Assembly (NCBI GenBank): GCA_022414725.1
Contig: CM039464.1
Coordinates: 7,708,777 to 7,772,776 of the forward strand
Length of the DNA stretch: 64,000 nt
DNA from: Microglena sp. YARC
Lineage: Eukaryota; Chlorophyta; Chlorophyceae; Chlamydomonadales; Chlamydomonadaceae
Direction of reading: 5' to 3'
Of the stretch, positions 1 to 64,000 are shown piece by piece. The number at the start of each line of letters is the position of its first letter. The first letter of the stretch is position 1. A model generated the notes under the pieces. The model searched no databases. It was not told the DNA's origin and was given only the letters and a program-made list of their open reading frames with translations. A program made the translations under genes and the position numbers.

Positions 1-525
1 TCCCCTACTGGGAGTGAGCCAGCCATCCTTAACCATGCTGGACAACTTGGGTTTTGCCTTGCCCATCTGCTTAGGCCCATCTGGGCATTCTGTGATTTTT
101 TCTGGCCTATTTGGGATTGGTGTTACGATATATCCTGCGGTGCGATACCCATCACATGATATTTTTTCTGGTTCTTTCATAAAGCATAGCTTTGGTTACA
201 TTGTGTATTCTTTCCTTTTGAGGTGGAGTCTACATTGTTTCTCTTTTCTCTTCCCCTTTACCTCAACAGGTGGAGATTTCAGCTCTTGCTTTTATTTTTG
301 TTTCGGTTCCGGTTCGTTTCTGCTACTGTTCACCTGACCAGGTGGAGTGTCAGAGTTAGATGACTGGTAGGTCAGTCTCACAGACAGTGGCGTGTCCACG
401 GACATGTGTACGTGGACTTAGCTGCAATCCTAAACCCGTAACCTCAACTCCTAGGTGACCGGAGGCTGGACTTAAGTCCAGCCCACGCTTTAAATATTGC
501 CTTGAGAATCCATAGCCTCATCCGT

Positions 526-2264
526 CTATCCACCATCCGGTGTTATTCCGACAGATCCCGCAAGGGTGAGTGTCGACCAGAAATCATCAGCACCACACAT
601 AGGCCTGCATTCGCCGCGAAACCTCAACCAGTGAGTGTGCGTAGCCGTAACATTGAAGGCTGGTCCACCAGCAACGACTTCGATGTACATTGGCTCTTGG
701 CGCTCCTTGGTCCATTCGTCCATGACACCGCATCCCAAAACCTGCTCGTCCGCGTAGACTTTTAGTTCCACGGTACCGTCACCGTACACGCTGCGTAAGA
801 CAAATAGGTTGGTAGAGCAAATGATTCAGATTCAGATTCAAATTAAAATTCAGATTCACATGTAGAGAAAAACCCACAGTCCTCCTGATCATAATCGGGA
901 CCATTGACAAACCCAACGCGCGAATGATTCAGAAAACATGTACTCGGAATACACACAGTCCTCCCGATCATAATCGGGAGCATTGACAAACCCAACGAGC
1001 GAATGATTCAAAAAACATGTACTCGGAATACGCACAGTCCTCCCGATCGTAGTCGGGAGCATTGTCAAACCCAATGAGCGAATGATTCAGAAAACATGTA
1101 CTCGGCATACACACAGTCCTCCCGATCATAATCGGGAGCATTGTCAAACTCAACGAGAGAATGATACAGAAAACATGTACTCGGAATACACACAGTCCTC
1201 CCGATCATAATCGGGAGCATTGACAAACCCAACGAGAGAATGATACAGAAAACATGTACTCGGAATACACACAGTCCTCCCGATCGTAGTCGGGAGCATT
1301 GACAAACCCAACGAGAGAATGATACAGAAAACATGTACTCGGCATACCCACAGTCCTCCCGATCATAATCGGGAGCATTGACAAACCCAACGATAGAATG
1401 ATACAGAAAACATGTACTCGGAATACTCACAGTCCAAATTCATAAGCAACACCCATCTGAACTTACTTGACTATATGCGGGCACGGAATAAAGATTTGCT
1501 TTCCACCTTGTTCTGTCCTTCCTCCATAGTCCATCAAGTCGTCCATGCAGAGCTGATAGGGGGACTTCCTACCCTTGCGAAGAAGCGCATCTCGTTCACT
1601 GTCCCATGCGACAATACCTATCTTGTGCACGCCTAATCGATCCTCTTCATTACCCACGTAGGTGAAGGTGACATATGGTGCCCAATACAATTTGGAGTCT
1701 GCATCACTTTCATCTTTGGCGATCTTGGTAAATTCAAGGGGTCCATCAGGGTTGTGAGGTCCTTCATCCCAACCAATGGGTGGTGGTCGTGGTGGCCTCT
1801 CTCTTACCTCTTCACCTGTTACCGCATCAGCTACTGGTGTACGTTCCTCAGGTAAGTTTTCTGCTGCACGGACTTGTTTAGACTTGCTTGTGACACCACC
1901 ACCTTTTGGAGGGGACATGCTACTGTTCGCAAAGCTCTCAACTGAATTGAAGGACAGAGTCCTAGGTTGCAACAGTCGGGGTTTCGCAGGCACTGCAGCT
2001 GGTTGTCGAGGTTGCGCAGGCACTGCAGCTGGTCGTCGAGGTTGAGTGCGCAGGCTGGGTAGCTACAGCACCAGAGCGTAAAGGTTTAGGTTGCACAGGT
2101 TGCGGCCTAGGTATTTTCCCGGGAACAACCCTTGAATGGGCTGTTACGAAGTTGGAGAAAATGTCTCTCCGCGTTTGTTTACGACGTGAATCGGTTTGCG
2201 TAGGTTGGTTAGGAAGAAAGGGTCTCTTGGAAGAATTCACCTCGTTAGGGTCCTTCGGCGGCAT
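526..2264 (-). CDS. unrecognised two-exon gene, probable 4-bp frameshift
   Basis: Not recognised. Exon 1 runs from the ATG at 2264 down to 1467 and exon 2 from 790 to the stop at 526. The donor reads GTAAGT at 1466 and the acceptor is a T-rich tract ending CGCAG before 790; the phase-2 exon end joins exon 2 in frame. Exon 1 is open in two overlapping frames that meet in a 30-bp repeat rich in Pro, Ala, Gln and Arg. An extra AGTG at about 2045-2048 (plus strand) accounts for the shift; without it the gene would encode about 352 residues. The N-terminal third is basic and low in complexity. The rest is mixed alpha/beta-like, with WAPYVTFTYVG near 1670-1690 and VYGDGTVELKVYADEQ at the start of exon 2. 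It is divergent from the gene at 2572, so it may be the second gene of one transposon. The intron holds the 79-bp array. Confidence 0.5.
881..1436. repeat. 79-bp intronic tandem array
   Basis: Seven units start at 881, 960, 1039, 1118, 1197, 1276 and 1355, an exact 79-bp period, with a partial eighth near 1434. Each unit contains a near-palindrome of the type TCCCGATCATAATCGGGA. The array lies wholly inside the predicted intron 791-1466 of the minus-strand gene. Minus-strand ORFs across it are a by-product of the repeat. Confidence 0.9.
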
Positions 2265-2571
2265 AATACCGACATAGCAAGCAAACTGATAGGACCTTGG
2301 ACAGAGTCGAACTATGGCCTCTAGTTATTCACGTACTGCAAAATACAGTCTTGTGTTCCCGAATTGATTCTTACAGTATTAGCCCTTGCAGTTTGCTAGG
2401 CCCGGTCAAGTCGCTGGTCCCGGTCTAGTCTGCTGGTCGCGGTACAGATCGACCCCGCCCGGTACAGTTGGCTGGTCCCGGGTTCCGCGATCACTCACCC
2501 GACGGCAGGCCCACTGTCGATTCCTTCTTATCATCTTGGCAGGCTTAGTTTCTTTGAGGGGAAGGGGCAAA
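2265..2571. promoter_or_regulatory. shared upstream region of divergent genes
   Basis: This 307-bp interval separates the two divergent start codons. It contains several imperfect copies of GCTGGTCCCGGT between about 2410 and 2485. No TATA box is obvious. The promoter role is inferred from position only. Confidence 0.3.
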
Positions 2572-5500
2572 ATGGACGCTACCCCTTCCCCAGGAATTGG
2601 ATTGGGCATACACCACTGGGTTGAGCCTATGTTGCCGGTACCTCGACGTCGACAACTAGATTTCGAGAATTGCAGTGGCAACGATGCGATCGAAACCGTG
2701 CCAGCCGAAGAGAGCGACACAGTTACCAACTCTGATACCGTGAATCAATTCGACAAGCTTATTACCTGTGAGTGCAAGAACACATGTCACTTGGTACTCC
2801 CACAGGATGTAATTCGCGAACGACGAAATGAATTCGCCGAGCTCGAACCTGCCGAAAGGCAACGTCGATGCTACATCGAATTGAATGCACTGGCAAGCAA
2901 GCGGGATCGCAAGACAGGGACAAGGAATGTGTCGACAAGGTAGGTTGTAATTTGAAATTTGAAATTGTTACATCCGTGTAGAACCGTTACTCACAAAGGT
3001 AGGTTGTCAATAATTTGATCTTGCGCCTGAAGCGCCTGATGCGCCTGATGCGCCTAAAGATTTTTGAAATGTATTATGACTCGAACTTAACGATTCTTTT
3101 GCTCGTTCAGGATATTGGGCGTTGACGTTTGCAAGTCATTTTATCAGGCTGCATCCGTAATCGGTTCAAATGCATGGCTAGCGATAAGTGGTCAGATCAA
3201 AAACAACAGAGAGTAAGTTATCCCGAATTCTCATGTGGTTACAGTGCACTTTGCTTCCTCCTGATTATGCTCGGGACAACCCAATACATCAGGCAACCGT
3301 ATAATGATCCATTCTACCCTCCCGATCATGCTCGGGAGCATCCATAACAATAAGCGACCTAACCTCGTTCCATTGGACCCTGTCTAGGTTTGAACCTGCT
3401 GTGAAGGTGAGGAGGACGAGGAGTGCATCCGCAGTGTTGAGGGACAATTTCAACGCTGCGATGAAATCTCTCGTAGATGAGTTTGGGGAGTCAATGCCGC
3501 ACCAGACTTCTTATGCTCCAGGATCTAGAGGAAGGAAAAAATCGAAGGTCATGCGCCCTTTGATTTTTTTACATTGCGGCATATTTCCAAGCAAGCAAGC
3601 TGTCTTTAGGGACATGAAGAAGAAGGGCATGGTTCCTCCCAGAACATTATACAGCAGTTTGCGTAAACTATGGCATGCTCATTGGTGGAACGTGAAGATA
3701 AAGACTTGGCAGCCTGTCGCCAAGTGCGACGACTGCGTCAAGTACCGAGCCAGACTCCTGACCACTACGTTTCAGCCAGCAGTTGATGAACTTCGTCAGA
3801 GTCAGGCTGTGCACCGTAATCAGATTTCCATTGGTCGGCGTAGGTATGACATCCGTGAAAAACTGTATGAACAGTATCCGAAGCTCTTCTTGCACGCATC
3901 CGCTGATGCAATGGACAACAAGAAGACTAATCTTCCTCAGTCACGCCACTTCTCACATACAAAGAAGACCGCAGGAGGTGAACTTCTAAAGACACGCATC
4001 ATGGGTGAGTACAAATACAGCGCATGTAGGACATGTCCTCCCGATCATAATCGGGAGCATACACAGTATTTAAACTTGAAATGATTAATTAACAAAATAA
4101 TGCTAATATTCTGACTTCATGTTTCCTTCTATGTTAACTCAGGATTATTCTCCCAGGGAAGAGGCTTCATTGGTTATTGGGCTTTGCCATTCTACTCGCA
4201 GTCCATCAATCTGGCTATATCATGCTTCCAACATTTCTTCAACCGGGTCCTTGAAGAAGAGAGGCAGCTTCCACCGTATTGCTTCTTGCAAATGGACAAC
4301 GCGGCAAAGGACAACAAGAACGCTTTCATGTTCGCATACTTGTCCTTGTTGGTTGAGATGAACTGGTTTGAGGAAGTGTACGTCCATTTCCTCCCTCCCG
4401 GACACACACATAGCAATCTTGACAAAAAGTACTATGTGATCTCGCAAGGGTTAAAGAACATGGAAGTGTACACCCTGGACCATCTGATGGGCATTGTTGG
4501 TAACTTATTCAAGAGAATGGGCCCTTACACAAGGCAAGACGTCGTGACCTCTATAGGGGACTTCTCCGCTGTCCTCCTAGACAACGTTTACAAGTTGTTC
4601 GGTCATGGCACTAGCACCGTCAAAGGAGTTAATCGCCGTTTACACGCATTCAAGATAACGAAAGGTCCCAACGGGAGAGTCGGTAAGAATACTTGATATA
4701 CTGATATTTACAAATTAAATGCTATTAAATGCTAAATTAAGTGCGTGTATGTACTGTCTGCACAATGCTCCCGATTATGCTCGGGAGGAATATGGGTGTG
4801 CCATGTCCTCATTGATTTACATGTACAGTCTTCAATAGAAATTAAATGATACAAAGGAAGTAGTACCTAGGACCTAGGATGTATTATCCAAGGGATGCTC
4901 CCGAGTATAGTCGTGAGGAATATGGGTGTCCTAAATGATTCACTAATATACAATACATGTTTGCACACCAACAATTGCAGGGGTCTATTACAAGGAGTAT
5001 GACGAGTCAGGATCTTGGAGAGGACAGTGGGACAATGACGCTGAACCTATTTACGTCCTCCAAGGCTTCCCACTGGTGGACACAAGTACAGTATTTAAGG
5101 AAGCCCCCAAGATCAAGATTGAAGAGCTCGAGAATATCGAGGCAAACTGGGCGGCTGTCTGGAAGACTATTCATAACGAGAAGCCCGGAGGCGACGTCCT
5201 TGCAGGCCACGTGGCCGATGGTCCTGTACAAACCGCCGGTGACGACCGTGCAGGACCCGTAGCTGATGTCCGTGTACGACACGCAGCGGAGCACCTTCTA
5301 GAACCAGAAGCCGATGACCAGCAGCCGATGGATGAACCAGCAGCCGATGGCCCATCCCATGCCCAGTCCTTCAAACATATTGCCGAGAAGCTTCGTGAAA
5401 CTTGGGAAGCCAGCAATAAGTGGTGGACTGATTTCTTCAACGTTGAGAAGAGTTATTGGAGCACTCAACCAGATGATGCTGTGACTGGGGAGAACCCGAA

Positions 5501-6365
5501 AGACCAACATTTTGTCGACTTCCCATCGGAGTTGTCAGCAACCAGTCGTGTTCTGACACAGTCTGAGAAATCAATGGCCAAGCGCTTGATAGCAGCATTG
5601 GATGACTTGTCCATGGATGTGTCAGACATTTTACCTGCAAGTAACGAGATTGCCAAGACTATGAAGGTCGCACACACTTTGGAGACTAATATGGAAAGGC
5701 CAGAGGAGGAGGATGTGTTGTACTTATATTCTTCACAAGGGACGAAGCCGGATAGAAGAATAGCCTACGAGCCCACTACTGATTTGGTTGTTGGTCATGT
5801 CGCTGTGGTCAAGGTACAAATGGATGACTCTAGCGGATTGACAGGATGGGACGTGGTGGAGGTCAAATCACTACCAGTGAATGGAGAAGTGGAATGTGTG
5901 TATTTAAAGCCCTTGTACTCTGGGGCTCAGAAGTTGGTGTACACTGAAACACAATACCCAACTTGGCCAGAAGATTGGATGGACCACAAGCTTGTGCCTA
6001 TTACCGTGGGGGTTAGGAGAAAAGCAACATGGACGGGCGATATTCCCATTGACGCATTTCAATTTAGCTGCGAACCCACCAAGGGTATGAAGATCCAGAG
6101 AAAGTACCACACAAGCATGCTCCTAGCTTGTCAATCCATTGAGAAGGACACCAGGGCAGAGGCTGTGCAATCGGATGGAGACAATGCAGACATTACTGAG
6201 GAGGAGGAGATGGAGGAGGAGGAAGATGGGGATGGGGACATGGAGGAGGAGAAGGAGGAGGAAGAGGAGGACGAGGAGGGGGGGGGAGGAGGAGGAGTAA
6301 GATGTTTGACACATAGCCGTTTTTTACTAATGAATTATACTTACGATTTTTATTGTAAGATGTAA
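2572..6365 (+). CDS. DUF7869-like (transposase-like) protein, five exons
   Basis: Model: 2572-2939, 3111-3212, 3388-4004, 4143-4682, 4981-6365. All four introns are GT-AG and every phase matches, giving 1003 codons without a stop. Residues near 66-71 (CECKNTC) and near 270 (KCDDCVKYRA) could bind zinc. The core has three acidic blocks spaced like an RNase H-fold DDE domain: DAMDNKKTNLPQ near 328, QMDNAAKDNKN near 410 and PPGHTHSNLD near 448. This order (DGMDQ-like, DN..KN, GHTH..D) is what I know from the DUF7869 family, often multicopy in algae and invertebrates. The C-terminus near 947-980 is an acidic Glu/Asp/Gly run. The first in-frame ATG after the shared upstream region was taken as the start. 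Introns 2, 3 and 4 carry palindromes; intron 1 carries a tiny LINE remnant. The last 20 or so codons run into a palindrome, so the true 3' end may instead be a donor (GTAAGA) near 6298. The family assignment is from memory of motifs, not a search. Confidence 0.7.
2949..2995 (-). mobile_element. 47-bp LINE A 3' end with 12-bp TSD
   Basis: The insert has a (TTTGAAA)-type tail and then about 30 bp matching the 3' terminus of LINE A at 39670-39705 (GTTACATCCGTGTAGAACC). It is flanked by perfect 12-bp direct repeats AAGGTAGGTTGT at 2937-2948 and 2996-3007. The duplicated target contains the splice donor of exon 1, so two donors now exist. Confidence 0.85.
3257..3276. repeat. intronic palindrome, degenerate copy
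   Basis: CCTCCTGATTATGCTCGGGA in intron 2 of the DUF7869-like gene; same family as the core of the 79-bp array. Confidence 0.7.
3318..3341. repeat. intronic palindrome
   Basis: A CTCCCGATCATGCTCGGGAG core in intron 2, flanked by the conserved GCAT end. Confidence 0.85.
4037..4060. repeat. intronic palindrome
   Basis: A copy in intron 3 identical in its 24-bp core to most units of the 79-bp array, some 2.6 kb away. Confidence 0.9.
4765..4788. repeat. intronic palindrome, opposite orientation
   Basis: Begins ATGCTCCCGATTATGCTCGG in intron 4. The GCAT end lies on the left here, so the element is inverted compared with introns 2 and 3. Confidence 0.85.
4895..4918. repeat. intronic palindrome, decayed
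   Basis: Begins ATGCTCCCGAGTATAGTCGT in intron 4, inverted orientation with mismatches; second copy in this intron. Confidence 0.65.
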
Positions 6366-6580
6366 AAGCTGAATTCTGCCTGCCGACTTATAACCATCCG
6401 CTTTCCCTTTATTTCTTACAATTATAATTGTAAGACACGAATTGATGTTAACACCTTTTGTTACAAAATATGGCATTTCAACGTTGTAACATTCGCAATC
6501 TGTACGTTTCTCCGTCTTTCAAGCTCATTTCGAGCATATTTTGTCAAAATTGACTAGAATCTTACGATTTTATCGTAAGA
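6340..6580. repeat. cluster of three CTTAC...GTAAG palindromes
   Basis: Palindromes lie at 6340-6359 (near perfect), 6415-6434 (perfect, CTTACAATTATAATTGTAAG) and 6561-6580 (CTTACGATTTTATCGTAAGA). A half-site follows near 6617. They lie at and just past the 3' end of the DUF7869-like gene. They differ in sequence from the intronic palindromes but have similar length. Confidence 0.8.
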
Positions 6581-6983
6581 TTGCATGTGGAAAGCATCAA
6601 AAGACCCCCCAAAAGTGATTGTAAGATTGGAAATCCGTTGGGAAGCAGGAACGCCCATTAGATGCACTGACAACCTACACAGGCTTAGCATAGACGGATC
6701 GGTTACGAGAATTAGCGGAACCGATGTAAGGGAATTTGTGTAGGAGATAGGACGAGAGCATTGGTCAAATTTCAAAAACAATCTGACGCACTACCCCGCG
6801 CTTGTCCATGCGGAAGGCGGCAGAGGGCGTTGCGCAGTAATCTGAAAAGAAAGCTGGGAAGAAAGGAGGTAACAAAGCAGGACGCCAAAAATATAAAGTA
6901 GTAACGAATACATGCGTTGGGCGAGGGAGGGAAGAATATCATGTAGGAGTACGAGAGGTAGAATGAAGGTTGGCGTGGCTTAC

Positions 6984-7082
6984 CTTGGCCATATTGCAAA
7001 GGCTCTAATCGTACGGCCATTTCGCCATGCCGCGTCCAATCCGCCTTGGCTAACGTACGTGAAAGGCTGGTGAAAGGACACC
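6984..7082 (-). CDS. candidate isolated exon, unknown gene
   Basis: A 99-bp open segment with a good acceptor (T-rich tract ending TTTTCGCAG) and donor (GTAAGC) on the minus strand. It would encode 33 residues including SLSRTLAKADW. No neighbouring exon could be joined with confidence, and the product is not recognised. It may belong to the same minus-strand gene as the ORF at 7849-8160. Confidence 0.3.
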
Positions 7083-7848
7083 CTGCGAAAACATCTATCA
7101 AAATTAGTAAGAGTACTGACAGGTCATCGCAAGTCACAATAATATTTCAGTGTGACTTAGGCTTTCATCACAGTGATTAAAATCGTCCTGGTTTCGCCCT
7201 ACAACAGCGCCATTTTCGACGCATGCAGCGAAAGCACATCGGTGACTTCGAGTGACCTTTTCCCGAATGAAAGCTATTCGCCAACAAGAAGTTCGCGCTA
7301 GTACTTCGTTGCCTAACTGTTCACCCTATCTCGGAATCGCTGGCAGAGCTTCGCAGGTTCGCAAGAATGACCCCTCGAAAAGGTTGCCAACAGACCCTCG
7401 AGCGACAGAAAGCTGCATACCCCTTCGCGTATTACAACTCAGTTGTTAACGTGCGATCGAGGAGTTATTGGTCACGCTTCGGTCTACGATAAGTTCTGGG
7501 TGTCTGTCGGGATCGCTGGTTTGCGGTGAGCCGAGACATTTCGTCCATTGTACGCCTACATTTATCTGTAGTTCCGCTGCAAATCGTGTCTTTCGCCTAC
7601 ATTTAGCGAAATTGTCACTTCCCCGTGTGTGGGTTTTACAGCATAGTGCGACCTATATCAGTCGATCAATGTTGAGTGTAATTTGTGGCCCGCTGGCCTA
7701 ACTAAATTGATTGCAGTTGACCTAGGAGCCCAGCTACAGGGATTTTTTTCGTTTTTGAAGCCCCCCCTTCCATAGCTGTTCTGGTTCCGGAGCCATCTGG
7801 CCAGTCTCCGTTTGTAGCTATTCATAGCTATTTTCAAATTGGCGTCTT

Positions 7849-8160
7849 TTAACATTCTAACTTAAAATTTAACTTTTCAAGCCTGGCTTGGTTAGCAGCT
7901 TCGTGCTCCTCCTCAGGCACGGTAGCTCGTTCCTGAATCCTTGCGAGATTACCAGCATGACGTAACTCCTCGGATCGGGCAGCGCGGGCATCACGTCGAC
8001 GCTTGTTGGCTATTTCCCTGTCTTTCTTGCTCTGGCAAGCTCGCTTTGAGCGCTGGCGGTGTTGCGGGCCCTCCTGCCCAGTAGGACCGTTGCCATGCAT
8101 CATGGTCGCATTATCCGTGAAGAACTGGAAGCTATTATTCCGAGCGCCATGCCAAGCCAT
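7849..8160 (-). CDS. small basic coiled-coil-like ORF
   Basis: A 103-codon ORF from ATG at 8160. Its second half is rich in Arg, Lys, Glu and Ala (around KKDREIANKRRRDARAARSE) with spacing that suggests a charged helix or DNA-binding basic region. No bZIP leucine repeat is clear. No gene family is recognised. It could be a first exon, a pseudogene or chance. Confidence 0.25.
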   Translation of the reverse strand: MAWHGARNNSFQFFTDNATMMHGNGPTGQEGPQHRQRSKRACQSKKDREIANKRRRDARAARSEELRHAGNLARIQERATVPEEEHEAANQARLEKLNFKLEC

Positions 8161-9464
8161 ATGAGGGTCAGCTGGTGACCTCCAAGGAGAGGATCTTCTG
8201 ATTCTAAATGTCTTGCCGTCATAGTCTGGGAGGCAGTTGTGGACATGCTATGAGCGCGCGCGCTTAGCTAAGCGCATTTGCAGTTTTGGTATTTGAAAAT
8301 TCTGCTAGGCGGGGAGTTGAGAATTGGGTGAACGAAAAGCCGGATGCAAGTCGGTTACACTACGCACGCCCATGGCACGTGGGCGCGCGATGATGACACC
8401 ACCACGACCACGACCACAACCATGATTTATTTATATATATAGATATGTAGACTGGACAGTAAAATAGACAGTTGCTGTAGAGGGAGCTATCATGATGAGT
8501 ATGATACGGAGGAGCCAATTGTTGTAGGCCTGCTAGGGTAGATAGGAGCTACAAGAGAGCTGCAGGTGTTAAGGTCCTGCTAAAAGCTGCAAGAGCTGCA
8601 AGGGAGCTGTCAGGTAGCAGCAGGTCAAATAGGCGCTGCTAGGAAGCTGCATGGAAGCTGCAAGGAAGCTGCCAGGTAGCTGCAGATCAACTAGGCGCTA
8701 CTAGGAAGCTGTAGGACAAGGACGGGAGATTATCATTCTCATAACCCCCCTCTGGTTTGACAATCTATTCGGACATTTCCCCCCTAAATTGTCAAAATCT
8801 CAATGCAGAAACCGTTGAGACCGAACTGAATGAATGTACGACGGTATGTCATTACATGTGCACACATGTAAATGTAATAGGTACAGTAATGGATTTTATC
8901 AAATGCAGACATGGCCTTCAGCAAGTGATAATCTAGGAGGGTATCGCTCGTAGATCTATTCAATGCGTTCAGCAATGGACCATGCCATATGCACATTAAA
9001 TCAGGTTAGGAGGGTATCGCTCCTTAATGATTTAGGATCTATGCATTGGAAATGGATTAGTATATTTGTTTGCTTAGACGGCTGTGCTGCATTGGTAATG
9101 CAATATAATCATACAGATCTGCATAGATAGAGCCGCCGGCACATCAATCAATGCACACAAATCATTAAATCAAAGCATGTCAGTGCACACACAAATCTGC
9201 ACATTATGTACATGAATCGATCAATCAGTGCATATCAAATACACATACAAATCAGTAGTTCTGCACATCATACATATCTATCTGTACATCAGATATGCAC
9301 ATCAGGTCAGCACATCAGATCTTCACATCAGGTCTCCTCATCATGCAGATCAGCACATCCGATTTGCACATCAGATCTGCACATTAGGTATGCTCATCAT
9401 GCAGATCAGCACATCATACAGATCAGTACATCAGATGTGCTCATCATGCAGATCAGCACATCAT
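8161..9464. repeat. intergenic stretch with simple and short tandem repeats
   Basis: No gene seen. It contains an (ACCACG)-type run at about 8397-8430, diverged GGAAGCTGCA repeats at about 8535-8720, and ACATCAGATCAGC-type repeats at about 9265-9464. The last array stops exactly where the first Copia LTR starts. Confidence 0.6.
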
Positions 9465-9858
9465 TATCAGCTTTGTAATCACTCCGGTAGAGTGGACAGT
9501 AGATTAAAGCAGCGGAACAGACGCACCAATCTATACCAAAGACAAGGATCACGTTACAAGCAAGGACGGACACTAAAGGACACCAGCGGTGGGCGAAGTG
9601 GATGCCTGTAACCTGAATAGACCCTAAGCCAGGATCTTGTCAACCTGACACCGTGCAATACTGGACGTGTCAGGGAGAGACCGGTAAGACCGGAGAGACA
9701 GGCAGCCAATAGGAAGCTGACACTGAGTCACTAAAGGATGACTCAGTTCTACGGGAAGCTGTCACTATGGGAAGCTGTCAGGGCCGATAGTTCTAAGGGA
9801 GTACATAAGTAGACACCAAGTCATAAAACGCGTGAGAGCACCGCTATACATGCTGATA
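9465..9858 (-). repeat. Copia LTR 1
   Basis: 394 bp, TATCAGC to GCTGATA. It holds the inverted repeat ACTGAGTCA / TGACTCAGT at 9722-9747. As the element is on the minus strand, this is the 3' LTR of copy 1. Confidence 0.9.
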
Positions 9859-10212
9859 CTCCACCTATGACACAGGTGACATACAATACTACTACTCCAC
9901 CTATGGCACTGGGGACATAGAACTATATGGAACAAACGAAAAAAAAAATCAAAGAACTCCGAAAAAATCGAGAGAAACTCCGAATGAAGCCCAAAGGGCG
10001 TAAGGGAAGGTATGAAGCAAGGCAAAGAACCAAAATTTGCCAAGAGGAGAAACTAAATATCAAAGTCGGGTAACAACGGTATAGAAAACCCGATCCGGGA
10101 ATAGGAACCTAATGCCAAGCAATGATGACAAAAGAAACTCTAAATGTACCAAAGAAACACAAAATGTAACAAAAAATTCCAGAATACAAGAACAAAAAAA
10201 AAAAAAATGGTT

Positions 10213-12876
10213 CTAAGGAGAAGCAGTCATTCCAAACATGCGGATGAACCGCCAGAACACAGCAGGATCAAGGGGCTTGGTGAAGGGGTCAGCACAGTTG
10301 TCCTTAGTGTTAACATAGGCAACATCTAATTGGCCATCCTCCACCAGCTCCTGGATATAGTGATGGATGACATCAATGTGCTTGTTGCGAGGGAGCAGCT
10401 GACAGTCATTGGCCCAGCTGAAGGACCCCAAGTTGTCACCCTGAATGGTGACCAGTGCACAAGGCAGGCCTAGATCAATTCTCAACTTCTTCAACCATTG
10501 CACCTCCCTGGCAGTCTGAGACAGGGCCTGATACTCAGCCTCACTGGAGCTAACAGCAACAGTGGGTTGCCTCTTGCTCATCCAGTTCACAAGGCAGCCT
10601 CCAGCAAGCACAGCATAGCCAGTCTGAGATCTCCTGTCAGACCCATCATCAGCAAAGGATGAGTCACTAAAGACAGTAAAAGAGAAACCAGGGCTGTGAG
10701 TGTAAGTGAGGCCCAGGTGGGAATGCTCTCTCAAATACAAAAGCAAGCGCTTGGCTGCTGCCCACAGGGGTGCAGTGGGTTGAGCAGAAAACCTGGACAG
10801 GTAGCTCACAGCAAAAGAAATATCAGGCCTGGTGCAGGTAGCAAGGTACAGCAAAGCCCCCACAAGAGAGAGGTACTGGCCATTAGAGGCCAGGGGCTCT
10901 CCAGGAGGGTCAGTGACAGTACACTTGGCCATGGGAACAGAAAACTTGGGCTTAGTAGCAGCAGTAAGACCATACTGCTCCACGAGCTCAACAATGTAGG
11001 AATGTTGGGAGAGGCTGATCTGAACACACCTGCCGTCAGAGTCAAGTGTAAGAGCCATGTCCAATGAGAGGAACTGGACAGGTACACCCATCTCCTTGAA
11101 TTCCCACCCAGCTGCTTCCATAGCTTTGATTAGTAAGGCATAATGATGCAACTCACTGAAAGCACAGATAAAATCATCCACATAGGTCAGGACATAGCTC
11201 CACCCACCATTAGAATCTTTCCTGAAATACAGAGCAGGTTCAGCCTTGCACATGGTAAAACCGTGTGCAACCAAAACCAGCTTCACATCCCTGCTCCAAG
11301 CTCTGGGTGCCTGCTTCAAACCATAAAGGGATTTTAGCAGCTTGCACACAAGGGGAACATTGTCAGGACCAAGTTCATGAAAGCCCTCAGGCTGGTGACA
11401 GAACAGGTCCAGACCAGGTTCCAGCTTGGCATTCAAGAATGCTGTCTTGATGTCCAGCTGCCTCACAAACATTTTCCTATGAGTGATGGCAGCAAGGAGC
11501 ACACGAAGACCTGCTTTAGAGGAGACGGGGGCATATACATCATGGTAGTCCAGCCCAGGACGTTGCAGAAAACCTCTAACCACAAAATGAGCTTTAAAAC
11601 GCAAAGAACCATCAACCCCAACTTTCTTGACAAATAACCATCTGCCAGATAGAATCCTCTGCCTAGGAGGCTGGGGAGTGAGTACCCAAGTACCATGAGC
11701 ATGGAGTGAGGCCATCTCATCCTTCATAGCCTGCAGCCAGAGATCCCTGTCAAAGGTAACATTGCAGCCCCCCCACGTACAAGCAGCTTGTAGCAGCAGT
11801 ATCAGCTAATGCACTAATGCCTGGTTGAACAGGGTCGGCCTCCTTTGCCTCCAAATCGTCGAAGCCTGGGTCGACTGGAACACCCCAGCCATACGCAGTA
11901 TCAGACCCGGACCAGTGTTCGAGGTCATCACTCACATAATCTGTGACGGCCACATCGTCGTCATGACTGGTCCGGTGTAAACCACCAGAGACAGCAGGGG
12001 GCGAAGTGATCAACAACCCCCGCGAGCTATCCGAACAGGTGGACGGGGGGTGGCGACTAGTGGGCAGCGGACCTATACTAGGCTCCACTATGACCTGAGG
12101 CTGTCCTAATCCTACGACTTCACCGACGAAACGTGGCGCAGAGGAAGGCCTGGCGACCCCCTGAGATTCGAATAAATTAGAGCTTGAAGGAACATCAGAA
12201 CCCCCCTGGCCCAATGCCGCCGCACGCGATACAGCACCATCAGTCTGTGGCCTGGGACGCATTGTCATCCCATGACCAGTAAAGCGGTCAACAATCGGGG
12301 TTGGTAAAGGGCCCAGGACATTGTCAATGGTATCAAACACATGTCCAGTGATAGTGGCAGGGGTGCTAGAAAAATACTGAGATGGATCTCATAAGGAGGT
12401 AGCCCAGGGATACAGTTATGACTAAACTGTTCATAGAAGAGCACAACACGACTCTCTACCACCTGGCGCAACTTAGGAACCCAAACAAAATAACCCTTAC
12501 TCACCAGAGAATACCCAACCAGTCTACCAGATAACGCCCTTTCGTCTAGCTTATTGCGCTTCTTCCCATTGACTAAGGTAACATAGCAAGGGGACCCGAA
12601 AACACGGAATAACGATACATCAGGTAGAACCCCAAAGAACAACTCATAAGGAGTCTTGTCACCCTGAGTAGGCAGCCGATTGCGTAGGTAACAAGCAGCG
12701 AGGAAGGCATAGGGCCAGAACGACTTAGCAAGCTTCGACTCCAAGTGAATGCTCCTAGCTATGTTCTGAAGGACCCCATTGTACCGTTCCACAGTTGCAT
12801 TCTGCTGAGCAGAGTAAGCCATAGACAATTCATGCACTGCACCAATAGATTCTAACCAATCCTCGAACCACTTCAC
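10213..12876 (-). pseudogene. pol: Copia copy 1 pol remnant (part integrase, RT, RNase H)
   Basis: This is the 3' part of a Copia polyprotein that would encode integrase, reverse transcriptase and RNase H. The 12876-12265 segment begins in integrase (the AYSAQQNATVERYNG block with the catalytic Glu) and ends after a shared frameshift near 12370. The 12340-11750 segment is the linker. The 11727-10213 segment has the RT (LDIKTAFLNAKL and YVDDFICAF near 11150) and RNase H (SSSEAEYQAL, then KHIDVIHHYI). Compared with copies 2 and 3, about 70-90 bp are lost near 11750-11830. The protease, HHCC zinc domain and the first part of integrase are missing at a junction near 12880-13030. Where copies 2 and 3 have a stop after EDWL, copy 1 still reads Glu. 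Confidence 0.85.
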
Positions 12877-13027
12877 TAAAAATTCCTAAGCCCTATCAGA
12901 ACTCAAACACTTGAAACCCAAACTCACGTAGCTAAGGCATACACCTAAGGGGGGAACCAGGGGCACAGGAAAACAAAGTTAGCAACCTTTGTCGAACCAC
13001 GGAACGCACCCAGGGGTCACAAGGAGC

Positions 13028-14866
13028 CTAAGAGAGAAAAATATCCACCAAGATATCATGCCAAAGATCCTCCACCGCCGCTGGTCTAGGGCCAGGACGG
13101 CGTCCACTTCGGCCTGTAGCATGGGCGAAGTCCGGCGCTGCGAGACCTGGGATCACAGAAGGTGGGGAAGCGTTAGGGCGAAGTCGAGATTTGAGGTATG
13201 GGAAAAAGGAGACGAGGATGAAAGTGCAGCAAGTCGCACCTGGTGCAGAAAATCGCACCAATGGCAGAAAATCGCAAATCGCAAGGGCAGAATTCGAAAA
13301 TTTATCGCTTGGATGCGAAGAGCAGAGCCGAGGCATGGGGAGAGCAATGTTCAAAATGTTGAGAGACCGATATGCCTCTAGACAAGACCAGTAATCTACA
13401 GTCTGTCTGTTAGCCAACATCATACCGTACTGGATCCGCAGCGATTCAAATCGGATCAAACGGATCCCATTCACAATGGTTTCCATGGCGTGGCGCTGAG
13501 TGACAGGATGTCCAGCACTGCGGAGGTCAGTGCACAGACTGCGAACCATGCGAAAGAAATCATCGACACGGTCAGAAGGGCCCATGTGCGCATTATGAAG
13601 TTCGATACGCATGAGAGGGACTCTAGAGGCAAGGGCATCAGACTGCGTCTTCCGGATATCCAAAAGGATATCCCGAGGGGTGGCAAAGTCCTGGTATACC
13701 TTGACCATATCGTCCTCCATGTTCGCGAGCATCATAGTTAAACACATGAACTCCTGACGTTCGAGAGGCAGTGCACTGAAACCCAACAGTGCAGGATCAA
13801 ACCGAGACTCACCATGAATGAGGGTATTAGACCCAGCTCCAATCGCAGAAGGGACAGGAGCCAAGGACCTACGAATGTCCATGAAATACTCCGCAGCAAG
13901 ACCAGCGTCAAGAGCGCGCTGGTCGTCTATGTTCCTAATCACAGGAATGGACCTCGCAACACTCATAAGCAGCTCGAAATCTGGGCTAACAGGACACCGA
14001 GGGACAGGCACTCGCACAAACTGATAACCAAGCTTCTCGTGATCACTACGCCTCGTACCACCAAAGGAAACACCATGATCTGGGGGATACAGAATCCCAG
14101 AAGTGACTGGACCAAGAAAAGAACGACACCTGGTACCAAGCTCAGAGAAAGCCATCACTCGGCGATGCCTCAGCTTCACACTAACATTTGCCATTGTAGC
14201 CTGCATATCCATCCGACCGTACAAAGAGCGGTTCAAGGACTCACCATCCCGTCGATCCTGGTTGATCAGGCGGTAGTCCCGCAAGTTCAAAGTCGGAGGA
14301 GATCCACCAGTGAGCAGATGCTCCCAAGATTCGCATGACCGCGTATATAGCATAGGAGGAGGGCCAGGGGCAGGAGGCAGCTCCACCGGCGGAGGCGGAG
14401 GGGGTTCCAGGGAGGCACCAGCAGCAGAGGTGCGTGCAGAGGAAACAGCAGCCTCGCGAGAGCGAGTGTGGTAGCCAGGGAGGCCACGCTCCATGGGGGC
14501 AGATGCAGAGGAAAAAGAAGCAAAGCCCTTCAAGAAAGTGGGCTTTGCCACCTCCGGGTAAGCCGGGGGAACAGGCTCAAAGGGAGGCGCCGACGAAGGC
14601 TGAGGCTGATACACAGGCGAAAGCTCTTGATTAGGCATCTGCTGATCAGGAGGCTCATACACCGGCGAAACAGCGGAAGTCTCAAAGACACGAGTGGCAG
14701 CAGCAGATGGGGTCACGCCACCGAAGTCAGCACTCGTAGCACTCTTCAAGTCCTCCTCATCATCAGTAGTAGTAGAGTAGTCTTCATCATAATTGAAGGG
14801 GACGCAATGAGGCTGCGGGTCTGATGCACAACGGATGATCTGTGTCTGTACACAACACAGCTTCAT
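13028..14866 (-). pseudogene. gag: Copia copy 1 gag-like ORF
   Basis: A 612-codon ORF related to gag of copies 2 and 3 but clearly diverged. It starts at MKLCCVQTQII, keeps the Pro-rich region and the UBN2-like capsid part (DDFFRMVRSLCTDLRSAGHP near 13530). It then runs into unrelated sequence after about 13400, so the zinc knuckle is lost. Unlike copies 2 and 3, it reads through SAAATRVFETSAVSPVYE without a frameshift, so it records the ancestral frame there. The N-terminal coding part upstream (to about 15110) is broken by indels. Confidence 0.8.
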
Positions 14867-15195
14867 CAGGACATCCTCAACATCATAGGACAGGCGTCGA
14901 ACATTGAGAGAAGGAACCGTAAAGTTGGAGGATTGATCGGGGGGGTTACTTCCTTGATGGCGGAAGGACCTCCTCTCCGGCAGCAGAGGCCGCTGGCGCG
15001 CAGTCGTCTAGCCAATCTAGAGGAACCTTCACCCCGTTGGGAGGATTCGGTCGCATCCATTGCTCACAATGACACTGCGGATCCCACGAGCCCATGAAAC
15101 ACCATTAAGTTTGGTAAGCTTTCACAAAGCCGGCAGGAGGCCCTCGCGGAAGTTGCATTATTAAAGCAGTGGTAGCAATGCAGAGCCCAATAACC

Positions 15196-15575
15196 TATCA
15201 GCTTTGTAATCACTCCGGTAGAGTGGACAGTAGATTAAAGCAGCGGAACAGACGCACCAATCTATACACGGAGACAAGGATAACGTTACAAGCAAGGACG
15301 GACACTAAAGGACACCAGCGGTGGGCGAAGTGGATGCCTGTAACCTGAATAGACCCTAAGCCAGGATCTTGTCAACCTGACACCGTACGGTGTCAGGGAG
15401 AACCGGAGAGAGAGACAGGCAGCCAATAGGAAGCTGACACTGAGTCACTAAAGGATGACTCAGTTCTACGGGAAGCTGTCACTATGGGAAGCTGTCAGGG
15501 CCGATAGTTCTAAGGGAGTACATAAGTAGTCACCAAGTCATAAAACGCGTGAGAGCACCGCTATACATGCTGATA
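15196..15575 (-). repeat. Copia LTR 2
   Basis: 380 bp, shared between copies 1 and 2. It lacks about 15 bp present in LTRs 1, 3 and 4 near 15390. On the minus strand the internal sequence next to it begins GGTTATTGGGCTCTGCATTG, the place of a primer-binding site. It is not the usual initiator-Met tRNA complement. Confidence 0.9.
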
Positions 15576-15952
15576 CTCCACCTATGACACAGGTGACATA
15601 CAATACTACTACGCCACCTATGGCACTGGGGACATAGAACTATATGGAACAAACGAAAAAAAAAAAATCAAAGAACTCCGAAAAAATCGAGAGAAACTCC
15701 GAATGAAGCCCAAAGGGCGGAAGGGAAGGTATGAAGCAAGGCAAAGAACCAAAAATTGCCAAGAGGAGAAACTAAATATCAAAGTCGGGTAACAACGGTA
15801 TAGAAAACCCGATCCGGGAATAGGAACCTAATGCCAAGCAAAGATAACCAAAGAAACTCTAAATGTAACCAAAGAAACACAAAATGTAACCAAAAATTCC
15901 AGAATACAAGTAACCAATATTCCAGATATCATGTAACCAAAAAAAATTGGTT

Positions 15953-18900
15953 CTAAGGAGAAGCAGTCATTCCAAACATGCGGATGAACCGCCAGAACAC
16001 AGCAGGATCAAGGGGCTTGGTGAAGGGGTCAGCACAGTTGTCCTTAGTGTTAACATAGGCAACATCTAATTGGCCATCCTCCACCAGCTCCTGGATATAG
16101 TGATGGATGACATCAATGTGCTTGTTGCGAGGGAGCAGCTGACAGTCATTGGCCCAGCTCAAGGACCCCAAGTTGTCACCCTGGATGGTGACCAGTTCAC
16201 AAGGCAGGCCTAGATCAATTCTCAACTTCTTCAACCATTGCACCTCCCTGGCAGTCTGAGACAGGGCCTGATACTCAGCTTCACTGGAGCTAACAGCAAC
16301 AGTGGGTTGCCTCTTGCTCATCCAGTTCACAAGGCAGCCTCCAGCAAGCACAGCATAGCCAGTCTGAGATCTCCTGTCAGACCCATCATCAGCAAAGGAT
16401 GAGTCACTAAAGACAGTAAAAGAGAAACCAGGGCTGTGAGTGTAAGTGAGGCCCAGGTGGGAATGCTCTCTCAAATACAAAAGCAAGCGCTTGGCTGCTG
16501 CCCACAGGGGTGCAGTGGGTTGAGCAGAAAACCTGGACAGGTAGCTCACAGCAAAAGAAATATCAGGCCTGGTGCAGGTAGCAAGGTACAGCAAAGCCCC
16601 CACAAGAGAGAGGTACTGGCCATTAGAGGCCAGGGGCTCTCCAGGAGGGTCAGTGACAGTACACTTGGCCATGGGAACAGAAAACTTGGGCTTAGAAGCA
16701 GCAGTAAGACCATACTGCTCCACCAGCTCAACAATGTAGGAATGTTGGGAGAGGCTGATCTGAACACACCTGCCGTCAGAGTCAAGTGTAAGAGCCATGT
16801 CCAATGAGAGGAACTGGACAGGTACACCCATCTCCTTGACTTCCCACCCAGCTGCTTCCATAGCTTTGATCAGTAAGGCATAAAGGTGCAACTCACTGAA
16901 AGCACAGATAAAATCATCCACATAGGTCAGGACATAGCTCCACCCACCATTAGAATCTTTCCTGAAATACAGAGCAGGTTCAGCCTTGCACATGGTAAAA
17001 CCGTGTGCAACCAAAACCAGCTTCACATCCCTGCTCCAAGCTCTGGGTGCCTGCTTCAAACCATAAAGGGATTTTAGCAGCTTGCACACAAGGGGAACAT
17101 TGTCAGGACCAAGTTCATGAAAGCCCTCAGGCTGGTGACAGAACAGGTCCAGACCAGGTTCTAGCTTGGCATTCAAGAATGCAGTCTTGATGTCCAGCTG
17201 CCTCACAAACATTTTCCTATGAGTGATGGCAGCAAGGAGCACACGAAGACCTGCTTTAGAGGAGACGGGGGCATATACATCATGGTAGTCCAGCCCAGGA
17301 CGTTGCAGAAAACCTCTAACCACAAAACGAGCTTTAAAACGCAAAGAACCATCAACCCCAACTTTCTTGACAAACAACCATCTGCCAGATAGAATCCTCT
17401 GCCTAGGAGGCTGGGGAGTGAGTACCCAAGTACCATGAGCATGGAGTGAGGCCATTTCATCCTTCATAGCCTGCAGCCAGAGATCCCTGTCAGGGTTGGA
17501 AGGTAACATTGCAGCTTTATAAGACAGTTCAGTAGTGGTAGAAATAAAAGCCCCCACGTACAAGCAGTGTACTTGTACATGAGCAGCGGGGATATCAGCA
17601 GTATCAGCAGTAACCGGTAATAAAACCCCCAGCGCAGCACTAATGCCTGGTTGAACAGGGTCGGCCTCCTTTGCCTCCAAATCGTCGAAGCCTGGGTCGA
17701 CTGGAACACCCCAGCCATACGCAGTATCAGACCCGGACCAGTGTTCGAGGTCATCACTCACATAATCTGTGACGGCCACATCGTCGTCATGACTGGTCCG
17801 GTGTAAACCACCAGAGACAGCAGGGGGCGAAGTGATCAACAACCCCCGCGAGCTATCCGAACAGGTGGACGGGGGGTGGCGACTAGTGGGCAGCGGACCT
17901 ATACTAGGCTCCACTATGACCTGAGGCTGTCCTAATCCTACGACTTCACCGACGAAACGTGGCGCAGAGGAAGGCCTGGCGACCCCCTGAGATTCGAATA
18001 AATTAGAGCTTGAAGGAACATCAGAACCCCCCTGGCCCAATGCCGCCGCACGCGATACAGCACCATCAGTCTGTGGCCTGGGACGCATTGTCATCCCATG
18101 ACCAGTAAAGCGGTCAACAATTGGGGTTGGTAAAGGGCCAGGACATTGTCAGTAGTATCAAACACATGTCCAGTGATAGTGGCAGGGGTGCTAGAAAAAT
18201 ACTGAGATGGATCTCATAAGGAGGTAGCCCAGGGATACAGTTATGACTAAACTGTTCATAGAAGAGCACATCACGACTCTCTACCACCTGGCGCAACTTA
18301 GGAACCCAAACAAAATAACCCTTACTCACCAGAGAATACCCAACCAGTCTACCAGATAACGCCCTTTCGTCTAGCTTATTGCGCTTCTTCCCATTGACTA
18401 AGGTAACATAGCAAGGGGACCCGAAAACACGCAATAACGATACATCAGGTAGAACCCCAAAGAACAACTCATAAGGAGTCTTGTCACCCTGATTAGGCAG
18501 CCGATTGCGTAGGTAACAAGCAGCGAGGAAGGCATAGGGCCAGAACGACTTAGCAAGCTTCGACTCCAAGTGAATGCTCCTAGCTATGTTCTGAAGGACC
18601 CCATTGTACCGTTCCACAGTTGCATTCTGCTGAGCAGAGTAAGCCATAGACAATTCGTGCACTGCACCAATAGATTATAACCAATCCTCGAACCACTTCA
18701 CTATAAATTCCTTAGCCCTGTCAGACCTAAGACACTTGAAAACAAAACCATGTAGCTGAGTCATCCATCTGAGGATGGTAGGTTGAACTGCTAAGGGAGC
18801 TTCATCCCTGGTCCTCAAGCACAATACCTCAGCATAGCCAGAGTGTTGGTCAGTGAGACACAGAACATAAAACTCCCCACGCAAGCCCCTAATATGAAAT

Positions 18901-19658
18901 GGTCCCATGATGTCCAAATGGAGGCGTTGTAATGGTGCATGGACCTTAGTGTTGCTTGCTTTAGGAATAGGGATACGTTTTGCCTTAGCCTTTTGACAAG
19001 CATCACATGGGATCTTAGCCAGCCTTTCCACTTGCTTGAGAGTGAGGGGCAAGTTCCGAACCATACCTCTCCTGACAAGGGTGTGCAGGGCATCATAGCC
19101 AGGGTGACCCAGCCGCCTATGCCACAACCATTCAGGAGTGGTAGGGATCACAACTCCACCATCCTCATCAACATCAAGTGCAAAAGCTGGATAATTATCA
19201 GCACCATTCAAACCCCGTGTGTGACAAGGCCTACATGCAAACTTGTACACACCATCACTGGAGGCAGGGAAGGACCAGAGAACATAAGAGCCCTGAGTGG
19301 CAGTACAACTAAGACTATCAAAAGAAATCTTGCAGTTGTGAGCATGAGCAACAGCATTGACTGACATGAGGTTCACCGGACAGTGAGGGATGTAGAGAAC
19401 ATTGGTTAAAGTGATTGGTGTTGGTAACCAATCACTACATAACACAATAGAACCCTGACCCACAGACCGTTGAACCACACCATCACCAAATTTAACTGCT
19501 GGCCCAGTCTCAGAAGCATTAAACACAGTGAACAAAGATTTATCACCTGTGATTGACATCCCAGCTCCAGAATCAACATGCCAGACACCCTCAGACAGGC
19601 TCGGGCTACAGACATTCGAGAATTTCGAAGTGCAAGATAAAAGGACAGAGCTTACCTC
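15953..19658 (-). pseudogene. pol: Copia copy 2 pol (protease-integrase-RT-RNase H), disabled
   Basis: Domains in order: aspartic protease (VDSGAG just before 19559), HHCC pre-integrase (WHRRLGHPG... CDACQ near 19130-18990), integrase core (LDIMGPF, RSDRAKEF, ATVERYN), RT (LDIKTAFLNAKL; YVDDFICAF near 16900) and RNase H (SSSEAEYQAL near 16280). It is in the same frame as gag, separated by one amber codon at 19659-19661. Lesions: a TAA stop at 18675-18677 where copy 1 has Glu; a -1 shift in the A5 run at 18194-18200, common to all three copies; and another frame change near 18130. The RT-RNase H part is open for 713 codons (18094-15953). Without the lesions the product would copy element RNA into DNA and insert it. 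Confidence 0.9.
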
Positions 19659-21813
19659 CTATGTCTTGTTCAAAGCATACCCATCAATCTGAGCCTGCAA
19701 GGAGGCCAGCTGCCTCGGAGTAAGCACACCTGGAAGGGCCAGGGCCATGGGCACCGGAGCAGTAGCCGGTGTACCAGGCCTGGTCCTTCGCAGGTGTGGA
19801 TGCTTCGTGAAACAGCGGTCCTCCGAGTGGGTCGTTTTGCTGAGGCATGGGCCCCAAGTGCAATCCAGACGCCTCTTGTGGGAACCGGAACCCTGAGAAC
19901 CAGATCCCTGCCCACGCTGAAATGCAGCATTAGCAGGAACCTGGGGAGAGTCCCGGGACCAACCAGGATGCCTGGAATCGGACCTGGGGAGGGCAATGTT
20001 CAAGATATCTAGCGACCTATATGCCTCTAGACAAGACCAGTACTCGACAGTCTGACGATTCGCTAACATCATGCCATATTGGATTCGCAGCGATTCGAAC
20101 CGGATCAAGCGGATACCATTTACAATGGTTTCCATGGCATGGCGCTGAGTGACAGGATGTCCAGCACTTCGGAGGTCAGTGCACAGACTTCGAACCGTGC
20201 GAAAGAAATCATCTACTCGATCAGAAGGGCCCATGTGCGCACTATGAAGCTCGAGACGCATGAGAGGGACTCTAGAGGCAAGGGCATCGGACTGCGTCTT
20301 CCGGATATCCAAAAGGATATCCCGAGGAGTGGCGAAGTCCTGATACACCTTGACCATATCATCCTCCATGGACGCAAGCATCATAGTCAAGCACATGAAC
20401 TCCTGACGTTCAAGAGGCAGTGCACTGAAACCCAACAGTGCAGGATCAAACCGAGACTCACCATGAAGGGGGGAATGAGACCCAGCTCCAACCGCAGAAG
20501 GCACTGGAGCCAAGGACCTACGAATCGCTATGAAGTACTCTGCAGCAAGACCAGCGTCAAAAGCGCGCTGGTCATCTAGATTCCTAATCACAGGAACGGA
20601 CCTCGCAACACTCAAGACAAGCTCGAAATCTGGACTAACAGGACACAGAGGAGCAGGCACTTGCACAAACTGATGGCCACGCATTTCGTGTTCAGCACGC
20701 CTCGTTCCAATAAGGGGAACATCACGAGCAGGGGGATAGAGGATCCCTGAAGGAACTGGACCAAGAAAAGAACGACACCTGGTACCAAGTTCAGAGAAAG
20801 CCAGTACTCGGCGATGCCTCAGTTTCACACTAACATTCGCCATTGTAGCTTGCATATCCATCTGACCGTACAAAGAGCGGCTCAAGGACTCACCATCCCG
20901 TCGATCCTCGTTGATCAGGCGGTAGTCCCGCAAGGTCAAAAGCGGAGGAGATCCGCCAGTGAGCAGATGCTCCCATGCCTCACATGACCGCGTATGCAGC
21001 ATAGGAGGAGGGCCAGGAGCAGGAGGCAGCTCCACCGGCGGAGGCGGAGGAGGTTCCAGGAAAGCACCAGCAGCAGATGTGCGGGCAGAAGAACCAGCAG
21101 CTTCGCGAGAGCGAGTGTGGTAACCAGGGAGGCCACGCTCCATGGGGGCAGATGTAGTGGTGAAGGAAGAAGAGCCCTTAAGCAAAGCGGGCTTAGCCAC
21201 TTCCTGGTGAACCGGGAGGAAAGACTCAAGGGGAGGCGCAGACGAAGGCACAGGCTGGTACACAGGTGAAAGCTCCCGCTTAGGCAACTGCTCATGAGCA
21301 GACTCATACACCGGCGAAACAGCAGAAGTCTCGAAGACACGAAGTGGCAGCAGCAGATGGAGTCACTCCACCGAAGTCAGCACTCGTAGCGCTCTTCAAG
21401 TCATCCTCATCATCAGGACTATCAGAGTAGTCCTCATCATAATTGAAAGGGACGCAACGAGGATGTAGGAATTCCTCTGTACCATTGATGATCTGTGTCT
21501 GTACACAACACAGTTTCATCAGGACATCCTCAACATCAGAGGAAAGGCGTCGAACAATAGGAGAAGGAACCGCAAAGTTGGCGGATTGATCGGGGCGGGT
21601 TACTTCCCTGATGGCGGAAGGATCCTCCTCTCCGGCAGCAGAGGCCGCTGGCGCGCAGTCGTCTAGCCAATCCAGAGGAACCTTCACCTCCGTTGGGAGG
21701 ATTCGGTCGCAGCCATTGCTCACAATGACGCTGCGGATCCCACGAGCCCATGAAACACCATTAAGTTTGGTAAGCTTCACAAAGCCGGCAGCAGGCCCTC
21801 GCGGAAGTTGCAT
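19659..21813 (-). pseudogene. gag: Copia copy 2 gag, one frameshift
   Basis: The N-terminal ORF (21813-21304, from ATG) and the main ORF (21311-19659) are joined by a one-base shift: an extra A at 21342-21343 compared with copy 1. The main ORF has a Pro-rich linker with repeats of SPVYQP type, a UBN2-like capsid region (DDFFRTVRSLCTDLRSAGHP near 20200) and a zinc-knuckle-like CTWGPC...THSEDRC segment near 19870-19820. That spacing (CX4CX6HX4C) is not the canonical CX2CX4HX4C. Gag would form the particle that packages element RNA. It ends ALNKT followed by TAG, then stays open in the same frame into protease. Confidence 0.85.
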
Positions 21814-21850
21814 TATTAAAGCAGTGGTAGCAATGCAGAGCCCAATAACC

Positions 21851-22245
21851 TATCAGCTTTGTAATCACTCCGGTAGAGTGGACAGTAGATTAAAGCAGCG
21901 GAACAGACGCACCAATCTATACACGGAGACAAGGATAACGTTACAAGCAAGGACGGACACTAAAGGACACCAGCGGTGGGCGAAGTGGATGCCTGTAACC
22001 TGAATAGACCCTAAGCCAGGATCTTGTCAACCTGACACCGTACAATACTGGACGTGTCAGGGAGAGACCGGTAAGACCGGAGAGACAGGCAGCCAATAGG
22101 AAGCTGACACTGAGTCACTAAAGGATGACTCAGTTCTACGGGAAGCTGTCACTATGGGAAGCTGTCAGGGCCGATAGTTCTAAGGGAGTACATAAGTAGT
22201 CACCAAGTCATAAAACGCGTGAGAGCACCGCTATACATGCTGATA
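21851..22245 (-). repeat. Copia LTR 3
   Basis: 395 bp, shared between copies 2 and 3. It appears the same as LTR 4 over its whole length on reading, unlike LTRs 1 and 2. Confidence 0.9.
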
Positions 22246-22624
22246 CTCCACCTATGACACAGGTGACATACAATACTACTACGCCACCTATGGCACTGGG
22301 GACATAGAACTATATGGAACAAACGAAAAAAAAAAAAATCAAAGAACTCCGAAAAAATCGAGAGAAACTCCGAATGAAGCCCAAAGGGCGGAAGGGAAGG
22401 TATGAAGCAAGGCAAAGAACCAAAAATTGCCAAGAGGAGAAACTAAATATCAAAGTCGGGTAACAACGGTATAGAAAACCCGATCCGGGAATAGGAACCT
22501 AATGCCAAGCAAAGATAACCAAAGAAACTCTAAATGTAACCAAAGAAACACAAAATGTAACCAAAAATTCCAGAATACAAGTAACCAATATTCCAGATAT
22601 CATGTAACCAAAAAAAAATTGGTT

Positions 22625-25600
22625 CTAAGGAGAAGCAGTCATTCCAAACATGCGGATGAACCGCCAGAACACAGCAGGATCAAGGGGCTTGGTGAAGGGG
22701 TCAGCACAGTTGTCCTTAGTGTTAACATAGGCAACATCTAATTGGCCATCCTCCACCAGCTCCTGGATATAGTGATGGATGACATCAATGTGCTTGTTGC
22801 GAGGGAGCAGCTGACAGTCATTGGCCCAGCTCAAGGACCCCAAGTTGTCACCCTGGATGGTGACCAGTTCACAAGGCAGGCCTAGATCAATTCTCAACTT
22901 CTTCAACCATTGCACCTCCCTGGCAGTCTGAGACAGGGCCTGATACTCAGCTTCACTGGAGCTAACAGCAACAGTGGGTTGCCTCTTGCTCATCCAGTTC
23001 ACAAGGCAGCCTCCAGCAAGCACAGCATAGCCAGTCTGAGATCTCCTGTCAGACCCATCATCAGCAAAGGATGAGTCACTAAAGACAGTAAAAGAGAAAC
23101 CAGGGCTGTGAGTGTAAGTGAGGCCCAGGTGGGAATGCTCTCTCAAATACAAAAGCAAGCGCTTGGCTGCTGCCCACAGGGGTGCAGTGGGTTGAGCAGA
23201 AAACCTGGACAGGTAGCTCACAGCAAAAGAAATATCAGGCCTGGTGCAGGTAGCAAGGTACAGCAAAGCCCCCACAAGAGAGAGGTACTGGCCATTAGAG
23301 GCCAGGGGCTCTCCAGGAGGGTCAGTGACAGTACACTTGGCCATGGGAACAGAAAACTTGGGCTTAGAAGCAGCAGTAAGACCATACTGCTCCACCAGCT
23401 CAACAATGTAGGAATGTTGGGAGAGGCTGATCTGAACACACCTGCCGTCAGAGTCAAGTGTAAGAGCCATGTCCAATGAGAGGAACTGGACAGGTACACC
23501 CATCTCCTTGACTTCCCACCCAGCTGCTTCCATAGCTTTGATCAGTAAGGCATAAAGGTGCAACTCACTGAAAGCACAGATAAAATCATCCACATAGGTC
23601 AGGACATAGCTCCACCCACCATTAGAATCTTTCCTGAAATACAGAGCAGGTTCAGCCTTGCACATGGTAAAACCGTGTGCAACCAAAACCAGCTTCACAT
23701 CCCTGCTCCAAGCTCTGGGTGCCTGCTTCAAACCATAAAGGGATTTTAGCAGCTTGCACACAAGGGGAACATTGTCAGGACCAAGTTCATGAAAGCCCTC
23801 AGGCTGGTGACAGAACAGGTCCAGACCAGGTTCTAGCTTGGCATTCAAGAATGCAGTCTTGATGTCCAGCTGCCTCACAAACATTTTCCTATGAGTGATG
23901 GCAGCAAGGAGCACACGAAGACCTGCTTTAGAGGAGACGGGGGCATATACATCATGGTAGTCCAGCCCAGGACGTTGCAGAAAACCTCTAACCACAAAAC
24001 GAGCTTTAAAACGCAAAGAACCATCAACCCCAACTTTCTTGACAAACAACCATCTGCCAGATAGAATCCTCTGCCTAGGAGGCTGGGGAGTGAGTACCCA
24101 AGTACCATGAGCATGGAGTGAGGCCATCTCATCCTTCATAGCCTGCAGCCAGAGATCCCTGTCAGGGTTGGAAGGTAACATTGCAGCTTTATAAGACAGT
24201 TCAGTAGTGGTAGAAATAAAAGCCCCCACGTACAAGCAGTGTACTTGTACATGAGCAGCGGGGATATCAGCAGTATCAGCAGTAACCGGTAATAAAACCC
24301 CCAGCGCAGCACTAATGCCTGGTTGAACAGGGTCGGCCTCCTTTGCCTCCAAATCGTCGAAGCCTGGGTCGACTGGAACACCCCAGCCATACGCAGTATC
24401 AGACCCGGACCAGTGTTCGAGGTCATCACTCACATAATCTGTGACGGCCACATCGTCGTCATGACTGGTCCGGTGTAAACCACCAGAGACAGCAGGGGGC
24501 GAAGTGATCAACAACCCCCGCGAGCTATCCGAACAGGTGGACGGGGGGTGGCGACTAGTGGGCAGCGGACCTATACTAGGCTCCACTATGACCTGAGGCT
24601 GTCCTAATCCTACGACTTCACCGACGAAAACGTGGCGCAGAGGAAGGCCTGGCGACCCCCTGAGATTCGAATAAATTAGAGCTTGAAGGAACATCAGAAC
24701 CCCCCTGGCCCAATGCCGCCGCACGCGATACAGCACCATCAGTCTGTGGCCTGGGACGCATTGTCATCCCATGACCAGTAAAGCGGTCAACAATTGGGGT
24801 TGGTAAAGGGGCCAGGACATTGTCAGTAGTATCAAACACATGTCCAGTGATAGTGGCAGGGGTGCTAGAAAAATACTGAGATGGATCTCATAAGGAGGTA
24901 GCCCAGGGATACAGTTATGACTAAACTGTTCATAGAAGAGCACATCACGACTCTCTACCACCTGGCGCAACTTAGGAACCCAAACAAAATAACCCTTACT
25001 CACCAGAGAATACCCAACCAGTCTACCAGATAACGCCCTTTCGTCTAGCTTATTGCGCTTCTTCCCATTGACTAAGGTAACATAGCAAGGGGACCCGAAA
25101 ACACGCAATAACGATACATCAGGTAGAACCCCAAAGAACAACTCATAAGGAGTCTTGTCACCCTGATTAGGCAGCCGATTGCGTAGGTAACAAGCAGCGA
25201 GGAAGGCATAGGGCCAGAACGACTTAGCAAGCTTCGACTCCAAGTGAATGCTCCTAGCTATGTTCTGAAGGACCCCATTGTACCGTTCCACAGTTGCATT
25301 CTGCTGAGCAGAGTAAGCCATAGACAATTCGTGCACTGCACCAATAGATTATAACCAATCCTCGAACCACTTCACTATAAATTCCTTAGCCCTGTCAGAC
25401 CTAAGACACTTGAAAACAAAACCATGTAGCTGAGTCATCCATCTGAGGATGGTAGGTTGAACTGCTAAGGGAGCTTCATCCCTGGTCCTCAAGCACAATA
25501 CCTCAGCATAGCCAGAGTGTTGGTCAGTGAGACACAGAACATAAAACTCCCCACGCAAGCCCCTAATATGAAATGGTCCCATGATGTCCAAATGGAGGCG

Positions 25601-26332
25601 TTGTAATGGTGCATGGACCTTAGTGTTGCTTGCTTTAGGAATAGGGATACGTTTTGCCTTAGCCTTTTGACAAGCATCACATGGGATCTTAGCCAGCCTT
25701 TCCACTTGCTTGAGAGTGAGGGGCAAGTTCCGAACCATACCTCTCCTGACAAGGGTGTGCAGGGCATCATAGCCAGGGTGACCCAGCCGCCTATGCCACA
25801 ACCATTCAGGAGTGGTAGGGATCACAACTCCACCATCCTCATCAACATCAAGTGCAAAAGCTGGATAATTATCAGCACCATTCAAACCCCGTGTGTGACA
25901 AGGCCTACATGCAAACTTGTACACACCATCACTGGAGGCAGGGAAGGACCAGAGAACATAAGAGCCCTGAGTGGCAGTACAACTAAGACTATCAAAAGAA
26001 ATCTTGCAGTTGTGAGCATGAGCAACAGCATTGACTGACATGAGGTTCACCGGACAGTGAGGGATGTAGAGAACATTGGTTAAAGTGATTGGTGTTGGTA
26101 ACCAATCACTACATAACACAATAGAACCCTGACCCACAGACCGTTGAACCACACCATCACCAAATTTAACTGCTGGCCCAGTCTCAGAAGCATTAAACAC
26201 AGTGAACAAAGATTTATCACCTGTGATTGACATCCCAGCTCCAGAATCAACATGCCAGACACCCTCAGACAGGCTCGGGCTACAGACATTCGAGAATTTC
26301 GAAGTGCAAGATAAAAGGACAGAGCTTACCTC
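22625..26332 (-). pseudogene. pol: Copia copy 3 pol, disabled
   Basis: Near-identical to copy 2 pol, with the same protease, HHCC, integrase, RT and RNase H motifs. It shares the TAA after EDWL (25349-25351) and the A5-run shift (24869-24873). It differs by an extra A near 24625-24628, which breaks the linker frame, and by one more G near 24806. The RT-RNase H ORF runs from 24739 to 22625. Confidence 0.9.
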
Positions 26333-28423
26333 CTATGTCTTGTTCAAAGCATACCCATCAATCTGAGCCTGCAAGGAGGCCAGCTGCCTCGGAGTAAGCA
26401 CACCTGGAAGGGCCAGGGCCATGGGCACCGGAGCAGTAGCCGGTGTACCAGGCCTGGTCCTTCGCAGGTGTGGATGCTTCGTGAAACAGCGGTCCTCCGA
26501 GTGGGTCGTTTTGCTGAGGCATGGGCCCCAAGTGCAATCCAGACGCCTCTTGTGGGAACCGGAACCCTGAGAACCAGATCCCTGCCCACGCTGAAATGCA
26601 GCATTAGCAGGAACCTGGGGAGAGTCCCGGGACCAACCAGGATGCCTGGAATCGGACCTGGGGAGGGCAATGTTCAAGATATCTAGCGACCTATATGCCT
26701 CTAGACAAGACCAGTACTCGACAGTCTGACGATTCGCTAACATCATGCCATATTGGATTCGCAGCGATTCGAACCGGATCAAGCGGATACCATTTACAAT
26801 GGTTTCCATGGCATGGCGCTGAGTGACAGGATGTCCAGCACTTCGGAGGTCAGTGCACAGACTTCGAACCGTGCGAAAGAAATCATCTACTCGATCAGAA
26901 GGGCCCATGTGCGCACTATGAAGCTCGAGACGCATGAGAGGGACTCTAGAGGCAAGGGCATCGGACTGCGTCTTCCGGATATCCAAAAGGATATCCCGAG
27001 GAGTGGCGAAGTCCTGATACACCTTGACCATATCATCCTCCATGGACGCAAGCATCATAGTCAAGCACATGAACTCCTGACGTTCAAGAGGCAGTGCACT
27101 GAAACCCAACAGTGCAGGATCAAACCGAGACTCACCATGAAGGGGGGAATGAGACCCAGCTCCAACCGCAGAAGGCACTGGAGCCAAGGACCTACGAATC
27201 GCTATGAAGTACTCTGCAGCAAGACCAGCGTCAAAAGCGCGCTGGTCATCTAGATTCCTAATCACAGGAACGGACCTCGCAACACTCAAGACAAGCTCGA
27301 AATCTGGACTAACAGGACACAGAGGAGCAGGCACTTGCACAAACTGATGGCCACGCATTTCGTGTTCAGCACGCCTCGTTCCAATAAGGGGAACATCACG
27401 AGCAGGGGATAGAGGATCCCTGAAGGAACTGGACCAAGAAAAGAACGACACCTGGTACCAAGTTCAGAGAAAGCCAGTACTCGGCGATGCCTCAGTTTCA
27501 CACTAACATTCGCCATTGTAGCTTGCATATCCATCTGACCGTACAAAGAGCGGCTCAAGGACTCACCATCCCGTCGATCCTCGTTGATCAGGCGGTAGTC
27601 CCGCAAGGTCAAAAGCGGAGGAGATCCGCCAGTGAGCAGATGCTCCCATGCCTCACATGACCGCGTATGCAGCATAGGAGGAGGGCCAGGAGCAGGAGGC
27701 AGCTCCACCGGCGGAGGCGGAGGAGGTTCCAGGAAAGCACCAGCAGCAGATGTGCGGGCAGAAGAACCAGCAGCTTCGCGAGAGCGAGTGTGGTAACCAG
27801 GGAGGCCACGCTCCATGGGGGCAGATGTAGTGGTGAAGGAAGAAGAGCCCTTAAGCAAAGCGGGCTTAGCCACTTCCTGGTGAACCGGGAGGAAAGACTC
27901 AAGGGGAGGCGCAGACGAAGGCACAGGCTGGTACACAGGTGAAAGCTCCCGCTTAGGCAACTGCTCATGAGCAGACTCATACACCGGCGAAACAGCAGAA
28001 GTCTCGAAGACACGAAGTGGCAGCAGCAGATGGAGTCACTCCACCGAAGTCAGCACTCGTAGCGCTCTTCAAGTCATCCTCATCATCAGGACTATCAGAG
28101 TAGTCCTCATCATAATTGAAAGGGACGCAACGAGGATGTAGGAATTCCTCTGTACCATTGATGATCTGTGTCTGTACACAACACAGTTTCATCAGGACAT
28201 CCTCAACATCAGAGGAAAGGCGTCGAACAATAGGAGAAGGAACCGCAAAGTTGGCGGATTGATCGGGGCGGGTTACTTCCCTGATGGCGGAAGGATCCTC
28301 CTCTCCGGCAGCAGAGGCCGCTGGCGCGCAGTCGTCTAGCCAATCCAGAGGAACCTTCACCTCCGTTGGAGGATTCGGTCGCAGCCATTGCTCACAATGA
28401 CGCTGCGGATCCCACGAGCCCAT
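26333..28423 (-). pseudogene. gag: Copia copy 3 gag, two frameshifts
   Basis: Same order as copy 2: an N-terminal part (28423-27977), Pro-rich part (27984-27286) and capsid/zinc part (27451-26333). The extra A at 28015-28016 is shared with copy 2. A missing G near 27404-27410 is private to this copy and splits the capsid ORF. One base is also missing in the N-terminal part near 28369 compared with copy 2. The gag-pol amber codon is retained at 26333-26335. Confidence 0.85.
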
Positions 28424-28522
28424 GAAACACCATTAAGTTTGGTAAGCTTCACAAAGCCGGCAGCAGGCCCTCGCGGAAGTTGCATTATTAAAGCAGTGGT
28501 AGCAATGCAGAGCCCAATAACC

Positions 28523-28917
28523 TATCAGCTTTGTAATCACTCCGGTAGAGTGGACAGTAGATTAAAGCAGCGGAACAGACGCACCAATCTATACACGGAG
28601 ACAAGGATAACGTTACAAGCAAGGACGGACACTAAAGGACACCAGCGGTGGGCGAAGTGGATGCCTGTAACCTGAATAGACCCTAAGCCAGGATCTTGTC
28701 AACCTGACACCGTACAATACTGGACGTGTCAGGGAGAGACCGGTAAGACCGGAGAGACAGGCAGCCAATAGGAAGCTGACACTGAGTCACTAAAGGATGA
28801 CTCAGTTCTACGGGAAGCTGTCACTATGGGAAGCTGTCAGGGCCGATAGTTCTAAGGGAGTACATAAGTAGTCACCAAGTCATAAAACGCGTGAGAGCAC
28901 CGCTATACATGCTGATA
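28523..28917 (-). repeat. Copia LTR 4
   Basis: 395 bp. It ends GCTGATA and then meets non-element sequence (AGTCGGTAGGGG), which fixes the array boundary. Inverted repeat ACTGAGTCA / TGACTCAGT at 28781-28806. Confidence 0.9.
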
Positions 28918-29231
28918 AGTCGGTAGGGGTACATGTGCACAATAGGTGTCCTGGGACTCGAAAGCTTGCATGATTTGCTTGCAGCACTGGGCACATAGAC
29001 TGGCAGGAACGTCAGCCTTGTGCTACATGGATAAGGTCCAAGCTGTCTCAGCTGTGTATAAGGGGGGTTCCAGGATAACACGCATCAGGGATGATAACAT
29101 CCAATTATCGGCATTAGGAAAAACTGTGGATCTCCTATATGCTTGGGTGGCCTCACCCACTGACACACTTTGCTTGTGATCAGACCTGCCCAGAAGCTTA
29201 CCCCTTTCATATCTTCCTCCCACCCCCCATA

Positions 29232-29482
29232 GGATGTACCATCTACCAAGGCACCAAGGGAAGGATGCTTAGGTGCACCAGCTGCAGCCAGCACAGCCAC
29301 CCCCAGTGCATCAGCTGGGCAGGAATGCCATGTCCTGTGGTACATTCAAGTGCTCAGCCTGCACACTATTAGAGTGTCTCTCCACATCACTAGCTTCCAA
29401 GGCCAAAAAGGGCCAGGGGTTAGGGATGTTGGAGGGCTCTACCTTGGCTGTACGGAAGCTCACAAGACACTTATGCAAGTGA
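29232..29482 (+). pseudogene. probable PHD-finger exon with one-base frameshift
   Basis: A pyrimidine-rich acceptor ending CCCCATAG precedes 29232. The frame then reads KGRMLRCTSCSQHSHPQC, with the CX2CX4HX2C spacing and Gly-x-Met-Leu lead-in of a PHD finger. After GMPCPV the frame fails, but one extra G near 29340 would continue it as GTFKCSAC, giving the aromatic-x-C-x2-C end of a PHD finger, then about 30 more residues. PHD fingers usually read histone tails. The first Cys pair would lie in an upstream exon that I could not place with confidence. A plus-strand open stretch at 28946-29179 may be related but is not recognised. It could be a pseudogene or a sequence error. Confidence 0.4.
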
Positions 29483-30500
29483 TCTTAAGCGACACCAAGT
29501 GCATGGCTGAAGTTACTTGCTTACTGGAGTAGAATGCACTTCCTCCTGGCCCCAAGGAACAAGTGCCTTTGATGCTAGTTAAAGCTGGTCATGGGTTGGG
29601 CAGCAGGTCATAACTAACCTGCCATTATTACACCATGTCAGCACTAAGGCTGAAATGGCGACAGGCCCAAGGGACTGGACCCTTCGCACTCTGGTTTTCC
29701 TTCCAGTGTTGCGGGACAGATCTCTAAGGCCTTTAGGTGGTTCCAGGGCCTGAGGAGATTGCATCTGGCAAAGAGGCAGTGTTGTAAAGTCCCTCATGTT
29801 TAAGTGTCTGGAGACTCATGGGAATGCGTAAGGAAACCCTGCTGCCCCACATGCGAGGACGTGTTTACTTAGAGATGCCCAGGCATCGGCTTAGTGATAG
29901 GTTCTTTGACCTCCATTAGGAGGAGTTGAGCTTATTGCTGCTACTGTTGTCAGTTGTAGTCCCCCTTCTTTTTCAGTGGTTCAGGCTTTGTCCTATGTAC
30001 TGAAGCTTTTTATCTCAATACTGCTATTGGCACACTCTTCACCAGATCTTACATAGATGCGCCGCCAGAATTATGCCAATGCAACCGCCCTCCACCACGC
30101 GAGGAAGGTATTGTCAGTTAGCAGCTATGGGCAATGGGGCACTTCTAGAGACTCTAGAACTCAAAGGTTAGGTGGCTATTTTCAGATTGCACATTCCTAA
30201 GCATATTGTATGCCCGAGTCATCACTGGAGTCATAGAGTTTGTAACTTTGCTCGTTCCGAGCTGCTGAGAGCGGTCACTATGCGTTTCTTCCCTTTTCCT
30301 TCTTTCTCCTTGATACCCCGTCACTATTAGCCAAAAACCCTCAGCTGTCGACTTACATGCATCCTGTAGCCGGCTAACAACCTTTCCCCAGTCCCCCTTA
30401 TACACTCCTTTCTTTAATGTGCGACATGATTATTATTATCCTGAGAGGGCACGTGTGGTATGAATTGCAGTGACTCTTATGCAATTCTCTCTCCCTCTCT
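29483..30500. other. intergenic, nothing recognised
   Basis: No convincing exon, repeat unit or motif was seen. It ends in a short CT-rich run at about 30483-30500, next to the gap. Confidence 0.5.
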
Positions 30501-31500
30501 NNNNNNNNNNNNNNNNNNNNNNNNNNNNNNNNNNNNNNNNNNNNNNNNNNNNNNNNNNNNNNNNNNNNNNNNNNNNNNNNNNNNNNNNNNNNNNNNNNNN
30601 NNNNNNNNNNNNNNNNNNNNNNNNNNNNNNNNNNNNNNNNNNNNNNNNNNNNNNNNNNNNNNNNNNNNNNNNNNNNNNNNNNNNNNNNNNNNNNNNNNNN
30701 NNNNNNNNNNNNNNNNNNNNNNNNNNNNNNNNNNNNNNNNNNNNNNNNNNNNNNNNNNNNNNNNNNNNNNNNNNNNNNNNNNNNNNNNNNNNNNNNNNNN
30801 NNNNNNNNNNNNNNNNNNNNNNNNNNNNNNNNNNNNNNNNNNNNNNNNNNNNNNNNNNNNNNNNNNNNNNNNNNNNNNNNNNNNNNNNNNNNNNNNNNNN
30901 NNNNNNNNNNNNNNNNNNNNNNNNNNNNNNNNNNNNNNNNNNNNNNNNNNNNNNNNNNNNNNNNNNNNNNNNNNNNNNNNNNNNNNNNNNNNNNNNNNNN
31001 NNNNNNNNNNNNNNNNNNNNNNNNNNNNNNNNNNNNNNNNNNNNNNNNNNNNNNNNNNNNNNNNNNNNNNNNNNNNNNNNNNNNNNNNNNNNNNNNNNNN
31101 NNNNNNNNNNNNNNNNNNNNNNNNNNNNNNNNNNNNNNNNNNNNNNNNNNNNNNNNNNNNNNNNNNNNNNNNNNNNNNNNNNNNNNNNNNNNNNNNNNNN
31201 NNNNNNNNNNNNNNNNNNNNNNNNNNNNNNNNNNNNNNNNNNNNNNNNNNNNNNNNNNNNNNNNNNNNNNNNNNNNNNNNNNNNNNNNNNNNNNNNNNNN
31301 NNNNNNNNNNNNNNNNNNNNNNNNNNNNNNNNNNNNNNNNNNNNNNNNNNNNNNNNNNNNNNNNNNNNNNNNNNNNNNNNNNNNNNNNNNNNNNNNNNNN
31401 NNNNNNNNNNNNNNNNNNNNNNNNNNNNNNNNNNNNNNNNNNNNNNNNNNNNNNNNNNNNNNNNNNNNNNNNNNNNNNNNNNNNNNNNNNNNNNNNNNNN
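30501..31500. other. assembly gap of 1000 N
   Basis: A run of N, exactly 1000 bases, so probably a fixed-size placeholder. ORFs that appear to cross it are not real. Confidence 0.98.
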
Positions 31501-31875
31501 CGAGAACATCGGCAGCTATGCCAGGCAGAAACATATAGGACTTCAGCTGAGCGCAATAATTACCTCGCGTGCCCGACTGCTTGCAGCAATAAGCAGCACA
31601 CTTCTGCCTGCGAGCTTGCCGAGGCTAGCATTAGCTTCAATCGATAGGCCGTGCCTGTCCAGGTTGCGGCGCTCATTTCACACGAACATGACATGCTGCG
31701 GCTAAAGGTCGGCGCTGGATATTGCACTCGCCTCCTACTCGTCGCGTCCCTGGAGAGCTTGCCTTCGCTGTGAAGAGCCTCGCTGGACTGCTGTATATCG
31801 CCCGCCCTTCTCACTGCTAATTTGGTGGATTGTGCGCGGCGTATGGTCGGCAATCCAGAAGCAAAATAGTATAGC

Positions 31876-32087
31876 CAGGTAAATCTACAACTAGGCGCGC
31901 TTATGAAGCCTTTTGAGCGCTGACTTTTTGACCCCCTCTGGCTTAAAGCGCAGTTTTTGCAGACTCCCTGGGGCAAACAGCAAGCAACTTCTTTCCGCGC
32001 TTTCTTGCAACTACAAAACGCAGGTTATTTCTTTCGTTTTCAAGTGGCGCTAAAGCGCTGGCCAATTTGGCAATTTGACAGTACCTG
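31876..32087. mobile_element. hAT-like MITE family 1, copy 1 (decayed)
   Basis: From CAGGTAAATC to GACAGTACCTG. It shares long stretches with the copies at 37222 and 57673: TTTTGAGCGCTGACTTTTTG and AGCGCTGGCCAATTTGGC. No clear target-site duplication remains. Confidence 0.75.
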
Positions 32088-33021
32088 CGTAATACTGACG
32101 GTGAGTCCTGACCGCGCATAATTGTCCATACTGGCGCTCAATACGAATGCAGAAGAAGAATTTATCGCTTTAATTTCATCTCGGTCCTGGTCATTTGGAA
32201 TATCTGGTGTGGAGTTGGGTGGGTATTACCAGCTCAGTCAAATGAGCGCTATTACTAAAACACCCCGACGAACGACTCCAGCCGATACCTCAGCCACGCG
32301 CAGCTCGGGGAATCCGTATGTTTTACATATATATAAGATGTACTGCTACGGTAGGCCGTTTGCCGTTGGCCACCCCACCTGGTCCTGGTCCCTGGGATAA
32401 CAGAAAGGCGTAACACCTTTGTACCCCGCAGCCGCCCAAGGCGGTGTTTTTTCTATCTCAGATTTCTGTATTAGTCCAGGTTGAGCAGCTATTATCCGCA
32501 CTACTCAAGCGGCTGAACTTTTCAGGTATTAGGTTGCGTAGCCCATGCTGGCGGACGCGACTAAGCGCCGGAAGCCTGGCGGGGGTGCGGGCAGCCGTCT
32601 TCCTGATATCGTGCCGGTCGATTTCCGGGGGTGCAGATTCTTCCATAATGGCGATCTCGAGAGCAAACAATAGGAACAGCGACGGAGGATCCCGTCGATA
32701 AATGGAAACACTGGTCAAGATAAATCCCCCCAATACCAAAACTGATGAATCCAGTATAACCGAAAGCGAGAGTGTCCGTATGTGTTTGCCATGTGGTTTC
32801 GGAAGACCTTCACGACAAAATCCAGGAGTCCGGAAATTCCGCTGGCCGTTAGCAAAATCCTGTATGTTCATAACATAAATAGGGATATGTAGATAGATAT
32901 ACCACCTACTACCTCACTCACACACACACGACAGCCGCTCACCAAACTCACCGGCTCACCAACCACCCCGCGTGCGCGCCCAACCACTCAGCGCCACCGC
33001 CCCCACACACACACACCCCAG
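32088..33021. other. intergenic, then CA-rich intron-like tract
   Basis: No supported gene. A 137-codon minus-strand ORF (32458-32871) has one hydrophobic stretch but no other sign of coding. From about 32920 the sequence becomes CA/CCAC-rich, like the intron before exon E in the minus-strand arsM copy. Confidence 0.4.
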
Positions 33022-33101
33022 GATGTAATGGACAGGTGGCCACATACAAGGGAACCATTCATGGGCCACAAAAGCGCGTATGACTTGGACGACCACCACA
33101 G

Positions 33102-34700
33102 GTACGAAGAGCATTATTTCATGTTATATTACATTATGTGATGTTATGGTATGTTATGTCATGTTTTGCTTGTTGGGTATATACAACTATAATGAACACC
33201 ACAGGTATGAGGAGCATTCTGTTTTGTTATGTTATGTTACATAATGTTGTTGTATGTTATGCCTTGGACTGTACAACTACACCCACGCATGAATGAATTA
33301 TGACAATTAGAACGACCACCACAGGTATGAGGAAGCATTCTTGTTTTTAGTTATGTCCTGGACTGGAAAGACACACCCATAACTCCATAAGAGAATGAAT
33401 TCTGACTTTGACCGACCACACCCACAGGTATGAGGAGCAATCATGTTTTGTTATGTTATGTTACATAATGTTGTTGAGTAATGTTATGCTTGGACTGTAC
33501 ATAACTACACACTCACGTGCATGAATGAATTATGCCAATTAGAACGCCACTACAGGTATGAGGAGCATCTCGTTTTGTTATGTCCTGGGCTGGAAAGACA
33601 CACCCAATAACTCCATAAGAGAATGAATTCCTGACTTGGACGACCACCACCCAGGGTATGCCAAGGAAGCATCATGTTATGTTACGTTAAGTCCTGGGCT
33701 GGACTGGATTGGCAACATACATCGATACATGTGATGTTTATAGATAGGACACCGTGGTGGATGCGTTATCTGATAGAGAATTTGAGGAGTATTCATGCTA
33801 AATACAAGCAGCATGAACCATCATGTTATTTTTAAAAATTAAATACAAGCAGCATGACCACAGGTATTAAAATTATTATGTATGCTATGCTATGTTATGT
33901 TCTAGACTGGAAACATGCATCGATGCCTGTGTTGTTGATAGATAGGAGGTGGTGGATGTGTTATGCTGGTAGGTTTGAGGAAGGTAAATACCTTAACAAT
34001 AGATTGACCACTACAGGTATGAGTGCATTATTTGATGTTGATGTTCTGCTGTGTCCTGGGCTGACTGTTACCTTGTTAAATCATCCATGCGTGTGATGTT
34101 GGTAGATAGGAGGTGGTGGATGTGTTATGCTGGTAGGTTTGAGGAAGGTATATAACAATAGAATGACCACTACAGGTATGAGGTGCATTAATGTATTGAT
34201 GTTCTGCTGTGTCCTGGGCTGGACTGTTACCATACATCCATGCGTGTGATGTTGGTAGATAGGAGGTGGTGGATGTTTATGCTTGGTAGGTTTGAGGAAG
34301 TATATAACAATAGAATGACCACTACAGGTATGAGGTGCATTATGTGATGTGATGTTCTGCTGTGTCCTGGACTGGACTGTAAACATACATCCATACATGT
34401 GATGTTGGTAGATAGGAGGTGGTGGTGGTGGTGGATTGGTGGGTGGTGGTGAATTGGTGGGTGGGTTTGTGTGGTGGATTTGGTGTGCCGTGGTGGTGGT
34501 GAGTGTTTGTAGAATAGGAGGTGGTGGTGGATAAGGGTGGGTGTGGTGGTGATGTTTATAGTAGGAGGTGGTGGTGGATTGGTGGGCCTGGTGGTGAGTG
34601 ATGTTTATAGACTAGGAGCGTGGTGATTTGATATGCTGTTAGGTTTTGATGAGGGTAGGTTGTAATAAAAGAACGGCCACCACAGGTGTGTGAGGTGCAT
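33102..34700 (+). repeat. E-to-F intron array of exon-E-tail units
   Basis: Repeated units of about 90-165 bp each contain GACCACCACAGGTATGAGG-like sequence (the last bases of exon E plus its donor), then (TGTTA)-rich sequence, TCCTGGACTGGAC and GATAGATAGGAGGTGGTGGATG. About ten copies are seen, from about 33190 to 34690. Most keep a CAG|GT donor shape. Confidence 0.75.
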
Positions 34701-34903
34701 TATGTTTTAATGTTATTGGTGTTTTGTTATGTTCGCTCTGTAATGTTATGTTATATGTTTTGTTAGTGATGCTGATGTGATAGGTTTGATGAGGGTAGAT
34801 AATAAGGCTAGATAGAACTAAACCTTATATAACCCCTAAAGCTATATTGGCTACCCAATCGTGGATCCGGTAGCCAATTGGCTACCCCTCAATGCTTATT
34901 TAT

Positions 34904-35430
34904 GAGTGCAGGTTCGTGAAGGCACACCCATGGCTGGTGTGATAGCCCCTATTGCCTATTTAGCTACCCCTTGCTTGCATGAGTGCAGGTTCGTGAAGGG
35001 CAAGCCCATGCTGGTGTGATAGCCCCTATTGCCTATTTAGCTACCCCTTGCTTGCATGAGTGCAGGTTTGTGAAGGGCAAGCCCATGCTCGTGTGCGGCA
35101 ACTCGGCTTCAATGGTTGGAGAGACTTGGTTGGTGAGTAAGGGAGGGATTGGCATGAGATGTGTTTAATGTGTGCAGCCATATGTATGTGGCAACTGAGC
35201 TTTAATGGTTGGAGACCATTGGACTTGGTTGGTGAGTCAGGGAGGGGTGGCGTGATAGGTGTTTTGTGTGCAGCCATATGTGTGCGGCAACTTTACTTAG
35301 TTGATTGGAGAGAGTTGGTTGGTCAGTAAGGGAGGGGTGGCATGAGATGTGTTTTGTGTGCAGCCATATGTGTGCGGCAACTTTACTTCGATGGTTGGAT
35401 ATACTTGGTTGGTCAATAAGGGAGGGGTGG
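34904..35430 (+). repeat. exon F half-unit amplification
   Basis: The 5' half of exon F (TGCAGGTTCGTGAAGGGCAA type) occurs three times (about 34910, 34985 and the real exon at 35066). The 3' half (GGCAACT...TTGGTTGGTGAGT) occurs again about three more times to 35430, each after GTGTGCAGCCATATG. The same pattern is found in the minus-strand copy. Confidence 0.75.
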
Positions 35431-36489
35431 CATGAGTTGTTTTTGTGTTCAGCCTTATGTACACACTAACTCTTTTGTTTAACACTGCCCGCACAGTGAC
35501 ACTTTTGTTTGACACTATGTTTGACAATGCCCGCACACTGACACTTATATTTGACACTGTGCGCATGCATCTTACCCCCCAACCCAAACCAACCCACCCA
35601 CACCCCCATACTTACCCCCAACCCAGCCCAACCCAACCCAACCGCCCGCCCACCCACAGGCTCCCCACTTTGAGGTGACCGGCAACAGGGACGTCCACTT
35701 CGGTCAATTCGACTGTGGTGGTGGAGCTGTTCCTGTTGGTGTGTCTGCTGCTGCCTCTGCCGGAGGTGGAGCTGGAGACTGTGCCACTGGAGCCTGCTGC
35801 TAGACTCTTATAGCCACTTAGCTACTAGCCGCTAGCTACTGTCTGCCTCAGCTTCGGAGGATGAACTCTGAAGCTCCGGTATAAAGATAGTGCAAAATAA
35901 ATACCTGGGCTGAAGCTGGAAGTCAATAAAAACCGGAGGTGGAGTGGCGCCCACCCTTGAGTTGGTCATAGCCCCCTTGAGTTGGGCATAGCCTTAAACC
36001 TAAATGATGAAACCTTCTCACAAAGGCTGTGTGACCACTTTAAATGTGAAAAATTATATAAAGTTAAGCATAAGCATGCCCGATTGTGAAGTCCCCTGAA
36101 GACCTGTTGCCTCTCTGGTTACCCCTGGACTGTAACAACTGTACGGTAGCCTTAGAATAATAATAATCATAATTGTTACAAGGTTGTATACGCCAGGTAT
36201 GGCGTCTAACCGTCTGCACATTGTATTGAACAACTACCCCCCCGTGCGAGGACCACGAAAACCAGGAATTTCTAGTGCACCTGTCAGAGCGCAGATTCGA
36301 ACCGGGGACTCCTCCGGTTGTGGGGAAATATGAAAACTGAGAATTCGAACATCCAAGTAAGTCACACTGCCGGGGACAATTACCCTACTAAGGACGTCGT
36401 GTTATCAAAACCGGTTCGTAAGCTCACCTTGCTCGAGGTTAGAACCAGTCACGTGTCATACGGTGGACGGCCACCGTGAGGATCGAAAC

Positions 36490-36566
36490 ACTCCTAACGA
36501 GGTTCGAACCTGTCATATCCTTCGTCAAAGGTGGGAATGTCTACCATTGAACCACTCCGAGTCCGG
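36490..36566 (-). other. degenerate tRNA-like sequence (SINE head or pseudo-tRNA)
   Basis: A perfect B-box-like GGTTCGAACC at 36501-36510 and an A-box-like TGGTTCAATGGTAGA upstream on the minus strand. Five of seven acceptor pairs form and the anticodon stem is poor. Further B-box-like pieces lie at about 36290-36480. It is not a functional tRNA by eye. Confidence 0.35.
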
Positions 36567-36595
36567 ATAGGGGATGGTGGTGAGGACTATTCTAA

Positions 36596-36893
36596 GTATC
36601 ATTTTGTGTGTGAAGGTGTGTGTTTATGTGTAGGTGTGTGTTGGGATGTGTTGAAGTGTGCGTTTGAATGTGTAAGTGTGCGTGGGTGTGTGTTATAGTG
36701 TGTATGTGGAGGTGTGGTGATGTTAGAGTGTGTGGAGGTGTTGAAGTGTATGGAGGTGCTTGTGTGTGTGTACGTATAAGTGTGTGTGTGTGTGAAGGTG
36801 TGTGTGTGTGCAGGTGTGTGTGCAGGTGTGTGTGTTTGTGTGTGTGTGTGTGGAGGTATGCCTTTGTGGGAAGAGGGAGGGGGGGGGGGGGGG
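36596..36893. repeat. TG-rich microsatellite ending in poly-G
   Basis: Interrupted GTGTGTGGAGGTGTG-type sequence with a G run at about 36879-36894. Minus-strand ORFs rich in Thr-His are by-products. Confidence 0.8.
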
Positions 36894-37221
36894 GGTACTG
36901 ATATTGTCGTGATTCATGTTGTACTGATGGTTTACTGAAGTTGTAGTGCTTTTCCCCTCCACACAGGTGGCACAACAACAAGACTGAATGTCTGCACTGA
37001 TGGTTCTCTTTCTAAACATACACACACACTTAAACGTACACCACTCGGGGGGTGCATATCGAGGGAGTTAAAGTCTAGGGCGAGGCCAATTAGGCTGACG
37101 AGACTTGCACACTGAAGACCTGTTGCCTGGTAGTCTGGTTACCCCTGGACTGTAAAAAACTAACAACTATACGCTGGTCTGGAATCAAGGGTTGTGTCGA
37201 TGTGATCGGTGGGGTCACTCC

Positions 37222-37415
37222 CAGGGTAATTCAAAGCGCGCGCTTTTGCGCTTTTGAGCGCTGACTTTTTGGCCCCCTCTGCGCTTTAAGCGCAGTTTTT
37301 GCAACCTCCTGTGGGCGCAGCAAGCAATTTTTGCGCTTTTTGCACTACAAAGCGCAGTTTTTTTGTTTTAAAGTGCGCTAAAGCGCTGGCCAATTTGGCC
37401 ATTTGAAGTACCCTG
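37222..37415. mobile_element. hAT-like MITE family 1, copy 2
   Basis: 194 bp from CAGGGTAATTC to GAAGTACCCTG, with inverted ends. The interior is rich in GCGC/AAAGCGC and matches copies at 31876 and (reverse) 57673. No matching 8-bp flanks here (GTCACTCC and GTAGCCAA). Confidence 0.8.
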
Positions 37416-37428
37416 GTAGCCAATCAGG

Positions 37429-37483
37429 CTGACGAGACTTGCCCACTGAAGTGAAGACCTGTTGCCTCTCTGGTTAACCCTAG

Positions 37484-37530
<47 letters not shown>

Positions 37531-37798
37531 ACTTGCCCACTGAAGTGAAGACCTGTTGCCTCTCTGGTTAACCCTAGACTGTGTGTGTGTGTGTGTGCAG
37601 ACTTGCCCACTGAAGTGAAGACCTGTTGCCTCTCTGGTTAACCCTAGACTGTGTGTGTGTGTGTGTGTGCAGACTTGCCCACTGAAGTGAAGACCTGTTG
37701 CCTCTCTGGTTAACCCTAGACTGTGTGTGTGTGTGTGTGTGTGCAGACTTGCCCACTGAAGTGAAGACCTGTTGCCTCTCTGGCTAACCCTAGACTGT

Positions 37799-37850
<52 letters not shown>

Positions 37851-37980
37851 ACTTGCCCACTGAAGTGATGACCTGTTGCCTCTCTGGTTAACCCTAGACT
37901 GTGTGTGTGTGCGTGTGTGTGTGCAGACTTGCCCACTGAAGTGAAGACCTGTTGCCTCTCTGGTTAACCCTAGACTGTAA
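37429..37980. repeat. minisatellite with variable TG runs
   Basis: Seven copies of ACTTGCCCACTGAAGTGAAG plus ACCTGTTGCCTCTCTGG and CTAGACTG, separated by (TG)n of varying length, so the period varies from about 70 to 105 bp. Single diverged copies lie at about 36090 and 37100. Confidence 0.85.
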
Positions 37981-38078
37981 CAAACATTGAAATCATCATT
38001 TCCCTGCATCGGGAAGAACGAGGTAAGAGAGCAAGTTAAGGCCACTTTCGTTTGGTCGTAAGTCAGTATCGCCCGCCA

Positions 38079-38269
38079 TTGAAATTGAAATTGAAATTGA
38101 AATTGTTACATCCGTGTAATACCGTTACTCACAGGACGTGAAGTTAAGGACGCCATAGCGTAAGCCGGAGCTAGCTATAGTCACCGTAGGGCCACCTCAT
38201 TCAAAAAGAATCACCACCGATGCCTGACACCGTCAGGCACCGTGGCCACATTATGCCAGTTGCAGCTTA
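38079..38269 (-). mobile_element. 5'-truncated LINE A copy with 11-bp TSD
   Basis: It begins with (TTGAAA)n and continues through about 165 bp matching the LINE A 3' end (39663-39835). Direct repeats ATCGCCCGCCA flank it at 38068-38078 and 38270-38280. This defines the LINE A 3' terminus independently. Confidence 0.85.
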
Positions 38270-38677
38270 ATCGCCCGCCAACCCTAATGGCGCTTACTCT
38301 TATGTACAGTGGCCACACCATTATTCGAACTGAATCCTCCGTGCCGCTGTGTCGAGAGACCCACCTCCTGGGGTGAAATTCCATTCATACAAAGTCATAG
38401 TCCATCATCAACTTGAACTTGGTAACATGGCTTTCGCCCGCAATTTGGATGCTTGCCGTCTTCGGCCGTACACAAACAATTCCCAGGAGAAATGTGAACG
38501 CGAACAGAACATTTTTTTTTCATTTCTGTATTATTTTATTATGTGCACCATTTTGCCTCTTCTTCTGAATTAAGGGCGCCTGGAGGCGCGTCCCGAATGA
38601 AATGAAATGAATTCTGAATTTAATTGATTTTAATTGATTTTATTTTTATTTATTTAATGTTGTGTTATTTAATTCGA

Positions 38678-39662
38678 ATGTATTCCATTCAATTAAACTT
38701 AATTTAATCAACGTGATTTGAATGCATTTAATTGCTTTAATTTTTATGCATTCGTATTGTACCATTTTTGTCTCTTCTTCTGAACGAAAACTAACATTTC
38801 CTATAAATAAGACTTGATCCAATATCTTCATACATTCTTGGATAAACAGAGGAAGATTCGTTCGGCCTTACATTTCTGAATTGCACATCAGATAATGAAG
38901 AGGAATCATTTTACTCTCAGATTGGGAAATCGGGTTATGCTCATTTTCCCTCGAATTCAGTAAGGCTTTGTCTGTGTGTCAATACATTCAAATACCACAT
39001 GGTATTCTTCTTGAACGGTTCCAGAATCAAATACCGGTAAGTTACAACAGGGTTGTGCAGGATGCAACATGGGGAGGGTCCGTTGCGTCACAGACGTAAC
39101 ATGGGAAAGTCTGTTGCGTCACAGACGTAACATGGGGAGGGTCCGTTGCGTCACAGACGTAACATGGGAGAGTCCGTTGCGTCACAGACACAACATGGGG
39201 AGGGTCCGTTGCGTCACAGACGTAACATGGGAGAGTCCGTTGCGTCACAGACGCAACATGGGGAGGGTCCGTTGCGTCACAGACGTAACATGGGGAGGGT
39301 CCGTTGCGTCACAGACGTAACATGGGAGAGTCCGTTGCGTCACAGACGTAACGTGGGAGAGTCCGTTGCGTCACAGACGCAACATGGTGAGGGTCCGTTG
39401 CGTCACAGACGTAACACCGTTGCGTCCCAGATGCAGGTTCAGGATGTTGGTTGAGTCGCAGACGCAGGTTCAAGATGTTGGTTGCGTCTCACCCATCAGT
39501 TGATTCGGTGTCACCGACTAGGTGACACTACGTGACACTAGGTGACACCTACTAGGTGACACTAGATCCTTTCATGGAACTAAGGTAGTTTTCATCTATC
39601 AGTTTCCTCAGTCGGGTAGTGGGAAGAAGTTATAAATCGATACACACCGGTATTACGCACTA
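38678..39662 (+). repeat. left copy of ~0.95-kb direct repeat flanking LINE A
   Basis: From ATGTATTCC to CGCACTA, nearly identical to 53387-54304. It contains an AT-rich part, an 11-unit 33-bp minisatellite (about 39063-39420) and GTGACAC repeats near 39510-39560. LINE A's tail starts at the next base. The length difference from the right copy (67 bp) equals about two minisatellite units. Confidence 0.9.
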
Positions 39663-39752
39663 TTGAAATTGAAATTGTTACATCCGTGTAGAACCGTTAC
39701 TCACAGGACGTGAAGTTAAGGACACCATAGCGTAAGCCGGAGCTAGCTATAG

Positions 39753-40307
39753 TCACCGTAGGGCCATCTCAGTAAAAAGAATTACCACCGATGCCTGACC
39801 GTCAGGCACCGTAGCCACATCATGCCAGTGCAGCTTAATACGGGTGTTTTTCACCCCGGTTGGGAAGCACCGACACAATGCAGCTGGCAAGACAAAACCT
39901 GAGAGGGGGGACGGTCTGTGTGCTAGTCCCCGGGTATCGACCCGGGGTGTGCTTCCATAAAACGTCTGCACTGTAAAAATACTCTGAAAGCTAGTGATGG
40001 TGTGGGAGTGGACTGTGTCCGCTAGTTTTGAGGGCACATGATCTCTGAAGTCCAAGATATGGTCATAGAAGTCAAAAAAGAGGTTGGAATAGTACCCAGT
40101 TGTTCCAACGGTGATAACTTCATAGTGAACGAGGTATCCAGCCGATCTAAGGCCATTTACTAATTCAACATGCTGGGCGTGTTTAGTGATAAACTTAGTA
40201 GCATGGTTGGTATCAGAGCAGTATCCAAGCTCAAGAACCCAGAGTTCTTTATCAGACATACAGGTAGGAGAGTCTATGTCAGGTAGGACGGCAAGATCAG
40301 GTCTCAT
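39753..40307 (-). pseudogene. LINE A C-terminal restriction-like endonuclease domain
   Basis: It opens with RPDLAVLPDIDSP, followed by ELWVLELGYCSDTNHATK and QHVELVNGLRSAGYLV. A CCHC zinc motif just upstream and then RPD, about 20 residues and an acidic residue is the signature of the restriction-like endonuclease of R2-type and Dualen LINEs. The ORF is open for 184 codons, but the real end may be earlier, as the last 50 or so residues lie in the 3' UTR shared with truncated copies. Confidence 0.6.
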
Positions 40308-40352
40308 TCTCTTCCAGTCCGCTACAGTAAATAGTGGAGGGGCGCTAACCAG

Positions 40353-40769
40353 TCAGGGAGACGTTTGCCCAGGACCCCCCTTGGGGAGGTCCTCTTCCTT
40401 GCCAGCGTCCATGATCATTCTGCGGGATCCCAGGGCTCCGGTGCAAATGGCCTTGTGGATGAGTCGCACTGCAGCGTCATGTCTCTTGATATAGAGCCCC
40501 TTGAAAGTCCGGTGTGTGCAGCCCGCCAGGATGTGGCCCGCTCCGTCCTCACAGGTGTGGCAAATGGGGCATAGGGAGTTCGTGGGTGGGTGAGTGCTTG
40601 TAATATAAGGGAGTTTCCAGTGGAATGAAAGTTTACGGTTCCACAGTCTACCCCAGCGGGCTTTAAGGATGTGGAATTTAGTTTTATGTTGGATAAGGGT
40701 TGAGGTCCAAAATTTGTTACTTGCATGAGGAAGTTGGTGGGGAGTGTTTATCAGCCCAGGTGGTTGCAT
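40353..40769 (-). pseudogene. LINE A zinc-motif region
   Basis: A 138-codon ORF with CPICHTCEDGAGHILAGC (CX2CX8HX4C) followed by HDAAVRLIHKAI. It joins RNase H to the endonuclease domain. A frame change separates it from both neighbours. Confidence 0.6.
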
Positions 40770-41034
40770 AAAATCCCTTTAAGAGGGTGTTTGCCAAAGG
40801 TGGCAGCTAGTGGGCAGGTAGAGGTGATACCGTGTGTAAGGTTAGGGTGCTAGGATGCGTGGGGGAATATCTCCCATGGGTGTGCGAGGAGGTTGAACTG
40901 TGGGCCAGTAGACATTGTGGCGGGGGATTTCCCCAGTGTTGTCAGTAAAATTGGTGGAGGCAGGGTGCTCAGCTGCCTTGCGTGCCAGAATGTCTGCCCT
41001 GTCATTTCCAAGGATACCTGTGTGGGAACGGACT

Positions 41035-41823
41035 TTACAAAGAGTGGTGTGTGAGCCATGCAGGATGCGTTTGAATGAGGTGTTTTTGAATTGATTGCAG
41101 AAGTTCAGTATGAATGGAACGGGTTGTTGTGGTAGGGTCATGAATCATTTTTTTAATAAGTTGAAGAGAGCAGAGGCTGTCTGTATGGAGTGTAAGGGAT
41201 TTGTCGTAGTCAATGTTGAGAAGGGCTTGGTGGATGGCTACCAGTTCTGCCCTGTGTTTAGTTTTGGTGGCCCCTATTCCCCCAGGGTTGATGGTGTAGC
41301 TTTGTCCTGCAGCCGGGACATATACTGCAGCACCTATTTTACTAGGGTGCCCTGGTTTACCTTTTATTAGGCTACCATCTGTGTAGACCTGGAGGCCTGA
41401 GGAGGGGGTAGCTAGGTGAAGACAAGGGTGAGTAGTGGTAAGAAGAGAGGGAGGAGGGTGTTGGTGGAGTGGAGTTTGCCAAGGATTTTTGGCAAGAGAT
41501 TTGAGTTTCCGGGGGTAAGTAATGACAATGTCAGAGAATGTCAGGAAGAGTGGGAGGTGGAGTGATAGTAGAGGGCTCCCAGGATGAGGAGAGGCTTTGC
41601 ATGTAGTATGTCCATTGGTCAATAAAATCTGGAGTTTTAGGAAAATAGGTATCTTGGCTGTGGGGGTTGCATATAAGGATGAGGTGTAGTTTGTGGGTGG
41701 AGGGTGGAGTGTGAGACTTGCTGCCAAGCCAAATTTCAGAGGTAGTATAAAATTCAGACTGCGGTCTGGAGTCAATATAGTGAATCCAGGAGTGGTGGAG
41801 GAGGGTTTTGTAAGGGGCAGCAA
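41035..41823 (-). pseudogene. LINE A ribonuclease H domain
   Basis: A 262-codon ORF containing VYTDGSLIKGKPG, then KTKHRAELVAIHQAL and LTLHTDSLCSLQLI. These give the Asp, Glu and Asp of an RNase H active site, which would remove RNA from the RNA-DNA hybrid. The final His/Asp block lies in another frame near 40990 (GNDRADILARKAAE). Confidence 0.7.
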
Positions 41824-43489
41824 GGTCGTCAGGGAGGAGCATCAGGGTGCAGGTAGGGCTGAGAGTATTTTCAGCAATGGTCAGCACTGGTTAGGGCCCA
41901 CCTTAGAGCTTGGTGTGCTTGTGTCGTGGAGTTAGGAATGTCCACCAGTGAGCCCCAGTCCCAGATGGTAAGAAAGGGGTCTTGGTTGGATCCAAAGAGC
42001 TGATCAGCAGGGCTGGTAGAAGAGAAGCTGGTGAGGCTTTGGTCGTAGCTAAGGGGGTTAGAAGTACGATGGTGAGTAATGCCCAGAGCAGCTGCTGCTT
42101 GGTAGAGAAAAGGAGAAAGAGTGTTGGTAGCAGCAGGAGCAGCTCTGTATCTGGTGAAAGAGGGCAGCTAAGTCAGTGTGGTATGTTCCTCCTTGGGTCA
42201 GTTGGTTCCATTTGGTAGGGTGGTGATTTTTGAAGTGGTCATAGTTTTGTTTGAGAGAGGTTAGTCTGTCGTTGGGAATGTGCCCAAGACAGTGACCAGT
42301 GGGGTTATAAAGATATGAAACGTTGGTGTGTGTGTGTGTGGATTGGTCATCCAGAGTGGTGAGGATGCCTGTTTTGTATAATGTAGGCTGAGGGTGGTTG
42401 AATGTCCCAGTCTGGGTGCCTGTCGTGTGTGTCAATTTTCAGAAGTTTTGTGAACAAGGTTGTGGTTGTCAGCATTAAATCCTGGGGAGGTGGCCCATTG
42501 GCCTTGTTGTTGAAGGTTAGTAAGGTGGGTGTCCTTCCTAGGGTTGAGGTGTGTGGTTAATGGGGGGAGTAGTTTAAAAGTGTGGGTTAATTGGTCGTAT
42601 GCTGGTTGTCCCAAAAGTTCAACAAGGTGAGACGCATTGTGAGATTGGGGTTTCCAATGTATGGTGGAGGTAGTGGAGGTAAGAGATGTGCTGTCGTGGA
42701 TGCTGTATCCCATGTGTGTGTAGGAGTTGATATGTTCGTTGTGCATGATGGTTGGGGCCCATTGAACGTGGACAACAGTGGAAGTGACTAGTTTGTCGTC
42801 GTTGTAGGAGCGCTTGCCCCGCCAGCTCGTGATGTGCAGGGCTTTGTATTGGGATCCGTAGGTAAGGTGGAGCAGGGCGCGCCGGTGGTGCAGGTGCGCT
42901 GCTGTCGGGGGATGTCATGGCCTCGCGGATCCTGTCAGGGTGTGAGGTGGGAGTTATTCTATATGCACGGTAAAATTTAGAGGTGGAGGAGTGACGGATC
43001 CAGGATTTGCACATTTGTAGTGGCGTGCTGCCCAGGTGGCATCACTGCTGGGGCAGCCCCATGCTTGGTGCGCGTGACTGCCTTCGGTCTGCGTGGGCCA
43101 CGCCCACCATTGGTTTCCTTCCAGGTCCCCAATGGAATCCGCCTCGTAGTCTGCGTCAGTAACAGTGGCGTGAGGTTGGTAACGCTGGGTGGGTGGGGTG
43201 GAGGGTTCAATAGAAGCAGGAGATTTAACGTTATCGGTTGTGTTCTGCGCAATTGCGTAACCGGGCGCAAGTTGTCGGTGTGAGAGGGGAAGTGGGTCAG
43301 AGTGTTTTGGGGAGGCGACAGTTTGGAGGGAGGAGAGGAGGGCGGTGAGGCGGTTCAGGGACCGTTTGTGGTGTTTAGTAACTTTGTGTAAGGTGATAAG
43401 AGAGAGATCTGTAGTGCTGACAAGGTGAGTTCCCATGGGGGTGACCAGGTCATGGTATGAATAGATGGCCAGGTCATGGAATGGAGTCA

Positions 43490-44226
43490 TTACATTACAT
43501 TACATTACATTACATGTTAAAGTCTACTTGACACCGCGAGGGTGTATGAGACTCTGTGCTTTAAACAAAAAGAAAAAGCACCCACAAAGCAAAAACCCCA
43601 TTACATCAGGGGTGTGTCGAGGACAAACAACCAAACTCCCAACCACCGTTTTGGTGGCGTAGGTATTAAACCCTTAGAAGCCGGATCCAGATCTCAACCA
43701 CTTACAGTGGCGGAGGTAAGAAGCTAACAAATGAGAAGTCACAAGAAGAAGAAAAAAAGGGATGATAAATTACGGTGCCACTAAGCAGTCCAGGGCTTCC
43801 TGTCTTGCTCTTCTACAAGTAGAAGATAGTCGGCTAGGTTGCTCCAAAAAGACTTAGTGCCATTTCCATTCATAAAGGTTCTGAATGTGGAATCGCAGAA
43901 TTCCACATTCCATACGGTTAAGTTGGTATCCTCATGGACATGCCTATAAATATCTGTAAACAGCTTCTGGTAGCGGAGGCGAATATCATTATAAAAAGGG
44001 CACTCAAACATATGCATTTCATCCTCAGGTTTTTGGAACCCACACATTTGACAGTGTCTCATTGAGCGAGGGATGTGTGCTCTATCCACCACCCTCATTC
44101 TTTCTGTGTTCAGCCAATGGGAACCCATTCTAAACTGTGCTATAGAACGAATCTGATCCTGCTTATGTAAGGCGGATGTAAAGGGAATCAAGCCATTCTC
44201 ATCATTGCTGTTGGCTGCGAACCATT
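43490..44226 (-). mobile_element. LINE B copy 1, 5'-truncated, nested in LINE A
   Basis: It starts with a (CATTA)n tail at 43490-43515 and matches the 3' end of LINE B copy 2 (48912-49660) until GCGAACCATT at 44226. The ORF 44191-43781 ends with CQMCGFQKPEDEMHMFECP, a CX2CX9HX4C motif typical of the LINE C-terminus. A possible short target duplication (AGTCAT) is seen at both edges. Confidence 0.85.
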
Positions 44227-44349
44227 CCAGTCATGAGTGATAGAGGGATTGCCTGTGGAGGGAGAGGAAGAGAGTGTATGTTAAGACCATTCCAGTCATG
44301 AGTGATACAGGGATTGCCTGTGGAGGGAGAGGAAGAGAGTGTCTGTTAA
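44219..44349. repeat. ~66-bp tandem duplication at LINE B1 5' junction
   Basis: Two units each beginning ACCATTCCAGTCATGAGTGA and ending TGTTAAG, with few differences. The first starts inside the last bases of LINE B1. Confidence 0.8.
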
Positions 44350-45063
44350 GTTTGTCAAGAAGTTCTGTGTCATTCCAAGAAATTGTTATGTCAGATTTTT
44401 TAATAATTTCCAGCTGGCGGGCTAGGGACATATACTTAAGTTGCTTGCGGGATAGAGAGAGAGATCTAGAGTGGTCATGGTGGAAGTTGATCTTATTTAA
44501 GGAGAGCCTCTAGTGAGGATTCCAGGTGACCTTGGTCGTTCATGGACTGGGTGAGGGCTGTTGCAGTAATTCTGGGTGTATTCAGTGAGTAGGGAGGGCA
44601 CCCCTAGTCCTGCCTCTGTTTAGGGAGGTGGAGTGCTCTTGTCGGAAAAGATCTGGGAAGGGAGCAACAGAGTTTAACTGTTTTTAATACTGCTCTGTCA
44701 ATGACGTGAATGTCGGTTAGTGAGAAGGAGCTACTATCATCGGGGTATTTAATAGCTGCTCTGACACATTGTGAAATTATTCGTAAGCATTGGGTGGGGG
44801 TTGCCCTGTTTTTAGCTTTGGTGAGGATACTCAGCCCTTTATTGTGAATGGTTTCAATAGTAGAGTGGAGTGTGAGTTTTCCAATTTAAGGTAAGTGAGA
44901 TGTGAACCCCCAAGATATTTGTAGGCTTGGTCAGGCGGCTGGTAGTAGCATAGGAGTTTCCTAGTGGAATTTATCTAGCCTTTGTTTGAGAGTGTTGTTG
45001 TGAGTAGGTTGAGAGGGGTGTGATTTGTGGAGTATGCCACTGACCACACACATTTGGTGGGCG

Positions 45064-45907
45064 TTAAGCAGGAATGCCCGACCAGATGCTAAAAGTTTGA
45101 ACTTTACCACATTGGATGCGAAGGTCCTCTGAGCTGCCGGTTAGGACAGCAGTGTCGTCAGCATACCCCAAAGCTGCTGGTGTGGTGTTCATCTGCTGTT
45201 TTTGGAGGGTAGGGATGCTGCTCTGTATCCTCGTCCCCCAGAACGGAGCCATCTGTGTAGGGGTTCTAGAAAGATAATGAAGAGTAGGGGGGAGAGAGTA
45301 TCCCCTGGATGGTGCCCCTATGATGGGGATGGGCGAGCCAGGTGTATTGTTAAGGAGAATATGTGTAGTAGAGTTTGTGTAGATTCCTTTAATAGTGCCT
45401 ATATTGTCGTGGGTGTAACCCAAGCTGTGCATGATGCAGAGAAGTTTTTGGTGATCAATCATGTTAAAAGCAGAGCTAAAGTCGAAGTAGGGCAAGCATA
45501 GAGGTCCTGGTGGAGAGGGCAGCGTCCTCAATGTTGTGGAGGTTCAAGAGTTGTCTATAGGTACTTTTGTCTTTTCTGAAACCTTCTTGGCAGGCGCTAA
45601 GAATGTGGTTGGTTTCAGAGTAGGTAGTAATAGTGTTAGTAACAAGGGAGGTCCAGAGTTTGGCTACAGCATTGTTTAAGGCCTATTGGCCTGTAGTTTT
45701 GAGGTAAGCAAGGATCTGATTTTTTGTAGAGCATGACTGTGTGTGAGGTTTTCCAGCAGTCTGGTGTTTCTCCAGGATCCATACTAGCTGCATGAGTTTG
45801 TGTATGATGAGGTGCATTTCCTGTGGGAGGCACATAAGTAATTCATTAGGTATGCCGTCTGGGCCAGTGGCTTTGTTGGGTAGAGAGTTTCCTAATACAG
45901 TCAGCAT
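45064..45907 (-). pseudogene. LINE A reverse transcriptase domain, frameshifted
   Basis: The upstream ORF holds NKATGPDGIPNELL (45880-45840). The downstream ORF (45531-45064) holds YFDFSSAFNMIDH and the active site GYADDTAVL near 45170. Between them, the block GIQG-ILSPLLF-like sequence appears only in another frame near 45290, so at least two frame changes occur within the RT. Confidence 0.75.
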
Positions 45908-46907
45908 AGGTGGTTGAGGAGGAGAGAAAGGTGTAGGGAGAGGCAGTGTTTTGTATGGAGTTGGCTGGAGTTTCCAAGTGGTATTTGTCTGTGTGTATTT
46001 CCCATGGAGGGGGGTGGCGTGTCGTGTATAGTCATCTGAGATGGGTGGAGTGGGGGTGACATGAGTTTTCCCATATGTTTAGTCATAACTTCCAGGAGAC
46101 CCTGGGTGCTAGTGCTGAGTGTGTGTGTGGATGCGTCCAGTAGAGCAGTGGGTTGTGTGTGTGTGTGATTTTCAGGAGAGAAAATATACCTGTGAGTTTG
46201 TCGTGCTTGCGTACTGAGGCGGCGTCGGAATTTCTTAATGGAGGCGGTTGCTCTCTCCTCTTTGAGTGCAACCTGCATGTGACGTAATTCTGTAATACTT
46301 TATTTAATATCAGCAGTTAAGGAGAGACAATAGTCGGAGAGGAGTAAATTTTGAAAGTGCTGTTGTATTTTAATTTTATTGGTAGGTGAGTATGTGCTGC
46401 CGTGTGAGTGTGTGCTTCTAAAGTTCCATGTATTGTTGTTGGTCAAGGTGGTTGGAAGCTGTTCGGAGTGCTTTAATGTGTTTAATATGGGTAAGTTCGT
46501 CTTCTGTAGGTTTTTGGCAGTTTGTCTTGGCAGGAAGGTGCCTGGTGTACTAGGCTTGGTAGGGCAGGTGTCAGTCATGATGGAGAGAGAGCTTGGTGAA
46601 GAGTGACCATGAGATGATTTGTCATGCTGTTAAGGTCTTCTGGTATGGTGGCTTTGAGTTCTTGTCTAATAGATTGAATGTGTGCAGATGTTTTATCTTC
46701 TCCCAGTAAAGTTTGTGCTATAGTCCAGCTTTATCTATGTTAATGTGGCTGTGCTGGAATTGATGGAGAAATTGATTAGAGATGGCTTCTTTAGCTTTGG
46801 CCATGTCTTGTTGCTTGAGAGGAAGCTGCAGTTGAGGTGTTGGATTGTGAGGTGGTATGTCAAGGTTAGGAGGGGAAAGAGAGAGGAGGTAATGTGTTGT
46901 TCCAGGG

Positions 46908-47165
46908 TCAAGTGGTCCAGTGTGTCTCCCATTTGGTGTTGCAGTTTCTGTCACCCGTGGTTGCAGTTGGGGGGTTGATGAGAATGATGTCATCTATCCT
47001 GCTACACGTAGGAAGTGTTGTCTGAGTAAGTGTGGGGACGTGTGACGGTTGAATGTGAAATTGGATATTTATTAAGGTGTTGATAGTGGGGTGGTCCTCC
47101 AGGTGCTTGATTGTGTTGCTTCTATCAGTAAAGGTAGTAGGCTGCATTCCAGTCTCCCCCTGCAA
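46908..47165 (-). pseudogene. LINE A APE-type endonuclease, C-terminal part
   Basis: The stretch ...TLPTCSRIDDIILINPPT matches the SRIDDI block near the end of LINE APE endonucleases. Just upstream, around 47160, the sequence reads as GGDWNA in another frame. The N-terminal half (to about 48000) is spread over broken frames. Confidence 0.55.
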
Positions 47166-48289
47166 TATAGTGATGAGAGGGGTTTTGGATATAATGTAGT
47201 GAATGTGTTCATAAATCGGGCTCTTTTGGCAGGGTCATTGCAGGGCATGTAGACGCCTAAAATGTGGGTAGTGTTGTAATAGTTTGATGAGTGAATGACC
47301 AGCTATGTCAGTGGGGACTTCATGTTTAATTGGATGTGTAGTAAGAGCCTTTTTATAAGTGTGATAACTCCAGCTGAGCGGGTTACAATGTTGTCTGCAT
47401 TGGTAGCTTGCTTAATGGTTTTGCTGCTGTGATGAAAGTGGTAGTCCAGATAGGTCTTGTTTGATCATATTAATTATACCTGTGTTGTTAGAGGTGAGTT
47501 TGTTTCGGTGAGAATAGCAATGTCTGGCTCATTAGTTCGAATATGGTCGTAAGAGTGTTTCCCAGGATGAGAAGATGCCTCTGCAGTTGGAAGTGATAAT
47601 GTTAGTGAGATAGAGTGCATTTTTGCTGCTGTTGAACAGGATATGAGGTAGTGTGGGTTATTTTAATTCTTTTCGTTGAAGGGTTTTTTGTGGTGAGTCT
47701 GGGGGAGTAGGTTTCTTGGTAGGAGGTTCTGCTCCAAAGATCCTGCTCTGGCGCATCTTGTTGCTGTCGGGTATGGCAGGTCTAGTAGGGATAGGAAGGT
47801 TAGTCTTGGGAGGTTGAGTTGTATCCCTGTTTTTTTTTTTGTGGTCGGTGATTTATGTGTAGAGTTTGAGTGGAGGGAAGTGGGGTTGCAACGGGTAGAG
47901 GTTCTTTTAGGTTTCTTAGATTTGGGAGGCTCCTCATTCATCAGAGACAATGTCTACAGTTTCTGTAGGAGCTGGGGGCTCTGTAGGATCTGCAGGGTGA
48001 ATGTGATCTGTAGGGTGTGGAAGGTCTGAGAGAAGTTGTTGAAGTTGTGAGGAGTCTGTAAGATCCATCTGGTCTGTAAAGAAACTATCTGGTCTGAGGA
48101 GTCGGTAGCATTGTGAGTAAGAGTGGTAGGTAGGTCTATAATGATAGTTTGAGTTGGGTTGTTTGGTTCATAGTAAAATTTCAGGCTGGAAAAGTTGAGG
48201 CAGGGTAGTCCAGATGTGTCTGTAAGGGTGTAAAATGTGCCCTTGAAGATGTTGCCAGTCAGGAGGCTTCAGGGGATAGGGCCTTCAGA

Positions 48290-48911
48290 GTTCATATCCC
48301 ACCACTCACCGTCCAGTTGCTTAAACGGCCTTAGCATGTCCATATCCAGAGTGATAATGTAGGAGAAGCAAGAGCAGTTGGTAGGGATGCGTTGTAGGAT
48401 CTGTATCTGTGAGCTGCCCAGCATGATACCTTCAGAGATAGGTCAGTGAAGTCCCTGCGATTTCTGTGTGGGGGCTAATATGGTGGGAATGTATCTTGGG
48501 TTGGTGTGCTTAGTAAGGAGGCCAAGGTGAGATTTGTTGGAAGAAAGGTAGAAATTAATAAGATTGCTAGAATAGTTACCAGTGAGACTGTCATAGTGCC
48601 CTTCTAGGATCCATTGTTGGCACGTATAGTTGCGCACATGAGTGTCTAATTTTACAGAAAGTCTAGGATTTCGTCAAGATCAAGAGCTTTGTACCCCAGG
48701 TAAATGTTGATGGAGTGTATTTGGCAGTTGGAGTCGATTTGGGCTTCCCAATATGGGAGATTGGTGCGGTGGGTGGTCTGGGTTGTTTGTACGGCGGGGG
48801 TGGGGGTGGTGGCTTGGGTCCTCTCCATGGGGTCCTCCGGAGGTCCTCCTCACATAGTGGTTGATGGGGTTGTGATCTAGCCATGCTTCATTGGGTTGTC
48901 CTGGTTGTAGT
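48290..48911 (-). pseudogene. LINE A ORF1-like region, inner part
   Basis: Minus-strand pieces read LPYWEAQIDSNCQIHSINIY and, further on, GIMLGSSQIQILQRIPT. Matching pieces occur in the same order at 53386-52700 (PYWEPQAYNFCQSHAINTYL; GIMPGSTKEQILERLHPT). This suggests a duplicated ORF1 domain, or two related ORF1 regions on either side of LINE B2. It is Pro-rich; function unknown. Confidence 0.4.
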
Positions 48912-50289
48912 TACATTACATTACATTACATTACATTACATGTTAAAGTCTACTTGACACCGCGAGGGTGTATGAGACTCTGTGCTTTAAACAAAAAGAA
49001 AAAGCACCCACAAAGCAAAAACCCCATTACATCAGGGGTGTGTCGAGGACACAAACAAACCAAACTCCCAAACCACCGTTTTGGTGGCGTAGGTATTAAA
49101 CCCCTTAGAAGCCGGACCCAGATCTCAACCACTTACAGTGGCGGAGGTAAGAAGCTAACAAATGAGAAGTCACAAGAAGAAGAAAAAAAGGGATGATAAA
49201 TTACGGTGCCACTAAGCAGTCCCAGGGCTTCCTGTCTTGCTCTTCTACAAGTAGAAAGATAGTCGGCTAGGTTGCTCCAAAAAAGACTTAGTGCCATTTC
49301 CATTCATAAAGGTTCTGAATGTGGAATCGCAGAATTCCACATTCCATACGGTTAAGTTGTATCCTCATGGACATGCCTATAAATATCTGTAAACAGCTTC
49401 TGGTAGCGGAGGCGAATATCATTATAAAAAGGGCACTCAAACATATGCATTTCATCCTCAGGTTTTTGGAACCCACACATTTGACAGTGTCTCATTGAGC
49501 GAGGGATGTGTGCTCTATCCACCACCCTCATTCTTTCTGTGTTCAGCCAATGGGAACCCATTCTAAACTGTGCTATAGAACGAAATCTGATCCTGCTTAT
49601 GTAAGGCGGATGTAAAGGGAATCAAGCCATTCTCATCATTGCTGTTGGCTGCGAACCATTTTTGGTATCGGAGGCGTTTAAAGCCAACCCTTCTCTCATC
49701 AGGGATGTCTCTAACTGCATTGGTGTCACTTGGGTACTTAAACCTCCATGACTCAAAAACTTCAGAACATAATACCTTCGACATCGACAGCCTCCAAAAT
49801 GTTGATGTTTTTACTGGATCCTAGCTTGTGGAGAGCACAACGCAAGTCATGAACCCAGCCAGTGTTGGAGTCAAAAGATTCTCAAGAGCCATTCTAATGA
49901 GATCCTCAGGTTCTTTATGTATGGTCTTGTTCCAGAAGCGCAAAGCTTGTTTAAAGCCAGCAAAAACACAACGGGGTTTCTACCCAGCTCTTCCATGATA
50001 ATATTAGATGTAGTAGATTGGCAAACACCCAACATTTGTTTAAGTATATCCTCTATGCCATTTCTCACAAGCATGGTCATTTGAGATAAGTGTGTTGTTC
50101 AGAATAGAAGGAGCCCACACCTCACAGCCAAAATTCAGGATAGGTTGTACAAGAGAATCAAACAGGTGGGTTGAGAATATCAAATACTGTATATTCTCCA
50201 TAGTATGGCATCGCCTACGGAGCATGTGGTGTGCCTTTTGGCCTTAGTGAGCATCCTAGAAAAAAGCAGCTTTTGCACGATTGCTTGAG

Positions 50290-51215
50290 TCACCATCCAC
50301 AAAGAGGGATCCCAAGTAGATAAAAGATAAACTTTGTAGAAAGTTTGTGCTCCATCATAGACAAATTTGTAATCAGGATCCATGCGGGCCTCATCACAGA
50401 GAATTGCTTGTTGAAAACGACAATCTCAGTTTTCTTTATATTCACAGCCATCTTAGTAGCCTCACAGAAATCTCTCAGACAGTCAAGCATCGCTTGCATA
50501 TCTGCCGGGGATTCTGCCATTATAGCTAAGGTCATCAGCATAAAGTAACAGTTGCAGAATCTTTCCCCTAAGCTCAGCCCTACATTTGGGAGCTTGGATT
50601 GGAGGAACGATTCAATTCTATCAATGAACAGACCGAATAGGAGTGGGGATAGGGGGTCTCCTTGTTTAACTCCTACAAGGGATGGAAAGGAGGATCCAAT
50701 GTCCCCATGTAGGCGAACTTGGAAAACAACATGAATATACATGGACTTCAGAATACTGAGATAGGGGTCCTTGACTCCTAGCCTTGCTAAGCAATCCCAT
50801 AGCAAGTCTCTGTTGACCCAATCATAAGCCTTCTTGAAATCAACAAAAGCCACAAAGAGTGGTTTTTTCTTTTCTCTATTTTTATCTACAATATGGTTAA
50901 GAATGAATGATGCATCTGCAGTACCCCTACCACTTCTAATCCATATTGGCCAGCGGCTCTGAGGTTGAATTCTTCTGACCAATCATCTAGTCTACGTAGC
51001 ATGCAAAGGGAGAAGATCTTTCCTATGGAGTTGCTCACCGCAAGACCTCGATAGTTGTCCTTGTCATACACACTGCCTTTGGATTTGGGTACGGGTACCA
51101 AGGCAGCTGCAGCCCATTGGCTAGGGTAAGAAGTCTTCCAGATGAGATTAAACAGGTTAGTCATAGCTTTGTACAAATCGGGAGTTGGCTTCATGGGAAG
51201 CAAAATCTGTACCAT
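50290..51215 (-). pseudogene. LINE B reverse transcriptase
   Basis: Overlapping ORFs 51215-50886 (LVPVPKSKGSVYDKDNYRGL) and 50982-50290. The second has FVDFKKAYDWVNRDLL, then GVKQGDPLSPLLFGLFIDRI, then ESPADMQAMLDCLRDFCE. The catalytic YADD block needs one base change near 50530 to be in frame. This enzyme would prime cDNA synthesis at the target nick. Confidence 0.75.
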
Positions 51216-51890
51216 TCTGCAGGGATACCATCTACCCCGGGGGAGGAGTTTTTCCGTAGGGATTGAGAACAGAAAACACCTCCTTGGTGGTAAAGTCTTG
51301 ACATAACCATGTTGGTGCGGCCTCTATCTGAGGTCCATCAGCTTGAGGGACAAAGTCCCTAGCATCCAGACTTGGATCAATACCTACTTGCACATCAAAG
51401 AGGTCTGCAAAATAATCAGTCCAATCATGAATTGTGATGTCTGCCGTAGTGGCCTTGTTAGGCTCACGCACGTCTTTCCAAAAACTTTTCGGATTATGCC
51501 GAAGATTCGTATGAAGTTCTCCATGCGTGTTTCTAGCCACTTCCTCTTCTTCGTCTGAGAATCCTCTTGTACTCCTTGTGCATAGAACCAGCCAAGTCAG
51601 AGCTAGAGCCATGTTGATGTTCTGCTTGGCTTGCTGCCTGTCTAGCACGATTGCATTCATCATCATACCATGCGTTCACGGGCCCGTGCTTACGCTTCGC
51701 TACAGGTTTGTGACATGGTGTGCATTTGCTTATGGCTAGTTCAATAGCACTAGCAATCCCCTTCTCTGAATCTTCCATAGATGAGCTATGGAGTGCATTG
51801 TCAAGTAATCGGTTAACGTCTGGATCACGCTTAATTGTGTGTGCATACATCTGGACATAGTTGTCTTTCCATTTCAGTTTGGGCGAAGGT

Positions 51891-52697
51891 TTACCACAGC
51901 AGGTGTACTAATAGTACCTTGAGAAGGCCTAAGGCAGCATCTGGTATGTGGAAGTGTGATAGGCATGTGGTCAAACTTTCCACCCCGGGCCTGAGAGGGC
52001 AGTCATGCTTGGGAGCCACACTAAACTTGACACCTGGGGTGTTGAGAAGACTAGGGGCGGCTAGCGCATAATCAATGACAGATTTCTTGTCCATGCCATC
52101 TGCAAAGAAGGTATGTGCACCTTGCATATCACCTTCTGTTCAACCGTTAAGGATGATAAGACCAGTTACTACACATAGCTGGAGTAGGGCCCCCCCCAAT
52201 CGATTGGGGGGAGCTGTGTCCATGCTACACCTCGGTTGAATGGTTTGGTTGGGGGCTGTACTATTGGTTTGGGATACTGGTTCATCTCCTAACTCGGTAT
52301 CATCATTGTCCACACCAAGACCAACCCGAGCGTTGAAGTCACCCATCACCATAACGTTGCCTTTTTCCTGGAAGTTCCCAATGATTTTACCTAGAGTGAG
52401 GAAGTGGTCCTCTATACTAATGCAGTCGTCACCATGTTTGTAGTATGAGCTGTTAGCATGTGGGATATAGCACCCACCAATGTGTGTTCCATGTATGCGA
52501 ATCCATGCCATGCCTAATTCAGGTGCCTCATGGACTAAAGTAGCATTTAGGCAAGTGCGGACATAGATAGCGACCCCCCCATCCTTGCTCAACTTGGGGC
52601 GAGGGGCACAAGATAGTGTATAGGTGTGGCCCTGGATGCTCGCCCATTTACGAGGGGTGTTCAGGAGAATGGGTTGGTGTTTGAGAGAGTCTATCAA
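51891..52697 (-). pseudogene. LINE B APE-type endonuclease
   Basis: ORF 52697-52140 contains KDGGVAIYVRTCLNATLVHE and NVMVMGDFNARVGLG (the GDFNA block). ORF 52127-51891 continues with KKSVIDYALAAPSLL and PKHDCPL (the late Asp-x-x-Leu/Pro block with HDCPL in place of SDHxP). It would nick target DNA. The first catalytic Asn/Glu region is not present. Confidence 0.7.
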
Positions 52698-53386
52698 GTA
52701 CCACTCACCCTGGAAGTGTTTGATTGTGGCTGCATGGCCAAATACCGTGCTGAAGTTGAGTATGCATGCCTGGTGGGGTGGAGGCGCTCTAATATCTGTT
52801 CCTTTGTGCTGCCCGGCATGATGCCCTTGGGGTATGTCTCTCGGTGTCCATGGTTAGGAAGGGGAAGCTGAGCAGGGGTGTAAGGGGTTATACAACGGGG
52901 TGAGGATGCCCACAATGGGTTGGTGTAGATGCAGGAAGGAGCTAAGCAGGGGACTGAGAAGTTGCCCTGGCCGTGTCCAGTTGTGTAGTGCTCGTCCCTA
53001 ATTCTACGGCGGCTGGTGTGGAGGTGATCAGCGTATGCGAGATAGCTAGGGGTTCTATGTACGGACCTCCTAGGTAGGTATTTATGGCGTGGGACTGGCA
53101 GAAATTATATGCTTGGGGTTCCCAGTATGGGAGGTGGGGTTGGGAGGGGAGAAGAGGGAGGGAGAGGGGGTTGTCTCCTCCTCTACACGTGGGGTGGGGG
53201 GGTGGGCAGTTGGATCTGGATGTGTTTAGGCTGGTGGGGATGGCTGGGTGGGGGAGGCTGTTGGTGGCCTGGGGACCCCCAAGTTGGCTATTCATTGAGT
53301 GGGCCTGGCAGAGGTCGAATACTTGAGGTTCCCAGTATGAGGGGTGGGGCGGGGGTAGGGGGGTATGGAGTGGGGGCGAGGTCTGT

Positions 53387-54304
53387 ATGTATTCCATTCA
53401 ATTAAACTTAATTTAATCAACGTGATTTGAATGCATTTAATTGCTTTAATTTTTATGCATTCGTATTGTACCATTTTTGTCTCTTCTTCTGAACGAAAAC
53501 TAACATTTCCTATAAATAAGACTTGATCCAATATCTTCATACACTCTTGGATAAACAGAGGAAGATTCGTTCGGCCTTACATTTCTGAATTGCACATCAG
53601 ATAATGAAGAGGAATCATTTTACTCTCAGATTGGGAAATCGGGTTATGCTCATTTTCCCTCGAATTCAGTAAGGCTTTGTCTGTGTGTCAATACATTCAA
53701 AACCACATGGTATTCTTCTTGAACGGTTCCAGAATCAAATACCGGTAAGTGACAACAGGGTTGTGCAGGATGCAACATGGGGAGGGTCCGTTGCGTCACA
53801 GACGTAACATGGGAAAGTCTGTTGCGTCACAGACGTAACATGGGGAGGGTCCGTTGCGTCACAGACGTAACATGGGAGAGTCCGTTGCGTCACAGACACA
53901 ACATGGGGAGGGTCCGTTGCGTCACAGACGTAACATGGGAGAGTCCGTTGCGTCACAGACGTAACATGAGAGAGTCCGTTGCGACAGACGTAACATGGGA
54001 GAGTCCGTTGCGTCACAGACGCAACATGGTGAGGGTCCGTTGCGTCACAGACGTAACACCGTTGCGTCCCAGATGCAGGTTCAGGATGTTGGTTGAGTCG
54101 CAGACGCAGGTTCAAGATGTTGGTTGCGTCTCACCCATCAGTTGATTCGGTGTCACCGACTAGGTGACACTACGTGACACTAGGTGACACCTACTAGGTG
54201 ACACTAGATCCTTCCATGGAACTAAGGTAGTTTTCATCTATCAGTTTCCTCAGTCGGGTAGTGGGAAGAAGTTATAAATCGATACACACCGGTATTACGC
54301 ACTA
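53387..54304 (+). repeat. right copy of ~0.95-kb direct repeat flanking LINE A
   Basis: Same as 38678-39662 apart from a few base changes and a minisatellite of nine 33-bp units instead of eleven (about 53771-54060). It ends CGCACTA and then continues into unrelated CCTTGCTTGTA repeats. Confidence 0.9.
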
Positions 54305-54402
54305 CCTTGCTTGTACTTTGCTTGTACCGCCTTGCACCACCTTGTACCACCTTGCTTGTACCGCCTTGTACCACCGTGTACCGCCTTGTACCACTTTGCT
54401 TG
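54305..54402. repeat. CTTGTACCACC short tandem repeat
   Basis: Interrupted units of ACCTTGCTTGTACC / GCCTTGTACCACC over about 100 bp. Confidence 0.75.
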
Positions 54403-54524
54403 TAAGTCTCTGATGAGATAATCAAGCATCTCAGTTTTCCCACTCTCATCCCATGAAGAGGACATCTTAGTATGGTTTACAGTATTCCTCCTTCCTTGCT
54501 AGTAGCTAGCGGCTAGTAGCTAAG

Positions 54525-54994
54525 CAGGGTTGTGTAGTACGGACAGTACGCACCTAAAATCCGTACCGTACTCGTTTTCCTGAAAATTGAGTACGCGTAC
54601 GGTCCGTACTCAAGAAAGTAATGATAACGCCTGGTGGGGCGTGGTGTTAAGGGAGCCCGTCGTACGCGGGTGGGGAGCGGTCTCCTACCTCAACTGAACA
54701 AGCTACCATCGCGGTTGACGACGACGTACTCAAGAAACATACTTGCATAGTCAGTTCCATGATACTAAGTGGCATAACTTTTGATGCCTTCGAATTTTGA
54801 CATGATCAGTAGACCACTGTAAAGCCAGGAATGCCCTCTACATGTTTCCATTGGAACCGAGGTCAAATTAGGAGGAACACAAAGTTTATTAGGTCAGGGA
54901 ATGTTATGATACTAAAAATCGTACCGTACTCAAACCGCACTCACTTCTAAAACCCGTACCGTATCCGTACCCGTATCCGTACTACACAACTCTG
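54525..54994. mobile_element. 470-bp hAT-type MITE with 8-bp TSD
   Basis: Terminal inverted repeats of 19 bp (CAGGGTTGTGTAGTACGGA on the left, one mismatch on the right). Perfect 8-bp target duplication TAGCTAAG at 54517-54524 and 54995-55002. The interior has CCGTACCGTACTC-type repeats near both ends and no ORF. CAGGG ends with an 8-bp duplication are typical of hAT elements. It sits in the repeated 3' flank of the minus-strand arsM copy. Confidence 0.9.
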
Positions 54995-55002
54995 TAGCTA
55001 AG

Positions 55003-55202
55003 TGGCTACAAGAGTCTAGTAGCGTCAGGCCCCCGATGCACAGTCTCCAGCTCCACCTCCACCTCCACCAGAGGCAGCTAGTAGCTAGCAGCTAGTAGCT
55101 AAGTGGCGACAAGAGTCTAGCAGCAGGCTCCAGTGGCACAGTCTCCAGCTCCACCAGAGGCAGCTAATAGCTAGCGGCTAGTAGCTAAGTGGCTAAAAGA
55201 GT
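55003..55202 (-). repeat. tandem copies of the arsM terminal-exon end
   Basis: Two extra copies of the exon end plus 3' flank lie downstream of the real stop: about 55128-55200 and 55010-55127. Each repeats CTAGCAGCAGGCTCC, CAGTCTCCAGCTCCACC and TAGCTAGTAGCTAAG (plus strand). The MITE at 54525 is inserted in a further partial copy. Confidence 0.75.
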
Positions 55203-55346
55203 CTAGCAGCAGGCTCCAGAGGCACAGTCACCAGCTCCTGCTCCACCAGAGGCAGCAGCAGACACACCAATAGGAACAGCTCCACCACTACAGTCGAATT
55301 GACCAAAGTGGACGTCCCTGTTGCCGGTCACCTCAAAGTGGGGAGC
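55203..55346 (-). CDS. arsM: arsM terminal exon
   Basis: 144 bp, 47 residues plus stop, after acceptor CCCACCCACAG. Starts APHFEVTG and ends GDCASGACC. The Cys-Cys end recalls the metal-binding tails of algal and bacterial ArsM. It differs from the plus-strand copy at a few positions only. Confidence 0.85.
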   Translation of the reverse strand, partial: APHFEVTGNRDVHFGQFDCSGGAVPIGVSAAASGGAGAGDCASGACC

Positions 55347-58300
55347 CTGTGGGTGGGCGGTTGGGTTGGGGGGGTTGAGTTGGGAAGGGTTGGGTTTGGG
55401 GGGAAGTATGGGGTGGTGGTTTGGTTTGGTTTGGTTTGGTTTGGGTTGGTAAGATGTGTGCGCACAGTGTCAAACAAAAGTGTCAGTGTGCGGGAATTGT
55501 CAGACAAAAAAGTGTCAGTGTGCGGGCAGTGTCAAACAAAAGTGTCAGTGTGCGGGAAGTGTCAAACAAAAAAGTGTCAGTGTGCGGGCAGTCTCAAAGA
55601 AAAGTGACGAACAAAAGTTTTAGTGTGCGGACAGTGCCAAACAAAAAAGTGTCAGTGTGTACATATGGCGTCACACAAAAAACATCTCACTCCACCCCTC
55701 TCTTACTCACCAAGCAAGTCTCTCAAACCAACCATTGAAGCCAAATTGCCATACACACAGCTTTACACAAAACACATCTCACGCCACCCAGTTTTTTTTT
55801 TCAAATCTGAAATGGGTTTCTTCTAGCTTTATCGTTTCAGGGCTCCTCCAGGGGCAGCGTTTTGTAGCTTTTAAGGGCAATTTTGGGCCAGGTGTCACAA
55901 AAATAGGGCAAAACATTTTTTTTCTTTTTTCTTTTTTTATAGCGATAATTTCGCCGAATCGGGGTCAAAACTAGCGATCGCTATATATAGCGGGGGAAAA
56001 ATCTGACTGATCTCTGAGTGTGTGCGTATGGCTTAACACAAAACATATCTCACGCCACCCCTCCTTTACTGACCAACCAAGTCTCTCCAACCATTGAAGC
56101 CGAGTTGCCGCAAACAAATAGCTGCACACAAAACACATCTCACGCCACCCCTCCCTTACCCACCAACCAAGTCTCTCCAACCATTGAAGCCCAGTTGCCA
56201 CATACATATGGCTGCACACAAAACACATCTCACGCCACCCCTCTCTTACCCACCAACCAAGTCTCTCCAACCATTGAAGCCCAGTTGCAGCAAATAAATA
56301 GCTGCACACAAAACACATCTCATGCCATTCCCTCCCTTACTCATCAACCAACTCTCTCCAGTCAATGAAGTTAAGTTGCCGCACACATATGGCTGCACAC
56401 AAAAACACATCTCACGCCAATCCTTCCCTTCCTCACCAACCAAGTTTCTTCAACCGACCATTTAATTTCAGTTGCCACATACATATGGCTGCACACAAAA
56501 CACATCTAACGCCACCCCTCCCTTACTCACCAACCAAGTCTCTCCAACCAACCATTGAAGCCCAGTTGCCACATACATATGGCTGCACACAAAACACATC
56601 TCACGCCACCCCTCCCTTACTCACCAACCAAGTCTCTCCAACCAACCATTGAATCCCAGTTGCCACATACATATGGCTGCACACAAAAGACATCTCACGC
56701 CACCCCTCCCTTACTCACCAACCAAGTCTCTTCGACCATTGAAGCCGTGTTGCCGCACACCAGCATGGGCTTGCCCTTCACGAACCTGCACTCATGCAAG
56801 CAAGGGGTAGCTAAATAGGCAATAGGGGCTATCACACCAGCATGGGTGTGCCCTTCAAGAACCTGCACTCATGCAAGCAAGGGGTAGCTAAATAGGCAAT
56901 AGGGGCTATCACACCAGCATGAGCTTGCCCTTCACGAACCTGCACTCATGCAAGCAAGAGGTAGCTAAATAGGCCATATGGGTAGCTAAATAGGCTACAT
57001 AGCTAGCTAAATAGGGTATGTGGGTAGCTAAATAGGCTACATGGGTAGAGGGGTAGCTGAATAGGAAGAGGGCGCGACAAGGATGTTCCAGGACATAACA
57101 AAACATCACATACTATCTGCCCTCCTGAAACTTCTCAGCATAAAAACATTCACCACCTGCTATCGATCAACATCACACGTATGGATGCATGTTTTCAGTC
57201 CAATCCAGGACATAACACAACATAACAAAACGCCACATAACATAACATAACATAACATAACATAACACAACATAATGCACCTCATACATGTGGTGGCCAT
57301 TATAGTTGTATGTAACCTCATCAAACCAATCAGCATAAGACATCCACCACCTCCTATCTATAAACATCACATGTATGGATGTATGTTTGCAGTCATGTCC
57401 GGGATATAACACAACATAATACACCTCATATGCAATAGCATAGCATAACATAAATTACATAATGCACCTCATACCTGTGGTGGCCATTCTAGTTGTATTT
57501 AACCTCCTCAAACCTACCAGCATAACACATCCACCTCTTATCGATCAACCTCACATGTATGGATGCATGTTTACAGTCCAGGGCAAAACATAAAATAACA
57601 TAACATAATGCCACATAACATTAAATAATGCTCCTCATACCTGTGGTGGTCGTCCTAATTGTATATACCCTCCAGGGTATTTCCGTTGACCAAATTGGCC
57701 AGGGCTTTAACGCACTTGAAAACAAAAAACTGGCTGTGTAGTGCAAAAAGCGCAAAAAATGCTTGCTGCGCCCACAGGGGGTTGCAAAAAACTGCGCGAA
57801 ACGCGCAGTGAGGCTCAAAAAGGCAGCGCGCCAGTGTGCGCTTGGAAGTACCCTGATACCCTCCTCATACCTATAAGCTTAAAATATCCACCACCTACTA
57901 TCGATCAACCTCACATGTACGGATGTATGTTTACAGTCCAGGACAAAACATAACATAACATAATGTCACATAACATAAAATAATGCTCCTCTACCTGCGG
58001 TGGACATTCTAGTTGTATCTACCCTCTTAAAACCTATCAGCATAACACATCCACCACCTCCTATCGATCAACCTCACATGTACGGATGTATGTTTACAGT
58101 CCAGGACAAAACATAACATAACATAACATCACATAATGTAACATAACATGAAATAATGCTCTTCGTACCTGTGGTGGTCGTCCAAGTCATACACGTTTTT
58201 GTGGCCTTGGATGGTTCCCTTGTATGTGGCCATCTGACCATAATCCTGTGGAGGTGGGGTGGGGTGTGTGTGTGTTGGGGGGATGGGGTGGCGGTGGGTG

Positions 58301-58461
58301 CGTGTGTGTGTGGGGTGTGGGGTGTGGGGTGGGTGGGTGGGGCAGGTGGGTGGTGGTCGGTGGCAAGTGGTGCGTGGTGGTTGTCCAAGGCATACGCACT
58401 TGTGAGGCTTTGTATGGTTCCCTTGTATGTGGCCATCTGACCATAATCGTGTGGGTGGTGT

Positions 58462-58495
<34 letters not shown>

Positions 58496-60749
58496 GGGGG
58501 GGGGGGGGAGTGGTGCGTGATGGGTGGTGGGTGGTGGGCAGGTGGGTGGTGAGTTGGTGTATGTGGCCACCTGTCCATAATCCTGTGTGTGTGTGTTGCG
58601 TGTGGTGAGAGGGGGGCGAGTGGTGCTTGATGGGTGGAGGGCAGGTGTTTGATGTGTGGTGAGAGGTGTGTGGTGTGTGGTGAGGTATGTGAGTATGTAC
58701 ATACATGCATACATACATACATACATACATACATACATACATACACACATACATAACTCACACATATCCTCATTGCGTCCAGGCAACTTCAATAGCCTGT
58801 GGGCCATGCTGTAGAACTTGGGGTCCCCACACAGCTCCTTCTCAGAAGTATTTATCCCACTTTATACACATTCAACCCACTTTATACACATTTAACCGAC
58901 TGTATACTCATGTATGTGTATGTGTATGTGTACATGCATGCCCCTCTCACCCCACACACATCTCTCACCTCACTCAGCTCACACACCTCACTTCACACAC
59001 CTCACACACCTGTATACTCATGTATGTGTATTTGTATGTGTCCATGCATGCCTCTCTCACCTCACACACACACAATACATGCATGCCTCTCTCACCTCAC
59101 ACAGATCCTCAATGCGTCCAGGCACCTTGAACAGTAACATACATATATACCTCACATATATCCCTGATGCGTCCAGGCCCCTTGAAGACTGGAACATACA
59201 TACATACAAACAGTCCTGGACTGTAACATATACTGCCAAGAAGTATATAACATATACACATACTCCTGCCAATGTAACATATACATACTGCTGCCAATGT
59301 AACATATACATACTGCTGCCAATGTAACATATATACATACTCCTGCCAATGTAACATATACATACTGCTGCCAATGTAACATATATACATACTCCTGCCA
59401 ATGTAACATATACATACTCCTGCCAATGTAACATATATACATACTGCTGCCAATGTAACATATACACATACTCCTGCCAATGTAACATATACACATACAT
59501 GACATACACATACACAGACTGTAACATATACACATACATACCTCCCACATATCCTCAATGTGTCCAGGCACTTTCAACAGTCTATAAGTGATGCTGTATA
59601 ACTGGGCCTACCCTCACAGCTCCTCTCAAAAGCACTTAACCCACTCCGTACACATTTAACCCTCTATAAACACGGGTATATGCATGTATACACATGCTTC
59701 TCTCACCTCACACAGATCTTCAATGCATTCAGGCACCTTAAACAGTAACATACATACATACACTCACACTCCCTGCTGCACACATACATATATACACGCA
59801 AACCTCACACAGATCCTCAATGCGTTCAGGCACCTTGAACAGTAACATACATACATACACTCACACTCCCTGCTGCACACATACATATATACATGCAAAC
59901 CTCACACAGATCCTCAATGCGTTCAGGCACCTTGAACAGTAACATACATACATACACTCACACTCCCTGCTACACACATACATATATACATGCAAACCTC
60001 ACACAGATCCGCAATGCGTTCAGGCACCTTGAACAGTAACATACATACATACACTCACACTCCCTGCTGCACACATACATATATACATGCAAACCTCACA
60101 CAGATCCGCAATGCGTTCAGGCACCTTGAACAGTAACATACATACATACACTCACACTCCCTGCTGCACACATACATATATACATGCAAACCTCACACAG
60201 ATCCGCAATGCGTTCAGGCACCTTGAAGAGTAACATACATACATACACTCTCACTCCCTGCTGCACACACACATATACACATACATACCTCACACAGATC
60301 ATCGATGCGTCCAGGCACCTTGAACAGTCTGTAAGTGATGCTGTAGAACTTGGCCTCTCCACACAGCTCTGCCAGATCTGGGTCCAAAACGGCAATGGGG
60401 GTAATGACCAAGCTGCGGGGGTCGGTGAAGCCCACCTGTTGATGGACAGCACATGTGTGTGTGTTGTGTGTGTGTGTGTCTGTTTGTGTTTGTGTGTGTA
60501 GCAGGCTCGGCCAGCTCTGGGTCCTCAACGGCGATGGGGGTGGTGGTCAAGCTGCGGGGGTCAGAGAAGCCCACCTGTTGATGGACAACACATGTGGGTG
60601 TGTCAATGTGTGTGTGTGTGTCTGTTTGTGTGTGTGTCTGTTTGTGTTTGTGTGTGTAGCAGGCTCTGCCAGCTCTGGGTCCTCGACAGCAATGGGGGTA
60701 GTGGTCAAGCTGCGGGGGTCGGTGAAGATTGTAAACTGTTGATGGAGAA

Positions 60750-60825
<76 letters not shown>

Positions 60826-61559
60826 CTATGTGTACGTGTGTGTGTTTGTGGGGGTGGGATGGGGTGGGTCAAGGATACACACCTGTCTGCAGATTCGGAT
60901 GAAGTCATTAATGTTCTAGGCACCACCCAGGATGATGGAGTGAGTTTGAAGCGCAACCAACCAACCAACCAACCAACCAACTAACTAACAATTTTATATA
61001 TATATGCACACCTGTCTGCAGGTTTGGATGAAGTCATTAATGTACTAGGCACCACCCAGAATGATGGAGTGAGTTTGAAGCGCAACCAACCAACCATCCA
61101 ACCAACCAACCAACCAACCAACCAACTAACTTACTAACAATTTTATATATATGTGCACACCTGTCTGCAGATTCGGGTGAAGTCATTAATGTTCTAGGCA
61201 CCACCCAGGATGATGGAGTGAGTTTGAAGTGCAACCAACCAACCAACTAACTAACTAACAGTTTATAGATATACACACCTGTCTGCATATGCGGATGAAG
61301 ACGTTGACGAACAAGGCGCCACCCAAGCCCTTGCCCCAACCATGACAGGGAATGAATACATGAACAACAACAGGTGGGAGGAGGAGGTGTGTGTGTGTGT
61401 GTGTGGGGGGGGGGGGGGGTGAGGTGGGTGGGGTCAAGGATGCACACCTGTCTGCATATGCGGATGAAGACGTTGACGAACAAGGCGCCACCCAAGCCCT
61501 TGCCCCAACCATGACAGGGAATGAATACATGAACAACAACAGGTGGGAGGAGGAGGTGT

Positions 61560-61590
<31 letters not shown>

Positions 61591-61733
61591 GGGGGTGAGG
61601 TGGGGGGGGGTCAAGGATACACACCTGTCTGCATATGCGGATGAAGACGTTGACGAAGAAGGCGCCACCCAAGCCCTTGCCCAACCATGACAGGGAATGA
61701 ATACATGAACAACAACAGGTGGGAGGAGGAGGT

Positions 61734-61764
<31 letters not shown>

Positions 61765-62220
61765 GGGGGGGTGAGTGGGGGGGGGGTCAAGGATACACAC
61801 CTGTCTGCATATGCGGATGAAGACGTTGACGAACAAGGCGCCACCCAAGCCCTTGCCCCAACCATGACAGGGAATGAATACATGAACAACAACAGGTGGG
61901 AGGAGGAGGTGTGTGTGTGTGGGGGGGGGGGAGGTGGGGGGGGGTCAAGGATACACACCTGTCTGCATATGCGGATGAAGACGTTGACGACAAGGCGCCA
62001 CCCAAGCCCTTGCCCCAACCATGACAGGGAATGAATACATGAACAACAACAGGTGGGAGGAGGTGTGTGTGTGTGGGGGGGGGGGGAGGTGGGGGGGGGT
62101 CAAGGATACACACCTGTCTGCATATGCGGATGAAGACGTTGACGGACAAGGCGCCACCCAAGCCCTTGCCCCAACCATGACAGGGAATGAATACATGAAC
62201 AACAACAGGTGGGAGGAGGT

Positions 62221-62266
<46 letters not shown>

Positions 62267-64000
62267 CAAGGATACACACCTGTCTGCATATGCGGATGAA
62301 GACGTTGACGAACAAGGCGCCACCCAAGCCCTTGCCCAACCATGACAGGGAATGAATACATGAACAACAACAGGTGGAGGAGGAGGTGTGTGTGTGTGTG
62401 GGGGGGGTGAGGTGGGGGGGGGGGTCAAGGATACACACCTGTCTGCATATGCGGATGAAGACGTTGACGAACAAGGCGCCACCCAAGCCCTTGCCCCAAC
62501 CATGACAGGGAATGAATACATGAACAACAACAGGTGGGAGGAGGAGGTGTGTGTGTGTGGGGGGGGGGGGAGGTGGGGGGGGGGGGTCAAGGATACACAC
62601 CTGTCTGCATATGCGGATGAAGACGTTGACGAACAAGGCGCCACCCAAGCCCTTGCCCCAACCATGACAGGGAATGAATACATGAACAACAACAGGTGGG
62701 AGGAGGAGGTGTGTGTGTGTGTGGGGGGGGGGGGGGGAGGGGGGGGGTCAAGGATACACACCTGTCTGCATATGCGGATGAAGACGTTGACGAACAAGGC
62801 GCCACCCAAGCCCTTGCCCCAACCATGACAGGTAATGAATACATGAACAACAACAGGTGGGAGGAGGAGGTGTGTGTGTGTGTGGGGGGGGGGGGGGGGA
62901 TGAGGTGGGGGGGGTCAAGGATACACACCTGTCTGCATATGCGGATGAAGACGTTGACGAACAAGGCGCCACCCAAGCCCTTGCCCCAACCATGACAGGG
63001 AATGAATACATGAACAACAACAGGTGGGAGGAGGAGGTGTGTGTGTGTAGGGGGGGGGGGGGGAGGTGGGGGGGGGTCAAGGATACACACCTGTCTGCAT
63101 ATGCGGATGAAGTCATTGATGTACAAGGCACCACCCAAGCCCTCGCCCCAACCATGACAGGGAATGAATAACTTAACAACAACTGATGGGAGGAGGAGGA
63201 GGTGTGTGTGGGTGGGATGGGATGGGGTGGGGTGGGGGTGTGTGGGTGGGAGTCAAGGCTACACACCTGTCGGCAGATGCGGATGAAATCGTTGATGTAC
63301 AAGGCACCACCCAAGCACTACAAACCTGTCTGCATATGCGGATGATGTCGTTGATGTACAAGGCACCACCCAAGCCCTAATGTTGTAGCCTATTTTGCTG
63401 CCCCTGTACTGTGACATACACACCTTTCTGCATATGCGGATGAAGTCGTTAATGTACAAGGCACCACCCAAGCACTTTCTGGTGAACTGTGATATACACA
63501 CCTGTCTGCAGATGCGGATGAAGTCATTGATGTACAAGGCACCACTCAAGGAGTACACACCTGTGCTGTGTCACACACACCCCTGTACTGTGACATACAC
63601 ACGCACACCTGTCTGCATATGCGGATGAAGTCATTGATGTACAAGGCACGACCCAAGCCCTCGCCCCAACCATGACAGGGAATGAATAACTTAACAACAA
63701 CTGATGGGAGGAGGAGGTGTGTGTGGGATGGGATGGGATGGGATGGGATGGGATGGGGTGGGGTGGGTGGGGTGGGGTGGGGGTTGGGAGTGGGTGTCAA
63801 GGATACACACCTTTCTGCATATGCGGATGAAGTCGTTGATGTACAAGGCACCATCCAAGCACTACACCCCTGTACTGTGACATACACACACATACACACC
63901 TTTCTGCATATGCGGATGAAGTCGTTGATGTACAAGGCACCACCCAAGCACTACACCCCTGTACTGTGGCATACACACACATACACACCTTTCTGCATAT
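55203..64000 (-). CDS. arsM: arsenite methyltransferase, 3' part of a split gene
   Basis: The exons join in frame: A (51 bp, several candidates 63267-63950), B 60435-60289, E 58245-58169, F 56785-56719, terminal 55346-55203 (TAG at 55203-55205). The joined protein reads CLGGALYINDFIRICR(Q/K), VGFTDPRSLVITPIAVLDPD, KFYSITYRLFKVPGRIDDLC, EDYGQMATYKGT, YDLDDHHRF, GKPMLVCGNTAS, APHFEVTGNRDVHFGQF and a Gly/Ala/Ser-rich end with terminal ACC. This order is that of the C-terminal half of ArsM/AS3MT proteins, which use S-adenosylmethionine to methylate As(III) in the cytosol. The N-terminal Rossmann fold lies beyond the window. CLGGAL holds the family's arsenic-binding Cys (Cys206 in human AS3MT, from memory). 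Introns are huge arrays of exon-derived repeats. Whether the gene is expressed depends on skipping many decoy exons; the three A copies nearest B carry TAG. Confidence 0.75.
55347..56718 (-). repeat. F-to-terminal intron: 37-bp repeats and exon F 3'-half array
   Basis: At about 55460-55670 a 35-40-bp unit (AAGTGTCAGTGTGCGGGCAG) repeats five or six times. At about 56020-56718 the 3' half of exon F with its GTGAGTAAGG donor repeats about seven times at a 90-95-bp period, each preceded by GTGTGCAGC(C)ATATGTATGTGGC. A foreign-looking T-rich segment interrupts at about 55790-56010. Confidence 0.75.
56719..56785 (-). CDS. arsM: arsM exon F
   Basis: 67 bp with acceptor TGAGTGCAG and donor GTGAGT. 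It reads FVKGKPMLVCGNTASMVEET then WL, completing the Arg codon begun in exon E and ending in phase 0. Two further copies of its 5' half lie upstream at about 56862 and 56940. Confidence 0.85.
56786..58168 (-). repeat. E-to-F intron array, with (CATAA)n and MITE
   Basis: Units carrying the end of exon E (CTGTGGTGG on the plus strand) recur near 58000, 57640, 57478 and 57290, with (CATAA)n runs and ACATCCACCACCTCCTATCG. TAGCTAAATAGGC repeats lie at 56805-57065. The intron is also interrupted by the MITE at 57673. The same unit type is found in the plus-strand copy. Confidence 0.75.
57673..57855. mobile_element. hAT-type MITE family 1, copy 3, with 8-bp TSD
   Basis: 183 bp from CAGGGTATTTCC to GGAAGTACCCTG. 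Perfect 8-bp duplication ATACCCTC at 57665-57672 and 57856-57863. In reverse orientation relative to copies at 31876 and 37222. Inserted in the E-to-F intron. Confidence 0.9.
58169..58245 (-). CDS. arsM: arsM exon E
   Basis: 77 bp with acceptor CTCCACAG and donor GTACGA. It reads DYGQMATYKGTIQGHKNVYD then LDDHHR (the last codon completed by F). Decoy copies lie upstream at about 58457-58385 (no acceptor AG) and about 58590-58555 (5' part only). Confidence 0.85.
58455..58750. repeat. (TG)n, poly-G and (CATA)n microsatellites
   Basis: (GT)n at 58463-58492, then a G run to 58508. Then TGGTGGGTGG-type sequence, and (CATA)n at about 58697-58745. All are within the B-to-E intron. Confidence 0.85.
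58755..58860 (-). repeat. diverged copy of exon B 3' half
   Basis: The minus strand reads ELCGDPKFYSMAHRLLKLPG and RNEDMCE, then TTATGT where exon B has the donor GTATGT. The donor is lost. A second diverged copy lies at about 59640-59540, ending GTGGGAG then GTATGT. Confidence 0.7.
59255..59500. repeat. ~34-bp tandem array in B-to-E intron
   Basis: About seven to nine units of CCAATGTAACATATACATAC with CTGCTG or CTCCTG. Confidence 0.8.
59706..60288 (-). repeat. ~97-bp array of exon B 3' ends with donors
   Basis: Six units start at about 59706, 59803, 59901, 59998, 60096 and 60190, directly next to the real exon B end at 60289. Each reads FKVPERIADLCE-like on the minus strand and then a GTTTGCATG-type donor, followed by intron sequence with CAGCAGGGAGTGTGAG. 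Confidence 0.85.
60289..60435 (-). CDS. arsM: arsM exon B
   Basis: 147 bp, phase 0 to 0, acceptor CATCAACAG, donor GTATGT. Starts VGFTDPRSLVITPIAVLDPD and ends FKVPGRIDDLCE. Partial 5' copies lie upstream at about 60573-60500 (VGFSDPRSLTTTPIAVEDPE) and 60737-60660. Confidence 0.9.
60889..61245 (-). repeat. three decayed exon A copies with stop codons
   Basis: Copies at about 60889, 61012 and 61158. Each has GGTGGTGCCTAG, an in-frame stop after LGGA, and lacks an acceptor AG at the exon start. Each is followed by (CCAA)n and (TATA)n sequence. Confidence 0.75.
61279..63140 (-). repeat. exon A array, Gly-type (GLGGALFVNVFIRICRQ)
   Basis: Eleven near-identical units of about 155-180 bp with exon ends near 61279, 61447, 61625, 61799, 61957, 62113, 62279, 62439, 62599, 62760 and 62928, plus a GLGGALYINDF unit near 63090. 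Each has a 51-bp open segment (e.g. 61329-61279), acceptor AAG, donor GTGTGT, and an intron of CA and poly-C on the minus strand. The first codon is GGC (Gly) where Cys-type copies have TGC. The 51-bp length keeps frame whatever number is spliced in. Confidence 0.85.
63267..63950 (-). CDS. arsM: arsM exon A candidates, Cys-type
   Basis: Four 51-bp exons begin TGC directly after an AG acceptor: 63317-63267, 63474-63424, 63861-63811 and 63950-63900. They read CLGGALYINDFIRICRK or ...CRQ (slight variants, for example one with DGAL) and have GTGTGT or GTTTGT donors. Gly-type or damaged copies lie between them (near 63325-63375, 63499-63549 and 63607-63657). Another partial copy is cut by the window end at 63988. 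These are the copies most likely to serve as the real exon. Confidence 0.7.

Follow-up and report, generated by a model that had tools for sequence, protein, structure and literature searches.

Exons of an ArsM gene and the neighbouring sequence gaps

The minus strand of the window (the whole stretch of DNA analysed, 64,000 nucleotides) carries the 3' part of an ArsM gene, comprising exons B-E (Table 1). The reading frame is kept across all joins of exons B-C-D-E with no stop codon, and the protein path formed by an exon A copy (taken from the array upstream of exon B) and exons B-E aligns without gaps to PDB 5evj, an arsenite methyltransferase, over 157 residues (query 4-160, E 3.3e-64), so that the C-terminal region is alignable to a solved ArsM and the assignment to ArsM made in the preliminary description is borne out. 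The NCBIfam ArsM model matches this query only under its cut-off, Pfam gave no match at E 0.01, and a complete methyltransferase domain with the SAM-binding motif is absent from the window and the fetched flank. An N gap of 7.5 kb starts directly after the last base of the window and presumably contains the missing methyltransferase domain; the 5' half of the gene falls in a gap. An exon encoding LGSGSGRDCY occurs on another contig, C1858. Searches of the window detected no Rfam family at gathering score and no tRNA.

The EukProt gene model P0001 corresponds to the ArsM locus or nearly so, with exon 1 identical in 21/21 residues, the 23 residues of exon D (first codon split) and the last 42 residues of exon E unchanged, and one residue different in exon B, although it omits the first five residues of exon E and some parts of a normal ArsM. 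P0001 was dropped as evidence of expression because its residues from about 22 to 84 are absent from the window and the fetched flank, because of the exon B mismatch, and because P0151, a model named in a similar style, matches the HSP70C of the genome studied at only 86%.

Table 1. Exons and exon-edge arrays of the ArsM gene, and its inverted paralog (window positions)
Feature	Position	Strand	Length or copies	Exon part of unit (nt)	Details and evidence
Exon B	60289..60435	-	147 nt		acceptor CAACAG|, donor GAG|GTATGT; gapless to PDB 5evj
Exon C	58169..58245	-	77 nt		in-frame path, PDB 5evj alignment
Exon D	56719..56785	-	67 nt		in-frame path, PDB 5evj alignment
Terminal exon E, including stop codon	55203..55346	-	144 nt		in-frame path, PDB 5evj alignment
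Exon A 3'-edge array	60878..64000	-	22 units		three main types; TRF, self-alignment
Exon B 5'-edge units, upstream of B	60454..60815	-	2 copies	70	acceptor + exon; TRF, local alignment
Exon B 3'-edge units, downstream of B	58699..60227	-	10 copies	36-40 and 81	exon + donor region + intron; TRF, local alignment
Exon C 5'-edge units, upstream of C	58411..58636	-	2 copies		one with 75/77 nt but no donor; local alignment
Exon C 3'-edge units, downstream of C	57235..58003	-	4 copies	9-15	exon + donor region + intron; local alignment
Exon D 5'-edge units, upstream of D	56849..56982	-	2 copies	30	77 bp period; TRF, local alignment
Exon D 3'-edge units, downstream of D	55660..56644	-	8 copies	39-46	~90 bp period; TRF, local alignment
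Exon E 3'-end units, downstream of E	54994..55142	-	2 copies	54	include stop-codon region; TRF, local alignment
Inverted partial ArsM paralog	32975..35849	+			exons C, D, E; self-alignment, edge probes

The 3' end of exon A occurs 22 times at 60.9-63.95 kb, with one more unit cut by the window end. The units fall into types of about 149 bp with TAG stops (61259 down to 60878), about 162 bp with poly-G (61271-63316) and 59-98 bp (63259-64000), and stops are present in 3/22 of them. A complete exon A with an acceptor was not identified within the window; it would lie in the 7.5-kb N gap.

Partial exon copies within the ArsM introns

Exons B-E each occur once, and every further copy is partial. 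Local alignment, with the real edges excluded, identified 30 junction-spanning partial copies flanking these exons at a score of at least 44, compared with best scores of 21-29 in 29 kb of the window used as a control and no more than 33 for shuffled probes. This count leaves out matches that do not span a junction, namely 13 low-complexity places for the 5' edge of exon C, two for B 5', and one each for D 3' and E 3'. Copies occur at 7/8 edges, the exception being the 5' edge of exon E with none, and their identity to the real exon ranges from 75 to 100%. All six 5'-edge copies lie upstream of the real exon and all 24 3'-edge copies lie downstream, as must result when a tandem duplication has its two breakpoints on either side of an exon-intron border. 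Given single exons and this direction, the ArsM arrays sit in introns or beyond the stop codon. TRF recovers the same arrays as head-to-tail units of tens of base pairs or more within introns, i.e., as intronic minisatellites.

These results uphold much of the preliminary description, which proposed repeated short local tandem duplication on the basis of units containing exon sequence: self-alignment (a dot-plot-type check) and the TRF arrays confirm both points, each array adjoins its own exon with the exon order kept, and the copy numbers given there (more than 20, about nine, three, about eight, three and three) roughly agree with our recount of 22 exon A units and 30 copies around exons B-E. 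However, the claim that whole exons are amplified fails, since exons B-E are single and the copies are fragments lacking at least one splice site. Whole-exon tandem duplication, in which copies hold both splice sites and the full reading frame, was likewise rejected; only one of 73 local copies in five loci was classed as whole, and this longest ArsM copy, with 75/77 nt of exon C, has no donor. An introner or mobile intron element, with one unit dispersed at unrelated sites, also does not fit, as a genome protein search, covering protein matches rather than the intron parts of units genome-wide, gave 35 matches among the best candidates scored, all at the ArsM locus, its flank, the paralog or contig C1858.

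The inverted paralog shares some arrays with the ArsM gene, whereas others are absent from it: copies were found at its C 3', D 5' and D 3' edges, and none at its C 5' or E 3' edges. At the three sites at which exon D differs from the paralog, the seven aligned D 3'-edge copies have the paralog state in 21/21 cells, indicating that these copies have not been homogenised with exon D. Copies of exons B and E are mixed, with 47 cells like their own exon, 21 like the compared copy and three like neither for exon B, and six, four and none, respectively, for exon E.

An assembly artefact, in which error-prone long reads inflated or invented the arrays, has a very low probability. N gaps of 1,000 and 7,500 bp lie close to the two ArsM copies, and contig C1858 appears error-rich and carries a different version. 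However, like arrays are found on this separate contig, in the inverted paralog and in genes from further large contigs, and the spread of identity among copies is not expected from misjoined copies of one sequence. Exact copy numbers are uncertain. It is similarly far-fetched that the arrays represent the pseudogene decay of a dead ArsM gene. Exon C of the paralog has a frame-breaking 1-nt length difference (a frame shift or a sequence error) and the 5' half of ArsM is hidden by the gap, but exons B-E of the main copy are open and conserved, and like arrays sit in an HSP70C gene in which the exons inspected are open and free of gaps.

The same architecture in unrelated genes

The preliminary description treated ArsM as one special gene. 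However, the same architecture is found in HSP70, chaperonin and another, neighbouring gene, and occurs on the large contigs C1, C3 and C5, with HSP70C located at C3:11.606 Mb and the chaperonin gene at C5:39.355 Mb; the process is a property of the alga's genome and is not specific to ArsM. Across ArsM and four more loci, three of which were chosen for edge-sharing copies already visible in HMM rows, 24/24 5'-edge copies lie upstream and 44/44 3'-edge copies downstream of their exons (20 exons with curated borders). In four genes fetched without prior sign (21 exons, with HMM match ends taken as exon borders), the direction is as predicted for 11/11 5' and 18/19 3' matches, the lone upstream 3' match being 29 nt of exon interior next to a 5'-edge copy. 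At L048, one 5' match lies downstream with uncurated borders and upstream with the curated border, because the HMM match had started inside an upstream copy. Occurrence is patchy: of the 42 edges in the four genes fetched without prior sign, 10 have copies, all of them in two genes, and the other two (L049 and L051) have none. In addition, 7/7 edge-sharing pairs among 19 overlapping pairs of Cpn60/TCP1 and HSP70 HMM rows have the predicted direction.

Both kinds of copies occur in 4/16 introns in an analysis that covers each intron except its outermost 80 nt on either side, which excludes the two D 5' copies of ArsM; in 4/4, copies of the upstream exon's tail come before those of the downstream exon's head. 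The same order emerges for the L012 intron when the positions of two analyses are combined, its gene having five or seven 5'-edge copies depending on the analysis. HSP70C, which is 86-89% identical to the proteins of Chlamydomonas reinhardtii, Volvox carteri, Haematococcus lacustris and Chlamydomonas sp. UWO 241, which puts the alga near Chlamydomonadales, has five copies of one exon's 5' edge upstream of that exon, and its path without any copies is gapless against the Chlamydomonas protein in the 402-residue part compared. With the score cut-off applied to copies, 0/20 curated exons are internally self-duplicated, although one chaperonin exon matches itself with a score of 24, above all 50 shuffles and under the copy threshold of 32. 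Since the protein paths of ArsM A-E and HSP70C (402 aa) are gapless against relatives and none of these 20 exons is internally duplicated, intron gain by tandem genomic duplication, in which a new intron forms between AGGT copies inside a former exon, does not appear to fit.

The open, gapless paths of ArsM B-E against the solved ArsM and of HSP70C speak against the earlier expectation of either numerous splice forms or loss of the gene. Array donors and acceptors could in principle produce many ArsM isoforms or tune expression, comparable to the dual-specific splice-site array of polyubiquitin, and cryptic use is possible, as the junction AG is retained in 21/24 copies and the GT in 28/44 (2/44 being the stop-codon edge). 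However, this retention was judged to be about that expected from decay without selection, and the fragments without a partner site, the stops in exon A units and the gapless single-copy paths of both genes make such a role improbable.

Probable intron growth by local tandem duplication

Based on these sequence comparisons, the ArsM introns have most likely been enlarged by mostly neutral local tandem duplication hidden by splicing. If a duplicated segment had one end in an exon and the other in the neighbouring intron, the real exon would stay in place and gain a partial copy, either downstream (exon end plus donor) or upstream (acceptor plus exon start), and slippage or unequal exchange could then multiply this unit into a minisatellite. 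Such a half-exon would carry a donor or an acceptor but never both, so that the whole array can be treated as intron and the reading frame survives. Duplication within an exon would break the protein, and the examined exons show none. ArsM intron growth would thus reflect many separate short tandem duplications, in which the outermost sites (first donor, last acceptor) are probably those used in splicing, the arrays appear mostly neutral, and the GT/CA-rich introns may have promoted the duplications.

Alternatively, a duplication machinery may be directed to exon-intron borders, for example through breaks at R-loops or paused polymerase, making the edges true hot spots. The 7/8 ArsM edges with copies fit this reading, as do tandem repeats in two green algae, which are reportedly more frequent close to intron-exon junctions (PMC3887541). 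However, the exon parts of units have no common length, and about 50% of intron bases lie in arrays with a period of at least 25 bp, versus 11/38 exon edges in four genes (12/40 with L047, of which one exon was examined), TRF detecting only close copies. A border-directed machinery is therefore unlikely, and the earlier claim that duplication is anchored at exons is not supported by the same observations.

Local tandem duplication hidden by splicing resembles several known systems, compared here with the accessible parts of their descriptions. In Chlamydomonas and Volvox, tandem repeats are densest in introns and near intron-exon junctions and have GT/AC motifs (PMC3887541). The present alga shares these features, but ArsM units, unlike that system as described, contain exon ends and splice sites, and the introns are largely partial copies of the flanking exons. 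In human paralogs, internal tandem repeats at exon-intron boundaries alter gene structure and may create introns (PMC2812944). The minisatellites are similarly placed, but exons as well as introns change in those primate-specific paralogs, whereas in the alga the examined exons are fixed and introns grow at many edges in several genes. Intron gain through tandem genomic duplication of an AGGT segment (PMC3443670; PMC4974935) likewise involves local duplication neutralised by splicing, but there a new intron arises from exon sequence, whereas here existing introns are lengthened. The polyubiquitin gene UBC contains a tandem array of dual-specific splice sites (PMC10809524), also with a splice site in each unit, but its units are whole coding monomers spliced in variable number, whereas each algal unit is a piece of an exon carrying a single type of site. 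Introns made of partial flanking-exon copies were not found described in the titles and abstract openings of the open-licence papers listed, which is not proof of absence.

As a tentative generalisation, introns in this alga could lengthen from both splice sites towards the middle as exon ends are captured in tandem, and eventually be made up mainly of partial copies of the exons on either side, with upstream tails first and downstream heads last. Splicing would then pick the first among up to 11 donors that resemble each other and, among several such acceptors, the last, which would imply exon-definition splicing in a green alga. Such a choice is hard to square with the nearest-site pairing across short introns suggested for Volvox and Chlamydomonas; exon versus intron definition has been argued from intron length, and intron definition has been proposed for these two algae (PMC4378016). 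The cell must pick one correct splice site among many look-alikes, and these conserved genes thus offer a natural multi-copy competition between similar donors and acceptors that differ mainly in whether the far side of the exon has a partner site. Exon and intron definition in a green alga could be told apart directly from RNA reads that cover these introns. In such genomes, gene prediction and short-read mapping can fail, and arrays may keep old exon states next to the exon. Collectively, the arrays suggest a simple, mostly neutral route of intron growth.

Exon-edge copies in the arsenite methyltransferase gene

The window (C3:7708777-7772776) belongs to an assembly of 568 Mb in 2,390 contigs, and an N gap of 7,500 bp begins at the first base past its end. 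When joined, ArsM exons B to E encode 144 residues with the reading frame kept, and with an exon A copy placed ahead they align gaplessly over 157 residues with the arsenite methyltransferase PDB 5evj. Exon 1 of the EukProt gene model P0001, which represents this locus or nearly so, lies ~9 kb past the window end (21/21 identical), and the N gap presumably contains exon A in full, along with the exons ahead of it. Upstream of ArsM exon 1, a minus-strand frame read by eye (9655-9854 of the fetched stretch L010) starts with MESPSYAPSSVRYSYEGTQPG.

Features of the ArsM region and its surroundings (positions in the window)
Feature	Position	Strand	Remarks
ArsM exon B	60435-60289	minus	AG/GT borders
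ArsM exon C	58245-58169	minus	AG/GT borders
ArsM exon D	56785-56719	minus	AG/GT borders
ArsM exon E	55346-55203	minus	terminal; stop codon at its end
Inverted ArsM paralog	32975-35849	plus	exon breakpoints of copies similar to main gene
Copia-type element chain	9749-28839		landmark repeats at 9749, 15466, 22136, 28808
~0.95-kb direct duplication	38678-39662; 53387-54304		91% identical; contains 31-63 bp repeats
RNase H frame	41035-41841		left of ~740-bp repeat
~740-bp direct repeat	43488-44226; 48914-49660		98.5% identical
RVT_1 frame	50290-50982		right of ~740-bp repeat
Endonuclease-like frame	52140-52853		right of ~740-bp repeat; below cut-off

Border probes (60 nt of intron and at most 60 nt of exon per border) were aligned with a cut of 44; their best scores in a control stretch of 29 kb were 21-29. 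This identified 30 junction-spanning copies around exons B-E, distributed over the eight edges in gene order as 2, 10, 2, 4, 2, 8, 0 and 2. The exon A tail gave 22 matches. Such copies make up 25-53% of the bases of the three ArsM introns measured (1,372-2,043 bp). The preliminary description held that exons, or their ends with a splice site, were amplified in place; the units at exon edges are real, but none of the ArsM copies comprises an entire exon. Even the longest matches 75/77 nt of exon C and has no donor.

The error-rich, unplaced contig C1858 (27,994 bp; fetched as L043/L044) carries related ArsM exons, from exon 1 to B, together with arrays, one of which lies at at least one further exon (exon 2). 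Among the matches listed, it matched neither the 162-bp poly-G intron parts of the window nor the flank on the window's contig past exon 1. This contig represents either the 5' half of the paralog, whose upstream side runs into an N gap of 1 kb, or a different version of the ArsM locus.

Direction of the copies and their occurrence in other genes

With breakpoints in an exon and the following intron, a tandem duplication places the intact exon first and a partial copy behind it, and in the mirror case, with breakpoints in an exon and the preceding intron, the partial copy stands ahead. This direction rule follows from the geometry of plain tandem duplication, of which it is the signature, and the outermost site is therefore always retained by the intact exon. 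In ArsM, 5'-edge copies (acceptor plus exon start) lie upstream of their own exon in 6/6 cases and 3'-edge copies (exon end plus donor region) downstream in 24/24. Being geometry, the rule gives no support for a special machine, and the elementary step is ordinary local tandem duplication.

Profile searches yielded 86 Cpn60/TCP1 and 76 HSP70 rows, in which 19 pairs of neighboring matches overlapped by at least 18 profile positions. Seven pairs shared one edge and differed at the other, all in the predicted direction (7/7); the rest were three equal-extent partial copies and nine other overlaps. At the DNA level, ArsM and four further loci (20 exons) contained edge copies in the predicted direction at 24/24 (5') and 44/44 (3'), along with four exon-interior-only copies outside the exon and one near-whole copy. 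Copies occurred at 12/19 five-prime and 9/20 three-prime edges, a rate biased upward because three of the four loci were fetched for edge-sharing copies in the HMM rows. In four genes picked without prior sign of copies, with HMM match ends as borders, copies were present at 10/42 edges, in two of the four genes, and followed the predicted direction in 11/11 (5') and 18/19 (3') cases.

Both kinds of copy occur in 4/16 introns examined, with tails preceding heads in all four. In the L012 gene (L012 4516-7479), ~24.5 kb past the window end and continuing into an N gap, copies of the upstream-exon tail (four by pattern, five by alignment) are followed within one intron by copies of the downstream-exon head (five and seven, respectively), the real exons being assigned by reading the sequence.

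In the examined parts of ArsM, HSP70 and two chaperonin genes, 63, 30, 96 and 42% of the intron sequence (~50% overall) belongs to arrays with a period of at least 25 bp, but these reach only 11/38 exon edges there, to which the single exon of the fetched stretch L047 adds 1/2. The exon share of the repeat units has no common length, and the earlier proposal that duplication is anchored at exons is thus not borne out. None of 20 curated exons contained an internal self-match at copy-level score; chaperonin exon 220-288 had a self-match (score 24) exceeding all 50 shuffles, and the other 19 did not exceed theirs.

As far as the available text of these papers goes, the nearest known systems are green algal tandem repeats close to intron-exon junctions (PMC3887541), human paralogs with repeats at the boundaries between exon and intron (PMC2812944), tandem duplication as a route of intron gain (PMC3443670) and the splice-site arrays of polyubiquitin (PMC10809524); introns built of partial copies of flanking exons are not described in that text.

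The inverted paralog and surrounding repeats

The paralog has copies at its C 3', D 5' and D 3' edges, and none were found at its C 5' and E 3' edges. Since the array set is common in part to both ArsM copies, some founding duplications seem to predate the gene duplication, whereas others may be younger or have been lost. Three of the sites that distinguish exon D from its paralog fall within the span of the 3' units; there, the paralog state was found in 21/21 cells (seven aligned 3'-edge copies; the eighth was not reached), indicating that the exon D 3' array has not been homogenised with exon D. At the other two sites, the own-exon state was carried by two 5'-edge copies, in 4 cells, and by a single 3'-edge copy, in 1 cell, and the same comparison for exons B and E was mixed.

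Past its 3' end, each of the two ArsM genes has one copy of the ~0.95-kb duplication, at distances of 2.9 and 0.9 kb; these copies are in direct orientation, whereas the genes are inverted. The region of the ~740-bp repeat is rich in retroelements, and a related piece occurs at 13924-14226 of C1858. In the Copia-type chain, the landmark repeats are spaced ~5.7, 6.67 and 6.67 kb apart, as if tandem elements had LTRs in common; two frames of one unit gave RVT_2, Pol_BBD and gag_pre-integrase above the cut-off and the integrase core below it.

Possible consequences for splicing

Proteins from volvocine algae and other members of the Chlamydomonadales are the closest to HSP70C, which together with the spliced genes indicates a green alga, probably a chlamydomonadalean one. 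A path of the real HSP70C exons only aligns gaplessly with the Chlamydomonas protein (88% identity over 402 residues). Five 5'-edge copies, the majority carrying a TTGCAG acceptor, lie ahead of one exon in this gapless stretch. HSP70C should be an essential protein, so that splicing must normally remove these copies. AG is retained in 21/24 copies and GT in 28/44 (two of the 44 being of a stop-codon edge), which we judge to reflect unselected decay. Intron definition has been proposed for Volvox and Chlamydomonas, in the available text from short introns (PMC4378016). The sequences here suggest exon definition, in which partnerless fragments would be ignored, invisible to splicing because the partner site across the exon is absent. 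The architecture is real and striking, and unusual in its extent and in its demands on the spliceosome.
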